64,000 nt of DNA from Rheinheimera sediminis (GTDB lineage: Bacteria; Pseudomonadota; Gammaproteobacteria; Enterobacterales; Alteromonadaceae), in the NCBI RefSeq assembly GCF_004005375.1, contig NZ_RZUF01000010.1, forward strand, positions 62,001 through 126,000, in the 5' to 3' direction. The position numbers were made by a program, and so were the translations under genes. Below the pieces are notes generated by a model, which was not told the DNA's origin, ran no database searches, and saw only the letters and a program-made list of their open reading frames with translations. Below are positions 1 to 64,000 of the stretch, piece by piece. Every line of letters starts with the position of its first letter. The first letter of the stretch is position 1.

Positions 1-87
1 CGTGACTAAAAAAGAAGATGAAGTGCTGCTACAGGCGGCAAGAGCCAAACTGAAAGCCACTAAAACCGGACGCATAAAAGAAGCCAT
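1..87 (-). CDS. Putative lipoprotein, N-terminal part (cut by window edge)
   Basis: The reverse strand reads an ATG at 87 followed by 29 codons that run off the left edge. The N-terminus has a basic start (MASFMRPV), a hydrophobic stretch and the lipobox LAAC followed by a run of Ser and Thr. This is a type II signal peptide, so the product should be a lipid-anchored envelope protein. An AAGGA ribosome site lies about 7 bases upstream, inside the end of rlmG; the rlmG stop is only 2 bases before this ATG, so the two genes are probably co-transcribed. A second ATG at 75 would give a shorter signal peptide. Nothing can be said about function because only the signal region is visible. Confidence 0.7.
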   Translation of the reverse strand, partial: MASFMRPVLVAFSLALAACSSTSSSFLVT

Positions 88-89
88 GG

Positions 90-1229
90 TTATTTCCTTT
101 TGGTTGATTCGAGGATCACAAATTTATTGTTGCTGGCAATATGGCGACATCCACCCAGCAGTACCGTCATTTTTTCGTAATAAGGCAAGTGTCGGTTGGC
201 CACAATACGTAATTTACCACCAGCCTTTAAACAACGTTTAGCATCGTTAAACATCTGCCATGCAATATGTTCTGTTACGGCCTGCTGCTGATGGAAAGGT
301 GGATTACAAATCACATAATCCAGACTCTGATCGGCCTGGCTGGCTAAACAGTCGTCTGTTCTGAACTCGGCCTGAGCTATTAGTTCAGGTACATTCGCTT
401 CGACTGAGGCTTTTGATGATGCCACGGCCATATAGGAGTCATCGGTAAAAATAACTCTGGCTTCAGGCTGTTGTTTTAATAAAGCTACGCCAAGTACACC
501 ATTACCGCAGCCTAAATCCGCCACTAAAGCGCCTGCATCCAGCACTGGTAAATGCTCGAGCAGGAATCGTGCACCTATATCCAGTTGTTCTTTCGCAAAT
601 ACATTAGCGTGATTAACCAGTGTTAGCTGATAATCAGGCAACTCCCATTGAATAGGGTAAGTAAAAGCACGGGCTGTACCGCGAGGCGTACAATGAATAG
701 TCCGGCATTTTTTCTGTGCCAGCGAAGCTTGTGTTGCTCCTAATTCCTGCTCAAAAATAGCCAGCAAATTCTTATGAATGTCTTTGGCTTTCGCCGCAGC
801 TATGACCACTGTATCAGGCCGAACCACCTGGCTTAACTGCTGTAACATAAAACGCAGATAACCATGATTATTAGGAACTTTCAGCAGTACCAGATCCACA
901 TCAGCAGGTAAGGCCGTAACACTGTCGATAAAACTGACGCTGTCTGCAGATAAACCGTTTTGTTGTCTGTTGTGCACAGTGGCTTGCTGGCTTAATACAG
1001 AATCGTTTTGCTGACTATGTGGGTAGTCACCCAAAGCACAAGACAAAGCCCCAAACAAGTCGTGCATCACCAGGACTTTTAAATCGGCGCGTTCAGCAAG
1101 CAAAGGCAAGGCTTGCTGTAGCAGTAATTCATCGGCTGCATCCCAGGCTTGTAAGCTACGATTGCTTTGCCCCAGTGGTAATCTGTCCAGCTGCAGCTGC
1201 TTGTCAGCGACGGTAAAAATAGTATTCAT
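90..1229 (-). CDS. rlmG: 23S rRNA (guanine(1835)-N(2))-methyltransferase RlmG
   Basis: RlmG methylates G1835 of 23S rRNA with S-adenosylmethionine. The 379-residue product matches the family length of about 378. It opens with a segment like the E. coli protein (SLQAWDAADELLLQQ), followed by an N-terminal degenerate methyltransferase domain and a C-terminal Rossmann methyltransferase domain with the SAM loop VADLGCGNGVLG and the catalytic motif NPPFHQ near residue 305. A longer reading frame starts at 1418, but its first 63 residues are not RlmG-like and overlap the divergent dioxygenase gene, so the ATG at 1229 is taken as the start. The gene is divergent from the AlkB-like gene with only 32 bases between starts. 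Confidence 0.93.
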   Translation of the reverse strand: MNTIFTVADKQLQLDRLPLGQSNRSLQAWDAADELLLQQALPLLAERADLKVLVMHDLFGALSCALGDYPHSQQNDSVLSQQATVHNRQQNGLSADSVSFIDSVTALPADVDLVLLKVPNNHGYLRFMLQQLSQVVRPDTVVIAAAKAKDIHKNLLAIFEQELGATQASLAQKKCRTIHCTPRGTARAFTYPIQWELPDYQLTLVNHANVFAKEQLDIGARFLLEHLPVLDAGALVADLGCGNGVLGVALLKQQPEARVIFTDDSYMAVASSKASVEANVPELIAQAEFRTDDCLASQADQSLDYVICNPPFHQQQAVTEHIAWQMFNDAKRCLKAGGKLRIVANRHLPYYEKMTVLLGGCRHIASNNKFVILESTKRK

Positions 1230-1261
1230 GCCATTCAACTTAAAGAAGAGAAGGTTGTATT

Positions 1262-1885
1262 TTGACACGAGCACACCAGAGCGACAACCATGGATCGTCG
1301 CAACACTTTGTATTACCGCAAGCAGAGTTGTTGTTTTGGCCAAACTGGCTCTCGTCAGAGCAGGCAGAGCGCTGCTATCAGCAGTTAGCGCAGCAATTAA
1401 ACTGGCAGCAGCCAGCAATAAAAATTTTTGGCAAAGCAGTGCTTATTCCAAGGCAGCAGGTATGGATGGGCGACCCGCACTGTAGTTACAAATATTCAGG
1501 TGTGTTGTTTGAACCTGAACCCTGGCATCCTCTGGTAAAGCAATTAACAGACAGGGTGAATCAACTCTGTCAGACTGGTTTTAATTCGGTATTGCTGAAT
1601 TGGTACGCCGATGGTCAGCAGCATATGGGTTGGCATAGTGATGATGAGCCTGAATTGGGCGATAACCCTCAGATCGCCTCATTAAGTTTAGGGCAGCAAC
1701 GCTTTTTTGATTTAAAACACAAAAGCTTAGGAACACAGATTAAACTAGAATTGGGTCATGGTGCTTTACTGCTGATGGCGGGGCAATGCCAGGCATTTTG
1801 GCAGCATAGAGTTCCTAAAATGGCCTCAGCCACAGAGGGGCGTATAAACCTGACTTTCCGTGAAATCAAGAAAAAACTAACTTAA
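1262..1885 (+). CDS. AlkB-like 2-oxoglutarate/Fe(II)-dependent dioxygenase
   Basis: The 207-residue protein is a Fe(II)/2-oxoglutarate dioxygenase of the AlkB group, which oxidatively removes alkyl groups from DNA or RNA bases. Visible motifs are the iron ligands in GWHSDDE (HxD) and the later His in FWQHRVPK, and the 2-oxoglutarate-binding Arg motif RINLTFR close to the C-terminus. The length and the N-terminal pattern (LPQAELLFWPNWLS) resemble E. coli AlkB and human ALKBH2/3-type proteins. The start is TTG at 1262, 7 to 8 bases after GAGAAGG; there is no in-frame ATG before residue 67, which would delete part of the fold. Function as a DNA repair enzyme is inferred from the family only. Confidence 0.85.
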   Translation: MTRAHQSDNHGSSQHFVLPQAELLFWPNWLSSEQAERCYQQLAQQLNWQQPAIKIFGKAVLIPRQQVWMGDPHCSYKYSGVLFEPEPWHPLVKQLTDRVNQLCQTGFNSVLLNWYADGQQHMGWHSDDEPELGDNPQIASLSLGQQRFFDLKHKSLGTQIKLELGHGALLLMAGQCQAFWQHRVPKMASATEGRINLTFREIKKKLT

Positions 1886-2008
1886 TTATATTTTCTCTAT
1901 GGCAGCAGTCGCTTAGTAAGTTTTCCTGCGCTTTTGCAAAAATATGGGCTGACAAGGTGTATCGGCTTAACTAAAGTAGAGATGACGGAGCAACAAAAGG
2001 GTTTAGCT

Positions 2009-2350
2009 ATGTTGGTTCATACCGCAATAGAACAGAAGTTATTAAGCGCATTTGATCCTGTGTTTCTTGACGTCGTCAATGAAAGTCATATGCACAATGT
2101 GGCACCGGGTTCACAATCACATTTTAAAGTTGTGATAGTGACAAATGCCTTTGATGGCATGAGGTTGTTAAACCGCCACAGGGCAGTCAATGCCATAGTG
2201 GCAGAGGAGCTAGCCGAAAAAATTCATGCTTTAGCCTTGCATACTTATACGCCTGGTGAATGGTACGAGTATTACGCCGAAAAACCACCGGCTTCGCCTA
2301 AATGTTTTGGTGGCAGTAAAAGAGAAAAAACTGCCTTGCCTGAGTCTTGA
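2009..2350 (+). CDS. bolA: BolA family protein
   Basis: BolA proteins work with monothiol glutaredoxins in iron-sulfur trafficking and influence cell shape and stress response. The 113-residue product aligns by eye with E. coli BolA along its whole length: AIEQKLLSAFDPVFLDVVNES, then SHFKVVIVTNAFDG, LLNRHRAVNAIVAEEL, and HALALHTYTPGEW. The start at 2009 follows AAAGGG by 7 bases and aligns with the BolA N-terminus; ATGs at 1982 and 1934 would add residues that BolA proteins lack. The C-terminal Pro/Lys-rich tail (KPPASPKCFGG) is also seen in BolA. A strong terminator follows. Confidence 0.92.
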   Translation: MLVHTAIEQKLLSAFDPVFLDVVNESHMHNVAPGSQSHFKVVIVTNAFDGMRLLNRHRAVNAIVAEELAEKIHALALHTYTPGEWYEYYAEKPPASPKCFGGSKREKTALPES

Positions 2351-2385
2351 TCGATTTGCAGGCAGACTTGCTGAACGAGTTAGTA

Positions 2386-2417
2386 GATAAAAGCGCCGCA
2401 AGGCGCTTTTATCTTTT
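2386..2417 (+). terminator. Rho-independent terminator after bolA
   Basis: The perfect 12-bp inverted repeat GATAAAAGCGCC / GGCGCTTTTATC with a GCAA loop is followed by TTTTC. It ends bolA transcription before the fabV promoter region. Confidence 0.88.
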
Positions 2418-2516
2418 CTACTCAGGCTATTTACCTTAGTGAGCTGCGCTTTCTGCCTGACTAAGTTCTTGTTTTTTAATCCACAATACTGCTATTTTTG
2501 CTGATCAGACCTGTTT

Positions 2517-2535
2517 TTTAAGCTAACGGCTTAAA
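2517..2535. promoter_or_regulatory. Perfect inverted repeat upstream of fabV
   Basis: Two 7-bp arms, TTTAAGC and GCTTAAA, flank a 5-base centre, 37 bases before the fabV start. There is no following T-run, so it does not look like a terminator. It could be a regulator binding site or lie within the fabV promoter; the bound factor is unknown. Confidence 0.4.
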
Positions 2536-2571
2536 CTAGCTGACAATTTTCAACCAACAATAGGTTTTGTT

Positions 2572-3762
2572 ATGGTTATCCAACCTAAAATTCGTGGTTT
2601 TATCTGCACTAATGCTCATCCAGTCGGTTGTGCTGCTCATGTGCAAGAACAAATTGATTATGTCAAAGCGCAGGGCCCTGTTGCCGGTGGCCCTAAAAAT
2701 GTATTAGTTATAGGTGCTTCAACCGGGTATGGGCTGGCTTCGCGTATTACTTCTGCGTTTGCTTCAGGTGCGAACACTTTAGGTATCTTCTTTGAAAAAG
2801 AACCAACAGAAGGCAAAACAGCTTCGGCTGGTTGGTACAACACTGTCGCTTTTGAACAGGCTGCAACTGCCGCAGGTTTATGGAATAAGCACCTTAATGG
2901 TGACGCCTTTACCGACGAATTAAAATCTCAGGCTATTGATTTGATCCGCAGTGAAATGGGCAAAATCGATTTAGTAGTGTACAGCCTGGCTGCGCCGCGT
3001 CGTAAAGACCCTGTGACAGGTGAAGTGTACAGCTCAGTATTAAAGCCAATAGCTCAGGCATATACAGCCAAGACTTTAAACACCAGCAAACGTGAAATTG
3101 AAAGCGTCTCTGTTGAACCTGCCTCCGAAGAGGAAATCTTCAATACGGTTAAAGTCATGGGTGGGGAAGACTGGGAGCGCTGGCTGGATCAGCTGCACGC
3201 TGCTGGTGTTTTAGCTGAAGGTTGCCAGACCGTTGCTTACACCTATATTGGTAAAGAGCTGACCTGGCCAATCTATGGCAAAGCCACTATCGGCAAAGCT
3301 AAAGAAGACTTAGATCGCGCTGCTACTGCTATTACACAAAAACTGAACTCGGTTGCCGGTCATGCCTATGTGGCTTCATTAAAAGCTTTAGTCACTCAGG
3401 CCAGTTCAGCTATTCCTATTATGCCGCTGTACATTTCGTTGTTGTACCGTGTGATGAAAGCCGAAGGCACTCATGAAGGTTGTATCGAACAGATTTATGG
3501 TTTGTTCCAGCAAGCGCTTTACAACAACAACCGTACTTTAGATGAAGGCGGTCGTCTGCGTATGGATGGCAAAGAATTGTCTGACCATATCCAGTCTGCA
3601 GTAAAAGATTTATGGGGTCAGGTGACCACAGAAAACATTGATGAGTTGACCGACTACAAAGGCTACCACAATGAATTCTTGCGCTTATTCGGTTTTGGCT
3701 ACAGCCATGTCGATTACAATGCCGATGTACCTGCCTTGTTGGCGCTGAAAAATCTGGTTTAG
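2572..3762 (+). CDS. fabV: Enoyl-[acyl-carrier-protein] reductase FabV
   Basis: FabV is the NADH-dependent trans-2-enoyl-ACP (or enoyl-CoA) reductase that completes each cycle of type II fatty acid synthesis; it is the triclosan-tolerant isozyme of FabI. The product is 396 residues, the family norm. The N-terminus VIQPKIRGFICTNAHPVGC and the nucleotide loop VLVIGASTGYGLASRI are typical. The active site Tyr and Lys of the Y-x8-K type lie in YTYIGKELTWPIYGKATIGKAK. The gene is transcribed alone: it has its own upstream region and a terminator directly after. Confidence 0.95.
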   Translation: MVIQPKIRGFICTNAHPVGCAAHVQEQIDYVKAQGPVAGGPKNVLVIGASTGYGLASRITSAFASGANTLGIFFEKEPTEGKTASAGWYNTVAFEQAATAAGLWNKHLNGDAFTDELKSQAIDLIRSEMGKIDLVVYSLAAPRRKDPVTGEVYSSVLKPIAQAYTAKTLNTSKREIESVSVEPASEEEIFNTVKVMGGEDWERWLDQLHAAGVLAEGCQTVAYTYIGKELTWPIYGKATIGKAKEDLDRAATAITQKLNSVAGHAYVASLKALVTQASSAIPIMPLYISLLYRVMKAEGTHEGCIEQIYGLFQQALYNNNRTLDEGGRLRMDGKELSDHIQSAVKDLWGQVTTENIDELTDYKGYHNEFLRLFGFGYSHVDYNADVPALLALKNLV

Positions 3763-3770
3763 TAACTTTG

Positions 3771-3798
3771 AAAAGCCGTTTAATGCGGCTTTTTTTTC
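3771..3798 (+). terminator. Rho-independent terminator after fabV
   Basis: AAAAGCCG and CGGCTTTT pair around a 7-base loop and lead into a run of eight T. It starts 8 bases after the fabV stop. Confidence 0.88.
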
Positions 3799-3935
3799 AT
3801 AGAATCTTTGGTTTTTGGTTAATTTCACTGAATTTGAAAGCGTTACAGCCGCAGACAAAAGGCAAAGTTAGAAAACTTGACTACACTGAGCTTCAGTCGG
3901 CTGAAATGCCGGATAATTTTGTTGATTAACATAGA

Positions 3936-3960
3936 TAGCACTTATGTTTAGTGCTAGAAT
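3936..3960 (+). promoter_or_regulatory. Probable nqr promoter with overlapping inverted repeat
   Basis: TGCTAGAAT at 3952-3960 fits an extended -10 element, with no clear -35 box. The 6-bp inverted repeat TAGCAC (3936-3941) and GTGCTA (3951-3956) overlaps the -10, where a bound regulator could block RNA polymerase. The rest of the 325-base gap from fabV to nqrA holds the fabV terminator, short AT-rich sequence, and the leader described next. No gene is seen in it. Confidence 0.45.
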
Positions 3961-3968
3961 CCGCGACT

Positions 3969-4051
3969 TTGGTATCTGTGTCCGCCACCTGCAACAGAGG
4001 TTAGGCTGTTGAGGTTCCGGATGCTACGCGCGGCGAGCAGCCGATAAACCA
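3969..4051 (+). promoter_or_regulatory. Possible structured 5' leader of the nqr operon
   Basis: The segment can fold as a three-way junction. The closing helix pairs TGGTATC (3970-3976) with GAT-aa-ACCA (4043-4051). The first arm is long: TCCG, ACCT and CAACAG (3981-3997) pair with CTGTTG, AGGT and CGGA (4006-4021) with small internal loops. The second arm pairs CGGC (4031-4034) with GCCG (4040-4043); it shares base 4043 with the closing helix. The nqrA start is 36 bases beyond it and has no clear Shine-Dalgarno sequence. I do not recognise a known riboswitch class. Folding was done by eye, so the structure is a suggestion. Confidence 0.35.
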
Positions 4052-4072
4052 GGCCCTGTTTCTTCCCGTTAA

Positions 4073-5422
<1,350 letters not shown>

Positions 5423-5424
5423 AA

Positions 5425-6630
5425 ATGGGTTTGAAGCATTTTTTAGAAAGTATTGAGCCGCAGTTCGAAAAAGGCGGTAAGTACGAAAAGTGGTACGCTT
5501 TATACGAAGCCGTAGCTACAGTTCTATACACCCCTGGTCTGGTGACCAAAAAGGGTACTCATGTGCGTGACAGTATCGATCTGAAACGTATTATGATTTT
5601 TGTCTGGTTAATGTTATTCCCTGCGTTATTTTTTGGTATGTTCAATATCGGTCATCAGGCGGTTATCGCACTGCAGGCTGGGTTTGGCACGCCTGATACC
5701 TGGCAGGTTGCTTTGTTCCAGTTGCTCGGTGGTGAATTGACTGCTGAATCAGGCTGGGGTAGTAAAATGTGGTACGGTGCTGTTTGGTTCCTGCCTATTT
5801 ACGCCACTGTTTTTGTTGTTGGCGGTTTCTGGGAAGTTTTATTTGCGTCAGTGCGCAAGCATGAGGTGAATGAAGGCTTCTTTGTAACCTCTATTCTGTT
5901 CTCCTTAATTCTCCCAGCCTCTATCCCGCTGTGGCAAGCCGCTTTGGGTATCACTTTTGGTGTAGTTGTTGCGAAGGAAGTTTTTGGCGGTACAGGCCGT
6001 AATTTCTTAAACCCAGCTTTAGCTGGCCGTGCTTTCCTGTTCTTTGCTTACCCGGCACAGATTTCAGGCGACAAAGTATGGACAGTAGCGGACGGTTTTT
6101 CTGGCGCGACCTGGTTGTCTAAAGCAGCTAACGGTGAAGTGTCTGACTGGTCAATCAATGCTCAGTGGTGGGATGCGTTCTTCGGTTTTATCCCTGGTTC
6201 AGTAGGTGAAACCTCCTTCTTAGCGCTGATGATTGGTGGTTTAGCCCTAATCTATTTCCGTATTGCTTCATGGCGTATTGTGCTCGGCGTATTAGCTGGT
6301 ACTGCTGTGTTTGCTACTATACTGAATGTGATAGGTTCAGAGACGAACGCTATGTTTGCTATGCCATGGTACTGGCACATAGTTCTGGGTGGTTTCGCTA
6401 TTGGTATGTTCTTTATGGCGACTGACCCGGTATCGGCTTCATTTACCAACACAGGCAAATGGGCTTACGGTTTCCTGATTGGCTTTATGGTGGTGATGAT
6501 CCGTGTGGTCAACCCTGCTTACCCTGAAGGTATGATGTTAGCCATTTTGTTTGCTAACTTATTCTCCCCATTGTTTGACTACATGGTGGCTCAGGCGAAT
6601 ATCAATCGGAGGCTTGCTCGTAATGTTTAG
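5425..6630 (+). CDS. nqrB: Na+-translocating NADH:quinone reductase subunit B
   Basis: NqrB is the large membrane subunit, which carries covalent FMN and riboflavin and takes part in quinone reduction and Na+ transport. The 401-residue protein has many membrane segments after a soluble N-terminus ([28 protein letters not shown]). The FMN attachment motif SGAT appears in [11 protein letters not shown], with the Thr as the phosphoester site known from Vibrio. The gene overlaps nqrC by 8 bases, which fits translational coupling. Confidence 0.96.
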
Positions 6631-7411
6631 TAATAACGATAGTATTGGCAAAACCTTCTTTGTGGTGATTGCTTTATGTTTAGTCTGCGCTATTTTGGTG
6701 TCGACTGCTGCAGTTCAGTTGCGGCCAAAACAAGTTGAAAACAAGCTGTTGGACAGCCAGAAAAACGTTCTGGCTGTGACAGGTTTGTTAGCTGATGGCA
6801 ATATCAAAGAGCTATACACCAAACATATCCAGGAGCGTTTAGTCGACCTGAATACAGGTGAGTTCGTTGATATGGCTCCCGAAAGCTACGACTACCGCCG
6901 TGCAATGAAAGCGCCTGAGAGCAGCATAAAACTGGAAGGTGCGGACGATATGGCCTCCATTAAAAGCCGCGCCAATATTGCTCCTGTCTACTTTGCTTAT
7001 AACGATGGCGTTGAGTCAGGCCAGTTATCTGCGATAGTGCTGCCTGTTCATGGTTATGGTTTATGGTCTACTATGCATGCCTTTTTGGCTTTGGATAATG
7101 ACGGTAATACCATCAAAGGTATTAACTATTATGAGCAAGGCGAAACAGCTGGTTTAGGTGGTGAAGTACAAAACCCGAAATGGACTGCTCAATTTGTTGG
7201 CAAAAAGTTGTTGGATGAATCTGGTGCTCCTGCTATTAAAGTGATGAAGCCTGGTAATGCGGCCCCTAGTTCAGCTCATGAAGTAGATGGTTTGTCAGGT
7301 GCTACTTTAACCAGCAATGGTGTGCAGAATACTTTCGATTTCTGGGCAGGAGCCAAAGGTTTTGCACCTTTCCTGACCAAAGTTCGTGACGGAGCATTAA
7401 ACAATGGCTAG
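6623..7411 (+). CDS. nqrC: Na+-translocating NADH:quinone reductase subunit C
   Basis: NqrC carries the second covalent FMN on a periplasmic domain anchored by an N-terminal membrane helix. The 262-residue product begins [15 protein letters not shown], as in the family; an in-frame start at 6551 lies deep in nqrB and is rejected. The flavinylation motif [13 protein letters not shown] near residue 225 holds the target Thr. The start overlaps the end of nqrB and the stop overlaps nqrD, each by 8 bases. The FMN is normally attached by ApbE, which is not in this window. Confidence 0.96.
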
Positions 7412-8033
7412 TGCAAAAGAAATTAAAACAGTTCTGTTTGGCCCTATATTTGCCAACAACCCTATAGCTTTACAGGTTTTGGGTATTTGTTCTGCTTTGG
7501 CAGTAACCACCAAAATGGAAAAAGCCTTGGTAATGGGTATTGCACTTACTGTGGTAACTGCATTCTCTAACCTATTTATCTCTTTGATCCGAAACCATAT
7601 ACCATCTAGCGTTCGTATCATAGTTCAGATGACTATTATTGCGTCTCTGGTCATAGTGGTGGACCAGGTGCTCAAAGCTTTTGCTTATAACGTGGCAAAA
7701 GAGCTGTCGGTATTCGTAGGCTTGATTATTACCAACTGTATCGTGATGGGCCGTGCTGAAGCTTATGCGATGAAAACTGGTCCAGGTATGAGTTTCCTGG
7801 ACGGTATTGGTAATGGTCTGGGCTACTCAGTACTGTTACTGATTGTGGCATTTATCCGTGAGCTTTTTGGTTCAGGTACTCTGTTTGGTGTAGAAATTCT
7901 GCCTTTAGTCAGCGCCGGCGGCTGGTATCAGCCTATGGGCATGATGTTGATTGCACCTAGTGCGTTTATCATTATCGGCTTGTTGATCTGGATACTTCGT
8001 ACTTTCCGTCCAGAACAAGTTGAGAAGGCATAA
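7404..8033 (+). CDS. nqrD: Na+-translocating NADH:quinone reductase subunit D
   Basis: NqrD is a small integral membrane subunit with six predicted helices. It pairs with the homologous NqrE in inverted topology, and the two bind an Fe-S or iron centre within the membrane. The 209-residue product has the conserved [21 protein letters not shown], whose Cys is the cofactor ligand candidate, and the C-terminal helix segment. It overlaps nqrC at its start and is followed by nqrE after 10 bases. Confidence 0.95.
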
Positions 8034-8043
8034 GGGGCTATCA

Positions 8044-8652
8044 ATGGAACATTACATTAGTTTATTTGTCCGTGCTGTCTTTATCGAGAACCTGGCTTTG
8101 GCCTTTTTCCTCGGTATGTGTACTTTTATTGCAGTGTCTAAACAAGTCAAAACGGCGTTCAGCTTAGGTATTGCTGTGACTTTCGTTTTGGGTTTATCTG
8201 TACCAGTGAACAATCTGGTTTTCCATAACCTGTTAGCACCTGGTGCTTTGGCCTGGGCTGGTTTTCCTGATACAGATTTAAGCTTCCTTGGCTTTATCAC
8301 CTACATTGGTGTGATCGCGGCTTTGGTCCAAATCGTAGAAATGTTCTTAGACAAGTACGTACCTGCTTTGTACAACGCCTTAGGTATTTTCTTGCCTCTG
8401 ATCACAGTAAACTGCGCGATTTTTGGTGCTGTAGCCTTTATGGTTGAGCGCGATTATAACTTCGGTGAAAGCGTAGTGTTTGGTTTAGGTAGTGGTGTTG
8501 GCTGGACTCTGGCTATCACATTAATGGCCGCCGTCAGTGAGAAACTGAAATATGCCGACATGCCAGCAGGCGTGCGTGGTCTAGGTTCACGTTTTATCAT
8601 GGTTGGTTTAATGGGCTTGGGCTTTATGTCCTTCTCAGGCGTTTCACTGTAA
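8044..8652 (+). CDS. nqrE: Na+-translocating NADH:quinone reductase subunit E
   Basis: NqrE is the partner of NqrD in the membrane core. The 202-residue product starts [26 protein letters not shown], the family N-terminus including its conserved Cys, and has a second conserved Cys in [14 protein letters not shown]. An in-frame start at 8020 would overlap nqrD and is rejected. A GGGG ribosome site precedes the chosen ATG. It is followed by nqrF after 25 bases. Confidence 0.95.
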
Positions 8653-8677
8653 GCAATTGCTGTAAAAGGAAAGAACA

Positions 8678-9904
8678 ATGCAAGAGATATATCTTGGCGT
8701 TGGGATGTTCACCCTGCTGGTTGTAGCTTTAGTTGTTATGATTTTAGCTGCTAAAGCCAAACTGGTGTCTTCAGGTGACATTACCATTGGAGTGAATGGC
8801 GACCCTAAGTTAGCTATTCAGACAAAAGCTGGCGGCAAACTACTGAACGCTTTAGCTGATAGAGGTATTTTCCTGTCGTCAGCTTGTGGTGGCGGTGGTT
8901 CTTGCGGTCAGTGTCGTGTTCATGTTCATGCAGGTGGCGGCGACGTTTTACCTGTGGAAATGGGCCATCTGACTAAAGGTGATCGTCGTGAAGGTTGTCG
9001 TTTAGCTTGTCAGGTTAGTGTAAAAACTGACATGGAAATCGAAGTTGAACCAGAAATCTTTGGTATCAAAAAATGGGAATGCTCAGTTATCTCTAATGAT
9101 AACAAAGCAACCTTTATCAAAGAATTGAAGCTGGCTATTCCTGATGGCGAATCGGTACCTTTCCGCGCTGGTGGTTACATTCAGATTGAAGCCCCTGCGC
9201 ACCATGTAAAGTATGCCGATTTTGATATTCCGGCTGAATACCGTGGTGACTGGGAACGCTTTAAGTTCTTTACGCTGGAGTCCAAAGTAGACGAAGAAAC
9301 TATTCGTGCTTACTCTATGGCGAACTACCCGGAAGAAGAAGGTATTATCATGTTAAACGTGCGGATCGCATCTCCGCCGCCAAATAACCTGAGCTTACCT
9401 TGCGGTAAAATGTCTTCGTATATCTGGAGCTTGAAAGCCGGCGATAAAGTAACGATTTCTGGTCCATTTGGTGAATTCTTCGCGAAGCAAACTGAAGCAG
9501 AAATGGTATTCGTAGGTGGTGGTGCTGGTATGGCCCCAATGCGTTCGCACATTTTTGACCAGTTACGCCGTTTGAAATCCAAACGTAAGATGAGCTTCTG
9601 GTACGGAGCCCGTTCCAAGCGTGAAATGTTTTATGTTGAAGATTTCGACATGTTGGCAGCAGAGAATGAAAACTTTGTCTGGCATACCGCCTTGTCTGAT
9701 CCACAGCCGGAAGATAATTGGACTGGTTACACAGGTTTTATTCACAACGTATTGTTTGAAAATTACCTGAAAAACCACAAAGCTCCGGAAGACTGTGAGT
9801 TCTATATGTGTGGTCCACCGATGATGAACAAAGCGGTGATCAACATGCTGAAAGACTTAGGCGTAGAAGACGACAATATACTGTTGGACGACTTCGGCGG
9901 TTAA
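8678..9904 (+). CDS. nqrF: Na+-translocating NADH:quinone reductase subunit F
   Basis: NqrF is the electron entry subunit: it takes a hydride from NADH to FAD and passes electrons to a 2Fe-2S centre. The 408-residue protein has an N-terminal membrane helix (residues about 4-26). The ferredoxin domain shows [12 protein letters not shown] and a distal Cys in CRLACQV. The FAD motif is RAYSMANYP, and the NADH-binding region runs from [12 protein letters not shown] to the C-terminal [10 protein letters not shown]. The last residues, DDFGG, are also typical. A strong terminator follows 22 bases after the stop. Confidence 0.97.
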
Positions 9905-9925
9905 GCCAAAGCTATAGATTGATAA

Positions 9926-9957
9926 AAGAAGCCAGCCTGAGTGCTGGCTTCTTTTTA
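9926..9957 (+). terminator. Rho-independent terminator of the nqr operon
   Basis: AAGAAGCCAGC and GCTGGCTTCTT form an 11-bp stem around a 6-base loop, followed by TTTTAT. It separates nqrF from nqrM. Confidence 0.9.
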
Positions 9958-9993
9958 TCTATTTTTTGGATAGGGATTGTTATCGAAACTTGT

Positions 9994-9999
9994 TACAAT
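9994..9999 (+). promoter_or_regulatory. Possible -10 box of the nqrM promoter
   Basis: TACAAT lies between the nqr terminator and nqrM, 66 bases before the nqrM ATG. The -35 region is weak. Since a terminator precedes it, nqrM probably has a promoter here. Confidence 0.35.
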
Positions 10000-10064
10000 A
10001 GTCACCTTTATTGAGCAAGCAGGCAGACTCTTTGTTCAATGCTTCTAAGTTTGATGAGGTTGCT

Positions 10065-10277
10065 ATGGAAGTTTTTATTTTTACTTTTGTCATCCTGATA
10101 GTTGTAGTTGCTGCTATGGCTATCGGCTATATGGTGCAACGTAAAACCATAGCAGGCAGCTGTGGTGGTTTAGGTGCTTTAGGGATAGAAAAAGCTTGTG
10201 ATTGCGATACGCCTTGTGAGAAACGCAAAGAGCGGCTGAAAAAAGAGCAGGAATGGCAGCAGAATAAAATTATCTGA
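10065..10277 (+). CDS. nqrM: Na+-NQR maturation protein NqrM
   Basis: NqrM is needed for assembly of a functional Na+-NQR, probably by delivering iron to the NqrD/NqrE site. The 70-residue product has one membrane helix (MEVFIFTFVILIVVVAAMAIGYMVQ) and a Cys-rich cytoplasmic part, SCGGLGALGIEKACDCDTPCEKR, with four Cys as in the family. The start at 10065 follows GAGG; an upstream TTG in frame at 10011 would add 18 residues not seen in NqrM proteins. A terminator follows. Confidence 0.92.
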   Translation: MEVFIFTFVILIVVVAAMAIGYMVQRKTIAGSCGGLGALGIEKACDCDTPCEKRKERLKKEQEWQQNKII

Positions 10278-10308
10278 TGCTGTTGATATTTATCTGTTGA
10301 ATGTCCGT

Positions 10309-10340
10309 CAAGCCAGCTAAAGCTGGCTTGTCAGTTTTTA
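10309..10340 (+). terminator. Rho-independent terminator after nqrM
   Basis: The 9-bp stem CAAGCCAGC / GCTGGCTTG with a TAAA loop is followed by TCAGTTTTT. Confidence 0.8.
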
Positions 10341-10433
10341 GCTACAGGCTCTGTAACTCACTTCATTTCGTTCTATTGCCTCAAGGCGCGACCTATTCAA
10401 TAATGCAGCATATTTTTTCCAGAGATCATTTTT

Positions 10434-11972
10434 ATGTCTTGTCCTATTGCTATCGCTGTTTCTTCTGTTCAGGCTGCACTGAATGACGCCCAATGGGATG
10501 CACTGATTATTGTTGCGTCTGATTTCACTGCAGTGACTGAATTACAAGCTGCAATTCATGCTGCTGCGGCTATAGATAGCCGTATTGGTAAAGAAACAGT
10601 CTTGCTGTTATCTGAAAAAGCTCCGGGACAACGTCTGGTGCTTTCGCCTACAGGCCCGCTGGACAGAGATTATGATGATGTCCGTAGTTTTTATGATGCA
10701 GCCAAACAGGGGATAGCCCAGGCCAAAGCCGCAGGTGCTAAGGCGCCAGCCTTGTATACGATAGTGCCAGACTCTGATGCTTACCAGTATGCCGCAGAGG
10801 TGGCTTATTTAGGGGCTTGTCAGGCTCTATGGCAGCCATTAGAGGGCCGTGAAGCCCGTGGCGAAGCAGTGCTTGAACCTGTTAGCCAGATTGGTGTGAT
10901 TGGAGTATCGGAACAGCAAGCCAGTTACATCAGTGCTGTGGAAGCCGGGAAGCGTGTCGCCCGTGACTTATGCGGCACCGAACCTGAGCGTATGGCTCCG
11001 CGTCGCTTTGCCGATTATTGTGTTGAAACTTTTGCGGGCACTGATGTTCTGGTTTCGGTAGAAACTAAAGTCGATGTGCTGCAAAAAGATTATCCATTAC
11101 TGATGGCCGTGGCACGCTGCTCTTTGCAAGTGGATCGTCACAAACCTGCAGTAATAAGGCTTGAGTATCAGGGCGAAGGCGAAATTGAACAAACTCTGTT
11201 GTTTGCCGGTAAAGGACTGGTCTATGACACAGGCGGCGCTGATTTAAAAATCGGCGGCGGTATGGCTGGCATGAGCCGCGACAAGGGCGGTGCTGCAGCT
11301 GTAGCGGGATTCTTGAAAACTGTGGCTTTGCTAAAGCCTAAAGGCTTAAAAATCATTGCAGAAATTGGCGCAGTGCGTAATAGCATTGGTGCTGATGCTT
11401 TTGTGCCGGACGAAATTATTACCAGTCATGCCGGAGTGCGGGTACGCATTGGTAATACGGATGCAGAGGGCCGCTTGGTGCTGGCTGATTTGTTATCCCA
11501 TCTGCGTGAAGATGCCAAAACAGCTGTGAATCCTACCTTGTATTCTATTGCTACTTTAACAGGCCATGCGGCCCGTGCAGTTGGGCCATACAGTGCTCTG
11601 GTTGAAAACGGGGCTGCCCGTCGTATAGGTTTGTCTGCCGATTTAGCAATGATTGGTGATTTATGGGCCGACCCAAGCGAAATATCCCGCAGTCGCCGTG
11701 AAGATTTCAGCTTTATCAAAGGCCGTACTTCAGCCGACGATTTGTTAAGTTGCAATAATGCTCCGTCTTCTGTTACTCCTCGTGGCCATCAGTTCCCAAT
11801 GGCATTTTTAGTGGCTGCTGCTGGTTTAGATCAACATGGATTAAATACAGAACAACCACTGCCTTATTGTCATATGGATATAGCGGGCAGTGGTGTTGAC
11901 GGCGGCGACTGGCAACATGGCAAACCATCAGCCGCACCAGTGGCTGCTTTGGCCGCTTACTACTGTTTATAA
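10434..11972 (+). CDS. M17-family leucyl aminopeptidase-like protein
   Basis: This 512-residue cytosolic protein belongs to the M17 leucyl aminopeptidase family of two-metal exopeptidases. The metal and catalytic segments are recognisable but not standard: DTGGADLKIGGGMAGMSRDKGGAAAVAGF in place of the usual SGG-x-xLKP...MKxDMGGAA, then the well-kept NTDAEGRLVLADLL. Lys and Asp at the expected places are present. It is more divergent than PepA or PepB and may be a paralogue with a changed specificity. No Shine-Dalgarno sequence is obvious before the ATG. It is flanked by terminators on both sides and so appears to be a single-gene unit. Confidence 0.82.
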   Translation: MSCPIAIAVSSVQAALNDAQWDALIIVASDFTAVTELQAAIHAAAAIDSRIGKETVLLLSEKAPGQRLVLSPTGPLDRDYDDVRSFYDAAKQGIAQAKAAGAKAPALYTIVPDSDAYQYAAEVAYLGACQALWQPLEGREARGEAVLEPVSQIGVIGVSEQQASYISAVEAGKRVARDLCGTEPERMAPRRFADYCVETFAGTDVLVSVETKVDVLQKDYPLLMAVARCSLQVDRHKPAVIRLEYQGEGEIEQTLLFAGKGLVYDTGGADLKIGGGMAGMSRDKGGAAAVAGFLKTVALLKPKGLKIIAEIGAVRNSIGADAFVPDEIITSHAGVRVRIGNTDAEGRLVLADLLSHLREDAKTAVNPTLYSIATLTGHAARAVGPYSALVENGAARRIGLSADLAMIGDLWADPSEISRSRREDFSFIKGRTSADDLLSCNNAPSSVTPRGHQFPMAFLVAAAGLDQHGLNTEQPLPYCHMDIAGSGVDGGDWQHGKPSAAPVAALAAYYCL

Positions 11973-11994
11973 ACCAGAATTCACTTGGCTATTG

Positions 11995-12025
11995 AAAAAC
12001 CCGAGGCTATGCTTCGGGTTTTTGC
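11995..12025 (+). terminator. Rho-independent terminator after the M17 peptidase gene
   Basis: AAAAACCCGAGGC pairs with GCTTCGGGTTTTT (one G-T pair) around a TAT loop, ending in a T run. Confidence 0.87.
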
Positions 12026-12056
12026 ATTTCTGTATCTGACAAACGGATCTGACCTG

Positions 12057-13352
12057 ATGAATTTTATTGATCGTTATTTTGAGCTGACAGCGCGCCAAAC
12101 CAATATCAAACAAGAGCTGATCGCAGGTTTAACCACTTTTATGGCGATGAGTTATATCCTCTTTGTGAACCCCAGTATGCTGGCGCAAACCGGTATGGAT
12201 CATGGTGCTGTTTTTGTTGCCACTTGTCTGGCTGCAGCTTTTGGTTCTATCGCTATGGGCATGCTGGCGAACCTGCCTGTAGCTTTGGCTCCGGGCATGG
12301 GCCTGAACGCTTTTTTTACTTATATCATAGTGCTGGAACAAGGCCATAGCTGGCAGACGGCTTTAGCCGCAGTATTTTGTTCAGGTGTTTTGTTTTTATT
12401 GCTGAGCATTTTTAGAATTCGCGAGTGGATTATTCAAAGTATTCCTTTCGCATTAAAAATGGGCATAGCTGCTGGTATAGGCATGTTTTTGGCACTGATT
12501 GCATTAAAAACCGCCAATATTATAGTGGCCAGCCCAGCCACTTTAGTGACACTGGGTGATTTACATGACCCTAAAGTACTGCTGGCTATTGCAGGTTTCT
12601 TCCTTATTTTTGCGCTGGCTCATCGTAAGCAGCATGCAGCTGTGTTTATCAGTATTTTAGTGATCACAGCTATTGGCTGCTGGCGTGGTGATACCAGTTT
12701 TACAGGTTTCGTCTCTATGCCACCTTCCTTAGCTCCAACTTTTTTACAGTTGGATTTCGCTTCTGTGCTGCAATGGGTGATGATTCCGGTTGTTTTAAGT
12801 TTGCTGTTTTTAGATTTATTTGACACCTCAGGCACTTTAGTCGCTGTCAGCCAAAGGGCTGGATTGATGAAACCTAATGGTGATATACCGCGTTTAAAAG
12901 ATGCTTTATTGGCCGATAGTTCTGCCACTATAGCGGGCTCTTTATTTGGCACTTCTACCACCACCAGTTATGTTGAAAGCATAGCGGGTGTCAGTGCGGG
13001 TGGACGAACAGGTTTAACTGCTGTAGTGGTGGGGCTGGCCTTTTTAGCTGCACTTTGGTTCTCCCCTTTGGCTGCTATGGTCCCAGCCTATGCAACGGCG
13101 GGAGCTTTACTCTATGTAGCGACCCTGATGCTAAGTAGTTTGCAGCATGTAGAGTGGGACGATCTGATCGAATCTGTACCTGTGGTCGTAATTCTGATGA
13201 TGATGCCGCTGACGTTTTCTATTGCTGATGGTATAGGTATGGGCTTTATTACTTATGCGGTGCTTTGTTTGGTCACTGGCCGTTTGTCAAAAACGACCTT
13301 GAGTGTTTGGGTATTAACCGCGGTCTTTGCGGCTAAATTTTTCTTTGCCTAA
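12057..13352 (+). CDS. NCS2-family purine permease (AzgA-like)
   Basis: The 431-residue membrane protein belongs to the AzgA branch of the nucleobase-cation symporters, which import adenine, guanine or hypoxanthine with protons. Supporting motifs are QELIAGLTTFMAMSYILFVNPSML near the N-terminus, ALAPGMGLNAFFTY, LLFLDLFDTSGTLVAV and SLFGTSTTTSYVESIAGVSAGGRTG, all hallmarks of this branch. About a dozen hydrophobic segments are visible. The start at 12057 lies beyond the preceding terminator; the longer frame from 11985 would run through that hairpin and is rejected. The exact purine is not predictable. Confidence 0.88.
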   Translation: MNFIDRYFELTARQTNIKQELIAGLTTFMAMSYILFVNPSMLAQTGMDHGAVFVATCLAAAFGSIAMGMLANLPVALAPGMGLNAFFTYIIVLEQGHSWQTALAAVFCSGVLFLLLSIFRIREWIIQSIPFALKMGIAAGIGMFLALIALKTANIIVASPATLVTLGDLHDPKVLLAIAGFFLIFALAHRKQHAAVFISILVITAIGCWRGDTSFTGFVSMPPSLAPTFLQLDFASVLQWVMIPVVLSLLFLDLFDTSGTLVAVSQRAGLMKPNGDIPRLKDALLADSSATIAGSLFGTSTTTSYVESIAGVSAGGRTGLTAVVVGLAFLAALWFSPLAAMVPAYATAGALLYVATLMLSSLQHVEWDDLIESVPVVVILMMMPLTFSIADGIGMGFITYAVLCLVTGRLSKTTLSVWVLTAVFAAKFFFA

Positions 13353-13360
13353 GGATGAAT

Positions 13361-14197
13361 ATGAAAAAAGTTACAGTGTTATTCGCTCTGTTGTTGTCTG
13401 CCGCGGCAATAGCGCAGGATAAAGTACAGGTCACAAGCACAGAATTAGCACCACATTTATATATGATTAAAGGGGCTGGCGGTAATATTGCTGCTGTTGT
13501 AGGGCCACAAGGGGCGCTGGTGGTGGATTCACAGTACGAGCATGTGGCGCCTCAAATTAAGGCTGAGCTTGAAAGCAAACAAGCCGGAGTGCAGATCAAG
13601 ACTCTGATCAATACCCATTTTCATGGTGATCACGTCAATGGCAATGCGGCTTTAGCTGCTGGCGCTGAGATTATTGCACATACCAATGTATTAACGCGGT
13701 TAAAGGCGGACAGCAAATTCCCGATGGCCGGCTTGCCAACTGAAACTTTTGTCGGTGAAAAACAGCTGTCGCTGAATGGGGTTGATTTGCAGCTAGTGAC
13801 TATGCCTGTCAGTCATACTGATGGCGATTTGGTTGTTTGGTTTAAAGAGGCCAATGTATTGCATATGGGTGATCTGTTTTTTGCTGACCGTTTCCCCTTT
13901 ATCGATCTGAACAGTGGCGGCTCAGTGCAAGGCTATATCAATAACGTTAAAACTCTGCTGGGCCAGATTGATGATAAAACGCGGCTGATACCAGGTCATG
14001 GTGATTTAATGGATAAGGCTGGCTTACAGCGTTTTTTAGTTATGATGGAACAGACGCTTGCTGAAGTGAAGGTGTTAAAAGCTGAAGGCAAAACCGAAGA
14101 GCAAATAGTGGTGCAAGGTTTATCCGCACAATGGAAAAGCTGGAGCTGGAATTTTATCACTGAAGAACGGTGGATCCGCACGCTATTTAAAGCTTAG
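13361..14197 (+). CDS. Secreted metallo-beta-lactamase-fold hydrolase
   Basis: The 278-residue protein has a Sec signal peptide (MKKVTVLFALLLSAAAIAQ, cleavage after IAQ) and a metallo-beta-lactamase fold. The metal ligands are visible: THFHGDHVNG (HxHxDH), SHTDGD, HMGDLFF and IPGHGD. The set fits a two-zinc periplasmic hydrolase. Similar proteins are annotated as MBL-fold hydrolases of unknown substrate; resistance activity should not be assumed. ATG 13361 has AAGG six bases upstream and gives a standard signal peptide; ATG 13355 is an alternative. The gene starts 8 bases after the permease stop, so the two are probably co-transcribed. Confidence 0.85.
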   Translation: MKKVTVLFALLLSAAAIAQDKVQVTSTELAPHLYMIKGAGGNIAAVVGPQGALVVDSQYEHVAPQIKAELESKQAGVQIKTLINTHFHGDHVNGNAALAAGAEIIAHTNVLTRLKADSKFPMAGLPTETFVGEKQLSLNGVDLQLVTMPVSHTDGDLVVWFKEANVLHMGDLFFADRFPFIDLNSGGSVQGYINNVKTLLGQIDDKTRLIPGHGDLMDKAGLQRFLVMMEQTLAEVKVLKAEGKTEEQIVVQGLSAQWKSWSWNFITEERWIRTLFKA

Positions 14198-14211
14198 TCT
14201 TGTAGTTCGTT

Positions 14212-14252
14212 AGCGCTCTGGGTATGCTTTGGCAAATATCAGAGCGCTTTTA
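14212..14252 (+). terminator. Probable terminator after the MBL-fold hydrolase gene
   Basis: AGCGCTCTG and CAGAGCGCT form a perfect 9-bp stem across a 19-base loop, followed by TTTTA. It lies just before the hybrid kinase gene. Confidence 0.65.
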
Positions 14253-14272
14253 GGGCATAAACCAGGATCTTC

Positions 14273-16918
14273 ATGAGGTTACGTGAAACTTTAGTAGTCT
14301 ACATGCTACCTATGCTGGTTTTGCCTTTGTTAATTTTGGGTTACTTATCCTACCATTTCAGCGATCGCTACTACGAACAAAAGCTGTTTTTACAAATTAA
14401 GGGAGAGCTTGTAAAACAACAACAGCAGATACGCTTAACCTTGTCTTCTTACCAACAAAGCTTGCACACTTTATCTAATCAGCCTTTGGTCGATCGTTTT
14501 ATTGCAGGTGAACAGCAGCTTGCACCTGAATTATTCCAGATTTTTGAACGTTACCGCACTGCTCATCAGGACATCAGTGCTGTGAAGTTTATTCGTTTAA
14601 ATGGCGACTATCAGTTGACTGTGCCTTCAGAGCAAAAGGAAAGTGGTCCAAGTAGATTCAGAAACCAGTATTTTTCTGTGTTGCAGTCCATGATGGACGA
14701 CAGTGGATTTTTCCTGTCCAGTGAACAAGGTTCTGGCCAAATCAATTTGTATGTTGCTCAGAAACTGTATTCGTCCGGCCAGTCTCAAGGCGATATCAAA
14801 CGTCTTTGGGGTTATATAGTTTTGGTCATGAAACCGCAACTTTTTGAGTACGCTATCAGTAAGTTAGCTGGCGAGTGGCGAGCGCCTTTGGTGGTGAGTC
14901 AGGCCGCTACCATAGCTTTTTCCGAAAATACGCTGCTGATGGGGAGTGCATTCACACCTGTGCATTTCGCTGAAATTCAGGCCAGTGTTGACCAGGAGCA
15001 ATTTGTTTCAACCCTATTACTTGGTCAGCCCATGCTGGTCACTGCTGTATCTTTAGCTGGACCCTATCAGCTACTTATAGGAGTGCAGCCTGCTTTACTA
15101 GATAACAGCATGACACTTAAGCCTTCGTTAATTGCATTGTTTTGTGTGTTGTGTTGCATAGGTTTGCCTCTGCTGATTTATCGGGTATTGGCGCGTTTTG
15201 TATTTTCACCGATCCGGGAGTTGACCACAGCTAAAACTGCGGTAGGTCGTGGAGATTTATCAACAGTATTGAAAGTAAAAAAGCAGGATGAATTAGGTGA
15301 TCTGTTTGCTGCTTTTAATGTCATGGTGCGACAGCTCAGAGTATACAGAGAGCGTGAGCGTGCCTACCAGTTGCAGTTAGAAGACAAAGTCGCAGCCAGA
15401 ACACAGGATCTGGCCAATGCTAATCAGCAGCTTGAAGACGCGAATCAGCAATTGACTTTCGCTCGTGAGGTCGCAGAGCAGGCCAATAGACTCAAAAGTG
15501 TATTTTTGGCGAATATGAGCCATGAAATTCGTACACCTTTAACCGCTATTATTGGTTTTAGTGAACAAGCTATTCATGAAAACGATCCTCACCGACAACT
15601 GGATTATTTGAGTCGGGTATTGCGCAGTGGCGACCACTTATTAGCCTTGATCAATGATATTCTCGACTTATCTAAAATTGAAGCCGACAAGTTGGAGTTA
15701 CTGACTGAGCGTGTGAACCTACCAGCTGTTCTGGACGATATTTATCAATTAACTAAACAGCAAGCCGAGCACAAAGGTCTGCAATGTTTCCTCGAGCTGA
15801 ATTATCCTTTACCCCACTATATCTACACTGATACTTTAAGATTTCGTCAGGTGCTGCTGAATCTGACCTCTAACGCTGTTAAATTTACTCAGAAAGGCAA
15901 AGTGGTTATCAGCGTTTCCTATCAGACTCCTGAAGAACTTTTGAGGATCAAAATTAAAGACACTGGTATTGGCGTTACCTCTGCTGAACTGAGTAAGCTG
16001 TTCCAGCCTTTTGTACAAGCCGATGCAGCAGTTACTCGAAATTTCGGTGGTTCCGGGCTTGGACTTTGTATTTCAAAAAAGCTGATGGAGCAAATGCAGG
16101 GAGATATTAGAGTAGAGAGTGTCAAAGGTATAGGTAGTTGTTTTGAGATTGTAATGTCTTGTGAGCATCAGCATATTAGTCTTGTTCATAGCTATCAGTG
16201 TCCTGTCGCAGAAAGTACAAAAGTAGAAGTTCCTGCTAATTATCAGAAGCTTAAAATACTTGTAGCTGAAGATAATCCAGACAATCAGCTATTGATCCAA
16301 GTGCTGTTGAAGAAGTTGGGTATTCAGGCCGTTGTGGTGGAAAATGGTCACAAGGCGGTAGAACGAGTTCTGCTGGAAAGTTTTGATCTGGTGTTGATGG
16401 ATATGCAGATGCCGGAAATGGGAGGAGAAGAGGCAACAGCTTTGATCCGACACGCGGGTATAGATTTACCTATCGTTGCTCTGACAGCCAATGTGATGAG
16501 TGAAGATCAAAACCGTTATCTGAAGGCTGGCTGCCAAGCTGTTTTATCTAAGCCTATAGTACAAAAAGATTTCTTAGCTGTGATTCGTAAATATTGTCAT
16601 ACCGCCAGCTCGCTTGATGAGCAACTAGAGCGTCAGTTGGCTGCTGATCCTGTGATTATTCAACTTAAAAAAGACTTTAAGCTTGCACTTCCTGACATGT
16701 TAAAAGACTTCCGTTTATGGCTCTCTTGTAAGAATTGGCAGCGTTTACAGTATGAGGCTCATAGTGTTAAAGGTAGTGCGGGCAGTATGGGGTATCCGCA
16801 GTTAACTGCATTGATGTCAAAAATAGAGTTAGCTGCACAACTTGCTGATCTTGAGCAGATCAGTCAGTTAATTGCTGAATTTGAAGCTTTGTTGTCTGCC
16901 GAACATGGAACAAAATAG
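14273..16918 (+). CDS. Hybrid sensor histidine kinase with receiver and HPt domains
   Basis: The 881-residue protein has a membrane helix at about 8-28, a periplasmic sensor region, a second helix near 280-305 and a HAMP linker. A coiled coil follows, then a HisKA domain with phospho-acceptor His417 in NMSHEIRTPL and an ATPase domain (DTGIG, GGSGLGL). A receiver domain has phospho-acceptor Asp710 in LMDMQMPEMGG, and a C-terminal HPt domain has His830 in AHSVKGSAGS. This is the complete His-Asp-His relay in one chain, like ArcB or BarA, so an unlinked response regulator should receive the phosphate. The ligand is not evident; the periplasmic region resembles Cache-type sensors only loosely. 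The neighbours are a HIT and an HDOD gene. Confidence 0.9.
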   Translation: MRLRETLVVYMLPMLVLPLLILGYLSYHFSDRYYEQKLFLQIKGELVKQQQQIRLTLSSYQQSLHTLSNQPLVDRFIAGEQQLAPELFQIFERYRTAHQDISAVKFIRLNGDYQLTVPSEQKESGPSRFRNQYFSVLQSMMDDSGFFLSSEQGSGQINLYVAQKLYSSGQSQGDIKRLWGYIVLVMKPQLFEYAISKLAGEWRAPLVVSQAATIAFSENTLLMGSAFTPVHFAEIQASVDQEQFVSTLLLGQPMLVTAVSLAGPYQLLIGVQPALLDNSMTLKPSLIALFCVLCCIGLPLLIYRVLARFVFSPIRELTTAKTAVGRGDLSTVLKVKKQDELGDLFAAFNVMVRQLRVYRERERAYQLQLEDKVAARTQDLANANQQLEDANQQLTFAREVAEQANRLKSVFLANMSHEIRTPLTAIIGFSEQAIHENDPHRQLDYLSRVLRSGDHLLALINDILDLSKIEADKLELLTERVNLPAVLDDIYQLTKQQAEHKGLQCFLELNYPLPHYIYTDTLRFRQVLLNLTSNAVKFTQKGKVVISVSYQTPEELLRIKIKDTGIGVTSAELSKLFQPFVQADAAVTRNFGGSGLGLCISKKLMEQMQGDIRVESVKGIGSCFEIVMSCEHQHISLVHSYQCPVAESTKVEVPANYQKLKILVAEDNPDNQLLIQVLLKKLGIQAVVVENGHKAVERVLLESFDLVLMDMQMPEMGGEEATALIRHAGIDLPIVALTANVMSEDQNRYLKAGCQAVLSKPIVQKDFLAVIRKYCHTASSLDEQLERQLAADPVIIQLKKDFKLALPDMLKDFRLWLSCKNWQRLQYEAHSVKGSAGSMGYPQLTALMSKIELAAQLADLEQISQLIAEFEALLSAEHGTK

Positions 16919-16928
16919 GAGATCTAAA

Positions 16929-17345
16929 GTGGCACAGACTGGATTTGAGCTAGCACCAGAGATAGAGCGCGACAGTCTTTGGTTAGCAGATTGGCCCTTG
17001 TGCCAGTTAAGGTTGCAAAATGATGCTAATTATCCTTGGTTTATTTTGATACCAAGGCGAGCGGCTATGATTGAAATTATTGATTTATCCGAAGAAGAAC
17101 AGCGACAGTTGTGGCAAGAAAGTGCTTATTTGTCGAGGTTTTTAAAGTCAGAGTTTCAGGCTAAAAAACTAAACGTGGCTGCACTTGGTAATATGGTTTC
17201 GCAATTGCACCTGCATCATATAGTGCGTTACGAAAATGATCTGGCTTGGCCCGCCCCCGTTTGGGGAAAACTACCAGCTCAAGCTTACAGTGAAATCGCT
17301 TTGCAGCAGTTAAAACAAAAGTTAACGTTTTTAAACCTCCCTTGA
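16929..17345 (+). CDS. HIT-family protein
   Basis: The 138-residue protein belongs to the histidine triad superfamily of nucleotide hydrolases and transferases. The triad segment is QLHLHHIVRYENDLAWPAPVWG: the first His of the usual triad is Gln, a pattern I recall from a gammaproteobacterial HIT subgroup that keeps the AWPxPVWG ending. The GTG start at 16929 has AGGAG seven bases upstream and follows the kinase stop by 10 bases. A longer frame beginning inside the kinase gene is less likely. Substrate is unknown. Confidence 0.85.
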   Translation: MAQTGFELAPEIERDSLWLADWPLCQLRLQNDANYPWFILIPRRAAMIEIIDLSEEEQRQLWQESAYLSRFLKSEFQAKKLNVAALGNMVSQLHLHHIVRYENDLAWPAPVWGKLPAQAYSEIALQQLKQKLTFLNLP

Positions 17346-17447
17346 AGATGGTTCCGACCTACACTGGTAGCATCACCACTTTTGTGGTTAGACTGGATTC
17401 GCTATTAAACTTCATTGTCTGAAAAATTTGTTGTAAGGAACCTTGTT

Positions 17448-18287
17448 ATGTCGGCCGAAAATGCCTTATTGACCATCTTGGTTGAGAAGATCCGCACAGA
17501 TATGCTGGTGCTGCCCACTTTACCTGAAATGGCTATTAGGGTCCGGAGAACAGCAGACGATCCTGATAGTAACTTATTGATGATGACCGATGTTATAGCT
17601 CAGGATCCTGCGCTGGCTGCTCGTATGATTAAAGTTGCCAATAGTGCTTTTATGGGGCGCTCTATTAAAGTCAACTCGCTCAATCAGGCAATCACTCGTA
17701 TCGGTTTAAGTCAGGTAAAAAATATAGCGACCGCCATGGCGATGGAGCAATTATTTGTCTCCCAGCATGAGCAAATCAAAGAAAGGATGGCGCAAATCTG
17801 GCGTGATAGCGTGAACGTCACCAGCATAGCTCTGGCTTGTTTAAAGCGCTATATTGCAGAGAATAAGCACTGCAATTTAAATCTGGATGTCATGACACTC
17901 GCTGGTTTGATGCACTTAATTGGTGCTTTACCTATATTAACTGAGGCCGAGCGTTATCAGACTGTGTTTGGAGATCCGCAGTTTTTAGAAAATGCTATCA
18001 AGACCTTATCAGGTCAAATTGGTTCAGGCATTATGCGTGCCTGGGACTTTGCCGAGGTTTATGTGCAGATAGTGCAGAACTGGAGCGATCCCTCTTATCA
18101 GGACGATCAGGTCAGTTACATCGATTTTATCCGGCTTGGAGCTTTGGTACAGAGTACTTTGGACGACACTGTTCGTGTACAGGCTTTACAACCTTATATA
18201 GAGCGACATGTGGTACCAGATGCTAATTTTATGGACATAGAAGAGATTCGTGTTATTTCTCAAGAAGTGAAAGCGCTATTTAGTTAA
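17448..18287 (+). CDS. HDOD domain protein
   Basis: The 279-residue protein is made of one HDOD domain, a catalytically degenerate relative of HD phosphohydrolases found in signalling proteins. Visible are LPTLPEMAIRVRRTADDPDSNLLMMTDVIAQDPALAARMIKVANSAF, INSLNQAITRIGLSQVKN-like motifs and the LAGLMHLIGALPIL region where HD-GYP enzymes have metal ligands. Such proteins often act in chemotaxis, c-di-GMP or stress signalling. ATG 17448 has AAGGAA upstream; a TTG at 17415 is an alternative. It is downstream of the hybrid kinase and HIT genes and may share their transcript. Confidence 0.87.
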   Translation: MSAENALLTILVEKIRTDMLVLPTLPEMAIRVRRTADDPDSNLLMMTDVIAQDPALAARMIKVANSAFMGRSIKVNSLNQAITRIGLSQVKNIATAMAMEQLFVSQHEQIKERMAQIWRDSVNVTSIALACLKRYIAENKHCNLNLDVMTLAGLMHLIGALPILTEAERYQTVFGDPQFLENAIKTLSGQIGSGIMRAWDFAEVYVQIVQNWSDPSYQDDQVSYIDFIRLGALVQSTLDDTVRVQALQPYIERHVVPDANFMDIEEIRVISQEVKALFS

Positions 18288-18367
18288 GCTGAACTGGGGA
18301 TAACAAATGTCGGCCTCTGCTTATTTAATCAATAAAATCAGTGGATTAATTTTGACATATTCAAAAT

Positions 18368-18396
18368 AAGCAGCCCGACAGAAGACAGGGCTGCTT
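18368..18396 (-). terminator. Probable terminator after rdgC
   Basis: AAGCAGCCC and GGGCTGCTT form a 9-bp stem around an 11-base loop. On the minus strand it is followed by ATTTTGAATATG, which suits the end of rdgC; it may also stop transcription from the HDOD side. Confidence 0.6.
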
Positions 18397-18411
18397 GGCT
18401 GTAGCGCTAGT

Positions 18412-19308
18412 TTACTGTGCTGCGATATTCGCTTTTAGCGGCAGCAAAGCCTGACGCAAAGCGTCTGTCATCAGTAATAAATCTGCGTCTAAGCGACCTA
18501 TTACATCATCCCAACCCATTTCTTCATTGGAACCCGACAGCAAGTCGTGGAATTTTAGACGTTTAATACTGCCATCTTCACAGATCAAAAAGGTGACCTT
18601 TTCGTCTTGTTCTAAGGCCAGCTTAGTGACAAGTTTATCCTGTAAGTGACTTTGTACTTCATCGGCACTCAGCAAGTGATTGATAAAACGTACTTTAGCA
18701 CCTTCTTCATCCGGCGCTTTTAATTCAGCTTCAGCACCTAGTTGGAATCCTTGTGGTAATTCTTTGCCTTGTAACCAGAAATGCAGTTGCTGATTCAACT
18801 GATGATTGTCTAAAAGTGGCATCGCAGGCAAGGAACCAAAAGCTTTACGCAGCAAAGCCAGTAATTCTTCTGCTCTGCTAGCGCTGCTAGTATCCACTAG
18901 CAACCAGCCTTGTTGTTTGTCATACAAAGCTGTAGTGACGCTGGATTTGCTGAAAGCACGGGGCAATAGGGTCTGGATCAGTTCTTCTTTTAACGCCTGC
19001 TTTTCTTTGCGGCTTAAAGGACGACCTTTTTCCTGCTCCATTGCATCAATTTTGGGGGCCAGCTCTTCATTGACCACTGAACCCGGCAGTACCTTTTCCT
19101 GACGTTTCACCGCAAATAACATTACATCATTGGTTTGGTGGCAGTACTGTTTCAGACTTGGATGCAAAGGGCTGGTGAAGCCCATTTTAATGGCTTCCTG
19201 AGAGGTGCAAGGGGTAAATTTGAATGCAGCTAAGGCCTGCTCTAATTGATCCTGATCAGTGTTTAGGTTTTCAGTGACCTGATATAAACGTAAATTTTTA
19301 AACCACAT
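18412..19308 (-). CDS. rdgC: Recombination-associated protein RdgC
   Basis: RdgC is a DNA-binding ring protein associated with the nucleoid that limits RecA activity. The 298-residue product matches the family length and opens with the hallmark MWFKNLRLYQVTE. Other conserved parts are FTPCTSQEAIKMGFTSPL, KIDAMEQEKGRPLSRKEKQALKEEL and LLMTDALRQALLPL. It stands alone between terminators of its neighbours. Confidence 0.95.
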   Translation of the reverse strand: MWFKNLRLYQVTENLNTDQDQLEQALAAFKFTPCTSQEAIKMGFTSPLHPSLKQYCHQTNDVMLFAVKRQEKVLPGSVVNEELAPKIDAMEQEKGRPLSRKEKQALKEELIQTLLPRAFSKSSVTTALYDKQQGWLLVDTSSASRAEELLALLRKAFGSLPAMPLLDNHQLNQQLHFWLQGKELPQGFQLGAEAELKAPDEEGAKVRFINHLLSADEVQSHLQDKLVTKLALEQDEKVTFLICEDGSIKRLKFHDLLSGSNEEMGWDDVIGRLDADLLLMTDALRQALLPLKANIAAQ

Positions 19309-19392
19309 AAGGAAGTACTCTTGATATAAGAAATGCGGCTTAGTATACAGAGTTCAACTACGGGATTTAGAGTTTTTCGGGTAAAAAATAAC

Positions 19393-19419
19393 AAAGCCCG
19401 GTGCTTTCGACCGGGCTCT
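19393..19419 (-). terminator. Rho-independent terminator after the minus-strand histidine kinase
   Basis: On the minus strand AGCCCGGT pairs with ACCGGGCT around a 7-base loop and continues into TTGTTATTTTTT. It separates the kinase gene from rdgC. Confidence 0.8.
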
Positions 19420-19436
19420 ATTATACTTGGGCAGGT

Positions 19437-21185
19437 TCAGGAGTTACGTTTTAAGTTTTTCGGAAAACGAATATGGTAACTCAGACCATGGCCTGGTTCG
19501 CTGCTGACCTGAATCGAGCCGCCCAGCGTCTGACGTACCAGATTATAGGTAATATGAGTGCCTAAACCGCTGCCGCCCTGGTCACGTTTTGTAGTGAAAA
19601 ACGGATGGAACAGTTTTTCCAACTGCTCTTGGGTTAAGCCACGACCATTGTCAGAGTAGGTAATATCAACCATCTGCCCCTCATCCAGCACTGTAATGCG
19701 GATATAACCTTCTTCTAATTCTTCAAAACCGTGAATTAACGAGTTCATCAGTAGGTTAGTGAAAATCTGTGAAATAGCACCAGCAGGGCAGCTCAGCATC
19801 AAACTTTCCGGACAGTTGACGTCTATATGATGTCTGGTCTTTTTAAAGTTAGGCTGCAAAGAGCGGATCACCTCGTGCAGGTATTCGGCCAGATTGATAG
19901 TTCGAATAGCATCACTGGTTTGGTCTACTGCAATTTGTTTGAAACTGGCAATCAACTCGGACGCCCTGGTTAGGTTGGATTGCAGTAACGAAGTGCTTTG
20001 TTTGGCTTCTTCGATAAAATGCTCAAGCACTTTGGGCGATAACGTTTTGTCTCTGTAGGCATAGTCCAGTGCTTCCAGTTTTTCGGCCAGAAAGCTGGTT
20101 GCTGTGACGCCAATACCTACAGGGGTATTTACCTCGTGGGTAATACCTGCAACAAAGCCACCTAAAGCAGCCATTTTTTCTGACTGTACTAAACGATCCT
20201 GAGCCTGCTTTAAATCATCAACGGTTTTTTCTAGTTCGCTTTGTTTTCCACGTAAAGCTTCTTCGCTATGCCGACGGCGTTCAATCTCTTCCCGCAACGC
20301 TTGTTGCTTTACTTCAAGTTCTTGTTTTTGCTGTTGTAAATCCATCATCGCTTGACTTAAACCTGAGGTCTTTCTGGCAACTTCCTGCTCTAACAATAAA
20401 TTGTGCTGATCGAGTTTTTCATTGGAATGCAGTAATTGCTTCTGGGTGCTTTCTAGCTGGACTTTATAATCTTGCACTCTGGCAATCAGACGGTTAAAGG
20501 CATCTGCCATGACAGTTAGTTCATTGGCTTCATCATGCCTTACTTCCACCTTTGTACCTTCCAGATGATCAAGCTCTAAGTCTTCAATTTGTTGGGTGAG
20601 TTCACTCAGAGGCAAGGTAAGTTGGCTGCGAAATGCCAGCAAAAATAACAGTATTAAAAAGGTGGTCTTTAACATTGCATTGCCGACCAAAAAGTAAATG
20701 CCAATTTTAATCCGATCCAACACCACTGCCCGGCTAGAAAACAGCGTGACGTCACCGACTTGAGTAGCTCGGCCGGAAAACTCAAAAATCAACGGGAAGG
20801 TATAACCAAACAAACCCGAGTTTTGTTCGGTTAATCGAACCCCCTCCTGCACCAACTGATTGCTGTAGCGCTCATTAATATCTATGTACCGGCCTAGTTG
20901 TGTAATAACGGCGCCACTATCGTCCCTTACTATGATGCCTTCAATGGCGGGGATCGCCAGTAGTCCGTCAGCAATAATCAGTGCCTGTTGCGTATTTAAT
21001 TCCCAAATCGCTCTGGTCAGACTGCCGGAAAATGTCTGTTGTAATGTTGCTAGTTCACCATTGATATGATCTTTGGTGTTGAAGTATTCAGCAACAATCT
21101 GGCCTAAAGTCACAACAAAAGTCAGGATAAAATAGACTGACAAAACTTTAGTCAGCAGCTTACGCGATAAACTTTTCTGCTGCAT
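19437..21185 (-). CDS. Membrane sensor histidine kinase
   Basis: The 582-residue protein has an N-terminal membrane helix, a periplasmic sensor domain of about 130 residues (LATLQQTFSGSLTRAIWELN..., a pattern common in proteobacterial two-helix sensors), a second helix, a HAMP domain, a long coiled coil (residues about 240-340) and a kinase core. The His box is GGFVAGITHEVNTPVGI near residue 350, of the type found in kinases with the HEVNTPLG signature. ATPase motifs are YSDNGRGLT and GGSGLGTHI. It is divergent from a CheY / CheC / GGDEF operon across 279 bases and is the best candidate to phosphorylate that CheY-like protein. Confidence 0.88.
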   Translation of the reverse strand: MQQKSLSRKLLTKVLSVYFILTFVVTLGQIVAEYFNTKDHINGELATLQQTFSGSLTRAIWELNTQQALIIADGLLAIPAIEGIIVRDDSGAVITQLGRYIDINERYSNQLVQEGVRLTEQNSGLFGYTFPLIFEFSGRATQVGDVTLFSSRAVVLDRIKIGIYFLVGNAMLKTTFLILLFLLAFRSQLTLPLSELTQQIEDLELDHLEGTKVEVRHDEANELTVMADAFNRLIARVQDYKVQLESTQKQLLHSNEKLDQHNLLLEQEVARKTSGLSQAMMDLQQQKQELEVKQQALREEIERRRHSEEALRGKQSELEKTVDDLKQAQDRLVQSEKMAALGGFVAGITHEVNTPVGIGVTATSFLAEKLEALDYAYRDKTLSPKVLEHFIEEAKQSTSLLQSNLTRASELIASFKQIAVDQTSDAIRTINLAEYLHEVIRSLQPNFKKTRHHIDVNCPESLMLSCPAGAISQIFTNLLMNSLIHGFEELEEGYIRITVLDEGQMVDITYSDNGRGLTQEQLEKLFHPFFTTKRDQGGSGLGTHITYNLVRQTLGGSIQVSSEPGHGLSYHIRFPKNLKRNS

Positions 21186-21464
21186 GGAACTACCTTGTTT
21201 GATTCGGCTTAATGATCAATAGCATTGGGATACTAACTTATAGAAGATCTGTTTAAATGAAAATACTATATGTAATAAATTACTTAGAAACTAGGCAACT
21301 GGAGCTGCTTTAGCAATATGTTGCAGTAAATTGTTAGATTAAAGCAAAACACGCATTTAATGGTGTTCAATTGCAGTCGCATTCAGTATGGTATCGCAGT
21401 CCAATAGTTAAGCTGGACATTAAGAAGCGACAACAAATAAAACGATAATAATGAGGCTGTGTTA

Positions 21465-21830
21465 ATGGCGTTACCTGTATTAATTTGTGACGACTCTCTG
21501 CTGGCACGAAAACAAGTGCGTAAATCTCTACCTGAGTCTTTTGATGCCGAATTTCTGACCGCTGGCAATGGCGTAGAAGCTCTCGCTATTCTGCGTAGCC
21601 AGGAAATTGGTCTGGTGTTTCTGGATCTGACTATGCCTGAGTTGGATGGTATAGGTGTGCTGGAGGCTATTAAACAAGACGGTCTGGATTGTTTCGTAAT
21701 TGTTATTTCTGCTGATATTCAGCCTGAGATGCAAAAGCGGGTCACGGAGCTGGGAGCTTTGGCTTTTATCCATAAGCCGGTGAATCCTGAGAAACTTGTG
21801 GTTATTTTGAAACAATATGGATTGATATGA
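21465..21830 (+). CDS. Single-domain response regulator (CheY-like)
   Basis: The 121-residue protein is a bare receiver domain. The acidic pocket is ICDDS near the N-terminus, the phospho-acceptor is Asp54 in FLDLTMPELDG, and the conserved Lys is in FIHKPV. It has no output domain, so it must act on a partner. ATG 21465 has ATGAGG eight bases upstream. Its stop overlaps the start of the CheC-like gene as ATGA, which fits translational coupling. The gene order CheY-like, CheC-like, GGDEF is repeated nowhere else in the window. Confidence 0.9.
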   Translation: MALPVLICDDSLLARKQVRKSLPESFDAEFLTAGNGVEALAILRSQEIGLVFLDLTMPELDGIGVLEAIKQDGLDCFVIVISADIQPEMQKRVTELGALAFIHKPVNPEKLVVILKQYGLI

Positions 21831-22438
21831 GTACAGCATTCTCTGAAGAACAAAGGGATTGTTTGCAGGAGCTTATTAATGTCGCTATGGGCTTGGCCAG
21901 CGACAAACTTGCCCGCTTTTTGAATACCTTTGTCCACTTACAAGTACCGGCTATTGAGCTGGTCAACTCAGTACAAATCCCTGCTCAATTTGAAGCCCGT
22001 TATAGCCACACCGAAGCTGCTTTAATCAGTCAAGGTTTTTTGGGTAATGATGGTTTGAGAGGGGAGGCTATCGTTTTATATCAGCTGGACAACGCGCATC
22101 GGATTGCCGCTTTGTTAGGTTACGACACGGACAGTGCATCAGAACTTGAGATGCTTACAGATATCAGCTCTATTCTGACAACCACTTTTTTAAACGGGCT
22201 GGCGGACCAAATTGACAATAGTTTGTCTTATAGTGCGCCCAGAGTATTGTCATCGCGACAGAATAATGTGCCTGAGGCTTTGCAGGAAACTGCTGTGCAT
22301 TGGGAGCTGGCGTTAAAGGTAGATATCAGTTATCAGCTCGTCGATCATTCATTTAATTGCGATATGTTGTTGTTAATACCAGGAGAAGCTGTACTGAATA
22401 TTCAGCAAATTTTGGATCGTATTTTGGAAGAGTACTGA
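21827..22438 (+). CDS. CheC-like phosphatase-family protein
   Basis: CheC and CheX proteins dephosphorylate CheY-P. This 203-residue protein has one clear active-site motif, LQELINVAMGLASDKLA (ExxN with the following Gly). The second helix, LTDISSILTTTFLNGLADQ, keeps the Asn but lacks the expected Glu, so one of the two sites is probably inactive. The likely substrate is the receiver protein encoded immediately upstream. It overlaps both neighbours by a few bases. Whether it works as a phosphatase or only as a phospho-sensor cannot be told from sequence. Confidence 0.75.
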   Translation: MSTAFSEEQRDCLQELINVAMGLASDKLARFLNTFVHLQVPAIELVNSVQIPAQFEARYSHTEAALISQGFLGNDGLRGEAIVLYQLDNAHRIAALLGYDTDSASELEMLTDISSILTTTFLNGLADQIDNSLSYSAPRVLSSRQNNVPEALQETAVHWELALKVDISYQLVDHSFNCDMLLLIPGEAVLNIQQILDRILEEY

Positions 22439-23412
22439 TGTCTGAAGACTGGTTAACCGGCCCTGTGTTGGAGCAACTCAACAGTGGTGTGCTGGTGGTG
22501 GATGAGCAATTTCAGTTGGTCTATTTGAATAGTTTTTTGCAGCGGCATAGCTGTGTTCAGCTGTCTGAAGTGAAAGGGAAAAGCCTGTTCCAAGTGTTTA
22601 ATGATTTACCGGAAGCCTGGCTCAGACGCAAATTTGCATCTGTACTTGAGTTGCAGAGCCCTTCGTTTAGCAGTTGGGAGCAGCGCCAATATATTATTAA
22701 ACTACCGCATTTAAGGCCTGCGACCAGCTCTAGTCAGTATATGGCGCAAAATTGCACTATGTTGCCGCTGAAAGACCCTGGTGGTCGTCTTTATGTATGT
22801 TTACTAATCGAAGACGCCACTGACGCTTTTGTCTATCAGCAACATTTGCAGAGCACCTTGCAAAAACTTGAATTGAGCAACCGTATTGATGGTTTGACTC
22901 AAGCCTTAAACCGGCGTTATTGGGAGGAGCAATTAAAGCTGGAAGTGCAGCGAGCTCAGCGTTATAAACAGCCTTTATCGTTGTTACTTTTTGATTTAGA
23001 TAAATTTAAGCAGCTCAATGATCAATATGGTCATTTGGGTGGTGATTCGGTCTTGATTGAATTAACGGCTCGGGTGCGTGCTCTGTTGCGTGATACCGAC
23101 TGGTTTGGGCGTTATGGCGGCGAGGAGTTTGGTATAGTGTTAACCAATACTGGACTGGCTGGTGCTATCGAAGTCGCAGAGAGAATTCGTTTGGCTGTAA
23201 GCAACACTGCTGTCACTTTCCATGAGCAATCTATACCAACATCGGTCAGTATTGGCGCTGCGCAATTATATATTGAGGGTGACAGGGCACATGAAGTTCT
23301 GATTGGGCAGGCTGATATAGCGCTTTATAACGCCAAACGAGAAGGACGCAACAGGGTGGTTGCTTTTAGCGAAGGTGAAACGGAATTTCTGCTCAGGACA
23401 CAGCAAGCCTGA
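22438..23412 (+). CDS. PAS-GGDEF diguanylate cyclase
   Basis: The 324-residue protein has an N-terminal PAS domain (LEQLNSGVLVVDEQFQLVYLNSFLQ) and a C-terminal GGDEF domain that makes c-di-GMP from two GTP. The signature is GGEEF at residues 227-231, so it should be active, and an RxxD inhibition site (RDTD) sits five residues before it. There are no membrane helices, so it is cytoplasmic. Its start overlaps the CheC-like stop. The operon links a phosphorelay to c-di-GMP output; the PAS ligand is unknown. Confidence 0.9.
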   Translation: MSEDWLTGPVLEQLNSGVLVVDEQFQLVYLNSFLQRHSCVQLSEVKGKSLFQVFNDLPEAWLRRKFASVLELQSPSFSSWEQRQYIIKLPHLRPATSSSQYMAQNCTMLPLKDPGGRLYVCLLIEDATDAFVYQQHLQSTLQKLELSNRIDGLTQALNRRYWEEQLKLEVQRAQRYKQPLSLLLFDLDKFKQLNDQYGHLGGDSVLIELTARVRALLRDTDWFGRYGGEEFGIVLTNTGLAGAIEVAERIRLAVSNTAVTFHEQSIPTSVSIGAAQLYIEGDRAHEVLIGQADIALYNAKREGRNRVVAFSEGETEFLLRTQQA

Positions 23413-23428
23413 GTAAATTTTAGAATAA

Positions 23429-23454
23429 TCTAAACATTTAGATTGACAGACGTC
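23429..23454. promoter_or_regulatory. Promoter-region palindromes before thrL
   Basis: Two palindromes lie just upstream of the thr leader: TCTAAACATTTAGA (23429-23442) and AGACGTCT (23447-23454), with TTGACA at 23443-23448 between and overlapping them. TTGACA is a good -35 box, but the matching -10 region (GCATAT or CATATA) would place the transcript start almost on the leader ATG, so the active promoter may be another one nearby. Confidence 0.35.
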
Positions 23455-23478
23455 TAAAACTTTGAGCATATAGACAGT

Positions 23479-23541
23479 ATGAAAAAGACACAAATCCGCA
23501 ATACACTCACCATTATTATTACCACCAACCCTGCGGGGTAG
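23479..23541 (+). CDS. thrL: thr operon leader peptide
   Basis: The 20-codon reading frame encodes MKKTQIRNTL followed by TIIITTNPAG. It has five Thr and four Ile codons, clustered toward the end as TIIITT. This is the composition expected of a ribosome-stalling sensor of charged tRNA-Thr and tRNA-Ile. Its stop codon touches the first arm of the antiterminator. A small hairpin (ACCC-TGCG-GGGT, 23528-23539) inside the end of the frame fits the pause structure. Only a weak GAG precedes the ATG as ribosome site. Confidence 0.88.
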   Translation: MKKTQIRNTLTIIITTNPAG

Positions 23542-23605
23542 GAGGTCGGCGGCGTATTGTTTTTAAAAAGGCCCGTGACCTCCCCGTCACGGGCCTTTTT
23601 CGTTT
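23541..23605 (+). promoter_or_regulatory. thr operon attenuator (terminator and antiterminator)
   Basis: The terminator is a 15-bp perfect stem: AAAAAGGCCCGTGAC (23565-23579) pairs with GTCACGGGCCTTTTT (23586-23600) around CTCCCC. The alternative antiterminator pairs GGAGGTC (23541-23547) with GACCTCC (23577-23583), which uses the end of the terminator's left arm and its loop. A ribosome stalled at the Thr/Ile codons would leave 23541-23547 free and allow read-through to thrA. Confidence 0.88.
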
Positions 23606-23620
23606 AGCAAGGAGTAAAAC

Positions 23621-26080
23621 ATGAGGGTGCTTAAGTTTGGTGGTTCGTCTCTGGCGTCGGTAACCCGCTTCCTCGAGGTAGCGGATATAGTGCAGCAACA
23701 AATTGGCAGTCAGCCTGTGGGTCTGGTGTTATCCGCCCCACAAGGAGTCACTAACTTGTTGGTAGAGTTAACAGATTTAGCTTTTTTAGGCTCTGATTAT
23801 CAGCCGTTGTTACAGCAGTGGAAGCAGCGTCTGGCGCAGTTGGTAGCGGAGGCGGCGCTTAGGGTAAATGCCGAGCAGTTAAAAGCTGTGCAACTGCTTG
23901 CAGAAGAGCAGGAACACAAACTGGTTGAACGTTTACACGGTATTAGTTTATTGAGCTATTGCCCTGATCATATCAAAGCGCAGATCCTTGGTATGGGTGA
24001 GCAGTTTAGCGTCTGTCTGATGACGGCTTTGTTTAAATCCCGTCAGGTCAATGTGGTGCTGCTGGATTCTGTGGCTTTAGTCAAAAGTCAGGGCGATTAC
24101 TTAAATGCTGTGGCTGATATTCCAGCTTCTGAACAAAGTTTTGCCGCAGCTTTAGCTAAGCAATCGGCGCAGGTTTACGTGATGGCCGGTTTTGTCTCGA
24201 GTAATGCGCAGGGCGAGCTGTGCTTATTAGGCCGCAATGGTTCTGACTATTCAGCTGCCATTGTCGCTGCTGCAGTCAGAGCTTCGGTTTGTGAAATATG
24301 GACTGATGTGGATGGTGTCTACAGTGCTGATCCACGCCAGGTGAAACAAGCCAAACTGATTGATCATTTATCCTATGACGAAGCTATGGAGTTGTCCTAC
24401 TTTGGTGCCAAAGTGCTGCATCCAAAAACTATTGGTCCTTTAGCTCGTTTTCAAATTCCTTGTTACATCAAAAATACCTTAAATCCGTCTGCGCCTGGCA
24501 CTTGTATTGATGCAAATAATAACGGTGATTCGTTGGTTAAAGGCATTTCCAGCCTCGAACATCTGGCGCTGATCACTGTCTCTGGCCCAGGCCTCAAAGG
24601 TGTGGTTGGTATGGCCTCCCGTGTTTTTGCCACTATGGCGCGTGAACAGGTGTCTGTTAGTTTAATCACTCAGTCCTCTTCAGAATTCAGCATCAGCTTC
24701 TGCGTGGCGCAGCTGGATTTAGCTGCAGCGAAAAAAGCACTTGAGGCTGAATTTGAACTGGAGCTGCAAGGTAAGTTATTACGTCCGCTGCAAATTTTAT
24801 CCGATATGGCGATAGTCAGTCTGGTGGGGGATGGCATGCGCCAGCACCGTGGTGTGGCAGCTAAGTTTTTTGCGTCCTTGGCACAAGCCAGGGTCAACGT
24901 GGTGGCTATAGCGCAGGACAGCAGTGAACGTTCTATCTCAGCTGTGGTTGAACAAAAAGCCTGTCAGAACGCTGTGAAGGTATGCCATGAGAACTTCTTT
25001 AGTCATATCCCCAGCATAGATGTGTTTCTGGTCGGTTGCGGTGTAGTCGGTAGCGAGTTGCTGGCTCAGTTCCAGCGTCAGCAAGAGTTTTTGCAGCAGC
25101 GCAACGTCAAGCTGAAGGTCTATGGTATTGCCAATTCCAAAACTTTATTGCTGGATGAAAAGGGCATAGAGTTAAGTCAGTGGCAGCAGCAAATGCAGCA
25201 GGCAAAAGGCCAGTTTTCAGTAGCGGATTTAAGTCGTTTTGTACAAGAGCAGCATTTGACTAACCCGGTATTGATTGACTGCAGTAGCGCAGAGCCTGTA
25301 GCGAATTTATATGTCGATTTCTTAAAAGCCGGTTTCCATGTAGTCACGCCAAACAAAAAGGCCAATACAGGTTCGCTGGATTATTACCACCAACTGCGTC
25401 AGGTTGCACAGCAGCACAGGCGTCGTTTCTTGTATGAGACCACTGTTGGTGCTGGTTTACCCGTCATTGATACCTTGCAGGGCTTGTTTAATGCCGGTGA
25501 CGAACTGATGGCATTTGAAGGGATTTTATCCGGTTCTTTATCCTACATTTTTGGCTTACTGGAGCAGGGGCAGTCTCTGTCTGAAGTCACAACTAAAGCC
25601 CGTGAATTGGGTTTTACTGAGCCTGACCCTCGGGATGATTTATCCGGTATGGATGTAGCCCGTAAGTTACTGATTATGGCGCGTGAATCTGGTTTGATGT
25701 TGGATTTAGCTGATGTTGAAGTCGAAGGTGTGCTGCCAGCTGATTTTGCGCCCGGCACAGATGTGCCAAGTTTTATGCAGCAATTACCGCAGCTTGATCA
25801 AGCTTTTGCTTTGCGTATTGCAGAGGCCAAAACTAAAGGTCAGGTGCTGCGTTATATAGGCGAAATCAGCGAAGGCCGTTGCAAAGTGGCTATCAAAGCA
25901 CTGGATTTGGATCATCCGCTGGCGAAAGTGAAAGACGGTGAAAATGCGCTGGCAATTCATACCCGTTATTACCAGCCTATTCCTTTTGTATTGCGTGGTT
26001 ATGGCGCCGGTGCTGCTGTTACCGCAGCTGGTGTGTTCAGTGATGTAATGCGGACTTTGTCCTGGCAGCAGGAGATGTAA
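23621..26080 (+). CDS. thrA: Bifunctional aspartokinase I / homoserine dehydrogenase I
   Basis: ThrA catalyses the first and third steps of the aspartate pathway toward threonine. The 819-residue protein matches E. coli ThrA (820). The kinase domain (1 to about 290) opens with MRVLKFGGSSLAS and contains LLGRNGSDYSAAIVAA. Two ACT regulatory domains follow (about 310-460; GLKGVVGMASRVFATMA and LVGDGMRQHRGVAAKFF), the site of threonine feedback. The homoserine dehydrogenase domain (about 465-819) has the NAD(P) loop VFLVGCGVVGSELL and VTPNKKAN. AAGGAG precedes the start. It is first of thrABC. Confidence 0.97.
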   Translation: MRVLKFGGSSLASVTRFLEVADIVQQQIGSQPVGLVLSAPQGVTNLLVELTDLAFLGSDYQPLLQQWKQRLAQLVAEAALRVNAEQLKAVQLLAEEQEHKLVERLHGISLLSYCPDHIKAQILGMGEQFSVCLMTALFKSRQVNVVLLDSVALVKSQGDYLNAVADIPASEQSFAAALAKQSAQVYVMAGFVSSNAQGELCLLGRNGSDYSAAIVAAAVRASVCEIWTDVDGVYSADPRQVKQAKLIDHLSYDEAMELSYFGAKVLHPKTIGPLARFQIPCYIKNTLNPSAPGTCIDANNNGDSLVKGISSLEHLALITVSGPGLKGVVGMASRVFATMAREQVSVSLITQSSSEFSISFCVAQLDLAAAKKALEAEFELELQGKLLRPLQILSDMAIVSLVGDGMRQHRGVAAKFFASLAQARVNVVAIAQDSSERSISAVVEQKACQNAVKVCHENFFSHIPSIDVFLVGCGVVGSELLAQFQRQQEFLQQRNVKLKVYGIANSKTLLLDEKGIELSQWQQQMQQAKGQFSVADLSRFVQEQHLTNPVLIDCSSAEPVANLYVDFLKAGFHVVTPNKKANTGSLDYYHQLRQVAQQHRRRFLYETTVGAGLPVIDTLQGLFNAGDELMAFEGILSGSLSYIFGLLEQGQSLSEVTTKARELGFTEPDPRDDLSGMDVARKLLIMARESGLMLDLADVEVEGVLPADFAPGTDVPSFMQQLPQLDQAFALRIAEAKTKGQVLRYIGEISEGRCKVAIKALDLDHPLAKVKDGENALAIHTRYYQPIPFVLRGYGAGAAVTAAGVFSDVMRTLSWQQEM

Positions 26081-26081
26081 T

Positions 26082-27014
26082 ATGAAGTCGTATTTTGCGC
26101 CTGCGTCCACAGGGAATTTTTCTGTTGGATTTGATTTATTAGGTGCGGCTTTTGAGCCTGTAGATGGCTCTTTGTTTGGTGACGTTTTGCGTATTCATGG
26201 CGAACAGGCAGAAAACAGCTTAACGCTGTCTGGCCGTTATGTGCATCAGTTACCGCAACAGACTGACGATAATTTAGTGCTGAAGTGCTTTTACGCTTTT
26301 GAACAAAAAATCGGTCGTACTTTGCCCCGATTGCAGCTGGAGCTGGTAAAGAATCTGCCTGTAGGCAGTGGCTTAGGTTCCAGCGCCTGTTCAATAGTAG
26401 TTGCCTGTTATGCCTTTAATGACTATTTCGGTAAACCTTTGGATGACTACCAGTTGCTGCAGCTGATGGCGCAGCTGGAAGGTGGGGTCAGCGGTTCTGT
26501 GCATTACGATAACGTAGCTCCTTCATTCTACGGTGGTTTATTGTTGATGTTGCCTGACAGCCCATTGTTATGCCGCACTTTGCCCTGGTTTGAGCATTGG
26601 CAGGTGGTGCTTTGTTACCCAGGCACTGTACTGTCGACCAAAGAAGCAAGAGCAGTGTTGCCGCAACAACTGACGCTGAAGCACAGCATAGCTTTTGCCG
26701 GCATGTTGAGCCGTTTTATCAGTGCTTTGTATGCCTGGGATGAAGCTGAAGCTTTTGCTGCTTTGCAGGATCTGGTCGCTGAACCGGCCCGTCAGCATCT
26801 GATGCCTGAACTTTTGCCTATACGCGAACAGTTAACGGCTCAGGGTATAGGGCATGTCGGTATCTCTGGCGCTGGCCCTACTATTTTTGCGGTCTGTCAA
26901 AACGATGTTCAGGCCAAATTTGCCGCTGATTATTTACAACAGCATTATGCTAAAAACTCAGATGCCATCACTACTGTGTGTCGTCTGTCGAGACAAGGCG
27001 CACGAGCGCTGTAG
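26082..27014 (+). CDS. thrB: Homoserine kinase
   Basis: ThrB phosphorylates homoserine with ATP. The 310-residue GHMP kinase starts FAPASTGNFSVGFDLLGAAF, has the ATP-binding motif LPVGSGLGSSACS near residue 90, and the C-terminal GISGAGPTIFAV. Its ATG follows the thrA stop by one base, so the two are translationally linked. Confidence 0.96.
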   Translation: MKSYFAPASTGNFSVGFDLLGAAFEPVDGSLFGDVLRIHGEQAENSLTLSGRYVHQLPQQTDDNLVLKCFYAFEQKIGRTLPRLQLELVKNLPVGSGLGSSACSIVVACYAFNDYFGKPLDDYQLLQLMAQLEGGVSGSVHYDNVAPSFYGGLLLMLPDSPLLCRTLPWFEHWQVVLCYPGTVLSTKEARAVLPQQLTLKHSIAFAGMLSRFISALYAWDEAEAFAALQDLVAEPARQHLMPELLPIREQLTAQGIGHVGISGAGPTIFAVCQNDVQAKFAADYLQQHYAKNSDAITTVCRLSRQGARAL

Positions 27015-27023
27015 GATGTAAAG

Positions 27024-28313
27024 ATGCAATTAACTAATACCAAAGTAGCTTCACAGCAAGTGAGTTTTTTAGATGCGGTACGTATTGGTCTGGGTGAACA
27101 GCAGGGCCTATTTTTCCCTACCCAATGGCCAAGTCTGGATATTGATGCTCTGTTGGAACTGCCTTTTGTTGAGCGCAGCGCCAAAGTGCTGCACGCTTTG
27201 ATAGGTGACGAGCTGTCGGCTTCCCAAATTCATCAGATGGTGAGCAATGCTTTTCAGTTTCCGGCCCCTTTAGCTCAAGTGACAGAAGATGTGGCCTGTT
27301 TAGAGTTGTTCCACGGCCCCACTTTAGCCTTTAAAGATTTTGGTGGCCGTTTTATGGCGCAGGCGTTAATTCAGGCGCAGAAGCTACAAAACGTCAGCAA
27401 AACCACCATTGTCACAGCAACTTCCGGTGATACTGGTGCAGCTGTCGCCCATGCTTTTTATCAGCAGGCTGGTGTGGATGTGGTGATTTTATTTCCTAAA
27501 GGCAAAATCAGCCCCTTGCAGGAAAAGCTGTTTACCACTTTAGGTCATAACATTCATACCTTAGCCGTAGAAGCAGACTTTGATCATTGTCAGGCGCTGG
27601 TCAAAGAGGTCTTTAACGATAGAGACTTAGTGAAACAGTTGAATATCAATTCAGCGAACTCTATTAATATCAGTCGTTTATTTGCACAAATCTGTTACTA
27701 CTTCGAAGCTGTAGCTCAGGTACCTAAAGACAAAAGAGATCAAATCGTCATTGCTGTGCCTAGTGGTAACTTCGGTAACCTGACCGCTGGTCTAATTGCC
27801 AAAGTATTAGGTTTGCCTATCAAGCGCATGATAGCTGCCACCAACTTAAATGACACAGTGCCACGTTACTGGAAAGACGGTCAGTGGACGCCACATAAAA
27901 CTATTCCGACTTTATCCAATGCGATGGATGTGAGTGCGCCGAATAACTGGCCACGAGTCGAAGCTTTATTGGCGCAAGGCAAGATTTCCCGCGACGACTT
28001 AGAAGCTGTGATGGTGGATGAGGAGGATACTCAGGTATCGATGCGTCAACTGGCACATTTAGGTTATGTCAGTGAGCCTCATGCTGCTATTGCTTATAAA
28101 GCCTTAAAGCGCAGCTTGCAGCATGGCGAATTTGGTATTTTCTTAGGCACTGCTCATCCGGCTAAATTTAAGGAGCAGGTCGAAAATATCCTTGGTAGTC
28201 CTATAGCTTTGCCACCTGAGTTAGCTGCTGTGGCATCAGAGACAAGTTTAAGTGCAGATATGGCGCCGGATTTTGTACAATTACGCCAATTCTTACTGAC
28301 TCTGGATCAATAA
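27024..28313 (+). CDS. thrC: Threonine synthase
   Basis: ThrC is the PLP enzyme that turns O-phosphohomoserine into threonine. The 429-residue product matches the E. coli length (428). The PLP lysine is in GPTLAFKDFGGRF near residue 107, followed by ATSGDTGAAVAHAF and the phosphate loop VPSGNFGNLTAG. It starts 9 bases after thrB. Transcription may continue into ung, whose start is 3 bases after the thrC stop. Confidence 0.96.
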   Translation: MQLTNTKVASQQVSFLDAVRIGLGEQQGLFFPTQWPSLDIDALLELPFVERSAKVLHALIGDELSASQIHQMVSNAFQFPAPLAQVTEDVACLELFHGPTLAFKDFGGRFMAQALIQAQKLQNVSKTTIVTATSGDTGAAVAHAFYQQAGVDVVILFPKGKISPLQEKLFTTLGHNIHTLAVEADFDHCQALVKEVFNDRDLVKQLNINSANSINISRLFAQICYYFEAVAQVPKDKRDQIVIAVPSGNFGNLTAGLIAKVLGLPIKRMIAATNLNDTVPRYWKDGQWTPHKTIPTLSNAMDVSAPNNWPRVEALLAQGKISRDDLEAVMVDEEDTQVSMRQLAHLGYVSEPHAAIAYKALKRSLQHGEFGIFLGTAHPAKFKEQVENILGSPIALPPELAAVASETSLSADMAPDFVQLRQFLLTLDQ

Positions 28314-28316
28314 ACT

Positions 28317-28979
28317 GTGTCTTTAAACTGGCAAGACGTGATTGGGGCTGAAAAAAATCAGCCCTATTTTCTGCAAACTATGGATTACTTAAAGCAACAA
28401 CGCGCTGCAGGCCAGGTGATTTATCCACCTGAATCCCTGGTCTTTAATGCTTTTAAGTTAACGCCTTTTGCAGAGATGAAAGTAGTAGTGATAGGGCAGG
28501 ACCCTTATCATGGCCCGAATCAGGCGCATGGTTTAAGTTTCTCAGTGCCTGCAGGAGTGGCTATCCCGCCTTCGCTGCGCAATATCTACAAAGAGCTGGC
28601 GCAGGAATATGTTGATTTTCAGACCCCAAAGCATGGCTGCCTGGAAAGCTGGGCACAGCAGGGCGTGTTATTACTCAATACCGCATTAACTGTGGTGGCG
28701 AATGAAGCCAACTCACACCGTCACTTAGGTTGGGAGCAGTTTACTGATCAGGTGATACGAGCTATCAGTGCTCATGCAGAAGGTATAGTATTTCTGTTAT
28801 GGGGTAGTCATGCGATTAAAAAATCACAGCTAATCGATAAAACGAAACACCATATTCTGACTGCACCTCATCCATCACCTTTGTCAGCGCACCGCGGCTT
28901 TTTAGGCTGTGGTCACTTTGCAAAGGCAAATGAGTTATTGCAGCAGCAGGGTAAAACACCAATCTGTTGGCAAGTATAA
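28317..28979 (+). CDS. ung: Uracil-DNA glycosylase
   Basis: Ung removes uracil from DNA in base excision repair. The 220-residue family-1 enzyme has the catalytic water-activating motif [18 protein letters not shown] (Asp near residue 62) and the Leu/His loop [17 protein letters not shown]. The start is GTG at 28317, directly after thrC, giving [10 protein letters not shown], which resembles other Ung N-termini. No good ribosome site is visible, so translation may be coupled to thrC. This thrC-ung adjacency is unusual because the products are functionally unrelated. Confidence 0.95.
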
Positions 28980-29051
28980 ATAGCGATAGTGCGGGCTGGG
29001 ATAAACCCCGCCTCGACGGTTTCTTCAGAGCCTGAATTACAGCCAAATAAA

Positions 29052-29077
29052 AAGCCCCGACATTGCTGTCGGGGCTT
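29052..29077. terminator. Bidirectional terminator between ung and the DUF3545-like gene
   Basis: AAGCCCCGACA and TGTCGGGGCTT form a perfect 11-bp stem with a TTGC loop. It lies between convergent genes, with short T- and A-rich flanks, and should serve both. Confidence 0.85.
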
Positions 29078-29080
29078 CAT

Positions 29081-29257
29081 TTAACTTAATTCTATATCAA
29101 CTAACTCAGGTTCTATGGTCCAATCTATGTCTTCTAGTTCTCGTTTTAAGCGCTGGCGTTCTTTCACTGCTTCAATTTCCCGCCACTTACGTTTTACTGC
29201 GCGGCTCTTTGTAGCAGGTCGCTCCAACATATTCAGTAAATCTTCGAAGCTTTCCAT
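29081..29257 (-). CDS. Small DUF3545-like protein
   Basis: The reverse strand encodes a 58-residue protein from an ATG at 29257, with AGAGGGG six bases upstream, to a TAA at 29081. The core is KSRAVKRKWREIEAVKERQRLK followed by RELEDID, a highly charged helix, and the tail is acidic. I recognise this pattern as the DUF3545 family of short proteins found in Vibrio, Shewanella and relatives; the function is unknown. The charged helix suggests nucleic acid or ribosome contact, but that is a guess. The gene ends at the shared terminator. A longer frame on the opposite strand is only its shadow. Confidence 0.75.
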   Translation of the reverse strand: MESFEDLLNMLERPATKSRAVKRKWREIEAVKERQRLKRELEDIDWTIEPELVDIELS

Positions 29258-29377
29258 GGTTGCCCCTCTGAGTTGTTGTTATTTTCAACAAATTAGTACC
29301 ACACTTTGTCTAAAAATAAAATAACTCTTTGACACAAATATGAACGAAAAATGAATGTTTTTCGTTCAGTCTCTGGG

Positions 29378-31006
29378 CTAGTTCGAGGTTAACTGTTTAA
29401 AGTGTGCAATCAAAGCTTCTGTCGAGCCATCGAAGCTATTAAGCTTTTGCTCCGACAACACCTGATAAATCGGCGTAGATAGCTGTTTACCCAGCTCTAC
29501 GCCCCATTGATCAAAAGAGTTGATATTCCAAAGCACGCCTTGGCAAAACACTTTCTGCTCATAGAGTGCGATCAGGGCTCCCAGGTAATAAGGCGACAAT
29601 TCTGGCAGTAGTAAGGTATTACTTGGTTTATTGCCCGGGGATACTTTGTGTGGTGCCAAAGCACTGGCTTCAGCTTCAGAAGCTCCGCTTGCCAGTACTT
29701 CTGCTTTAGCTTCTTCAAAGGTTTTGCCTTGCATCAATGCCTGGGTTTGAGCAAAACAGTGTGCCGCTAACCTGTGGTGATGATCTTTGAGCTCATGACT
29801 GACTTTGGCCGGCAGAATAAAATCTGAAGGCACAGCTAATACACTTTGATGCAATAACTGGTGGTAGGCATGCTGGCCATTGGTGCCTGCATCTCCCCAA
29901 ATGACAGGAGCTGTCGCATCTGTTAATGGCTTGCCATCAAGATCCACCCCTTTACCATTACTTTCCATATCCAGCTGCTGTACGTAAGAGGGCAGGAAAC
30001 GTAAATAATGGCTGTACGGCAGTAAGGCTTGCGCCTGACAACCTTTGGCATTGATATACCAGACACCAAGCAAAGCTAAAATGACAGGCATATTTTGCTC
30101 AAGTGGCGCATTGATAAAATGCTGATCCATGTCGCGCGCGCCCTTGAGCAGTTGTTGGAATTGCTCCATACCCAACTGCAATGCGACCGGGAAGCCGATG
30201 GCAGACCATAACGAATATCGACCACCTACCCAATCCCACATCGGCAGAATATGTTCAGCCACTATGCCAAACTCCGCTGCAGCTTTGATATTGGACGAGG
30301 TCGCCCAAAAATGCTGAGCTATGGCGGCTTTATCTGCGCCTTTGTCAATGAACCACTGACGCACAGCCAAAGCGTTTTGTTTGGTTTCTTCAGTGCCAAA
30401 AGATTTAGAGGCAACGAACACCAAGGTTGTTGCTGGGTTCAAAGCTTTCACCACATCAGAGACGACTGCACCATCTATATTACCGGCAAAGTGAATACGC
30501 ACCGGGCTTTGGTTAAAAGGTGCTAAAGCTTCACAGGCCATTTGTGGGCCAAGCAAAGAGCCACCAATACCAATCCAGATCAGATCGGTAATAGCATCGC
30601 CCTGATAGCCTTTGTAGCTGCCTTGATGCAACTGGCCAATCAGTTCTGCCATCTGTGCGTGGCAGGCCTGAATTTCAGGTTGTAAATCAACACCATCTAG
30701 CACTAGCGGAGTTGTTGCATCTGCACGTAACGCCATATGCCAAACGGCACGTTGTTCAGTATTGTTTATTTTGTCGCCACTTAGCATCTGCTGAGTTTTG
30801 CTGTGGATCTGGCTTTGTTTTGCCAGCTCCAACAGCTTTTGCCAGATGCCATCTGTGATCAGGTTTTTGGAAAAATCCAGGTGAATACCACAGGCATTGA
30901 CCTGGAGTTTCTCAGCCCGTGTTGGATCTGCAGCAAACTCTTGACGCAAGGATAAAGGCTGTTGCGCGAGCTGTTTTAACTCTGCCCAGAGTGCAGACGA
31001 CATCAT
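29378..31006 (-). CDS. pgi: Glucose-6-phosphate isomerase
   Basis: Pgi interconverts glucose-6-phosphate and fructose-6-phosphate. The 542-residue product is close to the usual 549. Motifs visible are GIGGSLLGPQMACEAL, FVASKSFGTEETKQNA, DWVGGRYSLWSAIGFPVAL and the ending NSFDQWGVELGKQL with SFDGSTEALI. Two ATG codons are in tandem at the start (31006 and 31003). It lies 82 bases downstream of tal on the same strand, so the two central-carbon genes are probably one unit. Confidence 0.96.
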   Translation of the reverse strand: MMSSALWAELKQLAQQPLSLRQEFAADPTRAEKLQVNACGIHLDFSKNLITDGIWQKLLELAKQSQIHSKTQQMLSGDKINNTEQRAVWHMALRADATTPLVLDGVDLQPEIQACHAQMAELIGQLHQGSYKGYQGDAITDLIWIGIGGSLLGPQMACEALAPFNQSPVRIHFAGNIDGAVVSDVVKALNPATTLVFVASKSFGTEETKQNALAVRQWFIDKGADKAAIAQHFWATSSNIKAAAEFGIVAEHILPMWDWVGGRYSLWSAIGFPVALQLGMEQFQQLLKGARDMDQHFINAPLEQNMPVILALLGVWYINAKGCQAQALLPYSHYLRFLPSYVQQLDMESNGKGVDLDGKPLTDATAPVIWGDAGTNGQHAYHQLLHQSVLAVPSDFILPAKVSHELKDHHHRLAAHCFAQTQALMQGKTFEEAKAEVLASGASEAEASALAPHKVSPGNKPSNTLLLPELSPYYLGALIALYEQKVFCQGVLWNINSFDQWGVELGKQLSTPIYQVLSEQKLNSFDGSTEALIAHFKQLTSN

Positions 31007-31040
31007 ATAAACTCCTGTAGTGATCCGATGGTGATTAAAG

Positions 31041-31096
31041 TTAAGCCTGTATTTAGATCTTTAATTAAGCCTTTGATTGGGCTGGTAATTAAGCCT
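31041..31096. repeat. Three short repeats with a 24-bp period between tal and pgi
   Basis: The octamer TTAAGCCT occurs at 31041, 31065 and 31089, exactly 24 bp apart; the last copy contains the tal stop codon. The bases between copies are similar but not identical. It looks like a decayed tandem duplication of the tal 3' end. Confidence 0.6.
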
Positions 31097-32045
31097 GTAA
31101 CTGCGCCTGAATTAAAGTTTCCAGCTTGCGTTGGTCAACGGCAAATTTACGAATACCTTCCGACAATTTTTCGGTAGCCATTGCATCTTCGTTCAGCGCC
31201 CAGCGGAATTCTGCTTCAGTTAAAGCCGCAGTTTCTTTGGCGGTAGCGCCAGTATCCTGCAGATGCACAGTCAAAGTGCCTTGTTGCTGACTAAGTTCTT
31301 CCAATAAGCCTGGGCTGATGGTTAAACGGTCACAACCTGCTAAAGCTAAAACTTCGCCGATATTGCGGAAGCTTGCACCCATCACTACGGTTTTATGGCC
31401 ATAAGTTTTAAAGTAACGATAAATCTCACGCACTGACACAACACCTGGATCGGTTTCTGCTGTGTAGTCTTGTTTGGTGTTGGCTTTGTACCAGTCCAGA
31501 ATACGGCCAACAAAAGGAGAAATTAAGAAGATGCCGGCTTCAGCGCAAGCACGTGCTTGTGCCATATGGAACAGCAGAGTCAGGTTACACTGAATACCTT
31601 GTTGCTCAAGATGGCGTGCTGCCTGAATACCTTCCCAGGTGGAGGCTATCTTGATCAAAATACGATCTTTGCTGATACCATTTTCTTCATATAAAGCCAC
31701 CAACTGCAGCGCTTTATCAATGCTGGCTTGAGTATCAAAAGATAACCGGGCATCCACTTCAGTCGACACGCGACCTGGTACTAACTTACTGATCTGAGAG
31801 CCGATATCGACCGCAAATTTATCGCTGGCTATGCTAACCTGAGTCGCCAGATCTGAGCTTTTGCTTTTAGCATAAGCTACGGCCTGAGCTAATAATGGCT
31901 TAGAAAATTCCAGCTGACTGGCGTTTAGTAATAAAGAGGGGTTTGTTGTCGCGTCTACAGGGCGGAATTGTTCAATGGCGCCTAAGTCACCACTGTCGAC
32001 CACAACCGTAGTCACTGCTTTTAGCTGTTCAAGTAAAGTGCTCAT
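31089..32045 (-). CDS. tal: Transaldolase
   Basis: Tal moves a three-carbon dihydroxyacetone unit between sugar phosphates in the pentose phosphate pathway. The 318-residue product matches TalB (317). The N-terminus [31 protein letters not shown]-type pattern, [10 protein letters not shown], and the Schiff-base lysine in [13 protein letters not shown] (near residue 132) are all present. It is divergent from yaaA across 295 bases, where I see AT-rich promoter-like sequence and one short hairpin (32124-32143) but no further gene. Confidence 0.96.
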
Positions 32046-32340
32046 ATTGTTTTATTACCATTTTTTTGATCACAAGTCAGTGATGTGGGGCTTAATACTA
32101 AATAAATGTAGGAAAATTACAACACAAAAACAGGCTTTTGTGGCAAGTTTCCAGCATCCGGAATTCTGTTTATTTTGCGGTTCTTTCTCATACAGCATAA
32201 AGCTTTTATGTTAACCCGAGCTTAGCATGAAAAAAAGTAAAAACCATGTCAAAGCCGCGTCCGTATTGAGTGTTGTTGTCGAGCTAAAGCATTTAATTTG
32301 ATATAGTTGTATCAATTCGTTGTACAGGAAACTAAAACCC

Positions 32341-33120
32341 ATGTTGATGGTGATATCACCCGCCAAAGATTTAGATTACCAGAGCCCGTTATCAGTCACT
32401 GCTTTTAGCCAGCCTGCTTTGCTTGATCAAAGCCTTGAATTGATGACTTATTGTCGCGATCTGACTCCAGCTCAGTTATCCAGTCTGATGCATATCAGTG
32501 ACAAACTGGCTGGCCTGAATGCAGCACGGTTTGCAGAGTGGTCCACACCTTTTACACCGGAAAATGCCCGGCAGGCGTTGTTTGCTTTTAATGGCGATGT
32601 GTATCAGGGCTTACAAGCGTCCAGTCTGAAACAGCAGGAGATCGATTATGCCCAACAACACTTACGTATTTTAAGTGGTTTGTATGGAGTATTACGGCCT
32701 TTGGATCTGATGCAGCCTTACCGTCTGGAAATGGGCACTTCGTTAGAAAATGGCCGTGGTAAAAATTTATATCAGTTCTGGGGTGATCGTATCAGTACTG
32801 AACTGAATCAACAGCTGGAACAGTTAAATTCACAGATGCTACTGAACTTAGCCTCGCAGGAATACTTTAAAGCCGTGGATAAAAAAGCGCTGAACGCCAA
32901 AGTACTGAATGTGGAATTCAAAGACTTCAAAAATGGTCAGTATAAAATCATCAGCTTTTTTGCTAAAAAAGCCCGTGGTCTGATGGCGCGTTATGTCATT
33001 GAGCACCAGATAGATCAGGTGGATGGCTTAAAGCAATTTAGCAGTGCCGGTTACCAGTTCAGCAGCTCCGAATCCAACGCTGATACCTTAGTTTTTACAC
33101 GGATGCAACAACAAAATTAA
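32341..33120 (+). CDS. yaaA: Peroxide stress protein YaaA (DUF328 family)
   Basis: YaaA lowers intracellular free iron during hydrogen peroxide stress in E. coli and binds DNA. The 259-residue product begins [16 protein letters not shown] and has the conserved [48 protein letters not shown] and [13 protein letters not shown] 32341 aligns with the E. coli start; an in-frame ATG at 32320 adds 7 residues. Two hairpins follow the stop. Confidence 0.93.
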
Positions 33121-33121
33121 T

Positions 33122-33178
33122 ACTTCGCCGTTTTTAGGCGAAGTAAGCCAGAAAAGCCGCAGAAAACTGCGGCTTTTT
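33122..33178 (+). terminator. Double hairpin terminator after yaaA
   Basis: The first hairpin is ACTTCGCC / GGCGAAGT (33122-33144). The second is AAAAGCCGCAG / CTGCGGCTTTT with an AAAA loop (33152-33177) and a T run. The second is a canonical intrinsic terminator. Confidence 0.87.
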
Positions 33179-33240
33179 GTTGCGCTTTTTTAATTGGCTT
33201 TTGCTAAAATGCGCGGCTCTATTGATCCGAGTGTTGCCCT

Positions 33241-34539
33241 ATGAAATTCCCTGGTCGTCGTAAACTTAAACATTATTTTCCTGTGTCTCAGCCTAAGCTG
33301 ACTTTACCCAGCTACGAAGTACGGCCTGAGCTGGATACTTATATTGTGGGTTTGGACCAAACCATAGTGGATGTGATTGCCAACGTCAGTGATGAATTCC
33401 TGGAAAAGTACGGCATAGGCAAAGGGTTATCCAACTTAGTGGAGCATGGCAAAGCTGACCTGATTTATCAGGAACTGGTTGGCTCCAATGCTATTTCTGA
33501 TCACTTTGCTGGCGGCACTATCGGCAATACAGTGCATAACTACTCTGTACTGGCTGATGATAAATCCGTGTTATTGGGTGTGATGTCAGCCAATATTCAA
33601 CTAGGTTCTCCAGCCTATCACTACTTATGCCATACCAGCAGCAAAGTGGATATGAACCATCTGCAAGGCGTAGCTGGTGATATAGGCCGTGGTATTACCA
33701 TGATTACGCCTGATGGCGAACGTACTTTTGTGATAGATCCGGGCGACATGGACGAGCTGACAGCAGCTTATATTCCTACGGATATTATTTCTAAAGCCGC
33801 AGCCATTGTGGTCAGCGCTTATCCGCTGCGCGCCACCGATCAGCCGATCCAGCAGGCCATGGTGAAAATGTTGTCCGATGCTAAAGCTGCGGATGTGCCT
33901 GTCGTGATGAGCTTAGGCACTAAACATTTAGTTGAAGAGCACAGGGAGCTGATTCAGCAAACTCTGGCGCAGTATGTCAATGTGCTGGCGATGAATGAAC
34001 TGGAAGCTGAAGCTTTAACTGGTTTTTCCGATCCATTGCTCGCAGCAGAAGCAGCTTTGGATTATGTTGATATGGTGCTATTAACTGCAGGCCCAGAGGG
34101 CTTGTATTTATGTGGTTACACAGACTCATCTGCCAAACGTGAAACTACGAATCCGATTAAATCCGGTGCTTTAGCGGATTACAACGAGTTTGAGTTCAGC
34201 CGTCCTATGCAGAAAAAAGACTGCCAGCAGCCAGTGAAAGTCTACTCGCATATAGACCCTTATTTAGGTGGGCCTGAGCGGATTAAAAATACCAATGGTG
34301 CAGGCGATGGTGCTTTAGCTGCTATTTTGCATGATATAGCGGCGAATCATTTCCATCGTCAAACATTGCCGCTGTCCAGTAAACACGAACAGCCTTATCT
34401 GGCGTATTCGTCTTTTGCTCAGATCTGTAAATACGCTAACCGCGTTAGTTACGCCATTCTGGTGCAAAATGCGCCACGCTTGTCTAAAGGCTTACCGGAA
34501 AAAGAAGACTCCCTGGAAGAGAGCTACTGGGACAGGTAA
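33241..34539 (+). CDS. gsk: Inosine-guanosine kinase
   Basis: Gsk phosphorylates inosine and guanosine to IMP and GMP in purine salvage. The 432-residue ribokinase-family protein closely follows E. coli Gsk: MKFPGRRKLKHYFPV at the start, HFAGGTIGNTVHNYSVLADD, LAMNELEAEALTG, the catalytic NTNGAGDGALAAILHDI, and the ending RLSKGLPEKEDSLEESYWDR. It has its own upstream region and terminator. A purine permease gene is also in the window but 20 kb away. Confidence 0.96.
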   Translation: MKFPGRRKLKHYFPVSQPKLTLPSYEVRPELDTYIVGLDQTIVDVIANVSDEFLEKYGIGKGLSNLVEHGKADLIYQELVGSNAISDHFAGGTIGNTVHNYSVLADDKSVLLGVMSANIQLGSPAYHYLCHTSSKVDMNHLQGVAGDIGRGITMITPDGERTFVIDPGDMDELTAAYIPTDIISKAAAIVVSAYPLRATDQPIQQAMVKMLSDAKAADVPVVMSLGTKHLVEEHRELIQQTLAQYVNVLAMNELEAEALTGFSDPLLAAEAALDYVDMVLLTAGPEGLYLCGYTDSSAKRETTNPIKSGALADYNEFEFSRPMQKKDCQQPVKVYSHIDPYLGGPERIKNTNGAGDGALAAILHDIAANHFHRQTLPLSSKHEQPYLAYSSFAQICKYANRVSYAILVQNAPRLSKGLPEKEDSLEESYWDR

Positions 34540-34562
34540 CAGCCAGTTACAAATTCAGCACT

Positions 34563-34590
34563 GAAGGCCGGTATTCCCGGCCTTCTTATT
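34563..34590 (+). terminator. Rho-independent terminator after gsk
   Basis: GAAGGCCGG and CCGGCCTTC form a 9-bp stem with a 5-base loop, followed by TTATTTT. Confidence 0.82.
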
Positions 34591-34648
34591 TTCAGCGTCT
34601 TTCTATATAGTGCCCTGGACTTTTTCTCTTGCTGTACAAGGAATGTAA

Positions 34649-36901
34649 ATGCTGCGTTGGTTTCTTCTGTTGGTTGCCCTGTTTTCTGTGAGTGCTCTGG
34701 CTGATATTCACATTCCTAAAACCACCGCCAGTATTAGTATTGATGGCGATTTATCTGACGCTGCCTGGGCGCAAGCCAATAAAGTACAGATAACGATCAA
34801 CAGCTGGCCCTCTGAAAACACCCCGGCTCCGGTAGCAACTGAAGTGTTGCTGATGGAAAACGGCGAGTATTTCTATCTGGCTTTTAAAGCCAAAGATCCT
34901 GATCCGTCTCAAATCCGCGCCTTTTTAAAAGACAGAGACAGTGTTTGGGATGATGATTTGGTTGGTATCAAAATTGATAGTTACAATGATCAAAAACTGG
35001 CTTATCAGTTCTTTAGTAACCCTTTGGGTGTGCAGCAAGACTCTATTGAAAATGAAGTGACAGGCAGCGAAAGTGATGCATGGGACGGTATTTGGCAAAG
35101 CGTTGGCAAGCTTACCCCTGATGGCTATCAGGTGGAGATTGCTATCCCGCTGCGGATCTTAAACTTCAACGATAAGCTAGCTGTGCAGCAGTGGCGTATT
35201 GAACTGTTGCGGTTTTACCCAAGAGATATCAGGCACCGTTTATCCAGCAATAAAATAGAGCGGGCTAATCCCTGCTGGATCTGCCAAATGCGCGTCGCCA
35301 CAGGCTTTTCCGGCGTCAAACAAGGTAGCCATTTTAGTGTAGTGCCGTCTTTAGTCACTGGCGCAAGCCAGCAGCGGGATGTAACAGCAGATGCAAAAAC
35401 AGCCTGGCAAACAGAGCCTAATACCGAAGCCAGTCTGGATTTAAAATGGGGTATTACACCGGATATTAACCTCAATGCGACCATCAATCCTGACTTTTCT
35501 CAGGTCGAAGCCGATGTAGCGCAAGTGTCGATGAATGATACCTTCTCGTTATTTTTTGACGAAAAACGGGCTTTTTTCCTTGATAACCAGGACTACTTCA
35601 GCTCACCGCTGGATTTAGTTTACACCCGTAATATTGGTGCACCTGATATTGGTGCTAAGTTGACGGGCAAACAACAGCAACACTCCTTTGCTTTTTTTGC
35701 CGCCAATGATGAAAAAACCACTTTTATCGTACCTGGCAATCTTGGTTCTGACGTCGCCGTATTGGACGAGGAAAGTACCAACGCCGTGCTTCGATATCGT
35801 TACGATCTAAATGCAGATGTATCTTTGGGCTGGATCAGCAGCTTGCGGCAGAGTGACAGCTATCACAATAACTTATCAGGTCTGGATCTGAAGTATAAAA
35901 TCACTGAGCAAGATGAGCTGGTACTGCAGTATTTATATTCTGACTCTGCTTATTCGGAGCCATTACGCCAACGCTTTGGTGAGTCCGAAGCTGGTTTGCG
36001 TTTAGCGGATGATTTATCAGCCCCGGCTTATTTTTTGATGTATGAACATGATGATGGTGCCTGGTTTTGGAATACCGAATATCTGGCGCTGGAAAAAGAC
36101 TTTCGGGCTGATATGGGGTATATGCCACAAACCGACTTTACTAAGTTAGTGCAGGGTTTGGGCTATCAATGGTTTTCTGACAGCAGCTGGTGGAACAGGG
36201 CTATCTTAAGCGGCGACTGGGATATCAGTCATAACGCCAATAACGAGCTATTGGAAAAAGAAGCAGAGCTATTTTTAGAGTTATGGGGACCACAACAAAG
36301 TTTCTTCTCTTTTGGTCTGACCGACAGAGATAAAACAGGCCCACGCTTGAATAACAACTCCCTGGCTATTGATGGTAATACGCTGATGTTTCATGAAAAG
36401 CGTTTTAGTACTTTTGCTGAATTCAGGCCTTTGCCAGCACTTTATGCCAATACGGAAATCGAGCTGGGTGATGCCATAGATTACCGCAATAACAGGCTGG
36501 GGGATTTACTGCAGGTATCGCCTGAAGTCAGCTGGAATGCCAGTACTCATTTGCATATTGAAGTGCGTCATACCTACAGATATTTAGAGGCCGATGGTGC
36601 TGAAGTTTTTACCGCCAATCTGACCGACCTGCGCTTTAGCTATCAGTTTTCTGTGCGCAGTATGTTACGCCTGACGCTGATCTACAGCGACATTGTGCAA
36701 AACCCGCTGAATAATCCGGGGCTTGAACAGCAGCTAGAACGTAGCTTGGGCAGTCAGTTACTGTATTCCTATAAGCTAAATCCACAGACTTTGTTTTTTG
36801 CAGGCTACAGTGACAATGCGTATCAGGATGATGAACTAAATAGCCTTGAACGCGATCAACGTTCAGTCTTTATGAAATTTAGCTATGCCTGGTTGCTGTA
36901 A
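34649..36901 (+). CDS. DUF5916-type outer-membrane protein with CBM9-like domain
   Basis: The 750-residue protein has a Sec signal peptide (MLRWFLLLVALFSVSALA). It has an N-terminal beta-sandwich of the carbohydrate-binding family 9 type (ISIDGDLSDAAWAQANKV..., residues about 25-210) and a long C-terminal region of alternating aromatic strands that ends in an aromatic-rich segment (FMKFSYAWLL), which suggests an outer-membrane beta-barrel. The segment PDFSQVEADVAQVSMNDTFSLFFDEKRAFFLDNQDYF is a family hallmark. Function is unknown; some relatives sit near peptidases or polysaccharide genes. It is transcribed alone. Confidence 0.8.
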   Translation: MLRWFLLLVALFSVSALADIHIPKTTASISIDGDLSDAAWAQANKVQITINSWPSENTPAPVATEVLLMENGEYFYLAFKAKDPDPSQIRAFLKDRDSVWDDDLVGIKIDSYNDQKLAYQFFSNPLGVQQDSIENEVTGSESDAWDGIWQSVGKLTPDGYQVEIAIPLRILNFNDKLAVQQWRIELLRFYPRDIRHRLSSNKIERANPCWICQMRVATGFSGVKQGSHFSVVPSLVTGASQQRDVTADAKTAWQTEPNTEASLDLKWGITPDINLNATINPDFSQVEADVAQVSMNDTFSLFFDEKRAFFLDNQDYFSSPLDLVYTRNIGAPDIGAKLTGKQQQHSFAFFAANDEKTTFIVPGNLGSDVAVLDEESTNAVLRYRYDLNADVSLGWISSLRQSDSYHNNLSGLDLKYKITEQDELVLQYLYSDSAYSEPLRQRFGESEAGLRLADDLSAPAYFLMYEHDDGAWFWNTEYLALEKDFRADMGYMPQTDFTKLVQGLGYQWFSDSSWWNRAILSGDWDISHNANNELLEKEAELFLELWGPQQSFFSFGLTDRDKTGPRLNNNSLAIDGNTLMFHEKRFSTFAEFRPLPALYANTEIELGDAIDYRNNRLGDLLQVSPEVSWNASTHLHIEVRHTYRYLEADGAEVFTANLTDLRFSYQFSVRSMLRLTLIYSDIVQNPLNNPGLEQQLERSLGSQLLYSYKLNPQTLFFAGYSDNAYQDDELNSLERDQRSVFMKFSYAWLL

Positions 36902-36929
36902 TAGCTGAGCAGAGTGTTAGGGACCTAAG

Positions 36930-36974
36930 CAGATTTCGCCGTGCTTGAACTACTGTAAAGCACAGCGAAATCTG
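36930..36974. repeat. Long inverted repeat between convergent genes
   Basis: The 17-base arms (36930-36946 and 36958-36974; CAGATTTCGC-c-GTGCTT type) pair with one C/A mismatch around an 11-base loop. Neither side has a T run, so it is not a standard terminator, although it lies between the convergent DUF5916 and srmB genes and may slow polymerase or protect 3' ends. Confidence 0.65.
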
Positions 36975-36992
36975 TAGTGTCAGAATGAAGAA

Positions 36993-38252
36993 TTAACCTT
37001 TGGCCCTTGCTGCTTTTTTCAGCGCCTTTTTCTTGGCTGCTGTTTTAGGTTTTTTCTGTTTAGTCGGCGCTTTGGCTTCTTTGTGTTTAGGGCGCATACC
37101 TTCAATAAAGCGACGCTTTAACGGCTGCTCTGTATAACGCTCTACTTTCCCTACTACGCCAATATCATGAGCTTCCACTAACGAAATGGCAGTACCTTTT
37201 TTACCAGCGCGGCCGGTACGGCCAATACGGTGTACATAGACATCGGCAGTACGCGGCATATCGTAGTTAATTACATGAGTGATATCGTCGATATCCAGAC
37301 CACGGGCTGCTATGTCGGTCGCCACCAGAATACGCACCTGGTTGTTACTGAAGCGGGCTAAAGCCAACTGACGTTTGTCCTGCGCCATTTCGCCCTGCAA
37401 CCAGCAGCATTTTAAACCTGCTGCTTCAAGCTGGCCTGTTAGGGTGGCTAAACGCTCACGGGTCTTCACAAAGACGATGACTTTGCTGACATCTTCTTGT
37501 TTCAGAATATGAATCAGCAGCGCTAGCTTATGTTCGGCATCGTCAGCTGCGTGCATCCACTGCAGAATTTTGGCTTTTTCACGACGTGGCGGCGTAGCTT
37601 CAACCAGCACTGGCTCACGTAAAGCGCGCTCTGAAAACTTGTTGACGCCATTACCATCCAAAGTAGCGGAAAACAGCATGGTCTGACGACGACGTTTAGC
37701 TTCCAGAATAATGCGGTTCATTTCACCGACAAAACCCATATCCAGCATACGGTCGGCTTCGTCGAGGATCAGTACTTCCACTTCGTCGGCATGGAAACTT
37801 TCGTTATCCAGATACTCAATTAAACGACCTGGTGTCGCCACTAGAATATCGTTGTTTTTTTCTAAAGTTTCTTTATGGCTACCGTAGTTGATACCGCCAG
37901 TAATTACACCAGCGTGCAGGTCGGTCAGCATAATCAGCTGTTGCACCTGTTCAAAAATCTGATAGGCCAGCTCACGGGTCGGCGTCATGATCAAGACACG
38001 GGCAAAACCCGGGTCACGGCGCGGAAAATCCAGCAGGTACTGAATAGCTGGCAATAAAAACGCTAGTGTTTTGCCTGTGCCCGTAGGCGCACTGGCCAGT
38101 ATGTCGCGGCCTTCCAAAGCCACAGGAATAGCCAGTTTCTGAATGCTGGTCGCTTCTTTAAAACCAGCTTTACTCAGGGTTTTTTCTAAGCTTTCATCCA
38201 GTTGAAACTCAGCAAAGGTCATTTTTTCCTGTGCAGTGTTAATTTCGCTCAC
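36993..38252 (-). CDS. srmB: ATP-dependent RNA helicase SrmB
   Basis: SrmB is a DEAD-box helicase that helps early assembly of the 50S ribosomal subunit. The 419-residue protein has the Q motif and SIQKLAIPVALEGRDIL, motif I ASAPTGTGKT, Ia PTRELAYQI, II LDEADRM, III SAT, and VI HRIGRTGRAG. It carries a strongly basic C-terminal tail rich in Lys and Ala. The divergent neighbour is trmN, the same arrangement as srmB and yfiC in E. coli, which supports SrmB over other DEAD-box paralogues. Confidence 0.93.
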   Translation of the reverse strand: MSEINTAQEKMTFAEFQLDESLEKTLSKAGFKEATSIQKLAIPVALEGRDILASAPTGTGKTLAFLLPAIQYLLDFPRRDPGFARVLIMTPTRELAYQIFEQVQQLIMLTDLHAGVITGGINYGSHKETLEKNNDILVATPGRLIEYLDNESFHADEVEVLILDEADRMLDMGFVGEMNRIILEAKRRRQTMLFSATLDGNGVNKFSERALREPVLVEATPPRREKAKILQWMHAADDAEHKLALLIHILKQEDVSKVIVFVKTRERLATLTGQLEAAGLKCCWLQGEMAQDKRQLALARFSNNQVRILVATDIAARGLDIDDITHVINYDMPRTADVYVHRIGRTGRAGKKGTAISLVEAHDIGVVGKVERYTEQPLKRRFIEGMRPKHKEAKAPTKQKKPKTAAKKKALKKAARAKG

Positions 38253-38361
38253 GCTGTTAGTACCTTCTATTAGATCACATTAAATAAGATGATGTTCTGT
38301 ACTGACACACAAAACAGCTTCTTATACACTGCCACTCTTTTGACCTTAGTAAGTAAGGACA

Positions 38362-39093
38362 GTGGTGAGCGGCTTTCGGTGTAAAGAGTTTTTTGTTGGC
38401 CACGACCGCTGTGCGATGAAAGTCGGCACGGACGCCTTCCTGTTGGGCGCCTGGGCAACTTTACCCAAGGCTGGCACAGCACTGGATATAGGCGCAGGCA
38501 GTGGCATTTTGTCTCTGATGCTGGCGCAGCGAATGCAAAAATCAGGGCTGAACCCATTGGTATATGCAGTCGAGCTGGACCAGGATGCGGCCTTACAGGC
38601 ACAGGATAATGTAGCGGCCAGTCGTTGGGCAGCACAAATCCACGTCATTCAGGCCGATATTCTAACCTATGCAGCGACGGATAACCAACCAGAGCATGGA
38701 TTTGAGCTGATTATCAGCAATCCACCTTATTTTCAGCAGAGTTTAGCCGCTTCAGATCCGAAGCGGCACCAGGCCCGCCATACCGATAGCTTGGCTTTTA
38801 CTGATTTGGCCTTTGTTGCCAAAAAGCTTGCTACAGCTGATGCACATTTTTGTTTAGTGTTGCCTGCTGAAGCAGATTTTATCTCTGTAGCAGAACAGGC
38901 AGGCTGGGCTTTGCAACGACGTTGTTTGGTGAGAACTACAGCAGATAAAAAGGCTAAATTGCAGCTGCTTGAATTTAGTACCAGTGCCGTATCCTGCCAG
39001 GTTGAGCAGACAGAACTCTTGATCCAGCAAAGCCCGGGCCATTACAGTGAAGCTTACCAGACTTTGCTGGCAGATTTTTACCTGAGGTTTTAA
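38362..39093 (+). CDS. trmN: tRNA1(Val) (adenine(37)-N6)-methyltransferase TrmN6
   Basis: This enzyme (YfiC in E. coli) makes m6A37 in tRNA1(Val). The 243-residue protein has a GFRCKEFFVGHDRCAMKVGTDAFLLGAW N-terminus, SAM loop ALDIGAGSGILSLMLAQR, and catalytic motif ISNPPYF near residue 118. The start is one of two tandem GTG codons (38362 or 38365) after TAAGGA. It is divergent from srmB and precedes the YcaQ-like gene by 3 bases. Confidence 0.93.
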   Translation: MVSGFRCKEFFVGHDRCAMKVGTDAFLLGAWATLPKAGTALDIGAGSGILSLMLAQRMQKSGLNPLVYAVELDQDAALQAQDNVAASRWAAQIHVIQADILTYAATDNQPEHGFELIISNPPYFQQSLAASDPKRHQARHTDSLAFTDLAFVAKKLATADAHFCLVLPAEADFISVAEQAGWALQRRCLVRTTADKKAKLQLLEFSTSAVSCQVEQTELLIQQSPGHYSEAYQTLLADFYLRF

Positions 39094-39096
39094 GCC

Positions 39097-40284
39097 ATGT
39101 CCGCTGCTTGTCCTTTTAGCCCCAAAGAGTTGCGTCAGTGGCTATTGCAACAGCAAGGCTTGCTCAAGCCAGCCCAGGGAAAATCTGCTGTAGCTGAGGT
39201 GTTACAGCAAATTAGTTATGTACAGCTTGATTCGATCTACGTAGTGGAACGAGCCCACCATCATGTGCTCTACAACAGAGTGAAAAACTATCAGCCGTCC
39301 ATGTTGGATAAAGCGCTGGAGCAAAAACAAAGTTTTGAATACTGGTCACATGCCGCGGCATTTTTACCCGCCGAAGATTATCGCTTTAGTTTGCAGCGTA
39401 AGCTGTTGCTGCAAAACGGCAACAACCACTGGTTTAACCCCGAGCAACAACTGATGAACGAAGTACTGGCGCGGGTGGCAGCCGAAGGGCCACTGAAAGC
39501 CAGTGACTTTGTCACTGATTCAATCAAGTCAGGCCAAAAAAATGGGGCCTGGTGGGACTGGCAACCGGCCAAGCAGGCACTGGAGCAGTTGTTTATGCAA
39601 GGCAAGCTAATGGTGGCCAAAAGAGATAAATTCCAGAAGGTCTATGATCTGGCAGAACGGGTTTGGCCTGATCATGGCGCGCAGGTGCCGCCTACAGAGG
39701 CCGAGTTTGCCGATTATTTAATAGATAGTTGTCTACGAAGTCAGGCTGTGGCCACAGTACAGCAGATAGGTTATTTGCGGAAAAATATGCAAGCCGTTCT
39801 GAAGAGCCAATTACAACAGCAACTGGAGCAGGGCAGGCTGCAGAGTTTTATGTTGAATGGGAAAGTCTGGTATTACAGGCCCCAGTTAGTGCTTACTGAC
39901 AAATTAGCCGCAAAAGTGCCGAATAAAGTCTGGTTGCTGTCGCCTTTTGATAACTTAGTGATCCAGCGTGACCGATTAAAGCAGCTGTTTAACTTTGATT
40001 ACCAGATTGAAGTTTATGTACCAGCGGCCAAGCGCCAGATTGGCTATTACAGCTTGCCCATCTTGTATAAAGACCTGTTTATCGGCCAGGTGGATGTCAA
40101 AGCTGACAGAGCCAGCAAAACCTTATTGCTGCAGCATTTAGTGCTGGATGAGCAGATAAAACTGACGGACGCATTAAAAGCGGCTTTGACCAAAGCTGTA
40201 GTTGGCTATGCCCGTTTTAATAGCTGCGAAAGCTGGCAACTGGTAAAAACCAGTGCCAGAAACCGTGACTGGTTTATGTGTTAA
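39097..40284 (+). CDS. YcaQ-family winged-helix DNA glycosylase
   Basis: YcaQ-type proteins (also called AlkZ2/AlkX) unhook DNA interstrand crosslinks as winged-helix glycosylases. The 395-residue protein has the catalytic QxD motif in ISYVQLDSIYVVERAHHHVLYNRV near residue 45, the SFEYWSHAAAFLP segment, and the C-terminal LLSPFDNLVIQRDR and GQVDVKADR blocks. It is co-directional with trmN (3-base gap). Its last four bases overlap the end of the convergent pectinesterase gene, so the pectin locus begins exactly at this stop codon. Confidence 0.88.
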   Translation: MSAACPFSPKELRQWLLQQQGLLKPAQGKSAVAEVLQQISYVQLDSIYVVERAHHHVLYNRVKNYQPSMLDKALEQKQSFEYWSHAAAFLPAEDYRFSLQRKLLLQNGNNHWFNPEQQLMNEVLARVAAEGPLKASDFVTDSIKSGQKNGAWWDWQPAKQALEQLFMQGKLMVAKRDKFQKVYDLAERVWPDHGAQVPPTEAEFADYLIDSCLRSQAVATVQQIGYLRKNMQAVLKSQLQQQLEQGRLQSFMLNGKVWYYRPQLVLTDKLAAKVPNKVWLLSPFDNLVIQRDRLKQLFNFDYQIEVYVPAAKRQIGYYSLPILYKDLFIGQVDVKADRASKTLLLQHLVLDEQIKLTDALKAALTKAVVGYARFNSCESWQLVKTSARNRDWFMC

Positions 40285-41975
40285 AGCTTAGTTCGGTAAA
40301 CATAGGTCGCTAGCGGATGCTGTTGTCTCTGAAGCTCAAGTACAAATAGCTGAGCAACTCTCGAAGCCCCTTGCACCGACAAATGGGTGTTATCGGTTTT
40401 TCCATCAGGAAACTTCTGATACAAGCCAGCAGGCACCTGAATAAAATACGGCTGACTGCCAGCAGGGCCTAAGTCTTGCCATAAATCACAGCTTTGCTGC
40501 TGCAAATCAAAGAAGTCGATCTGAGCTAATTCGGCTTGCTGTTTGGCCTGAGCTGCATAAGCGGCTAAATCCCGCTCTAAAGTGTTACCTTTAAAATTCC
40601 GTCTGCAGATAGAACTAGCAAGTAGTGGAATTGCAGCTTTGGCTTTGACCTCGCGGATAAACTGCTGCAGCAGCTCCGGGTAACGCGTATTCACTTCAGC
40701 GTATCGTTTCGGGTCGTCTTGCTTTTGATCGTTATGACCAAATTGGATCAGCACATAATCACCAGCTTGTAATTCATCGAGCAGCATTTGCCAGCGGCCT
40801 TCGTTTAAAAAGCGTAAGGTGCTGCGGCCATTGGCTGCTAAGTTAATCACTTGCAATTGTGGCAACAGAAAGTCAGGCAGTAACTGGCCCCAACCGCGCT
40901 CCGGATAGGCCAGATTGGTTTTATCCGACATAGTGGAATCGCCCACCAGATAGAGTCTGGCTGGCGGAGTATGGGTTTTGGCTTTTAACCAGCTGCGGAT
41001 TGTTTTTAACAGCTGTTCTGGTTGCCACTGGCCCTGATAAACCCAATCAGCGCTTATGCCTGGAGTACCTTTGGGCCAATTGTTTTGCAACCAGCCGTAA
41101 TTGGCACCGCTGGAACCGTCAAAGTAGCTGCGTTCACCCCATAAGTTAGCTCTGTCGCGGCTGGGTTCATCCGGATAGGTTTTGCGGAATATCGGCTGGT
41201 CTGCCATCAGGGGGGAGTAGTTATTATTCTTTAGGTAAAACTGAGCATCATAATGACGGCGGCCGAGTAAAAACCCCTGAATACCAGAGAAACCAGAGTC
41301 TGTGACCACTAACTTCGCATTTTTGTCCAGTTCGCCATCATGCCAGAGTGACGCTGATGTGGCCTGGCTATAAAACTGACTCTGGGTGATCCAGGCTGTG
41401 CCGCGTGGACAGACATAATCGACATGGCCTTCAAAGTAACAGTTGCTATGGTAATACAGGCCTTGCTTGTGCCACAGGCTCAAGCTGTCGGCGCCACCTG
41501 CAATGACACGACATTGGTCGGTGATAATGCGACTGGCCTGCTCAAAACCCCGAATAGCAAACTGATGGTCATGATCGCCATGCAAAGCGCCGTAGCTGTT
41601 AAATACGGTTAAATCTAACAGCACTATATCTGAGGCTTTGATATTCACCACAGCAGAACCCCAGTCATCCGGTTGCTGTTTTAAATGGTTTTTACGAAGT
41701 TCGGCGAATTCAATAGTGGTACTGGCTTTGCCGCTACCCGCCAGCACTACTTTGTCGCGTGTCAGATAGAGTTTTTCTTTATAAATACCTGGGCCAATTT
41801 CAATTAAGGCCCATTGCTTGGTGGCGGGTAAAGCATCCAGCGCCTGCTGCACAGAGCGAAAAGGCGCTGAGCCATCTAAAGCAACCTGCAAGCGCAGTGG
41901 TTGCTCACTGGCATGCAGGTTCAGGCATAAAACGCTGAGCGCCAGTGCGCTCAGCAGTTTGAATAGAGCTGTCAT
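40281..41975 (-). CDS. Two-domain pectin esterase: CE8-like plus CE12-like
   Basis: The 564-residue protein has a Sec signal peptide (MTALFKLLSALALSVLCLNLHA), then two esterase domains. Residues about 28-340 form a pectinesterase-like beta-helix (FRSVQQALDALPATKQWALIEIGPGIYKEKL, FEGHVDYVCPRG). Residues about 343-560 form an SGNH rhamnogalacturonan acetylesterase: block I LVGDSTMSDK, block II LAANGRST, block III FGHNDQK, block V DNTHLS. It should remove methyl and acetyl esters from pectin in the periplasm or outside. In the CE8 part the usual QD motif reads AD and LGRPW reads LGRRH, while VDY keeps the nucleophile Asp. The gene follows the GH105-like gene by 4 bases. Confidence 0.85.
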   Translation of the reverse strand: MTALFKLLSALALSVLCLNLHASEQPLRLQVALDGSAPFRSVQQALDALPATKQWALIEIGPGIYKEKLYLTRDKVVLAGSGKASTTIEFAELRKNHLKQQPDDWGSAVVNIKASDIVLLDLTVFNSYGALHGDHDHQFAIRGFEQASRIITDQCRVIAGGADSLSLWHKQGLYYHSNCYFEGHVDYVCPRGTAWITQSQFYSQATSASLWHDGELDKNAKLVVTDSGFSGIQGFLLGRRHYDAQFYLKNNNYSPLMADQPIFRKTYPDEPSRDRANLWGERSYFDGSSGANYGWLQNNWPKGTPGISADWVYQGQWQPEQLLKTIRSWLKAKTHTPPARLYLVGDSTMSDKTNLAYPERGWGQLLPDFLLPQLQVINLAANGRSTLRFLNEGRWQMLLDELQAGDYVLIQFGHNDQKQDDPKRYAEVNTRYPELLQQFIREVKAKAAIPLLASSICRRNFKGNTLERDLAAYAAQAKQQAELAQIDFFDLQQQSCDLWQDLGPAGSQPYFIQVPAGLYQKFPDGKTDNTHLSVQGASRVAQLFVLELQRQQHPLATYVYRTKL

Positions 41976-41979
41976 AGCT

Positions 41980-44448
41980 TTAGTCTTTTAATAGCTGAGA
42001 CATTTGCACACCAGCCATAATAAAAGGCCCTGTGCCCTTGCTGTCGTTGCGGTAGATAGGTTCACTCATGTAATAGTGATAGCTGCCATCACGGCCAGCA
42101 CCTAAACCTGCAACTTGTACCATGTTGGTCAGGCTGACACTGCCATCCGGATGCACCAGCACAAATTCATTGAGCAGGCCTTGCCAGGCTTTTTTACTAA
42201 TATCCAGATACTGCTCTTTCGGTAAATAGCCTTTATTGATGGCTTTGGCATAAAAATACACGAACATGCTGCTGCCGCTCGACTCCAGATAGTTACCACG
42301 TTCACCGGCTTTATCCATAATATGGTACCAAACGCCTGTTTCAGCATCCTGAAACCTTGCTAAATCAGCGGCCAGCTCAGTCACCATAGTCAGCAACGGC
42401 TGACGTAATTCGGTGTTATCCGCTGGTATATAATCCAGCACGTCCACCAGCGCCATACTCAGCCAACCCACAGCTCGGCCCCAGAAGTAAGCGGAACGAC
42501 CTGTTTCTTTATCGGCCCAGTCCATTTGTTTGGATTCATCCCAGGCATGGAAATACAGGCCGGTTTTGTCGTCACGCAACTGCTCACGGGTGACTTCAAA
42601 CTCGTGCACCACCTGCTCCAAGCTGGCGCCTTGTTCAAACAGACTGCTGTAATAGGCCAAAAACGGCATGCCCATATAAACTCCATCTAACCACAACTGA
42701 TGCGGGTAAATTTTTTTATGCCAGAAAGCGCCATTTGAGGTTTTGGGGTGATGTTTTAATTGTTCGCGCAAGGCTTGAACAGCCAGTTGGTATTTAGGCT
42801 CTTTGGTTTGTTCAAATACGCGCAGTAGTACGTTGCCACTATTGATGCTATCGATATTGAATTTGCTGGCGTTATAGCTGTGAATGCTGCCGTCTTCGGT
42901 GACAAAGGTATCTGCCATTTTACTGACAACGGCCTGATAGGCCGGATCTGCGGCGTATTTATTTAAATCATCAAAAGCCTGCACCAATAAGCCTGTGGTG
43001 TATTCAAAGCTGACAGGTCGGTCACGCTCGGTATCCCACCCCCCCCAATAGTATTGGCCTGCCTGACGATTTAGATCGGAGTTGGCTAATTGTCGGGTCC
43101 AGTATAAAGCCCGTTCGCTGGTCAGAGGCTGATTGACTTGTGTGTTGGTGAATTCTGTTTTTAATCTTAAGCGTGGGGTTAAAGTTAAACGTTCCACTTC
43201 CTGCTGCAAATATTCTACAAACTGCTGTTCGTTGCTGATGCCATTCAGTTCATGTTGCCAGGCACCTAACAGGTAGTAGTCCAGATACTGGCCTGACACA
43301 CTCATTACGGCCACGTGGTTATGTTCGTCTGTGGTTAACTCTTTGAGCTTGCCGCGTTTAAATAAAATCGCCATGCCCAAATTGGCGCCATCCAGACTTT
43401 GTTTGCCATAAGTAGCGAGGTAAGTATAGGTATGGCCACTACTTTCCAGCGTGCCTGTTAACAACTTAGTATCTGGAAGTTTTACTATGCCAAGCGCCAG
43501 ATTATCCAGTGGCTGGCTTAAAGTCAGGCGATTTTGCAGCAAACGGCTGCCCGCTGTCATCGACAAATGTGCTCTGATATCCAGAGTTTTCCCGGCAATT
43601 TGCCAGTTTTTATAGTCTATGGTTAAAGCTGAATACAAAGGCCCATTTTCGATAATATTAACAGTATGACCGTCTAACTTGGAGACTCGCTCTACTTGAC
43701 TGCCGTCCCAATAGCCAAAACCACCGGCACCCACAGCTTTACCAACTTTAAGCACGTCCATGCCCCAGTCCGCTGGTTCGTGGTAAGACTGGTAACCGTC
43801 TACCCCTATTTGATCTAATACTGGTTTACCTGTTTTATTGCCAAAAATATCAAAGCCATTACGCCAGTCGAGATAAATTCGGTACGCTACTTTATCGGAT
43901 TCAATACCGGGGCCTTCGTAACGAATAAATTCACTGTGATCTGTGTACTGAGGTGGAGGTGTCAGACTACTGACATTCTCAAAATGACCACCCACATATT
44001 TTTTCTCTTGCCACTGTCCGCCGGTTTTTTGCGAAATTTCGGCTTGCGTTTGTTTCGGCAGCTCTGTGGCTGTGCCTGCCGTGATCTGCAGTGCTAAGGT
44101 TTCACCTGCATTCAGAGTAGGGCTGATGAGTAAGGTATCTTTTTGACCATCGGCATTAAGGTCAATCCACTGTGATGGCGTTTGGCCTTTTGGACCTGTG
44201 GCAATAAAAGCTGAATTCTGTACCGAGCTTTCGGTTAAACCTAAATCTGCAGCAGAAACATAGATGGCCTCTTGCACTCTGGCGAAATCAGAAGGGTTAT
44301 GAATGCTTAAGCTGGCGACAGCTGTGGTGGTGGCTGGCTGAGCAAGCACTGCCTGTTGTTCCGGTGCTGGTGCTGGTTGGCCACAGGCGGCTAAAAAACT
44401 TAAGCTGAGGCTGGAGAGCAGCAGTGGGTTTTTAAAGATCGAAGTCAC
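41980..44448 (-). CDS. Lipoprotein with DUF4861-like domain and GH88/GH105 glycoside hydrolase
   Basis: The 822-residue product is a lipoprotein with lipobox LAAC near residue 22. Residues about 60-410 resemble DUF4861, a domain often joined to uronate enzymes. Residues about 460-820 are an (alpha/alpha)6 barrel of the GH88/GH105 unsaturated glucuronyl/rhamnogalacturonyl hydrolase type: KFNIDSINSGNVLL, HQLWLDGVYMGMPFLAYY with the acidic LDG, and GRAVGWLSMALVDVLDYIP. It should release unsaturated galacturonate from pectin oligomers, which feeds KduI. The GTG at 44448 follows AGG and starts a normal signal peptide; a longer frame from 44499 would run through the terminator of the receptor gene. 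Confidence 0.85.
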   Translation of the reverse strand: MTSIFKNPLLLSSLSLSFLAACGQPAPAPEQQAVLAQPATTTAVASLSIHNPSDFARVQEAIYVSAADLGLTESSVQNSAFIATGPKGQTPSQWIDLNADGQKDTLLISPTLNAGETLALQITAGTATELPKQTQAEISQKTGGQWQEKKYVGGHFENVSSLTPPPQYTDHSEFIRYEGPGIESDKVAYRIYLDWRNGFDIFGNKTGKPVLDQIGVDGYQSYHEPADWGMDVLKVGKAVGAGGFGYWDGSQVERVSKLDGHTVNIIENGPLYSALTIDYKNWQIAGKTLDIRAHLSMTAGSRLLQNRLTLSQPLDNLALGIVKLPDTKLLTGTLESSGHTYTYLATYGKQSLDGANLGMAILFKRGKLKELTTDEHNHVAVMSVSGQYLDYYLLGAWQHELNGISNEQQFVEYLQQEVERLTLTPRLRLKTEFTNTQVNQPLTSERALYWTRQLANSDLNRQAGQYYWGGWDTERDRPVSFEYTTGLLVQAFDDLNKYAADPAYQAVVSKMADTFVTEDGSIHSYNASKFNIDSINSGNVLLRVFEQTKEPKYQLAVQALREQLKHHPKTSNGAFWHKKIYPHQLWLDGVYMGMPFLAYYSSLFEQGASLEQVVHEFEVTREQLRDDKTGLYFHAWDESKQMDWADKETGRSAYFWGRAVGWLSMALVDVLDYIPADNTELRQPLLTMVTELAADLARFQDAETGVWYHIMDKAGERGNYLESSGSSMFVYFYAKAINKGYLPKEQYLDISKKAWQGLLNEFVLVHPDGSVSLTNMVQVAGLGAGRDGSYHYYMSEPIYRNDSKGTGPFIMAGVQMSQLLKD

Positions 44449-44470
44449 GGCTAATACCTGTTGAAAAAGT

Positions 44471-44509
44471 AAAAAAAATCGTGACTTGCAGTGCGGCACC
44501 GCAAGTCAC
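44471..44509 (-). terminator. Rho-independent terminator after the TonB receptor gene
   Basis: On the minus strand GTGACTTGC and GCAAGTCAC pair perfectly (9 bp) around an 11-base centre that can fold further, followed by GATTTTTTTTA. It lies between the receptor and the GH105-like gene, so the downstream genes receive less transcript or have their own promoter. Confidence 0.9.
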
Positions 44510-44546
44510 ACCAAAGGCGCCTTCTCAGGCTAAGCTATGAGAGAAA

Positions 44547-47318
44547 TTAAAATTTGTATTGAGCACCTAAGTAGTATTGGCGACCTGTTTCATGGTAGTA
44601 AGTCAGACGATTACCCGCTGAATCTACCCATTGATCATCTACTTCGTCAGTCAGGTTTAAAGCTTCAAAGCTGACTTTCCAGTTGTCGTTTAATGCATAG
44701 GAAACAGATGCATCGACGTTAGTTGTGGCGTTAGTGCCTTCCATATCGTTGTTGTCGCGGCCTATAGCTGTCGTCAGGTATTTACCACGTTTTGCCATGG
44801 AGACACGGGCGTTTAAATCCTCATGTTCGTAATAAATAGTGGCGGCAGAAGTGTTTTTAGATAAACCATTTAAATCACGGGTTGCCTGCACTACACCGGC
44901 AGCGCTGATATAGTCCATCTGTGCATCGACATAAGTGTAGTTGCCAATAAAACCAAATCTGTTCCAGAACTCTGGCAAGAAGGTGAAAGGCAACTGATAG
45001 CTGACTTCCATCCCTTTTAAATCACCACCAGGGCCATTCAGTGGTGTAGTGACTTGCCAGTCTACATTTTCATTACAATCTGCATTGTAACCGGGGCCTG
45101 CGGTACAGGCGTCGATAGCGGCCTGGATAGGTAAACCTGTTTCAGTAAAAGCTTTGGTTTCTCGTAAGGTTTGTACGTGACTATCGATATCTTTAAAGAA
45201 AAACGCCACACCTAGCATCGACTCATCAGAGAAGTAAAACTCAAAACCTAAGTCATAGGTTTGAGCTTTAGTGGGTTCAAGTTGCGGATTACCGCCACCT
45301 ACAGTACGACTGCCACCTGATGCAGAAACAGAGACGTTAGGACGAATAGCGGCCAGACCGGCGCGAGCCATCACTTCTGCCGCACCAAAACGTATAATCA
45401 CATCGTCCCATGGCTCTAATGCCAGGTTCAGTGAAGGTAATACTTCGTTATAATCATGATCAGCTGTTATTTGTGTTGGCGTAGCAGCAAAGGTAGCCCA
45501 GGCTGTAGAGCTTTGCTCAGTTTTAACATGACGCACACCTATATTGCCTCTTAATGGCATATTCACAATATCTGTATCAAAACTTAAGTGCAGGTAAGAA
45601 CCTAAACTTTTTTCGTTTGCTGAATAGTTATCAGTACGACGGAAGTCTGGACTGACGGTAAAAACACCAGTGTTACTATAGATATTGTATTGCGCATCAA
45701 TAGCTGCAAAATCAGGTACTAACCAAACAGGCTGAGTGCCTAACCCAGAGTTATATTGCATCAGTAGATCCGGCGTATAAACAATACCTGCTCCCAATTC
45801 ATTTTGACGACGGGCTTCATAAGTTTCAAAACTAAAGTCTTTGTAATGCAAACCTGCTTTTAACGTCATATTGTCGGTGAGCAGATAGGCGAAATTTACT
45901 TCTGCAGTATCAAAGGTATTTTCAGCCCCAAGTGGCCGTAACCTTACGCTATTGGAAGTCCAGCCATTAGGTTCAAACACGCCTGCGTCAAAAGTCAGCA
46001 ATGGATCCTGGCGTTTTTCACCACGATAGTCATAAGAGAAATCGACCCCCCGTTTTTCTGCTACAAGCGTAGTTTGCACCGGGTTATCAAACTCGGAGCT
46101 TGCTGTGCCTATCATGGCATCCATACTCAGATTATCGGTTAAATGCTGTTTTAGGGACAGATTGTATTGCAGAAATTCAGTGCCGAGTTCATCAAAACGG
46201 TTTTCAGCACGAATTGTGGCATTTTTAAAACTACCATAGGTCATGGTGTTGGTATCATCGATAAAATAATCTACGACATCCATGACGTATGTGCCGCTTG
46301 CTGGAGCACTGTTTGATGCTGCTGCACCGCCATTTAAAATACCCTGTAAAAAAACTTCATTACGGGTCGCATCTGTTTTGGCATACAAAATATCTAAATC
46401 AATTTTGGTATCTTCATTTGGTCTGAACTGAAAAGATGAACTTAAGCCTAAACGATCCAGATCGTGGGTGTAGGAGTCATAACGTGGTAAACGTGGACGG
46501 AATGCATTATTGATTTCAGTTAATTCAGGCGCAGTCGCATTGCCCTGATAAAAACCAAAGTCATTGACACTGTTCCAGCGTACTGTACTGGCACCCTGAT
46601 CTTTGATCTGACGTTCAGAATAAGAAGCGGAAAATAAAGCGCCAATTTTACCGTCGGCAAAAATGTTACTGACTAAAAATGAAGTTTTAGGATCGGTTTT
46701 TTCTGATAAGTCGTTGTAGCCCATCTGGCCTGAGGCTGCGAAAGTAAAACCGTCGTAGTCAAAAGGCTGAGCTGCTCTTAAATCAACAGTGGCACCTAAA
46801 GAGCCTTCTTCGACGTCAGCTGATGCGGTTTTACGAACAGTCAAAGAGCTGAATAAGTCTGAAGAGAAGGTGTTGAAGTCAAAACCACGGCCACGGTTGG
46901 CGCCGCCAATCTGGTCTGTACCACCACTGGTGGATACTGCTTCCATACCGTTTATACGAACACGGGTAAATTCAGGGCCTAAGCCCCTAACTGAAATTTG
47001 TCGGCCTTCACCTGCTGCACGAGAAATAGCAATACCAGGAATACGCTGTAAAGATTCGGCTAGGTTTAAGTCCGGAAAGTCGGCAATATCTTCAGCCAGA
47101 ATGGCATCGATGGCACCATCGGACTGGCGTTTTTGATTTAAAGCATTGGATAACGAATCGCGGAAACTACCTTTTACCTCGATCACTTCGATTCTTTCTT
47201 CTGCTTGCTTAGTTTCAGTTGTTTCTTGTGCTGATACAGAAAATAGTGAAGTACAACCTGCGATAGCTAGAGCTAAGGCAACTTTATTCGGGTGAAATGG
47301 CGTGTTGGTTTTGGCCAT
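44547..47318 (-). CDS. TonB-dependent receptor (Caulobacter type), likely pectin oligomer uptake
   Basis: The 923-residue outer-membrane receptor has a signal peptide ending in FSVSAQ and a TonB box region (RIEVIEVKGSF). It has a plug domain with NLAESLQRIPGIAISRAAGEGRQISVRGLGPEFTRVRINGMEA, and a 22-strand barrel that ends in the C-terminal Phe of YYLGAQYKF. The plug pattern is typical of receptors for plant carbohydrates in Xanthomonas, Caulobacter and Alteromonadales. Substrate assignment rests on context: it is followed by pectin enzymes and shares operator sites with the polygalacturonase gene. Confidence 0.9.
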   Translation of the reverse strand: MAKTNTPFHPNKVALALAIAGCTSLFSVSAQETTETKQAEERIEVIEVKGSFRDSLSNALNQKRQSDGAIDAILAEDIADFPDLNLAESLQRIPGIAISRAAGEGRQISVRGLGPEFTRVRINGMEAVSTSGGTDQIGGANRGRGFDFNTFSSDLFSSLTVRKTASADVEEGSLGATVDLRAAQPFDYDGFTFAASGQMGYNDLSEKTDPKTSFLVSNIFADGKIGALFSASYSERQIKDQGASTVRWNSVNDFGFYQGNATAPELTEINNAFRPRLPRYDSYTHDLDRLGLSSSFQFRPNEDTKIDLDILYAKTDATRNEVFLQGILNGGAAASNSAPASGTYVMDVVDYFIDDTNTMTYGSFKNATIRAENRFDELGTEFLQYNLSLKQHLTDNLSMDAMIGTASSEFDNPVQTTLVAEKRGVDFSYDYRGEKRQDPLLTFDAGVFEPNGWTSNSVRLRPLGAENTFDTAEVNFAYLLTDNMTLKAGLHYKDFSFETYEARRQNELGAGIVYTPDLLMQYNSGLGTQPVWLVPDFAAIDAQYNIYSNTGVFTVSPDFRRTDNYSANEKSLGSYLHLSFDTDIVNMPLRGNIGVRHVKTEQSSTAWATFAATPTQITADHDYNEVLPSLNLALEPWDDVIIRFGAAEVMARAGLAAIRPNVSVSASGGSRTVGGGNPQLEPTKAQTYDLGFEFYFSDESMLGVAFFFKDIDSHVQTLRETKAFTETGLPIQAAIDACTAGPGYNADCNENVDWQVTTPLNGPGGDLKGMEVSYQLPFTFLPEFWNRFGFIGNYTYVDAQMDYISAAGVVQATRDLNGLSKNTSAATIYYEHEDLNARVSMAKRGKYLTTAIGRDNNDMEGTNATTNVDASVSYALNDNWKVSFEALNLTDEVDDQWVDSAGNRLTYYHETGRQYYLGAQYKF

Positions 47319-47417
47319 GATCTCTACCTCGTCCTGTCTGGTTCAAAGCGTTCAGCCAGTACATGCCAGCTGTTTTTTTAATAATGGAAGGCGCTTTGTG
47401 CGACTCCCTGTTGATTT

Positions 47418-47433
47418 TGTCTACCGGTGGCAA
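47418..47433. promoter_or_regulatory. Probable LacI-type operator, receptor-proximal site
   Basis: TGTCTACCGGTGGCAA is an imperfect 16-bp palindrome with a central CG, the hallmark of LacI-family operators. Its centre (47425.5) is exactly 33 bp from the next site. Confidence 0.7.
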
Positions 47434-47450
47434 AAAGTGCTTGCAATTTT

Positions 47451-47466
47451 GTGCCACCGATGGCAA
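47451..47466. promoter_or_regulatory. Probable LacI-type operator, receptor-distal site
   Basis: GTGCCACCGATGGCAA contains the palindrome TGCCA-CCGA-TGGCA. Centre at 47458.5; forms a pair with the site at 47418-47433. Confidence 0.7.
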
Positions 47467-47741
47467 AAAGCTAACACCAAGCTTAGATCACTGTCAAACG
47501 TCGCACAAAAAAAAATCAGTCCTGTCATTGGGTTTTAGTTGGTTCTGATGGTTAAGTTGTTGTTTTGTATTGATAATATTGCATGTTTTTACGCTTGTTA
47601 AAATAGATTTTGTTCCAGATATGGAATTAATTCAGATCGGACTGATTTTCAGCTGTATTTTAGCTATCCGGTCTAGGGTGACAGAGGCGATAACAGTGCA
47701 TAACCAAAGTGTCCTGTTCCGGGCAAAAAGAGGAGGCAAGC

Positions 47742-48500
47742 ATGTCGGCTTTATTTTCGTTAAAAGGGCAAAAGGCTTTAGTCACAGGTGCAAGCCGTGG
47801 CCTGGGTAAAGCTATTGCGGTGGCATTGGCAGAAGCTGGTGCTTGTGTCCTTTGTTGCAGTTCCACATTAGAAGGGGCCAGCGCCACAGCAAGTCTGATC
47901 CGGGCTAAAGGGGGGGAGGCTGCTGTACTGGCTGCAGACTTAGCGGATATGGAACAGGTTCGTGCTCTGGCAGACAGTGCTTTGGCATTGGGTGAAGTAC
48001 ATATTCTGGTGAACTGTGGTGGTACTATTTTCCGGGCACCTGCTGTGGATTACCCGATGGAAGAGTGGCAGAAGGTGATGCGGGTGAATCTGGATTCGGC
48101 ATTTTTGCTCAGTCAGTTGCTTGGCGCTGAAATGCTTAAACGTGGCCAGGGCAAAATTATCAACATTGCTTCTATGTTGTCCTACAGCGGTGGAATTACC
48201 GTGCCGGCTTACACTGCCAGTAAACATGCCATTACAGGCTTGACCAAAGCTTTGGCGAACGAATGGGCCGCTTCAGGTTTAAATATCAATGCGATAGCAC
48301 CTGGCTATTTCCGAACGGACAACACTTTCGCCTTACAGCAAGATCAGGTTCGCAATCAGGCTATTCTGGCGCGGATCCCATCCGGACGCTGGGGAGAACC
48401 TGAAGATTTAGCAGGTGCTGCTGTGTTTTTAGCGAGCAGCGCCAGTAATTATGTCAATGGCCATGTACTGGCTGTGGATGGAGGCTGGCTGGCCCGATAA
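47742..48500 (+). CDS. kduD: 2-dehydro-3-deoxy-D-gluconate 5-dehydrogenase
   Basis: KduD reduces 2,5-diketo-3-deoxygluconate (DKII) to KDG in the breakdown of unsaturated uronates. The 252-residue short-chain dehydrogenase starts MSALFSLKGQKALVTGASRGLG (nucleotide loop TGxxxGxG) and has the Ser/Tyr/Lys triad in ASMLSYSGGITVPAYTASKHA. The ending ASNYVNGHVLAVDGGWLAR is typical of KduD. The ATG has AGGAGG 5 bases upstream. It precedes kduI by 34 bases. Confidence 0.93.
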   Translation: MSALFSLKGQKALVTGASRGLGKAIAVALAEAGACVLCCSSTLEGASATASLIRAKGGEAAVLAADLADMEQVRALADSALALGEVHILVNCGGTIFRAPAVDYPMEEWQKVMRVNLDSAFLLSQLLGAEMLKRGQGKIINIASMLSYSGGITVPAYTASKHAITGLTKALANEWAASGLNINAIAPGYFRTDNTFALQQDQVRNQAILARIPSGRWGEPEDLAGAAVFLASSASNYVNGHVLAVDGGWLAR

Positions 48501-48534
48501 GGCTAATTAACGCCAGTGTTTGCAGGAGAATAAA

Positions 48535-49377
48535 ATGAACGTAATTTTTGAGAACCGTTTTGCTACAGCGCCCTTGGATGTCAAACACTACGACACCGAC
48601 AAGCTGCGACAGAATTTTCTGATCGATAACCTGATGCAGGCCGATCAACTGGTGTTGTGTTACACCCACTACGAACGTCTGATTGTTGGCAGTGCTGTGC
48701 CTGTTCAGGCTCCCGTGCTGTTGCAAACAGTGGACGCGCTGAAAGCCGAGTTTTTTCTGCAACGCCGTGAACTGGGTGTGATTAATGTTGGTGGCACTGG
48801 TTTTGTTGAAGTCGATGGCAACAAATACGAGCTGGCGAACAAAGAGGCCTTGTATGTCGGTATGGGCTGTAAAAACGTCAGTTTCCATAGTTTGAACAGC
48901 GAAACTCCGGCTAAATTCTATTTGAATTCCACTCCTGCACATCACGCTTATCCAGTACAGCATGTGCGGATGGCCGATTGTAAAAAACTGGAGATGGGCG
49001 CTTTAGCCACCAGTAACGAGCGCATTATTTATCAGTTGATGATTAAAGACGTAGTGCAAAGCTGTCAGTTGCAAATGGGCTTAACAGTACTGAGTCAGGG
49101 AAGTGTCTGGAACACCATGCCTGCGCATCAGCATGACAGACGGATGGAAGCCTATTTCTATTTTGATCTGACCCCAGGCCAGGCTGTGTGCCACTTTATG
49201 GGCGAGCCAACAGAAACCCGTCATTTGTGGATGGGCAATGAGCAAGCTGTGGTCTCTCCACCCTGGTCTATTCACAGTGGTGTGGGCACAGGCAGCTACG
49301 CCTTTATCTGGGGTATGGCTGGTGAAAATCTGGATTATCACGATATGGATAAATTTGGCCCTGACCAATTGAGATAA
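48535..49377 (+). CDS. kduI: 5-dehydro-4-deoxy-D-glucuronate isomerase
   Basis: KduI isomerises 5-keto-4-deoxyuronate (DKI) to DKII. The 280-residue cupin matches the E. coli length of 278. The zinc ligands are in MPAHQHDRRMEAYFYF (two His and Glu) and the later His in PPWSIHSGVG. The C-terminus WGMAGENLDYHDMD is conserved. The start follows AGGAG; an upstream in-frame start at 48520 lies before this site and is rejected. A terminator follows. Confidence 0.95.
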   Translation: MNVIFENRFATAPLDVKHYDTDKLRQNFLIDNLMQADQLVLCYTHYERLIVGSAVPVQAPVLLQTVDALKAEFFLQRRELGVINVGGTGFVEVDGNKYELANKEALYVGMGCKNVSFHSLNSETPAKFYLNSTPAHHAYPVQHVRMADCKKLEMGALATSNERIIYQLMIKDVVQSCQLQMGLTVLSQGSVWNTMPAHQHDRRMEAYFYFDLTPGQAVCHFMGEPTETRHLWMGNEQAVVSPPWSIHSGVGTGSYAFIWGMAGENLDYHDMDKFGPDQLR

Positions 49378-49382
49378 GGACC

Positions 49383-49409
49383 ACGAAGCCCTGGGGAGGG
49401 CTTCGTTTA
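49383..49409 (+). terminator. Rho-independent terminator after kduI
   Basis: ACGAAGCCCT and AGGGCTTCGT form a 10-bp stem with a GGGG loop, then TTAT. It separates kduDI from the TRAP genes. Confidence 0.8.
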
Positions 49410-49505
49410 TCAGTAATAGCTTAGTAAAACAGGGCTGCAATCACTGCAACAGACAGTGTGCCCTTCGACAGCGCCAGCCGTACGAGCGCTGACTTATAAA
49501 AGACA

Positions 49506-49629
49506 TCCCCTAAGTAATTGGAGTTGCAGGGAGGCGACGAGGGCTTGAGTCCCCAACATACATAGTGTCCTATGTGATTGGGGCGAGAGAACTTCGTCAA
49601 CAAAGCTGCAGCTTCTAGTACGACGGGGA
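49506..49629. repeat. ~124-bp nested inverted-repeat element
   Basis: The segment folds by eye into one extended structure. Outer ends TCCCC and GGGGA pair; next GTTGCAG (49523-49529) pairs with CTGCAGC (one G-T); then GACGA with TCGTC; and the apex is CCCCAA-CATA-CATAG / CTATG-TGA-TTGGGG around a TGTC loop. It ends 22 bases before the TRAP gene start. I have the impression of similar sequences scattered in Shewanella, Pseudoalteromonas and relatives, which would make it a mobile non-coding repeat, but I cannot confirm that here. It is the only copy I see in the window. Confidence 0.6.
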
Positions 49630-49650
49630 AAGCAACAGGTAGGTTAGACG

Positions 49651-50667
49651 ATGAACATTTCTACACTGCGCAGCATCTTGCTGTGCTGCGGTTTGGCGAC
49701 TCTGCTATTCAATACAGGCTGTCAGCGTCAGCAAGAGCAGATCACCTTGCGCATGGGCCATTCACTGGACCAGGAGCATGTAGTCCACAAAGCTATGGTT
49801 TATATGGCAGAACGGCTGGAATACTACTCCAAAGGCCAAATGCATATTCAGATTTACAGTGGTGGGCAGCTTGGTTCGGAACGTGAGCTGATTGAATTGT
49901 TGCAGATTGGCAGCCTGGCTTTGACGAAAGTGTCGGCCAGCCCACTGGAAGGTTTTGTGCCTAAGATGCAAGTATTCAGTGTGCCTTATGTGTTCAGAGA
50001 CAGTGCGCATTTATGGGCTGTACTGAACGGTCCAATAGGCCAGGATTTACTCCATTCGATGCAAAACGCCCGTTTGCATGGTTTAGGGTATTACGATGCG
50101 GGTAGCCGCAGTTTTTATACCACCAACAAAGCTGTGCATCAGCCTTCTGATTTAAAAGGTTTAAAGTTTCGGGTGCCCAACAGTCAGACCGCAGTGCAGA
50201 TGGTACAAACCTTAGGAGGCGCTGCGACCCCAGTCGACTGGGGCGAGCTCTACACTGCCTTACAGCAAGGGGTAGTGGATGGTGCTGAAAACAATCCGCC
50301 TAGTTTTTATTTATCCCGTCATTACGAATTATCCAAATACTACAGTCTGGACGAACACACTTCAGTGCCGGACGTGATTTTAATCAGTTTACCTGTCTGG
50401 AAAAGCCTGAATACTCAGCAGCAAGGCTGGGTGCAACAAGCCATGAATGATTCAGTGCGTTATCAGCGCGATTTATGGCAAGAGGCCAGTGATGATGCTT
50501 TAGCGAAAGTCAAAGCTGCTGGTGTGGAAGTGATTTATCCGGACAAAGCCTCCTTTGTCGCAGCAGTACAGCCACTGCATCAATCGCTGCAGGGCACTGC
50601 TGTGGGCGATTTGATGGCTGAAATTGCGTTAGTTCAGGCTGAAACCACCGGAGGGTCTAATGACTAA
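49651..50667 (+). CDS. TRAP transporter substrate-binding protein (DctP type)
   Basis: The 338-residue protein is the periplasmic receptor of a TRAP transporter. It has a lipoprotein signal (LLFNTGC lipobox near residue 23), then the DctP fold: LRMGHSLDQEHVVHKAMVYMAERL, IQIYSGGQLGSERELIELLQ, the conserved Arg region LKGLKFRVPNSQTAVQM that binds the substrate carboxylate, and LQQGVVDGAENNPPSFY. Context points to galacturonate or unsaturated pectin oligomers. Lipid anchoring is less common than a free periplasmic form. It overlaps the next gene by 8 bases. Confidence 0.9.
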   Translation: MNISTLRSILLCCGLATLLFNTGCQRQQEQITLRMGHSLDQEHVVHKAMVYMAERLEYYSKGQMHIQIYSGGQLGSERELIELLQIGSLALTKVSASPLEGFVPKMQVFSVPYVFRDSAHLWAVLNGPIGQDLLHSMQNARLHGLGYYDAGSRSFYTTNKAVHQPSDLKGLKFRVPNSQTAVQMVQTLGGAATPVDWGELYTALQQGVVDGAENNPPSFYLSRHYELSKYYSLDEHTSVPDVILISLPVWKSLNTQQQGWVQQAMNDSVRYQRDLWQEASDDALAKVKAAGVEVIYPDKASFVAAVQPLHQSLQGTAVGDLMAEIALVQAETTGGSND

Positions 50668-51160
50668 ATTAGTACTGTTCGTCGATTGGATGTTAAAGCG
50701 CTGTCTAATGCTGTTAATGGCCAGCATAGTATTGGTGGTGTGCTGGCAGGTGTTATCCCGTTTTGTGCTGACCAATCCCAGTTCAATGACAGAAGAAATT
50801 GCCCGTTGTTTATTGTTATGGATTGCCATGTTGGGTGCAGCTTACGCCTATCGTACCGGACAGCATTTGGGCCTTGATATTGTCACCAGCCGAATGCCGC
50901 CTTTGTGGCAGCACCGTATTGCTTTTGTACTAACCGCCGCTGTAGTGGTTTTTGCGTCCATTGTGATGGTATGGGGCGGCGGTGAACTAGTGTGGTTAAC
51001 CTACGAGTTAAATCAAATGTCGGCAGCTTTAGGCATTCGTATCGCCTGGATTTATCTGGTCTTGCCTTTAGCCGGGCTATTGATCGCTTTTTATGGGGTA
51101 TGTCAGCTGCGTTGTCTGGCGGCTAAAATTCAATTGGTCCCGGCAGAGGAGGCTGAATAA
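50660..51160 (+). CDS. TRAP transporter small permease (DctQ type)
   Basis: The 166-residue membrane protein has four hydrophobic helices, as expected for DctQ, which bridges the binding protein and the large permease. NPSSMTEEIARCLLLWIAMLGAAYAYRTGQHLGLDI is the family's conserved second-helix region. The gene overlaps both neighbours (8 bases and 1 base), so the three subunits are made together. Confidence 0.9.
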   Translation: MTKLVLFVDWMLKRCLMLLMASIVLVVCWQVLSRFVLTNPSSMTEEIARCLLLWIAMLGAAYAYRTGQHLGLDIVTSRMPPLWQHRIAFVLTAAVVVFASIVMVWGGGELVWLTYELNQMSAALGIRIAWIYLVLPLAGLLIAFYGVCQLRCLAAKIQLVPAEEAE

Positions 51161-52455
51161 TGGAATGGTCTGTACTTGTTTTAATCTCTGTGTTTTTTAC
51201 CTTGTTGTTATTGAATGTACCTATTTCCTTTTGTATTGGTTTAGCCACTTTATGCACCATGTTGCTGTCGATGGATTTGCTGCCTGCTGTTATCACTCTG
51301 GCGCAGAGAATGGCGGGTGGCCTGAATAGTTTTGCCTTGCTGGCTATTCCATTTTTTGTATTATCAGGACTCTTAATGGGGCGGGGCGGTATCGCCAAAC
51401 GATTGATTGAAGCCGCTATGGCTTTGGTCGGCAGCTTGCCAGGTGGCCTGGCATTGGTGAATGTGTTGTCTTGTATGTTGTTTGGCGCTATTTCAGGCTC
51501 AGCTGTTGCCGCAACTTCGGCTATAGGCAGCTTTATGGTGCCTGAGATGAAAAAGCAGGGCTATGATGTGAACTACAGTGCTGCTGTCACTGCGGCTGCT
51601 GCAACCACAGGTATGCTGATCCCACCAAGCAATATAATGATCGTTTACGCCATCGCCAGTGGTGGAGTGTCTATTGCCGCTTTATTTGTCGCCGGCTATT
51701 TGCCGGGAATTTTGTTGGGTACTGCTTTAATGCTGGTCTGTGCAGGCTATGCCAAAATGAAAGGTTATCCACTGGCGGCCCGCTTGCCTTTGTCTTTAAC
51801 CTGCAAAAAGCTGGCTGCTGCAGTTCCCAGTTTGTTGATGATAGTGCTGGTGATAGGCGGCATTATCAGTGGTGCTTTTACTGCAACAGAAGCTGGTGCA
51901 ATAGCAGTGGTTTATTCGTTTATTCTTGCGGTTTGTGTGTATCGTGAGGTAAAAGTTAAAGAGCTGCCTGCTATTTTGCTTAAATCGGCAGAGACTACTG
52001 CCATAGTGATGGCGCTCATTGCTACTTCTGCCGCCATGTCCTGGATTTTATCCTACGAGAATATCCCACAAACTGTCAGTCAAGGCTTATTAACCTTGAG
52101 CGAAAATCCACTGCTGATTTTGCTACTCATTAATATCATTCTGTTGGTGGTGGGGGCTTTTATGGATATGACACCCGCAGTGCTGATTTTCACGCCTATC
52201 TTCCTGCCTGTAGCGGTGGAGCTTGGCATGAGTCCGTTACATTTTGGCATTATGCTGATTTTGAATTTATCTATTGGTTTAGTTTCACCTCCTGTTGGCA
52301 GTGTGTTGTTTGTCGCTTGCGCTGTGGCCAAAACCAAACTGGAAGCTTTGATCAAACCGCTGCTGCCTATGTATCTGGCTATGGTGGCGGTGTTATTGCT
52401 GGTCACTTATGTGCCAGCGATCAGTGAATTTTTGCCTAATTTGTTTGGGCTTTAG
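51160..52455 (+). CDS. TRAP transporter large permease (DctM type)
   Basis: The 431-residue protein has about 12 membrane segments and is the Na+-coupled transport subunit. Family motifs are FALLAIPFFVLSGLLMGRGGIAKRL, SGSAVAATSAIGSFMVPEMKKQGY, TTGMLIPPSNIMIVYAIASGGVSIAALFVAGYLPG and the C-terminal NLSIGLVSPPVGSVLFVACAVA. Its ATG shares the A of the DctQ stop codon. The organism also has Na+-NQR, which would provide the gradient. Confidence 0.93.
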   Translation: MEWSVLVLISVFFTLLLLNVPISFCIGLATLCTMLLSMDLLPAVITLAQRMAGGLNSFALLAIPFFVLSGLLMGRGGIAKRLIEAAMALVGSLPGGLALVNVLSCMLFGAISGSAVAATSAIGSFMVPEMKKQGYDVNYSAAVTAAAATTGMLIPPSNIMIVYAIASGGVSIAALFVAGYLPGILLGTALMLVCAGYAKMKGYPLAARLPLSLTCKKLAAAVPSLLMIVLVIGGIISGAFTATEAGAIAVVYSFILAVCVYREVKVKELPAILLKSAETTAIVMALIATSAAMSWILSYENIPQTVSQGLLTLSENPLLILLLINIILLVVGAFMDMTPAVLIFTPIFLPVAVELGMSPLHFGIMLILNLSIGLVSPPVGSVLFVACAVAKTKLEALIKPLLPMYLAMVAVLLLVTYVPAISEFLPNLFGL

Positions 52456-52463
52456 GAGCTGTC

Positions 52464-53240
52464 ATGACCAGTTATTTGATCCCAAATCTTGCCAATGCCT
52501 GCCGCATGATGGAGTTAGTGGCGGCATCAGGTTCTGGTTTAACTTTATCCCAGTTGGAACAACAACTGGCGGTACCTCGAACCAGTGCTTTTCGTATTTT
52601 ACAAACGCTTTGCCAGCAGCAAATGTTATACAAAGAAGGCAAAAAGTACCGGGTGGGTAGCAGTTTATACAAGATGGGGCTGGACTTGCTGCAGCATCAT
52701 CACCTGCATCAGCTCGCTGTGCCTGTGCTGCACAAGCTCACAATCAGCACCGGGCTCACCAGCCATCTGGCATTACCAAGGCCCGATGGGGCTTTGATAG
52801 CTGAAGTTTGTGATAGTCCCAATCCCAGCCATCTGGCGGCCAGGCCAGGCTTTTTGGCTGATTTGCATTGCTCTGCTGGTGGTAAAGTGTTTTTGGCATT
52901 TAATTACTTCGACCAATTAGCAACTTTGCCAGGTTTACAGCATATGAGTGCAAGAACACCGCAAAGTATTACCGATCTAGCCCGCTTGCGAGTAGAATTG
53001 CATAGCGTTTTAGGTCGGGGTTATGCGCTGGACGATCAAGAGTATCAAGCCAATATCAGATGCATTGCTGTGCCTATCCGAAACGCTCAGGGTACTGTGG
53101 TTGCTGCTGTTGGAGTCACGGGGTTAAGTAGTATTTTGTGCAAACAACGTTTGCCGCTTGTGGTTGCTGCCGTAAAACAAGCGGCTATCGATATTAGTCT
53201 GGCGTGCTACAGGCCTGCTTTATTGGCTAATGATAAATAA
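52464..53240 (+). CDS. IclR-family transcriptional regulator (KdgR-like)
   Basis: The 258-residue protein has an N-terminal winged helix (ANACRMMELVAASGSGLTLSQLEQQLAVPRTSAFRILQTL) and a C-terminal effector domain (LHCSAGGKVFLAF, GYALDDQEYQANIRCIAVPIRNAQGTVVAAVGVTG). It resembles KdgR, which responds to KDG in enterobacteria, and its place next to uronate genes supports that. It starts 8 bases after the TRAP permease and is in the same unit. Typical KdgR boxes were not found in the window. Confidence 0.83.
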   Translation: MTSYLIPNLANACRMMELVAASGSGLTLSQLEQQLAVPRTSAFRILQTLCQQQMLYKEGKKYRVGSSLYKMGLDLLQHHHLHQLAVPVLHKLTISTGLTSHLALPRPDGALIAEVCDSPNPSHLAARPGFLADLHCSAGGKVFLAFNYFDQLATLPGLQHMSARTPQSITDLARLRVELHSVLGRGYALDDQEYQANIRCIAVPIRNAQGTVVAAVGVTGLSSILCKQRLPLVVAAVKQAAIDISLACYRPALLANDK

Positions 53241-53252
53241 CAGGATAAGTGG

Positions 53253-54293
53253 ATGATACAAAAAAGTTCGACCATTAACGATGTGGCCCGTCTGGCTGGC
53301 GTGTCCAAGCGCACTGTGTCGCGGGTAATCAATGGCTCTATGAGTGTGGGTGACAGCACCAGAGTCCGGGTCGAAAAAATTATCGCTGAACTGAATTATT
53401 CGCCAAACACACAAGCGCGAGGTCTAGCCTCCAGCCGTTCTTATTTATTGGGTTTAATCTACGACAACCCTGATGCCTTGTATTTGGATGATGTACAACG
53501 GGGTGTGTTGGAGATTTGCTCCAGATTGGGCTACGAGTTGGTGGTGCACCCTTGTCGCTATCGTAGCGAGACGCTGGTGCAGGACTGCCTGAATTTTATT
53601 AATAGGTCAAAACTTGATGGCGTTATTGTTCTGCCGCCGGTTTCTGAACTGGAGTCTCTGGCTGAAGCCTTGAAAGATGCAGGACGACCTTATGTGCGGC
53701 TAACCTCTGTGGCTATTGATGAAGCCAAACATATAGTGGTATCTGACGATCGCTCTGCTGCGGCAGAAATGGCGCGTTATTTTGCTCAGTTGGGTCATCA
53801 GGATATAGCTTTTATCAGTGGCCCTCAGCGTTATAAATCCTCTACGGAACGGATGGAAGGCTTTAAATTGGGTTTGTCAGCTTATGGTATAGCCCTCAAA
53901 GCTGAACGTATTATGGAAGGTAATAATACCTATGAGACAGGCATTGAATGTGCCCGCAGCCTGCTGAGTCAAAGTCCTTTACCTACAGCAATTTTCGCCA
54001 ATAACGATCAGATGGCCGCAGGTGTACTAAAAGTAGCGCATCAAATGGGTATAGCTATTCCAGAGCTGCTATCTGTTGCTGGTTTTGATGATAACTTGCT
54101 GGCATCCAGAGTGATTCCGGCGTTGACTACGATAAGACGGCCTGTACGACAAATGGCGCAGTTAGCGACCACCAAAATGATTATGGTGATTGAGCAAAAC
54201 GACAAAGCCGCACAACAAGTCGCAGCGAAAGTTGCTCCCACTTTGGTTGTAAGGGAATCCACAGCCAAGGTTTCTGTCAGTCTGCCTTCATAA
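53253..54293 (+). CDS. LacI-family transcriptional regulator
   Basis: The 346-residue protein has a LacI DNA-binding head (TINDVARLAGVSKRTVSRVINGS), a hinge helix NTQARGLASS with the Leu that inserts at the central CG of operators, and a periplasmic-binding-fold effector domain (NDQMAAGVLKVAHQMGIAIPELLSVAGFDDN). It follows the IclR gene by 12 bases. It is the only LacI-type protein in the window and is therefore the natural candidate for the five CG-centred palindromes at the receptor, GH28 and uxaA promoters. The inducer is unknown; a uronate or KDG-like intermediate is likely. Confidence 0.9.
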   Translation: MIQKSSTINDVARLAGVSKRTVSRVINGSMSVGDSTRVRVEKIIAELNYSPNTQARGLASSRSYLLGLIYDNPDALYLDDVQRGVLEICSRLGYELVVHPCRYRSETLVQDCLNFINRSKLDGVIVLPPVSELESLAEALKDAGRPYVRLTSVAIDEAKHIVVSDDRSAAAEMARYFAQLGHQDIAFISGPQRYKSSTERMEGFKLGLSAYGIALKAERIMEGNNTYETGIECARSLLSQSPLPTAIFANNDQMAAGVLKVAHQMGIAIPELLSVAGFDDNLLASRVIPALTTIRRPVRQMAQLATTKMIMVIEQNDKAAQQVAAKVAPTLVVRESTAKVSVSLPS

Positions 54294-54323
54294 GCTTGAT
54301 TGAATTTATATTTTTTTAGTTTT

Positions 54324-54386
54324 CCCAGTCAGTAAAATAGAGTAATGTGGTTTTATTAGAAAAAATGAAACCATCTGTTGACTGGG
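54324..54386. promoter_or_regulatory. Widely spaced inverted repeat at the start of the propeller-GGDEF gene
   Basis: CCCAGTCA (54324-54331) and TGACTGGG (54379-54386) are perfect complements 47 bases apart; TAAAA and TTTTA between them can also pair. The right arm covers the Shine-Dalgarno-like GGGA before ATG 54396, so a folded leader could hide the ribosome site. It may also be chance. Confidence 0.35.
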
Positions 54387-54395
54387 ATGGCACTG

Positions 54396-57359
54396 ATGTT
54401 AATTTTTGCAGTATTTATCAAATTGTTAAGCAGTAAAAAGTCCAGAGTAGTTTTCACTGTACTTTTGCTACAGCTTTTTTCAACTCTGCCTTTTTCCGCA
54501 ACTGCTGCTACCGCTGCTTTGACGGATTATTTTCGTGAAAGCTGGAACACCCGCCAAGGCTTGCCTCATAACACTATTAACAGTATCAGTCAGACTCCAG
54601 ACGGTTATCTTTGGTTTGCGACCTGGGAAGGTGTAGCCAGATACAATGGCCGTGAATTTAAAGTCTTTGGCCGTGAACAGCAAACCGGCTTGCCTGATTC
54701 TGGTATCCGCGCTTTGCATCTGGATCCGAAAGGGCGTTTACTGGTGGGCGGATCCCGCGGTGGTTTGGCGCTATTGCAAGATCAACAATGGCGGCCTGTG
54801 GATGCCGTGTCTGCTCTGGTTAATGAAGTCCGCGGAGATGCAAAGGGTCAGTTGTGGGTTGGCACAGAAGGTGGCGGTTTGTTTTGTCTGCACCCCGATG
54901 GTTCTCGCCAGCAATGGACCCGGCATCATGGCTTACCCAGTAATACGTTATACAGTCTGTTGCATGACGATCAGGATGGGCTTTGGCTGGGAACTGCTGA
55001 AGGTTTAGCCTATTTGCAACAGGGGAAAGTACAGACAGTAGCGAATAGCCCCAAACTTCCTGTCTTTGCATTGGCTTATTACCAGGATCAGCTTTATTTA
55101 GGAACTGAACGGGGTTTGTATCAACAGCAGGGAGAGGACTTTGTTTTAGTGCGACCTGAACTGCATCAAACTGCTATTTCCAGATTATTAGTGGACCATC
55201 AGGGCGATTTATGGATAGGGACAATAGAGGAAGGTGTATTTCGTCTGAGTAATTATGGCTTAGAGCAACTGAGTGCCCGGCATGGTATGCCGAATAACAG
55301 AGTCCTGGCGATTTATCAGGACAGTGAACATAGCATCTGGTTGGGCACCAACGGTGGGCTGTTTCGTTTACGTGATGCGCCTTTTACTACTTTAAGTGCA
55401 GAACATGGTCTACCCGATAATTTCGTGCGCACAGTGTTACAGCATTCGGATGGCACTATCTGGATTGGTACTGCAAGGGGAGTGGCAAGGTACAAAGATG
55501 GACAACTGCTCACGGCCAATCATCTGCTGACGGACCAGTCGGTGTTAAGTCTGGCTGAAACGCCACAAGGGGATGTGCTGATTGGAACCTACTCATCCGG
55601 TGTATTTCACTACAGTCAGGGGAAAGTGGCAAAGCTACTGGACCGTAATTCAGGTTTATTATCCAACGAAGTCAGGGCCATTTTAGCCTTATCCGAAGCC
55701 GATATTTGGTTGGGTACTGCGCAAGGACTGAATCATTATCAAGATAACAAACTAAGTAGTTACACCACGCGAGATGGTTTGCCTGCAGATTTTGTAATAG
55801 CGCTACACAAAACAGCAGATGTGCTATGGATTGGTACTGGTGCGGGCGTAACCCGGCTGGTGAATGACCAGTTTGAGGCTTTAGTGTTAACTCAGCTCGA
55901 TCAGGCTGAATACGCTTTTGATTTTTATGAACAACCAGAAAAAAATTTGCTTTGGCTTGCCACAGACCGAGGTTTGGTACGTTACAGATTGGGTAGCGGT
56001 GAGTTGTCTTTGATTGGGCGCAAAGCTGGTATGCCATTCGACAAAATTTTTCAGGTTCAGCCTGATTCGCATGGCAATTTTTGGCTCAGCAGCAACAGGG
56101 GTATTTTGCGGATTGATCAGTTGGAAGCCAATGCGGTAGCTGATGGCACTTTGGCTGCAATTCCCTTTGAGTTGTTTGGTGAAAGTGACGGTATGCTGAG
56201 TGCCCAGGCGAATGGTGGTTCTAACCCGGCTGCTATAATGGCCAATGATGGTGTTTTATGGTTTGCCACTGCTTCAGGTATCAGCAGAGTGCAGCCCAGC
56301 CGTTTAACCACATTTTCAGATGCCATACCTCCTGTGGTTCTGGAAGAGTTACTGGTCAATGGTGTGGAGAAAACAATTAGTGGGAGTATCGATTTACCAC
56401 CGGACAGCGACAGAGTCGAGTTGCATTTTGCTGGTTTAGGTTATGTCATGCCCGAGCGTATCCAGTACAGAAGTCGCTTGGTTGGCTTCGATGAAAATTG
56501 GCTGAACAAAGGGAAGCAAAACTTCGCTGAATATACCAACCTGGCACCGGGAAGCTATGAATTTCTGGTGCAAGCGGCCAACTCTGGCGGCCAATGGAGT
56601 GAAGCGGCGCGTATTGAACTGATTAAGCATCCGCATTGGTGGCAAACCCGTAATTTTCAGTGGCTAAGCGCAATATCTTTGATGGCGCTTCTGTCGATAC
56701 TGGGGTACTGGCGTGTGTCAAGCCTGCGCCATTCAGAGCAGCGTTTAAAGCTTCAGGTTGCGGAAAAAACTGCAGAGTTGCAGCAAAAAGCCAATAGTTT
56801 GCAGGCCGCAGACCAAGAAAAATCAACATTATTGGCTCAGTTACACCAACAAACCCTGGCTTTGGCATTACAAGCCAGACAGGATGGTTTGACAGGTCTT
56901 GCCAATCGCCGTGCTTTTGATGAAGTATTAATCAAAGAATTCAGTCGTTCTCAGCGACTGAAACACCCTTTGGTGCTGGCTTTCATCGACATAGATCACT
57001 TTAAAAAAATCAATGATACCTGGTCGCATCATGCTGGAGATTTAGCTTTAGTCGCCATTGCAGAAAAAATTCGCCAGCATTCCCGCTCTGTGGACTGCGC
57101 TGCACGCTGGGGTGGGGAAGAATTTGCACTTTTGATGCCCTCTACCAGTCTTGAGCAGGCGCATATGGTGTGCGAGCGTTTAAGACTCGAGATTATGGCG
57201 TTGGAATGGCAGGATATAGCGGATGACATCAGCATTACTGTTAGTATCGGCCTTGCGATCAGTGATGAGTTATCTGACGCTAAACAATTGCTGTTTTTAG
57301 CGGACCAGGCCTTATACCAGGCCAAACAACAAGGTCGAAATCAGGTCTGCGCAGCCTGA
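54396..57359 (+). CDS. Two-propeller sensor fused to a GGDEF diguanylate cyclase
   Basis: The 987-residue protein has an N-terminal signal or anchor segment, then about 14 propeller repeats of the LWIGT-x-GL-x-RY type (residues about 45-650), enough for two seven-bladed propellers. A Y_Y_Y domain follows (RIQYRSRLVGFDENWLNKG...LAPGSYEFLVQAANSGG), then one membrane helix (residues about 755-775), a coiled coil and a GGDEF domain. The signature is GGEEF at about 906-910, with an RxxD inhibition site (RSVD) five residues before it, so an active cyclase is expected. The sensor half resembles the Bacteroides hybrid two-component sensors for polysaccharides, but the output is c-di-GMP. Starts at 54387 or TTG 54378 are possible. 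Confidence 0.87.
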   Translation: MLIFAVFIKLLSSKKSRVVFTVLLLQLFSTLPFSATAATAALTDYFRESWNTRQGLPHNTINSISQTPDGYLWFATWEGVARYNGREFKVFGREQQTGLPDSGIRALHLDPKGRLLVGGSRGGLALLQDQQWRPVDAVSALVNEVRGDAKGQLWVGTEGGGLFCLHPDGSRQQWTRHHGLPSNTLYSLLHDDQDGLWLGTAEGLAYLQQGKVQTVANSPKLPVFALAYYQDQLYLGTERGLYQQQGEDFVLVRPELHQTAISRLLVDHQGDLWIGTIEEGVFRLSNYGLEQLSARHGMPNNRVLAIYQDSEHSIWLGTNGGLFRLRDAPFTTLSAEHGLPDNFVRTVLQHSDGTIWIGTARGVARYKDGQLLTANHLLTDQSVLSLAETPQGDVLIGTYSSGVFHYSQGKVAKLLDRNSGLLSNEVRAILALSEADIWLGTAQGLNHYQDNKLSSYTTRDGLPADFVIALHKTADVLWIGTGAGVTRLVNDQFEALVLTQLDQAEYAFDFYEQPEKNLLWLATDRGLVRYRLGSGELSLIGRKAGMPFDKIFQVQPDSHGNFWLSSNRGILRIDQLEANAVADGTLAAIPFELFGESDGMLSAQANGGSNPAAIMANDGVLWFATASGISRVQPSRLTTFSDAIPPVVLEELLVNGVEKTISGSIDLPPDSDRVELHFAGLGYVMPERIQYRSRLVGFDENWLNKGKQNFAEYTNLAPGSYEFLVQAANSGGQWSEAARIELIKHPHWWQTRNFQWLSAISLMALLSILGYWRVSSLRHSEQRLKLQVAEKTAELQQKANSLQAADQEKSTLLAQLHQQTLALALQARQDGLTGLANRRAFDEVLIKEFSRSQRLKHPLVLAFIDIDHFKKINDTWSHHAGDLALVAIAEKIRQHSRSVDCAARWGGEEFALLMPSTSLEQAHMVCERLRLEIMALEWQDIADDISITVSIGLAISDELSDAKQLLFLADQALYQAKQQGRNQVCAA

Positions 57360-57426
57360 GTTGTATTCAATTCTCTGTGGTTGTGATTTCAATAATGGAA
57401 TCTTTTTTCTGAAGTTCTCTGACCAG

Positions 57427-57442
57427 TTGCCATCGGTGGCAA
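57427..57442. promoter_or_regulatory. Probable LacI-type operator, upstream site of the GH28 pair
   Basis: TTGCCATCGGTGGCAA is a near-perfect palindrome (TTGCCA / TGGCAA arms) centred at 57434.5 on CG, 33 bp from the next site. Confidence 0.75.
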
Positions 57443-57459
57443 AATTTTTTGTCTATCTA

Positions 57460-57487
57460 TTGCTACCGGTGGCAAATGCGTTATTAT
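57460..57487 (+). promoter_or_regulatory. GH28 promoter overlapped by a LacI-type operator
   Basis: The operator TTGCTACCGGTGGCAA occupies 57460-57475. TTGCTA at 57460-57465 serves as a -35 box, followed after 16 bases by TATTAT at 57482-57487 as -10. A repressor on this site would block polymerase. A stray half-site, TGTCTATC, lies at 57450-57457. Confidence 0.7.
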
Positions 57488-57550
57488 GCTTTTTAAATAA
57501 GCATAAAGCAGAAGATAAGCCATAGCTTTATGCAGAAAAAGGGAAAACTC

Positions 57551-58990
57551 ATGCTGATACCTGATCTGAAAAAACGTTTTTTACTCAAAGCTTGTGCTGC
57601 TTCTGCGGTACTACAACCTTTGCTAAGTTTTAAAGTGACGGCTGCTGCGGCTAAAGTTGTGGATCCTGTTTGGGCTGTGGCTGAACAAATACTGCGGGAT
57701 ATAAAGCTTACATCCTTTCCACAGCGCGATTTTGTCATCACTGCCTTTGGTGCCAAACAAAATCAGCGGTGTGATAAGGCCATAGCGCAAGCTATAGCGG
57801 CTTGTCATCAAGCCGGTGGTGGTCGTGTGGTGGTGCCTGAAGGGGTCTGGTCCACTGGTCCTGTGCATTTAAAATCCAATGTGAATTTACATCTGCAAAA
57901 AAATGCAGTCTTGTCCTTTGTTACAGACCCACAAGCTTATTTACCTGCAGTATTTACCCGCTGGGAAGGCGTGGAGCTGATGGGGTTTTCTCCGCTCATT
58001 TATGCGTATCAGCAACAGAATATAGCGGTGACAGGTGAAGGTATTCTGGAAGGTAATGCCAGTGGTGACAATTGGTGGCCCTGGAAAGGGGTATGGAAAC
58101 ATACGCCATGGAAGCTGGATCCGGCAACAGATCAAAAACCGAGCCGTGATCAACTATTTGCTATGGCCGAAGCTGGTGTGCCAGTCGAAAAACGTGTTCT
58201 GGACAACAACAGATTAAGACCCCCTTTTATTCAGCCCTATGGCTGTGAAAGGGTATTGATTGAAGGCGTCACTATCCGCAACTCGCCGTTTTGGTTGATC
58301 AACCCTGTACTGTGTAAAGATGTGGTGATCCGTGGTGTGAACTGTGTCAGTTTTGGCCCAAATTCTGATGGTTGCGACCCTGAATCCTGTCAGCGTGTTT
58401 TGATTGAAAACTGCTTGTTTGATACAGGGGATGACTGCATCGCCTTGAAATCTGGCCGCAATGCGGAAGGCCGCCGTTTAGCCACTCCTATACAGCAAGT
58501 GGTTATTCAGGATTGTCTGATGAAATCCGGTCACGGCGGTGTAGTGATCGGCAGTGAAATCTCGGGTGGCGCTAAGCAAATTTTTGCCCGCCGTTGCCGC
58601 ATGAGCAGCCCAAATCTGGAGCGCGGTTTACGTATTAAAACCAACTCAGTACGCGGCGGTTTAATTGAACAAATTGCGGTAGATGATATTGAGATTGGTG
58701 AAGTCAAAGACGCCATTGTGATCAATTTCTATTACGAAGAAGGCGATGCGGGCAACTTTTTACCTGAAGTCAAAGATCTGAAAATCAGTAACTTCAGAGT
58801 GAAAAAAGCCCAACGTGCTTTTGAAATTCGTGGCTTACCCCGTGCTGGTATCAGCGGCATTCAGATGACAGATGTCAGTTTTGAGCAAGCAAGCTTAGGT
58901 GTTTTAGAGCATAGCAGTGGTTTTAAACTGGAAAACGTCAGTCTGAACGGTAAAGCACTCACTGCAGCTCTGTTAAAGCAGAGCAGCTAG
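57551..58990 (+). CDS. GH28 polygalacturonase
   Basis: The 479-residue beta-helix enzyme hydrolyses alpha-1,4 bonds between galacturonates. All four GH28 signatures are present: NSDGCDPES, DTGDDCIALKSGR, SGHGGVVIGSE and RIKT, which include the three catalytic Asp. The N-terminus LKKRFLLKACAASAVL is a signal sequence with some likeness to twin-arginine signals but with KR instead of RR. ATG 57551 has GGGA upstream; ATG 57530 is an alternative. The insert FQP-type residues suggest an exo-acting or oligogalacturonate-preferring enzyme, but this is uncertain. uxaA follows after 54 bases. Confidence 0.92.
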   Translation: MLIPDLKKRFLLKACAASAVLQPLLSFKVTAAAAKVVDPVWAVAEQILRDIKLTSFPQRDFVITAFGAKQNQRCDKAIAQAIAACHQAGGGRVVVPEGVWSTGPVHLKSNVNLHLQKNAVLSFVTDPQAYLPAVFTRWEGVELMGFSPLIYAYQQQNIAVTGEGILEGNASGDNWWPWKGVWKHTPWKLDPATDQKPSRDQLFAMAEAGVPVEKRVLDNNRLRPPFIQPYGCERVLIEGVTIRNSPFWLINPVLCKDVVIRGVNCVSFGPNSDGCDPESCQRVLIENCLFDTGDDCIALKSGRNAEGRRLATPIQQVVIQDCLMKSGHGGVVIGSEISGGAKQIFARRCRMSSPNLERGLRIKTNSVRGGLIEQIAVDDIEIGEVKDAIVINFYYEEGDAGNFLPEVKDLKISNFRVKKAQRAFEIRGLPRAGISGIQMTDVSFEQASLGVLEHSSGFKLENVSLNGKALTAALLKQSS

Positions 58991-59008
58991 TGTTTTTTTA
59001 GATTGATT

Positions 59009-59024
59009 TTGCCACCGATAGACA
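59009..59024. promoter_or_regulatory. Probable LacI-type operator before uxaA
   Basis: TTGCCACCGATAGACA has one half identical to the other sites and a second half (TGTCTATC on the other strand) like the left half of the receptor site at 47418. It lies 20 bases before the uxaA ATG, so it could also act as a roadblock to transcripts from the GH28 promoter. Confidence 0.6.
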
Positions 59025-59044
59025 AGTTATGTAGCAGGTAAAAA

Positions 59045-60592
59045 ATGACAGAGCAAACAAAAGGTTGTAGCCCACATATTGCCGATCCGGCTGCCATTCA
59101 GTTGAGCCTGTTGCAGGTGCATCCGCGCGACAATGTGCTGGTCGTATTGCAACCTTTGGCGTCAGGCCAGTCATTAATTGCACCCTGGCACGAAGTACAG
59201 GCAAAAGAGGATATTCAGCCAGGCCATAAAGTAGCACTGAAGCTGATAAAACAGGGCGAAGCAGTCATCAAATATGGCTACGCCATAGGCGTCGCGCAGC
59301 AGGATATTCCGGCTGGTAGCTGGGTGCATTCACATAACCTGAAAACCTTATTGTCTGATCAGATTGAGTACCAGTATCAGGGCTGTGCGGCTGACGATTT
59401 AGCCTTCCCAACCGAATTACCAAGCCATTTTATGGGTTATCGCCGTGCCAATGGCAGGGTCGGTACCCGCAACGAGCTATGGATCTTAAATACAGTAGGC
59501 TGTGTTAACCGCGCAGCAATGAAAATAGCCGAGAAAGCCAATCAACAATTTGCTGGTTTAACAGATGGTGTTTTTGCTTACACCCATCCTTTTGGCTGTT
59601 CTCAGTTAGGTGATGATTTAAACCATACCCGCGCTGTATTGGCTGGCCTGATGCAAAACCCCAATGCCGGCGCTGTGCTGGTGCTGGGTTTGGGCTGTGA
59701 AAATAATCAGCTGGCGGCTTTGCTTAAAGCTTGCCCTGAACTGGATCAAAGCCGTTTACGCTCTTTTAATGCCCAGCAAGTGGAAGATGAATTAGATCAA
59801 GGTTTGGAGGCAGCAGCAGAACTTATTCAACTGATGCAGCAAGATCAACGTACAGCCTGTCCTGTGTCTGATTTAGTGGTAGGTATGAAATGTGGCGGCT
59901 CTGATGGTTTAAGTGGTTTAACGGCCAATCCGCTGGTGGGCCGTATTGCCGATTTAGTCTGTGCAGCTGGCGGCAAAGTGGTGCTGACTGAAACTCCTGA
60001 GATGTTTGGCGCTGAACAAGTGCTGATGAGCCGTGCTGTCAACGAAACCGTGTTTTCCGACATAGTCACTTTGGTCAACGACTTTAAGCAGTACTTTATC
60101 GATAACAAACAGCCTGTGTATGAAAACCCAAGCCCTGGCAACAAAGCAGGTGGCTTGACCACTCTGGAAGAAAAGTCCTTAGGCGCTATTCAAAAAGGCG
60201 GCTCAGCCAAAGTGACCCAAGTGATCCCTTATGGTGCTTTGGTGCAACAGCAGGGCTTAACTTTGCTGCAAGGACCTGGCAATGATGCGGTGTCGTCTAC
60301 GGCCTTAGCCGCCAGCGGCGCGACCATGCTGCTGTTTACCACAGGCCGGGGCACCCCGCTTGGTTTCCCTGTCCCTACAGTAAAAATTTCGTCCAACAGC
60401 GATTTAGCCAGACGCAAACCGCAGTGGATAGATTTTGACGCCGGCGCTTTGTTGCAACAAGGCCAGAATGCTCAGGATTTTTCCTACCAGTTTTTCCGAG
60501 AGCTAATAGATATCGCCTCCGGCAAACGCACTCAAAACGAATTATCAGACAACAAAGAAATCGCCATTTGGAAAAATGGCGTGACCCTGTAA
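59045..60592 (+). CDS. uxaA: Altronate dehydratase
   Basis: UxaA dehydrates D-altronate to KDG, the last galacturonate-specific step. The 515-residue protein has an N-terminal SAF domain (LQVHPRDNVLVVLQPLASGQ) and a large C-terminal domain with FMGYRRANGRVGTRNELWILNTVGCVNR, FAYTHPFGCSQLGDD, MKCGGSDGLSGLTANPLVG and TGRGTPLGFPVPTVKISSN. It is the first of uxaA, uxaC, reductase, eda, all within a few bases of one another. Confidence 0.94.
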   Translation: MTEQTKGCSPHIADPAAIQLSLLQVHPRDNVLVVLQPLASGQSLIAPWHEVQAKEDIQPGHKVALKLIKQGEAVIKYGYAIGVAQQDIPAGSWVHSHNLKTLLSDQIEYQYQGCAADDLAFPTELPSHFMGYRRANGRVGTRNELWILNTVGCVNRAAMKIAEKANQQFAGLTDGVFAYTHPFGCSQLGDDLNHTRAVLAGLMQNPNAGAVLVLGLGCENNQLAALLKACPELDQSRLRSFNAQQVEDELDQGLEAAAELIQLMQQDQRTACPVSDLVVGMKCGGSDGLSGLTANPLVGRIADLVCAAGGKVVLTETPEMFGAEQVLMSRAVNETVFSDIVTLVNDFKQYFIDNKQPVYENPSPGNKAGGLTTLEEKSLGAIQKGGSAKVTQVIPYGALVQQQGLTLLQGPGNDAVSSTALAASGATMLLFTTGRGTPLGFPVPTVKISSNSDLARRKPQWIDFDAGALLQQGQNAQDFSYQFFRELIDIASGKRTQNELSDNKEIAIWKNGVTL

Positions 60593-60601
60593 GGAATTTA
60601 T

Positions 60602-62026
60602 ATGGCCAATTTTAAAGCTTTAGTACTTGATCAAGACCGATTATTTCCGGCCGATCCAACAGTTCGCGCCATAGCCAGACGTTTATATGCCGGTATTAAG
60701 GACTTACCTATTGTCAGCCCGCATGGTCATACAGACCCAAGCTGGTTTGCCAGCAATGCCAATTTCGACAATGCCACCAGCTTGCTGTTGCTGCCGGATC
60801 ACTATGTATTCCGCATGCTGTACAGCCAGGGCATTTCACTGGAGTCTTTGGGTATTCGCACTAAAGACGGCACGCCGGTTGAAACGGATTACCGCAAAAT
60901 TTTCCATACCTTTGCCCAAAATTATCATTTGTTCCGTGGCACGCCATCCCGTATTTGGCTGGACAGCGTATTCCATGACGTCTTTGGTTTAGAGTATGGA
61001 TTAAGTTCGGAAACAGCCGATTTGTACTACGACAGTATCAATGAGCAGCTAGTCAAACCTGAATTTAAACCCCGCGCTTTGCTGGATAAATTTAATATCG
61101 AATTGATTGCCACCACCGAAGGTGCGGTGAATTCGCTGAAACATCATGCGGCGTTAAAAGGTACAGGCTACGAAAAACGCGTGATCACCACCTTCAGACC
61201 AGATGATGTGATAGATGCTGACCGTGCTGATTTCCTGAGTAATATCAAAAAACTGGCCGAACAAACCGGTCAGGATACGCATAGCTGGCAAGGTTATTTG
61301 CAGGCCTTGCGTATTCGTCGCCAGTTTTTCCGCGACCATGGTGCTACTGCCACCGATCACGGTCATCCCACAGCGAAAACGGCCAATTTATCGGCAGATG
61401 AAGCCAGTAAACTATTTCAGCTTTGTTTATCCGGTAAGGCCAGTAAAGAGCAAACCGAGCTATTCCGTGGCCAGATGCTGACGGAAATGGCCGGGATGAG
61501 CATTGAAGATGGTATGACAATGCAAATTCACCCTGGTGCCTTTCGTAACCATAACCCGTCGATTTTCGAACGTTTTGGTGCAGACAAAGGCGCGGATATT
61601 CCAAGCCCGACTGAATTTGTCAGTAACTTAAAACCTTTGCTGGATAAATACGGCAACAATGCCGCTTTGAAAATCATTCTGTTTACCCTGGATGAAACCA
61701 CTTATGCCCGTGAACTGGCGCCTTTGGCTGGTCATTATCCGTCATTAAAACTGGGTCCTGCCTGGTGGTTCCATGACAGTCCTGAAGGTATGTTGCGCTT
61801 CCGTCATCAGGTGACTGAAACCGCAGGATTCTACAACACAGTAGGTTTTAACGACGATACCAGAGCTTTCTTGTCTATTCCGGCCCGCCATGATGTGGCG
61901 CGTCGTATTGACTGCCGCTTTTTAGCTGGCTTGGTGGCTGAACATCGCTTAAACGAAGACGAAGCCCATGAACTGGCGCAGCAGCTGACCTATCAGCTGG
62001 TGAAACAAGCCTATCAGCTGGATTAA
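60602..62026 (+). CDS. uxaC: Glucuronate/galacturonate isomerase
   Basis: UxaC turns D-galacturonate into D-tagaturonate and D-glucuronate into D-fructuronate. The 474-residue amidohydrolase-fold protein (E. coli 470) has the metal motif PIVSPHGHTDPSWFA, ATTEGAVNSLKHH, MTMQIHPGAFRNHNP and GPAWWFHDSPEGMLRFR. It starts 9 bases after uxaA and precedes the reductase by 10 bases. Confidence 0.95.
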   Translation: MANFKALVLDQDRLFPADPTVRAIARRLYAGIKDLPIVSPHGHTDPSWFASNANFDNATSLLLLPDHYVFRMLYSQGISLESLGIRTKDGTPVETDYRKIFHTFAQNYHLFRGTPSRIWLDSVFHDVFGLEYGLSSETADLYYDSINEQLVKPEFKPRALLDKFNIELIATTEGAVNSLKHHAALKGTGYEKRVITTFRPDDVIDADRADFLSNIKKLAEQTGQDTHSWQGYLQALRIRRQFFRDHGATATDHGHPTAKTANLSADEASKLFQLCLSGKASKEQTELFRGQMLTEMAGMSIEDGMTMQIHPGAFRNHNPSIFERFGADKGADIPSPTEFVSNLKPLLDKYGNNAALKIILFTLDETTYARELAPLAGHYPSLKLGPAWWFHDSPEGMLRFRHQVTETAGFYNTVGFNDDTRAFLSIPARHDVARRIDCRFLAGLVAEHRLNEDEAHELAQQLTYQLVKQAYQLD

Positions 62027-62036
62027 AGGACAACCC

Positions 62037-63530
62037 ATGAGCATTGATATTCCTCGTTTAGAGCCGGCTTTGTTAAAGCAGTTGCAAGGCAAACTAAAAC
62101 TGCCTGCCTATGATCCATCTGCTGTAGGTATAGGCATAGTACATATTGGCCCTGGCGCATTTTTTCGGGCGCATCAGGCCTGGTACACAGATTTAGCGCT
62201 GAAATACGGTGGTGACTGGGGCATTTCAGTGGTGTCGATGCGATCCTCTGATTTAGCCAAAGCCCTAATACCGCAGCAAGGATTGTACAGTCTGGCGCTG
62301 CTGGATAACGAAACCAGCTATCAGGTGGTTGGCTCTATTCGCGAGTTATTAGTGGCTGCAGAGCAGTACGAGCAGGTGCTGCAGCGTTTAGCAGCGCCCA
62401 CTAGTCATTATGTAACCCTGACTATCACTGAAAAAGGCTACTGCCTAAATGCGCTGGGTGAACTGGATTTGAGCCATGCCGACATTCAGCATGACTTAGA
62501 GCCTAATGTGAAAGCCCGATCTGCTATTGGTTTGTTAATACAGGCACTTGAGCTCAGATTCGCAGCTAACGTTCCGCCTTTTGTCGTCGTCAGTTGCGAC
62601 AATCTGACTGACAATGGCCATAAGCTAAAAAATGCACTGATCACTTTTGCCCGGCAAAAACAACCTGCTTTGGCGAATTGGCTGGAACAGCAGCTGTTAT
62701 GCCCTTGTACCATGGTCGACAGCATTACCCCTGCCACTGATGTTGAGCTGCCAAAACAACTGGCGTCTGAATTGGGCTATCAGGACAGCTGGCCTATTAA
62801 GCGCGAAAAATTCTGCCAGTGGGTGATTGAAGATATTCTGCCAGCGCACAGACCGGCCTGGCATCAGGTCGGAGTTACTTACACTCAGGACGTGAAAGCC
62901 TTTGAAAAAGCCAAGCTGCGCTTATTAAATGCTCCTCACTCGGCATTGGCGTATTTAGGTACTTTGTTTGGACTGGACACTGTATTTGATGCCATGCAGC
63001 AGAGCGCATTACGTGCCTTTGTCACTCAGCTGGCACAGGACGAAATAATTGGCTCTTTTCACGCACCAGCAGAGTTGGATGTAGCGCAGTACAGCCAGGA
63101 TATTTTCCAGCGGTTTGATAATCCTGCTATACGGCATTTGCTGGCGCAAATTGCCTGGGATGGCTCGCAGAAATTACCTATGCGGGTGTTTCCGGTGATC
63201 CTCGATAACCTGGCCGCAGGTCGATCTATTCGTTTGCTTTGCCTGGTGGTGGCCAGTTGGATGCTGTTTATCCGGCTGCGTGCCAGACAGCAACCTGATG
63301 TTGCTTTGGTCGATCCTCTGGCCAAGGTATTGCTCGACACCGCAGCGGGCTGTAGCGGTGAAGCTGTGGCAGATACCGCGTTGTTTTTGGCGTTATCTGC
63401 GGTATTTCCGCCTGCCTTACAGCAGTCGGAACAGTTTCAGCTGGAACTGAGTGCTGCCTATCAGCGCCTTTCCCCAGTGCTTACTCCAACCGGGGCTAGT
63501 TCAGCCTCCTTTTTACAGGATTTGTTCTGA
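62037..63530 (+). CDS. UxuB-like hexuronate reductase (mannitol dehydrogenase family)
   Basis: The 497-residue NAD-dependent long-chain polyol dehydrogenase has the N-terminal nucleotide region GIVHIGPGAFFRAHQAWYTD, the middle TITEKGYC and SCDNLTDNGH, and the catalytic-helix block KLRLLNAPHSALAYLG with its Lys. It is clearly nearer to fructuronate reductase UxuB (RIVHLGCGAFHRAHQALYT) than to tagaturonate reductase UxaB. Yet its neighbours are uxaC and uxaA, which need a tagaturonate reductase. It may serve that role, or both. Its stop overlaps the eda start. Confidence 0.82.
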   Translation: MSIDIPRLEPALLKQLQGKLKLPAYDPSAVGIGIVHIGPGAFFRAHQAWYTDLALKYGGDWGISVVSMRSSDLAKALIPQQGLYSLALLDNETSYQVVGSIRELLVAAEQYEQVLQRLAAPTSHYVTLTITEKGYCLNALGELDLSHADIQHDLEPNVKARSAIGLLIQALELRFAANVPPFVVVSCDNLTDNGHKLKNALITFARQKQPALANWLEQQLLCPCTMVDSITPATDVELPKQLASELGYQDSWPIKREKFCQWVIEDILPAHRPAWHQVGVTYTQDVKAFEKAKLRLLNAPHSALAYLGTLFGLDTVFDAMQQSALRAFVTQLAQDEIIGSFHAPAELDVAQYSQDIFQRFDNPAIRHLLAQIAWDGSQKLPMRVFPVILDNLAAGRSIRLLCLVVASWMLFIRLRARQQPDVALVDPLAKVLLDTAAGCSGEAVADTALFLALSAVFPPALQQSEQFQLELSAAYQRLSPVLTPTGASSASFLQDLF

Positions 63531-64000
63531 TGACTTCGTTATCTTCATTGCTTAAAGGTGGCTTGTTATTGCCTATTATTCAGGCCGAACAGCCACAACA
63601 AGCCGTGGCTATTGCCAAAGCTATGCAGCAAGGTGGTGTGACTGCAGTGGAAGTGGTGCTGCGCACCTCGGCAGCTTTGGATTGTATCAGTGCGATACGC
63701 TCTGAAGTTCCAGAACTGTTAACAGGCGCAGGCACTATTTTGTCTGCTGCAGACGCCCGTAATGCCAAAGCAGCTGGCTCGCAGTTTTTAGTCAGTCCAG
63801 CCAGTACACCGGATCTGTTAAAAGCCATGCTGGCGACAGAGTTGGCGTTAGCGCCAGGTGTTGCTACGCCGTCTGAAATGGCGATGGCTATTGAAATGGG
63901 CCTGACTGAACTGAAGTTTTTCCCGGCACATTTATCGGGCGGCGTCGAGATGCTCAAAGCACTTTCCGGTATTTTCCAGAAAGTAAAATTCTGTCCTACC
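63530..64000 (+). CDS. eda: KDPG/KHG aldolase, N-terminal 157 residues (cut by window edge)
   Basis: Eda cleaves 2-keto-3-deoxy-6-phosphogluconate to pyruvate and glyceraldehyde-3-phosphate, the exit of both pectin branches into central metabolism. The frame starts with ATG at 63530 in the overlap TGATG with the reductase stop and stays open to the edge. It shows LLPIIQAEQPQQAVAIAKAM, the catalytic Glu in VTAVEVVLRT, LTGAGTI, FLVSPAST and the Schiff-base Lys in ELKFFPA. About 50 residues are missing at the right edge. Confidence 0.93.
   Translation, partial: MTSLSSLLKGGLLLPIIQAEQPQQAVAIAKAMQQGGVTAVEVVLRTSAALDCISAIRSEVPELLTGAGTILSAADARNAKAAGSQFLVSPASTPDLLKAMLATELALAPGVATPSEMAMAIEMGLTELKFFPAHLSGGVEMLKALSGIFQKVKFCPT

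Follow-up and report, generated by a model that had tools for sequence, protein, structure and literature searches.

The window analysed here, a 64,000-nucleotide stretch of the Rheinheimera sediminis genome, carries a group of pectin-use genes with regulator genes among them, and raises the question of which protein controls these genes and through which DNA sites. Most likely, the pectin-use genes are under one repressor recognising a short palindrome, and sequence comparison suggests that palindrome and repressor travel together across relatives. With a probability of about 0.9, this repressor is the LacI-family protein encoded at 53253, which would act as the local repressor of the pectin/galacturonate regulon through TTGCCACCGGTGGCAA.

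Gene content and candidate operators

According to Pfam annotation, the minus strand carries genes for a TonB-dependent receptor (44547..47318), a GH88-DUF4861 protein (41980..44499) and a pectinesterase-GDSL esterase (40281..41975), the latter two probably co-transcribed with the receptor. Divergent from the receptor, on the plus strand, lie a kduD-like SDR dehydrogenase gene (47709..48500; best NCBIfam model TIGR01832 kduD, 333 bits, just below the cut-off of 338.85) and kduI (48520..49377; NF002091, 428 bits, cut-off 250). These are followed on the same strand by the DctP/DctQ/DctM genes of a TRAP transporter (49651..52455, Pfam), an IclR-family regulator gene (52464..53240; Pfam IclR_C, 2.9e-32) and the LacI-family regulator gene (53253..54293). 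The preliminary description had assigned the last to the LacI family, and its domains bear this out: an N-terminal LacI HTH (PF00356, 3.1e-20) with the recognition helix VSKRTVSRV and a periplasmic-binding-like effector domain (Peripla_BP_3, PF13377, 1.6e-36). Further along the plus strand, a GH28-family gene (57530..58990, Pfam 5.4e-28), whose true start may be the in-frame ATG at 57551, precedes genes for a uxaA-like altronate dehydratase (59045..60592, Pfam), uxaC (60602..62026, Pfam 8.1e-81) and a uxaB/uxuB-like hexuronate reductase (62037..63530, Pfam; no NCBIfam model over its cut-off). Past the window end, the series continues with kdgA, kdgK and a gene for an aldehyde dehydrogenase.

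Exact reading confirmed the five 16-mers described earlier, which are treated here as predicted operators without strand. O1a (TGTCTACCGGTGGCAA, 47418..47433, with the variant half TGTCTACC) and O1b (GTGCCACCGATGGCAA, 47451..47466) lie in the divergent promoter between the receptor and kduD, 243 bp from the kduD-like gene at the nearer site, and the receptor is their proposed target. O2a (TTGCCATCGGTGGCAA, 57427..57442, which also has a weak terminator-like hairpin score) and O2b (TTGCTACCGGTGGCAA, 57460..57475) lie 5' of their proposed target GH28, and O3 (TTGCCACCGATAGACA, 59009..59024) is located 20 bases 5' of its proposed target uxaA. The coordinates thus agree with the earlier placement before these three genes. 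A sixth pectin site, at C2:128986, 2,986 bases beyond the window end, precedes genes for another TonB receptor and for a pectate lyase. Directly upstream of lacI itself, no site was found even at 4 mismatches.

LacI-family operators are described as even palindromes of 16–22 nt with a CG centre, mostly 30–140 bp upstream of the start and with tandem spacing peaks at 13, 22 and 32 bp (PMC4052901). The LacI-type symmetry claimed earlier held: all five sites are even 16-mers with a CG centre, 47418 and 59009 being imperfect palindromes. Measured from the near edge to the listed start, the distances were 100 and 133 bp for the receptor, 55 and 88 bp for GH28 and 21 bp for uxaA, so that four of the five sites fall within the 30–140 bp range. 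A feature absent from the preliminary description is the start-to-start spacing, which is exactly 33 bp in both pairs. Across loci, of the 43 pairs of neighbouring sites no more than 120 bp apart, 37 had this spacing, many of them being orthologous.

A promoter-like TTGCTA-16-TATTAT, a consensus match only, was found before GH28 (57460..57487, plus strand), its -35-like hexamer being bases 1–6 of O2b. It was the one match found, compared with a shuffle mean of 0.6, and was present in 9/9 aligned sequences. The scan of the receptor promoter returned no promoter-like match overlapping the 47418 and 47451 sites, and reading the uxaA promoter by eye gave no clear result.

Conservation and specificity of the motif

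Within their promoters, the predicted operators belong to the best-conserved blocks. Mean identity was 99.2% in the O1a and O1b columns versus 67.8% in other promoter columns (19 sequences), 99.7% versus 80.0% for O2a and O2b (9 sequences), and 98.3% versus 76.1% for O3 (11 sequences). In some relatives (e.g., L079:10274 and L068:10228), lacI itself contains a stretch resembling the motif; most loci of the same genus lack it at 4 mismatches, and it was attributed to codon chance.

At up to 3 mismatches from TTGCCACCGGTGGCAA, the window contained four matches, all among the five sites (expected 0.52; none of 100 shuffles reached four); the 59009 site is 4 mismatches away. The earlier statement that no further matching sites occur in the window was therefore correct at 3 mismatches and nearly so when 4 were allowed and a CG centre was required, which gave seven places, the five plus 21553 and 41101. 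The whole genome at up to 3 mismatches gave 29 places versus 7 for the reversed control. Among these 29 are the sixth pectin site at C2:128986 and members of a second operator family, TTGACACCGGTGTCAA, at C53:1921, C68:11213 and C68:21433; near-copies of the latter lie at C68:35967 and 36204. Other genome matches were located on C6, C7, C9, C24 and C31, and some genome matches lacked the CG centre. The match at C17:67400, inside an amino-acid kinase/PUA gene, was taken as chance.

A weight matrix was trained on 95 sites of relatives (33 distinct 16-mers) that differed from the consensus at 2 positions or fewer and were collected without an open-frame filter, so the set may contain sites inside genes. 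It was used to scan the window and 20 stretches of the same genome, partly chosen around LacI genes (414,590 bases in all). Scores of at least 10.54 occurred at 20 places: six pectin sites, five sites of the second family and nine others. The concern raised in the preliminary description, that such a matrix might hit sites at random across the genome, was thus addressed in part, by the 3-mismatch scan of the whole genome and by the matrix in these 414,590 bases. In 12 Markov resamples the matrix gave 0–4 matches per 64 kb, and neither 47418 (13.3) nor 59009 (10.5) scored above background.

Single 16-mers at 2 mismatches were common, occurring in 82 of 98 genomes when the centre was not required; on the same terms, the orthologue-free genomes G025, G026 and G030 had 5, 7 and 3. 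The case therefore rests on position, pairing and conservation. Chance palindromes as an explanation of the sites were rejected on the basis of the window shuffles, the 33-bp pair relative to its reversed control (0 genomes) and the column conservation.

Low matrix scores leave room for a narrower reading, that the LacI protein binds the three strong sites and that 47418 and 59009, which have a variant half in common, are not operators, their TGTCTAYC halves being conserved for a different reason, for instance as promoter sequence (TAGACA on the opposite strand). We regard this as unlikely. Because its training sites differ from the consensus at no more than 2 positions, the matrix by its very design scores the variant half low; both sites lie in highly conserved columns, 47418 is exactly 33 bp from 47451, and the variant half recurs at other loci, e.g., L161:8161 and L218:19724. 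Still less probable is a reading of the 57427 palindrome as an intrinsic terminator for the upstream gene, in place of or in addition to an operator role. The stretches 57426-57440 and 57427-57442 did score as terminator-like, with a 6-pair stem followed by AAAATTTTTT or AATTTTTTGT (three such sites found versus a shuffle mean of 0.2), but the stem is short, the T tail is not conserved (L060, L062 and L066 differ 3' of the site) and the partner site at 57460 has no T tail. Eight of 9 rows retain the 16-mer itself, and L064 departs from it by one base.

Co-occurrence of the motif with the LacI regulator

Orthologues of the 53253 LacI protein were identified in 36 other genomes (52–97% identity). 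Among the matches listed, at least 25 of 97 relatives have an orthologue at 57–97% identity, and the next matches are at 43% or less. In the fetched stretches around the orthologue, which contained 95 sites at up to 2 mismatches in 935,902 bases, a CG-centred site was present in 34 of 36 relatives at up to 2 mismatches and in 35 of 36 at up to 3. Conversely, for all seven relatives with kduI and without the orthologue, the 129,289 bases examined near kduI contained no CG-centred site, even when 4 mismatches were allowed.

Within the order, the orthologue was found in 18 of 394 genomes (E ≤ 1e-90) and the 33-bp operator pair in six, all of them among these 18 (hypergeometric test, p = 3.7e-9 by genome and 3.1e-5 by genus, both without a correction for kinship). 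Two of these six, G151 and G409, belong to other families and were identified via the pair; the orthologue was then found at distances of about 20 kb and 324 kb from it. In G409 the receptor carrying the pair precedes efflux genes, not pectin genes. The pair was missing at 3 mismatches from 12 of the 18 orthologue genomes. Among orthologue genomes without it, G044 has a 32-bp pair, G302 a 61-bp pair and the other inspected ones separate sites. In G174 (L215, LacI 59%), neither a site at 3 mismatches nor a pectin-gene match was found in 20 kb, and in G392 (L216) there is one 3-mismatch site only, before lacI. With G174 and partly G392 as exceptions, the regulator lies beside its targets and is co-inherited with the motif, as expected of a local sugar regulon.

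Two other binders were considered, and both appear extremely improbable. Enterobacterial KdgR, an IclR-family protein, represses KDG metabolism and pectin use (PMC3750489), and the IclR-family gene at 52464 immediately precedes lacI within one run of genes, so its product might bind the motif in the same way. However, of 13 tested LacI-bearing genomes whose LacI locus is free of IclR (G174, G392 and G274 left out), 12 had no IclR match (E ≤ 1e-15) and kept the motif; in G264, a 43% match lies elsewhere in the genome. Moreover, G025 keeps IclR (46%), kduD, kduI, TRAP, uxaC, uxaB and kdgK, without a LacI orthologue, and its having no site around kduI argues against IclR as the binder. The IclR-family protein also scored 65.6 bits against the NCBIfam KdgR model NF011671 (cut-off 275). 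It was rejected as the binder because of G025 and the IclR-free genomes that keep the motif. The second candidate is a different LacI paralogue, since the genome has 11 LacI HTH matches and the nearest paralogues are about 40% identical to the 53253 protein. Here the pair tracks the orthologue of the window's LacI in 6/6 genomes, KR occurs in only the 53253 helix among the 11, and the sister-clade paralogue on C68, whose helix has KK, is preceded by TTGACACCGGTGTCAA.

The LacI-operator interpretation of the preliminary description thus appears well founded, given the co-occurrence of pair and orthologue, the lack of sites around kduI in orthologue-free relatives, retention of the motif without IclR and the column conservation.

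Proposed mechanism, related systems and a putative sister repressor

We propose that the LacI protein binds TTGCCACCGGTGGCAA, a CG-centred palindrome of 16 bp, as dimers. Where sites are paired, in the receptor/kduD and GH28 promoters, two dimers would occupy roughly the same DNA face at a distance of 33 bp (about three helical turns) and would probably cooperate, while a single dimer would serve uxaA and the second receptor-pectate lyase operon. Bound repressor would cover promoter elements such as the GH28 -35-like hexamer, and an intracellular intermediate of pectin breakdown would release it. 2-Keto-3-deoxygluconate (KDG) is tentatively the likeliest effector, at slightly under even odds, as it is the point where the kduI/kduD and uxaC/uxaB/uxaA branches converge. 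The loci of G302, G409 and G311 had no kduI match; this argument therefore does not cover every member, and intermediates of the uxa branch are also candidates.

Enterobacterial KdgR governs a pectin regulon of similar content; it differs in being an IclR-family protein, whereas the regulator here is of the LacI family and the local IclR protein is far under the NCBIfam KdgR cut-off. Bacillus subtilis KdgR exerts LacI-family control of KDG genes and is similar by description. A further comparison is offered by Algoriphagus, which belongs to another phylum. There, the LacI regulator UxuR2 controls galacturonate and glucuronate loci, resembling our system, by description, in placing a LacI protein over hexuronate genes and a TRAP transporter (PMC5507952). 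In Thermotoga maritima, UxaR joins one regulator and one palindrome-type motif to pectinase, transporter and galacturonate genes and a kdgA-kdgK operon, but it is a GntR-family protein with a 17-nt motif, bound in vitro, instead of a LacI protein with a 16-mer, and no tested intermediate is described there as releasing it (PMC3750489). LacI-family local sugar regulons include the hexuronate groups ExuR, KdgR, UxaR and UxuR, among six hexuronate groups described (Ravcheev et al. 2014, PMC4052901). With these the present system shares the even CG-centred palindrome, tandem spacing near the 32-bp peak and control of galacturonate use; the main text of that study contains neither "pectin" nor "Alteromonad". 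Our literature search listed no publication describing a LacI-controlled pectin regulon for this bacterial group; in the available text of PMC3124978, a LacI homologue is named for chitin genes only. For pectin use in this order, the analysis assigns a regulator, an operator and a set of genes, and it places the two TonB receptors of the locus under a single switch. This is a solid gain in annotation, not a new mechanism, for a clear but fairly ordinary sugar-control circuit.

All 37 orthologues, the window's included, carry KR in the recognition helix (G072 and G096 read by eye), and KR proteins form one clade with support 100/100 in a LacI tree of 54 rows, in which the window LacI appears twice. 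Support for the KK clade is 94/77 only, and the tree has long branches, among them L178 (KR, G392). It is conceivable, at a little less than an even chance, that these two sister clades separate two uronate regulons in one cell, VSKRTVSRV paired with TTGCCACCGGTGGCAA for pectin and VSKKTVSRV paired with TTGACACCGGTGTCAA for another uronate locus, through one helix change and one matching half-site base change, and that the in-phase 33-bp pair is a module also placed before other TonB receptors in other families. Differing by one residue and one base, the sister repressors offer a natural pair for probing LacI specificity. Three rows left out of the tree were read separately: L046 and L047 carry KR, and L053 (as L090) carries KK.

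Candidate operators and their conservation

On the minus strand, from 47318, a TonB receptor gene is followed by GH88-DUF4861 and pectinesterase-GDSL genes. The plus strand, from 47709, carries genes for a kduD-like protein, kduI, TRAP DctP/Q/M, an IclR-family protein (52464), a LacI-family protein (53253), a Reg_prop/Y_Y_Y/GGDEF protein, GH28, uxaA, uxaC and a uxaB/uxuB-like reductase. The five 16-mers proposed as operators were confirmed in sequence and position before the receptor and kduD (47418 and 47451), GH28 (57427 and 57460) and uxaA (59009), and the spacing within both pairs was exactly 33 bp. At up to 3 mismatches, TTGCCACCGGTGGCAA matched the window four times, always among these 16-mers, against 0.52 matches expected, and four matches were reached in 0 of 100 shuffles; site 59009 stands at 4 mismatches. 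The preliminary description saw no further sites in the window, which held at up to 3 mismatches and nearly so at 4 mismatches with a CG centre, where only 21553 and 41101 join. The kduI-TRAP gap (49378–49650) contained no CG-centred site at 4 mismatches. In two fetched stretches (L075 and L076), unlike the window, the TRAP genes have a site directly at or ahead of them.

Past the window end, kdgA, kdgK and an aldehyde dehydrogenase gene precede a sixth candidate operator, ATGCCACCGGTGGCTG (C2:128986 = L085:3987), which starts 110 bases upstream of a second TonB receptor gene; a pectate lyase gene then follows. This receptor was matched in 4 of 20 downstream stretches of relatives (L124, L129, L130 and L134), each with a site between aldehyde dehydrogenase and receptor, and had no match in the remaining 16.

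Because the aligned promoters were picked from loci with sites already seen, the following values compare sites with their surroundings and do not give site frequency: mean identity to the window was 99.2% in site columns versus 67.8% in other columns for receptor/kduD (19 sequences), 99.7% versus 80.0% for GH28 (9 sequences) and 98.3% versus 76.1% for uxaA (11 sequences). The TGTCTAYC-type sites 47418 and 59009 scored at background level on the matrix, and the case for them as putative operators rests on conservation. The block AAAGCTAACACC (47467–47478), directly 3' of operator 47451, was identical in all 19 receptor/kduD promoters.

Identity of the regulator

Judged from sequence comparison, we consider it about 90% probable that these sites form a LacI-operator regulon; no description of a LacI pectin regulon in this group was found in the literature searched. 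The LacI orthologue was present in 25 of 97 relatives (57–97% identity; next matches at most 43% among the matches listed) and, at E ≤ 1e-90, in 18 of 394 genomes of the order, own genome included (52–100%). In 10–40 kb fetched from each of 36 orthologue-bearing relatives, a CG-centred site was found in 30 at up to 1 mismatch, 34 at up to 2 and 35 at up to 3; G392 had a single such site, at 3 mismatches, and G174 had none at up to 3 in the fetched DNA. A lone 16-mer is not diagnostic, since 82 of 98 genomes carry one at 2 mismatches when the centre is left free. The 33-bp pair occurred in 6 of 394 genomes (reversed motif, scanned likewise: 0 of 394), all six with the orthologue (hypergeometric, 3.7e-9 counting genomes and 3.1e-5 counting genera, kinship uncorrected). 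Two of these, G151 and G409, have the pair before TonB receptors, with lacI lying ~20 kb and ~324 kb away, respectively. GH28, uxaC and GH88 homologues adjoin the G151 pair; in G409 (L159:9936–19283) the pair, distant from lacI, precedes a receptor with an HlyD/AcrB/OEP efflux set behind it, which is unexpected company for a pectin switch and makes a link of this pair to pectin at most putative.

At E ≤ 1e-30, kduI was detected in 33 of 98 genomes, 26 with the LacI orthologue and 7 without. Around kduI in these seven (129,289 bases, stretches of 12.8–20 kb), no CG-centred site was found at up to 4 mismatches. The sharpest control, G025, has kduD, kduI, TRAP, IclR, uxaC, uxaB and kdgK, lacks the LacI orthologue and yielded no site. 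The neighbouring IclR-family protein is an unlikely binder of the motif, because G025 is siteless despite its IclR and because 12 of 13 tested LacI-bearing genomes without IclR at the locus keep the motif with no IclR match at E ≤ 1e-15.

Recognition helix and a second palindrome family

The helix VSKRTVSRV (KR) was present in 37 of 37 orthologues (35 genomes in the tree, 2 read by eye). Support was 100/100 for the KR clade, 94/77 for its sister clade with VSKKTVSRV (KK) and 98/93 for their join. The own-genome KK LacI on contig C68 has TTGACACCGGTGTCAA upstream and an adjoining uxaC homologue. TTGACACCGGTGTCAA and its near-copies make up a second CG-palindrome family in this genome (C68:11213, 21433, 35967 and 36204, C53:1921; stretches L088, L089 and L087), surrounded by the sister LacI, uxaC/uxaB homologues, a TonB receptor and a GH28-family gene, and probably marking a separate uronate regulon. 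In G086, ATGACACCGGTGTCAA and TTGACACCGGTATCAT stand on either side of a KK protein. The other two (L082 and L084) have a TTGACAC- or TGATAC-type site ~1 kb off, which may belong elsewhere because it is closer to another lacI. Helix R versus K thus pairs with C versus A at operator base four, as a two-clade correlation.

Spacing, repression and effector

Among 43 neighbouring pairs of CG-centred sites at 4 mismatches, at most 120 bp apart and drawn from the window plus LacI-locus stretches, three were spaced at 31 bp, one each at 32, 60 and 61, and 37 at 33 bp, the last not being 37 events because many are orthologous. PMC4052901 (section 9) gives peaks at 13, 22 and 32 bp for LacI-family tandem sites, the latter two read as cooperative binding of two dimers. 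Repression may proceed by occlusion of promoter elements, as suggested by the GH28 promoter-like TTGCTA-16-TATTAT, whose -35 falls inside site 57460, and by TTGAC hexamers abutting operators in L077, L212, L213, L214 and L218.

2-keto-3-deoxygluconate (KDG) would be the likeliest effector, since the kdu and uxa branches meet there. An intermediate of the uxa branch is also a possible effector, because no kduI match was found in the G302, G409 and G311 loci. PMC3750489 reports that none of the tested intermediates released DNA from Thermotoga UxaR, which we regard as analogous and whose result is a warning for a ligand assay on LacI.

The Reg_prop/Y_Y_Y/GGDEF protein (54378–57359) is encoded between lacI and the GH28 promoter; the loci of several relatives, L071, L073 and L074 among them, gave no match to it. 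The position of its gene suggests pectin sensing tied to cyclic-di-GMP. Site 57427 doubles, by score, as a terminator-like hairpin; its T tail varies among relatives and the palindrome itself is kept.
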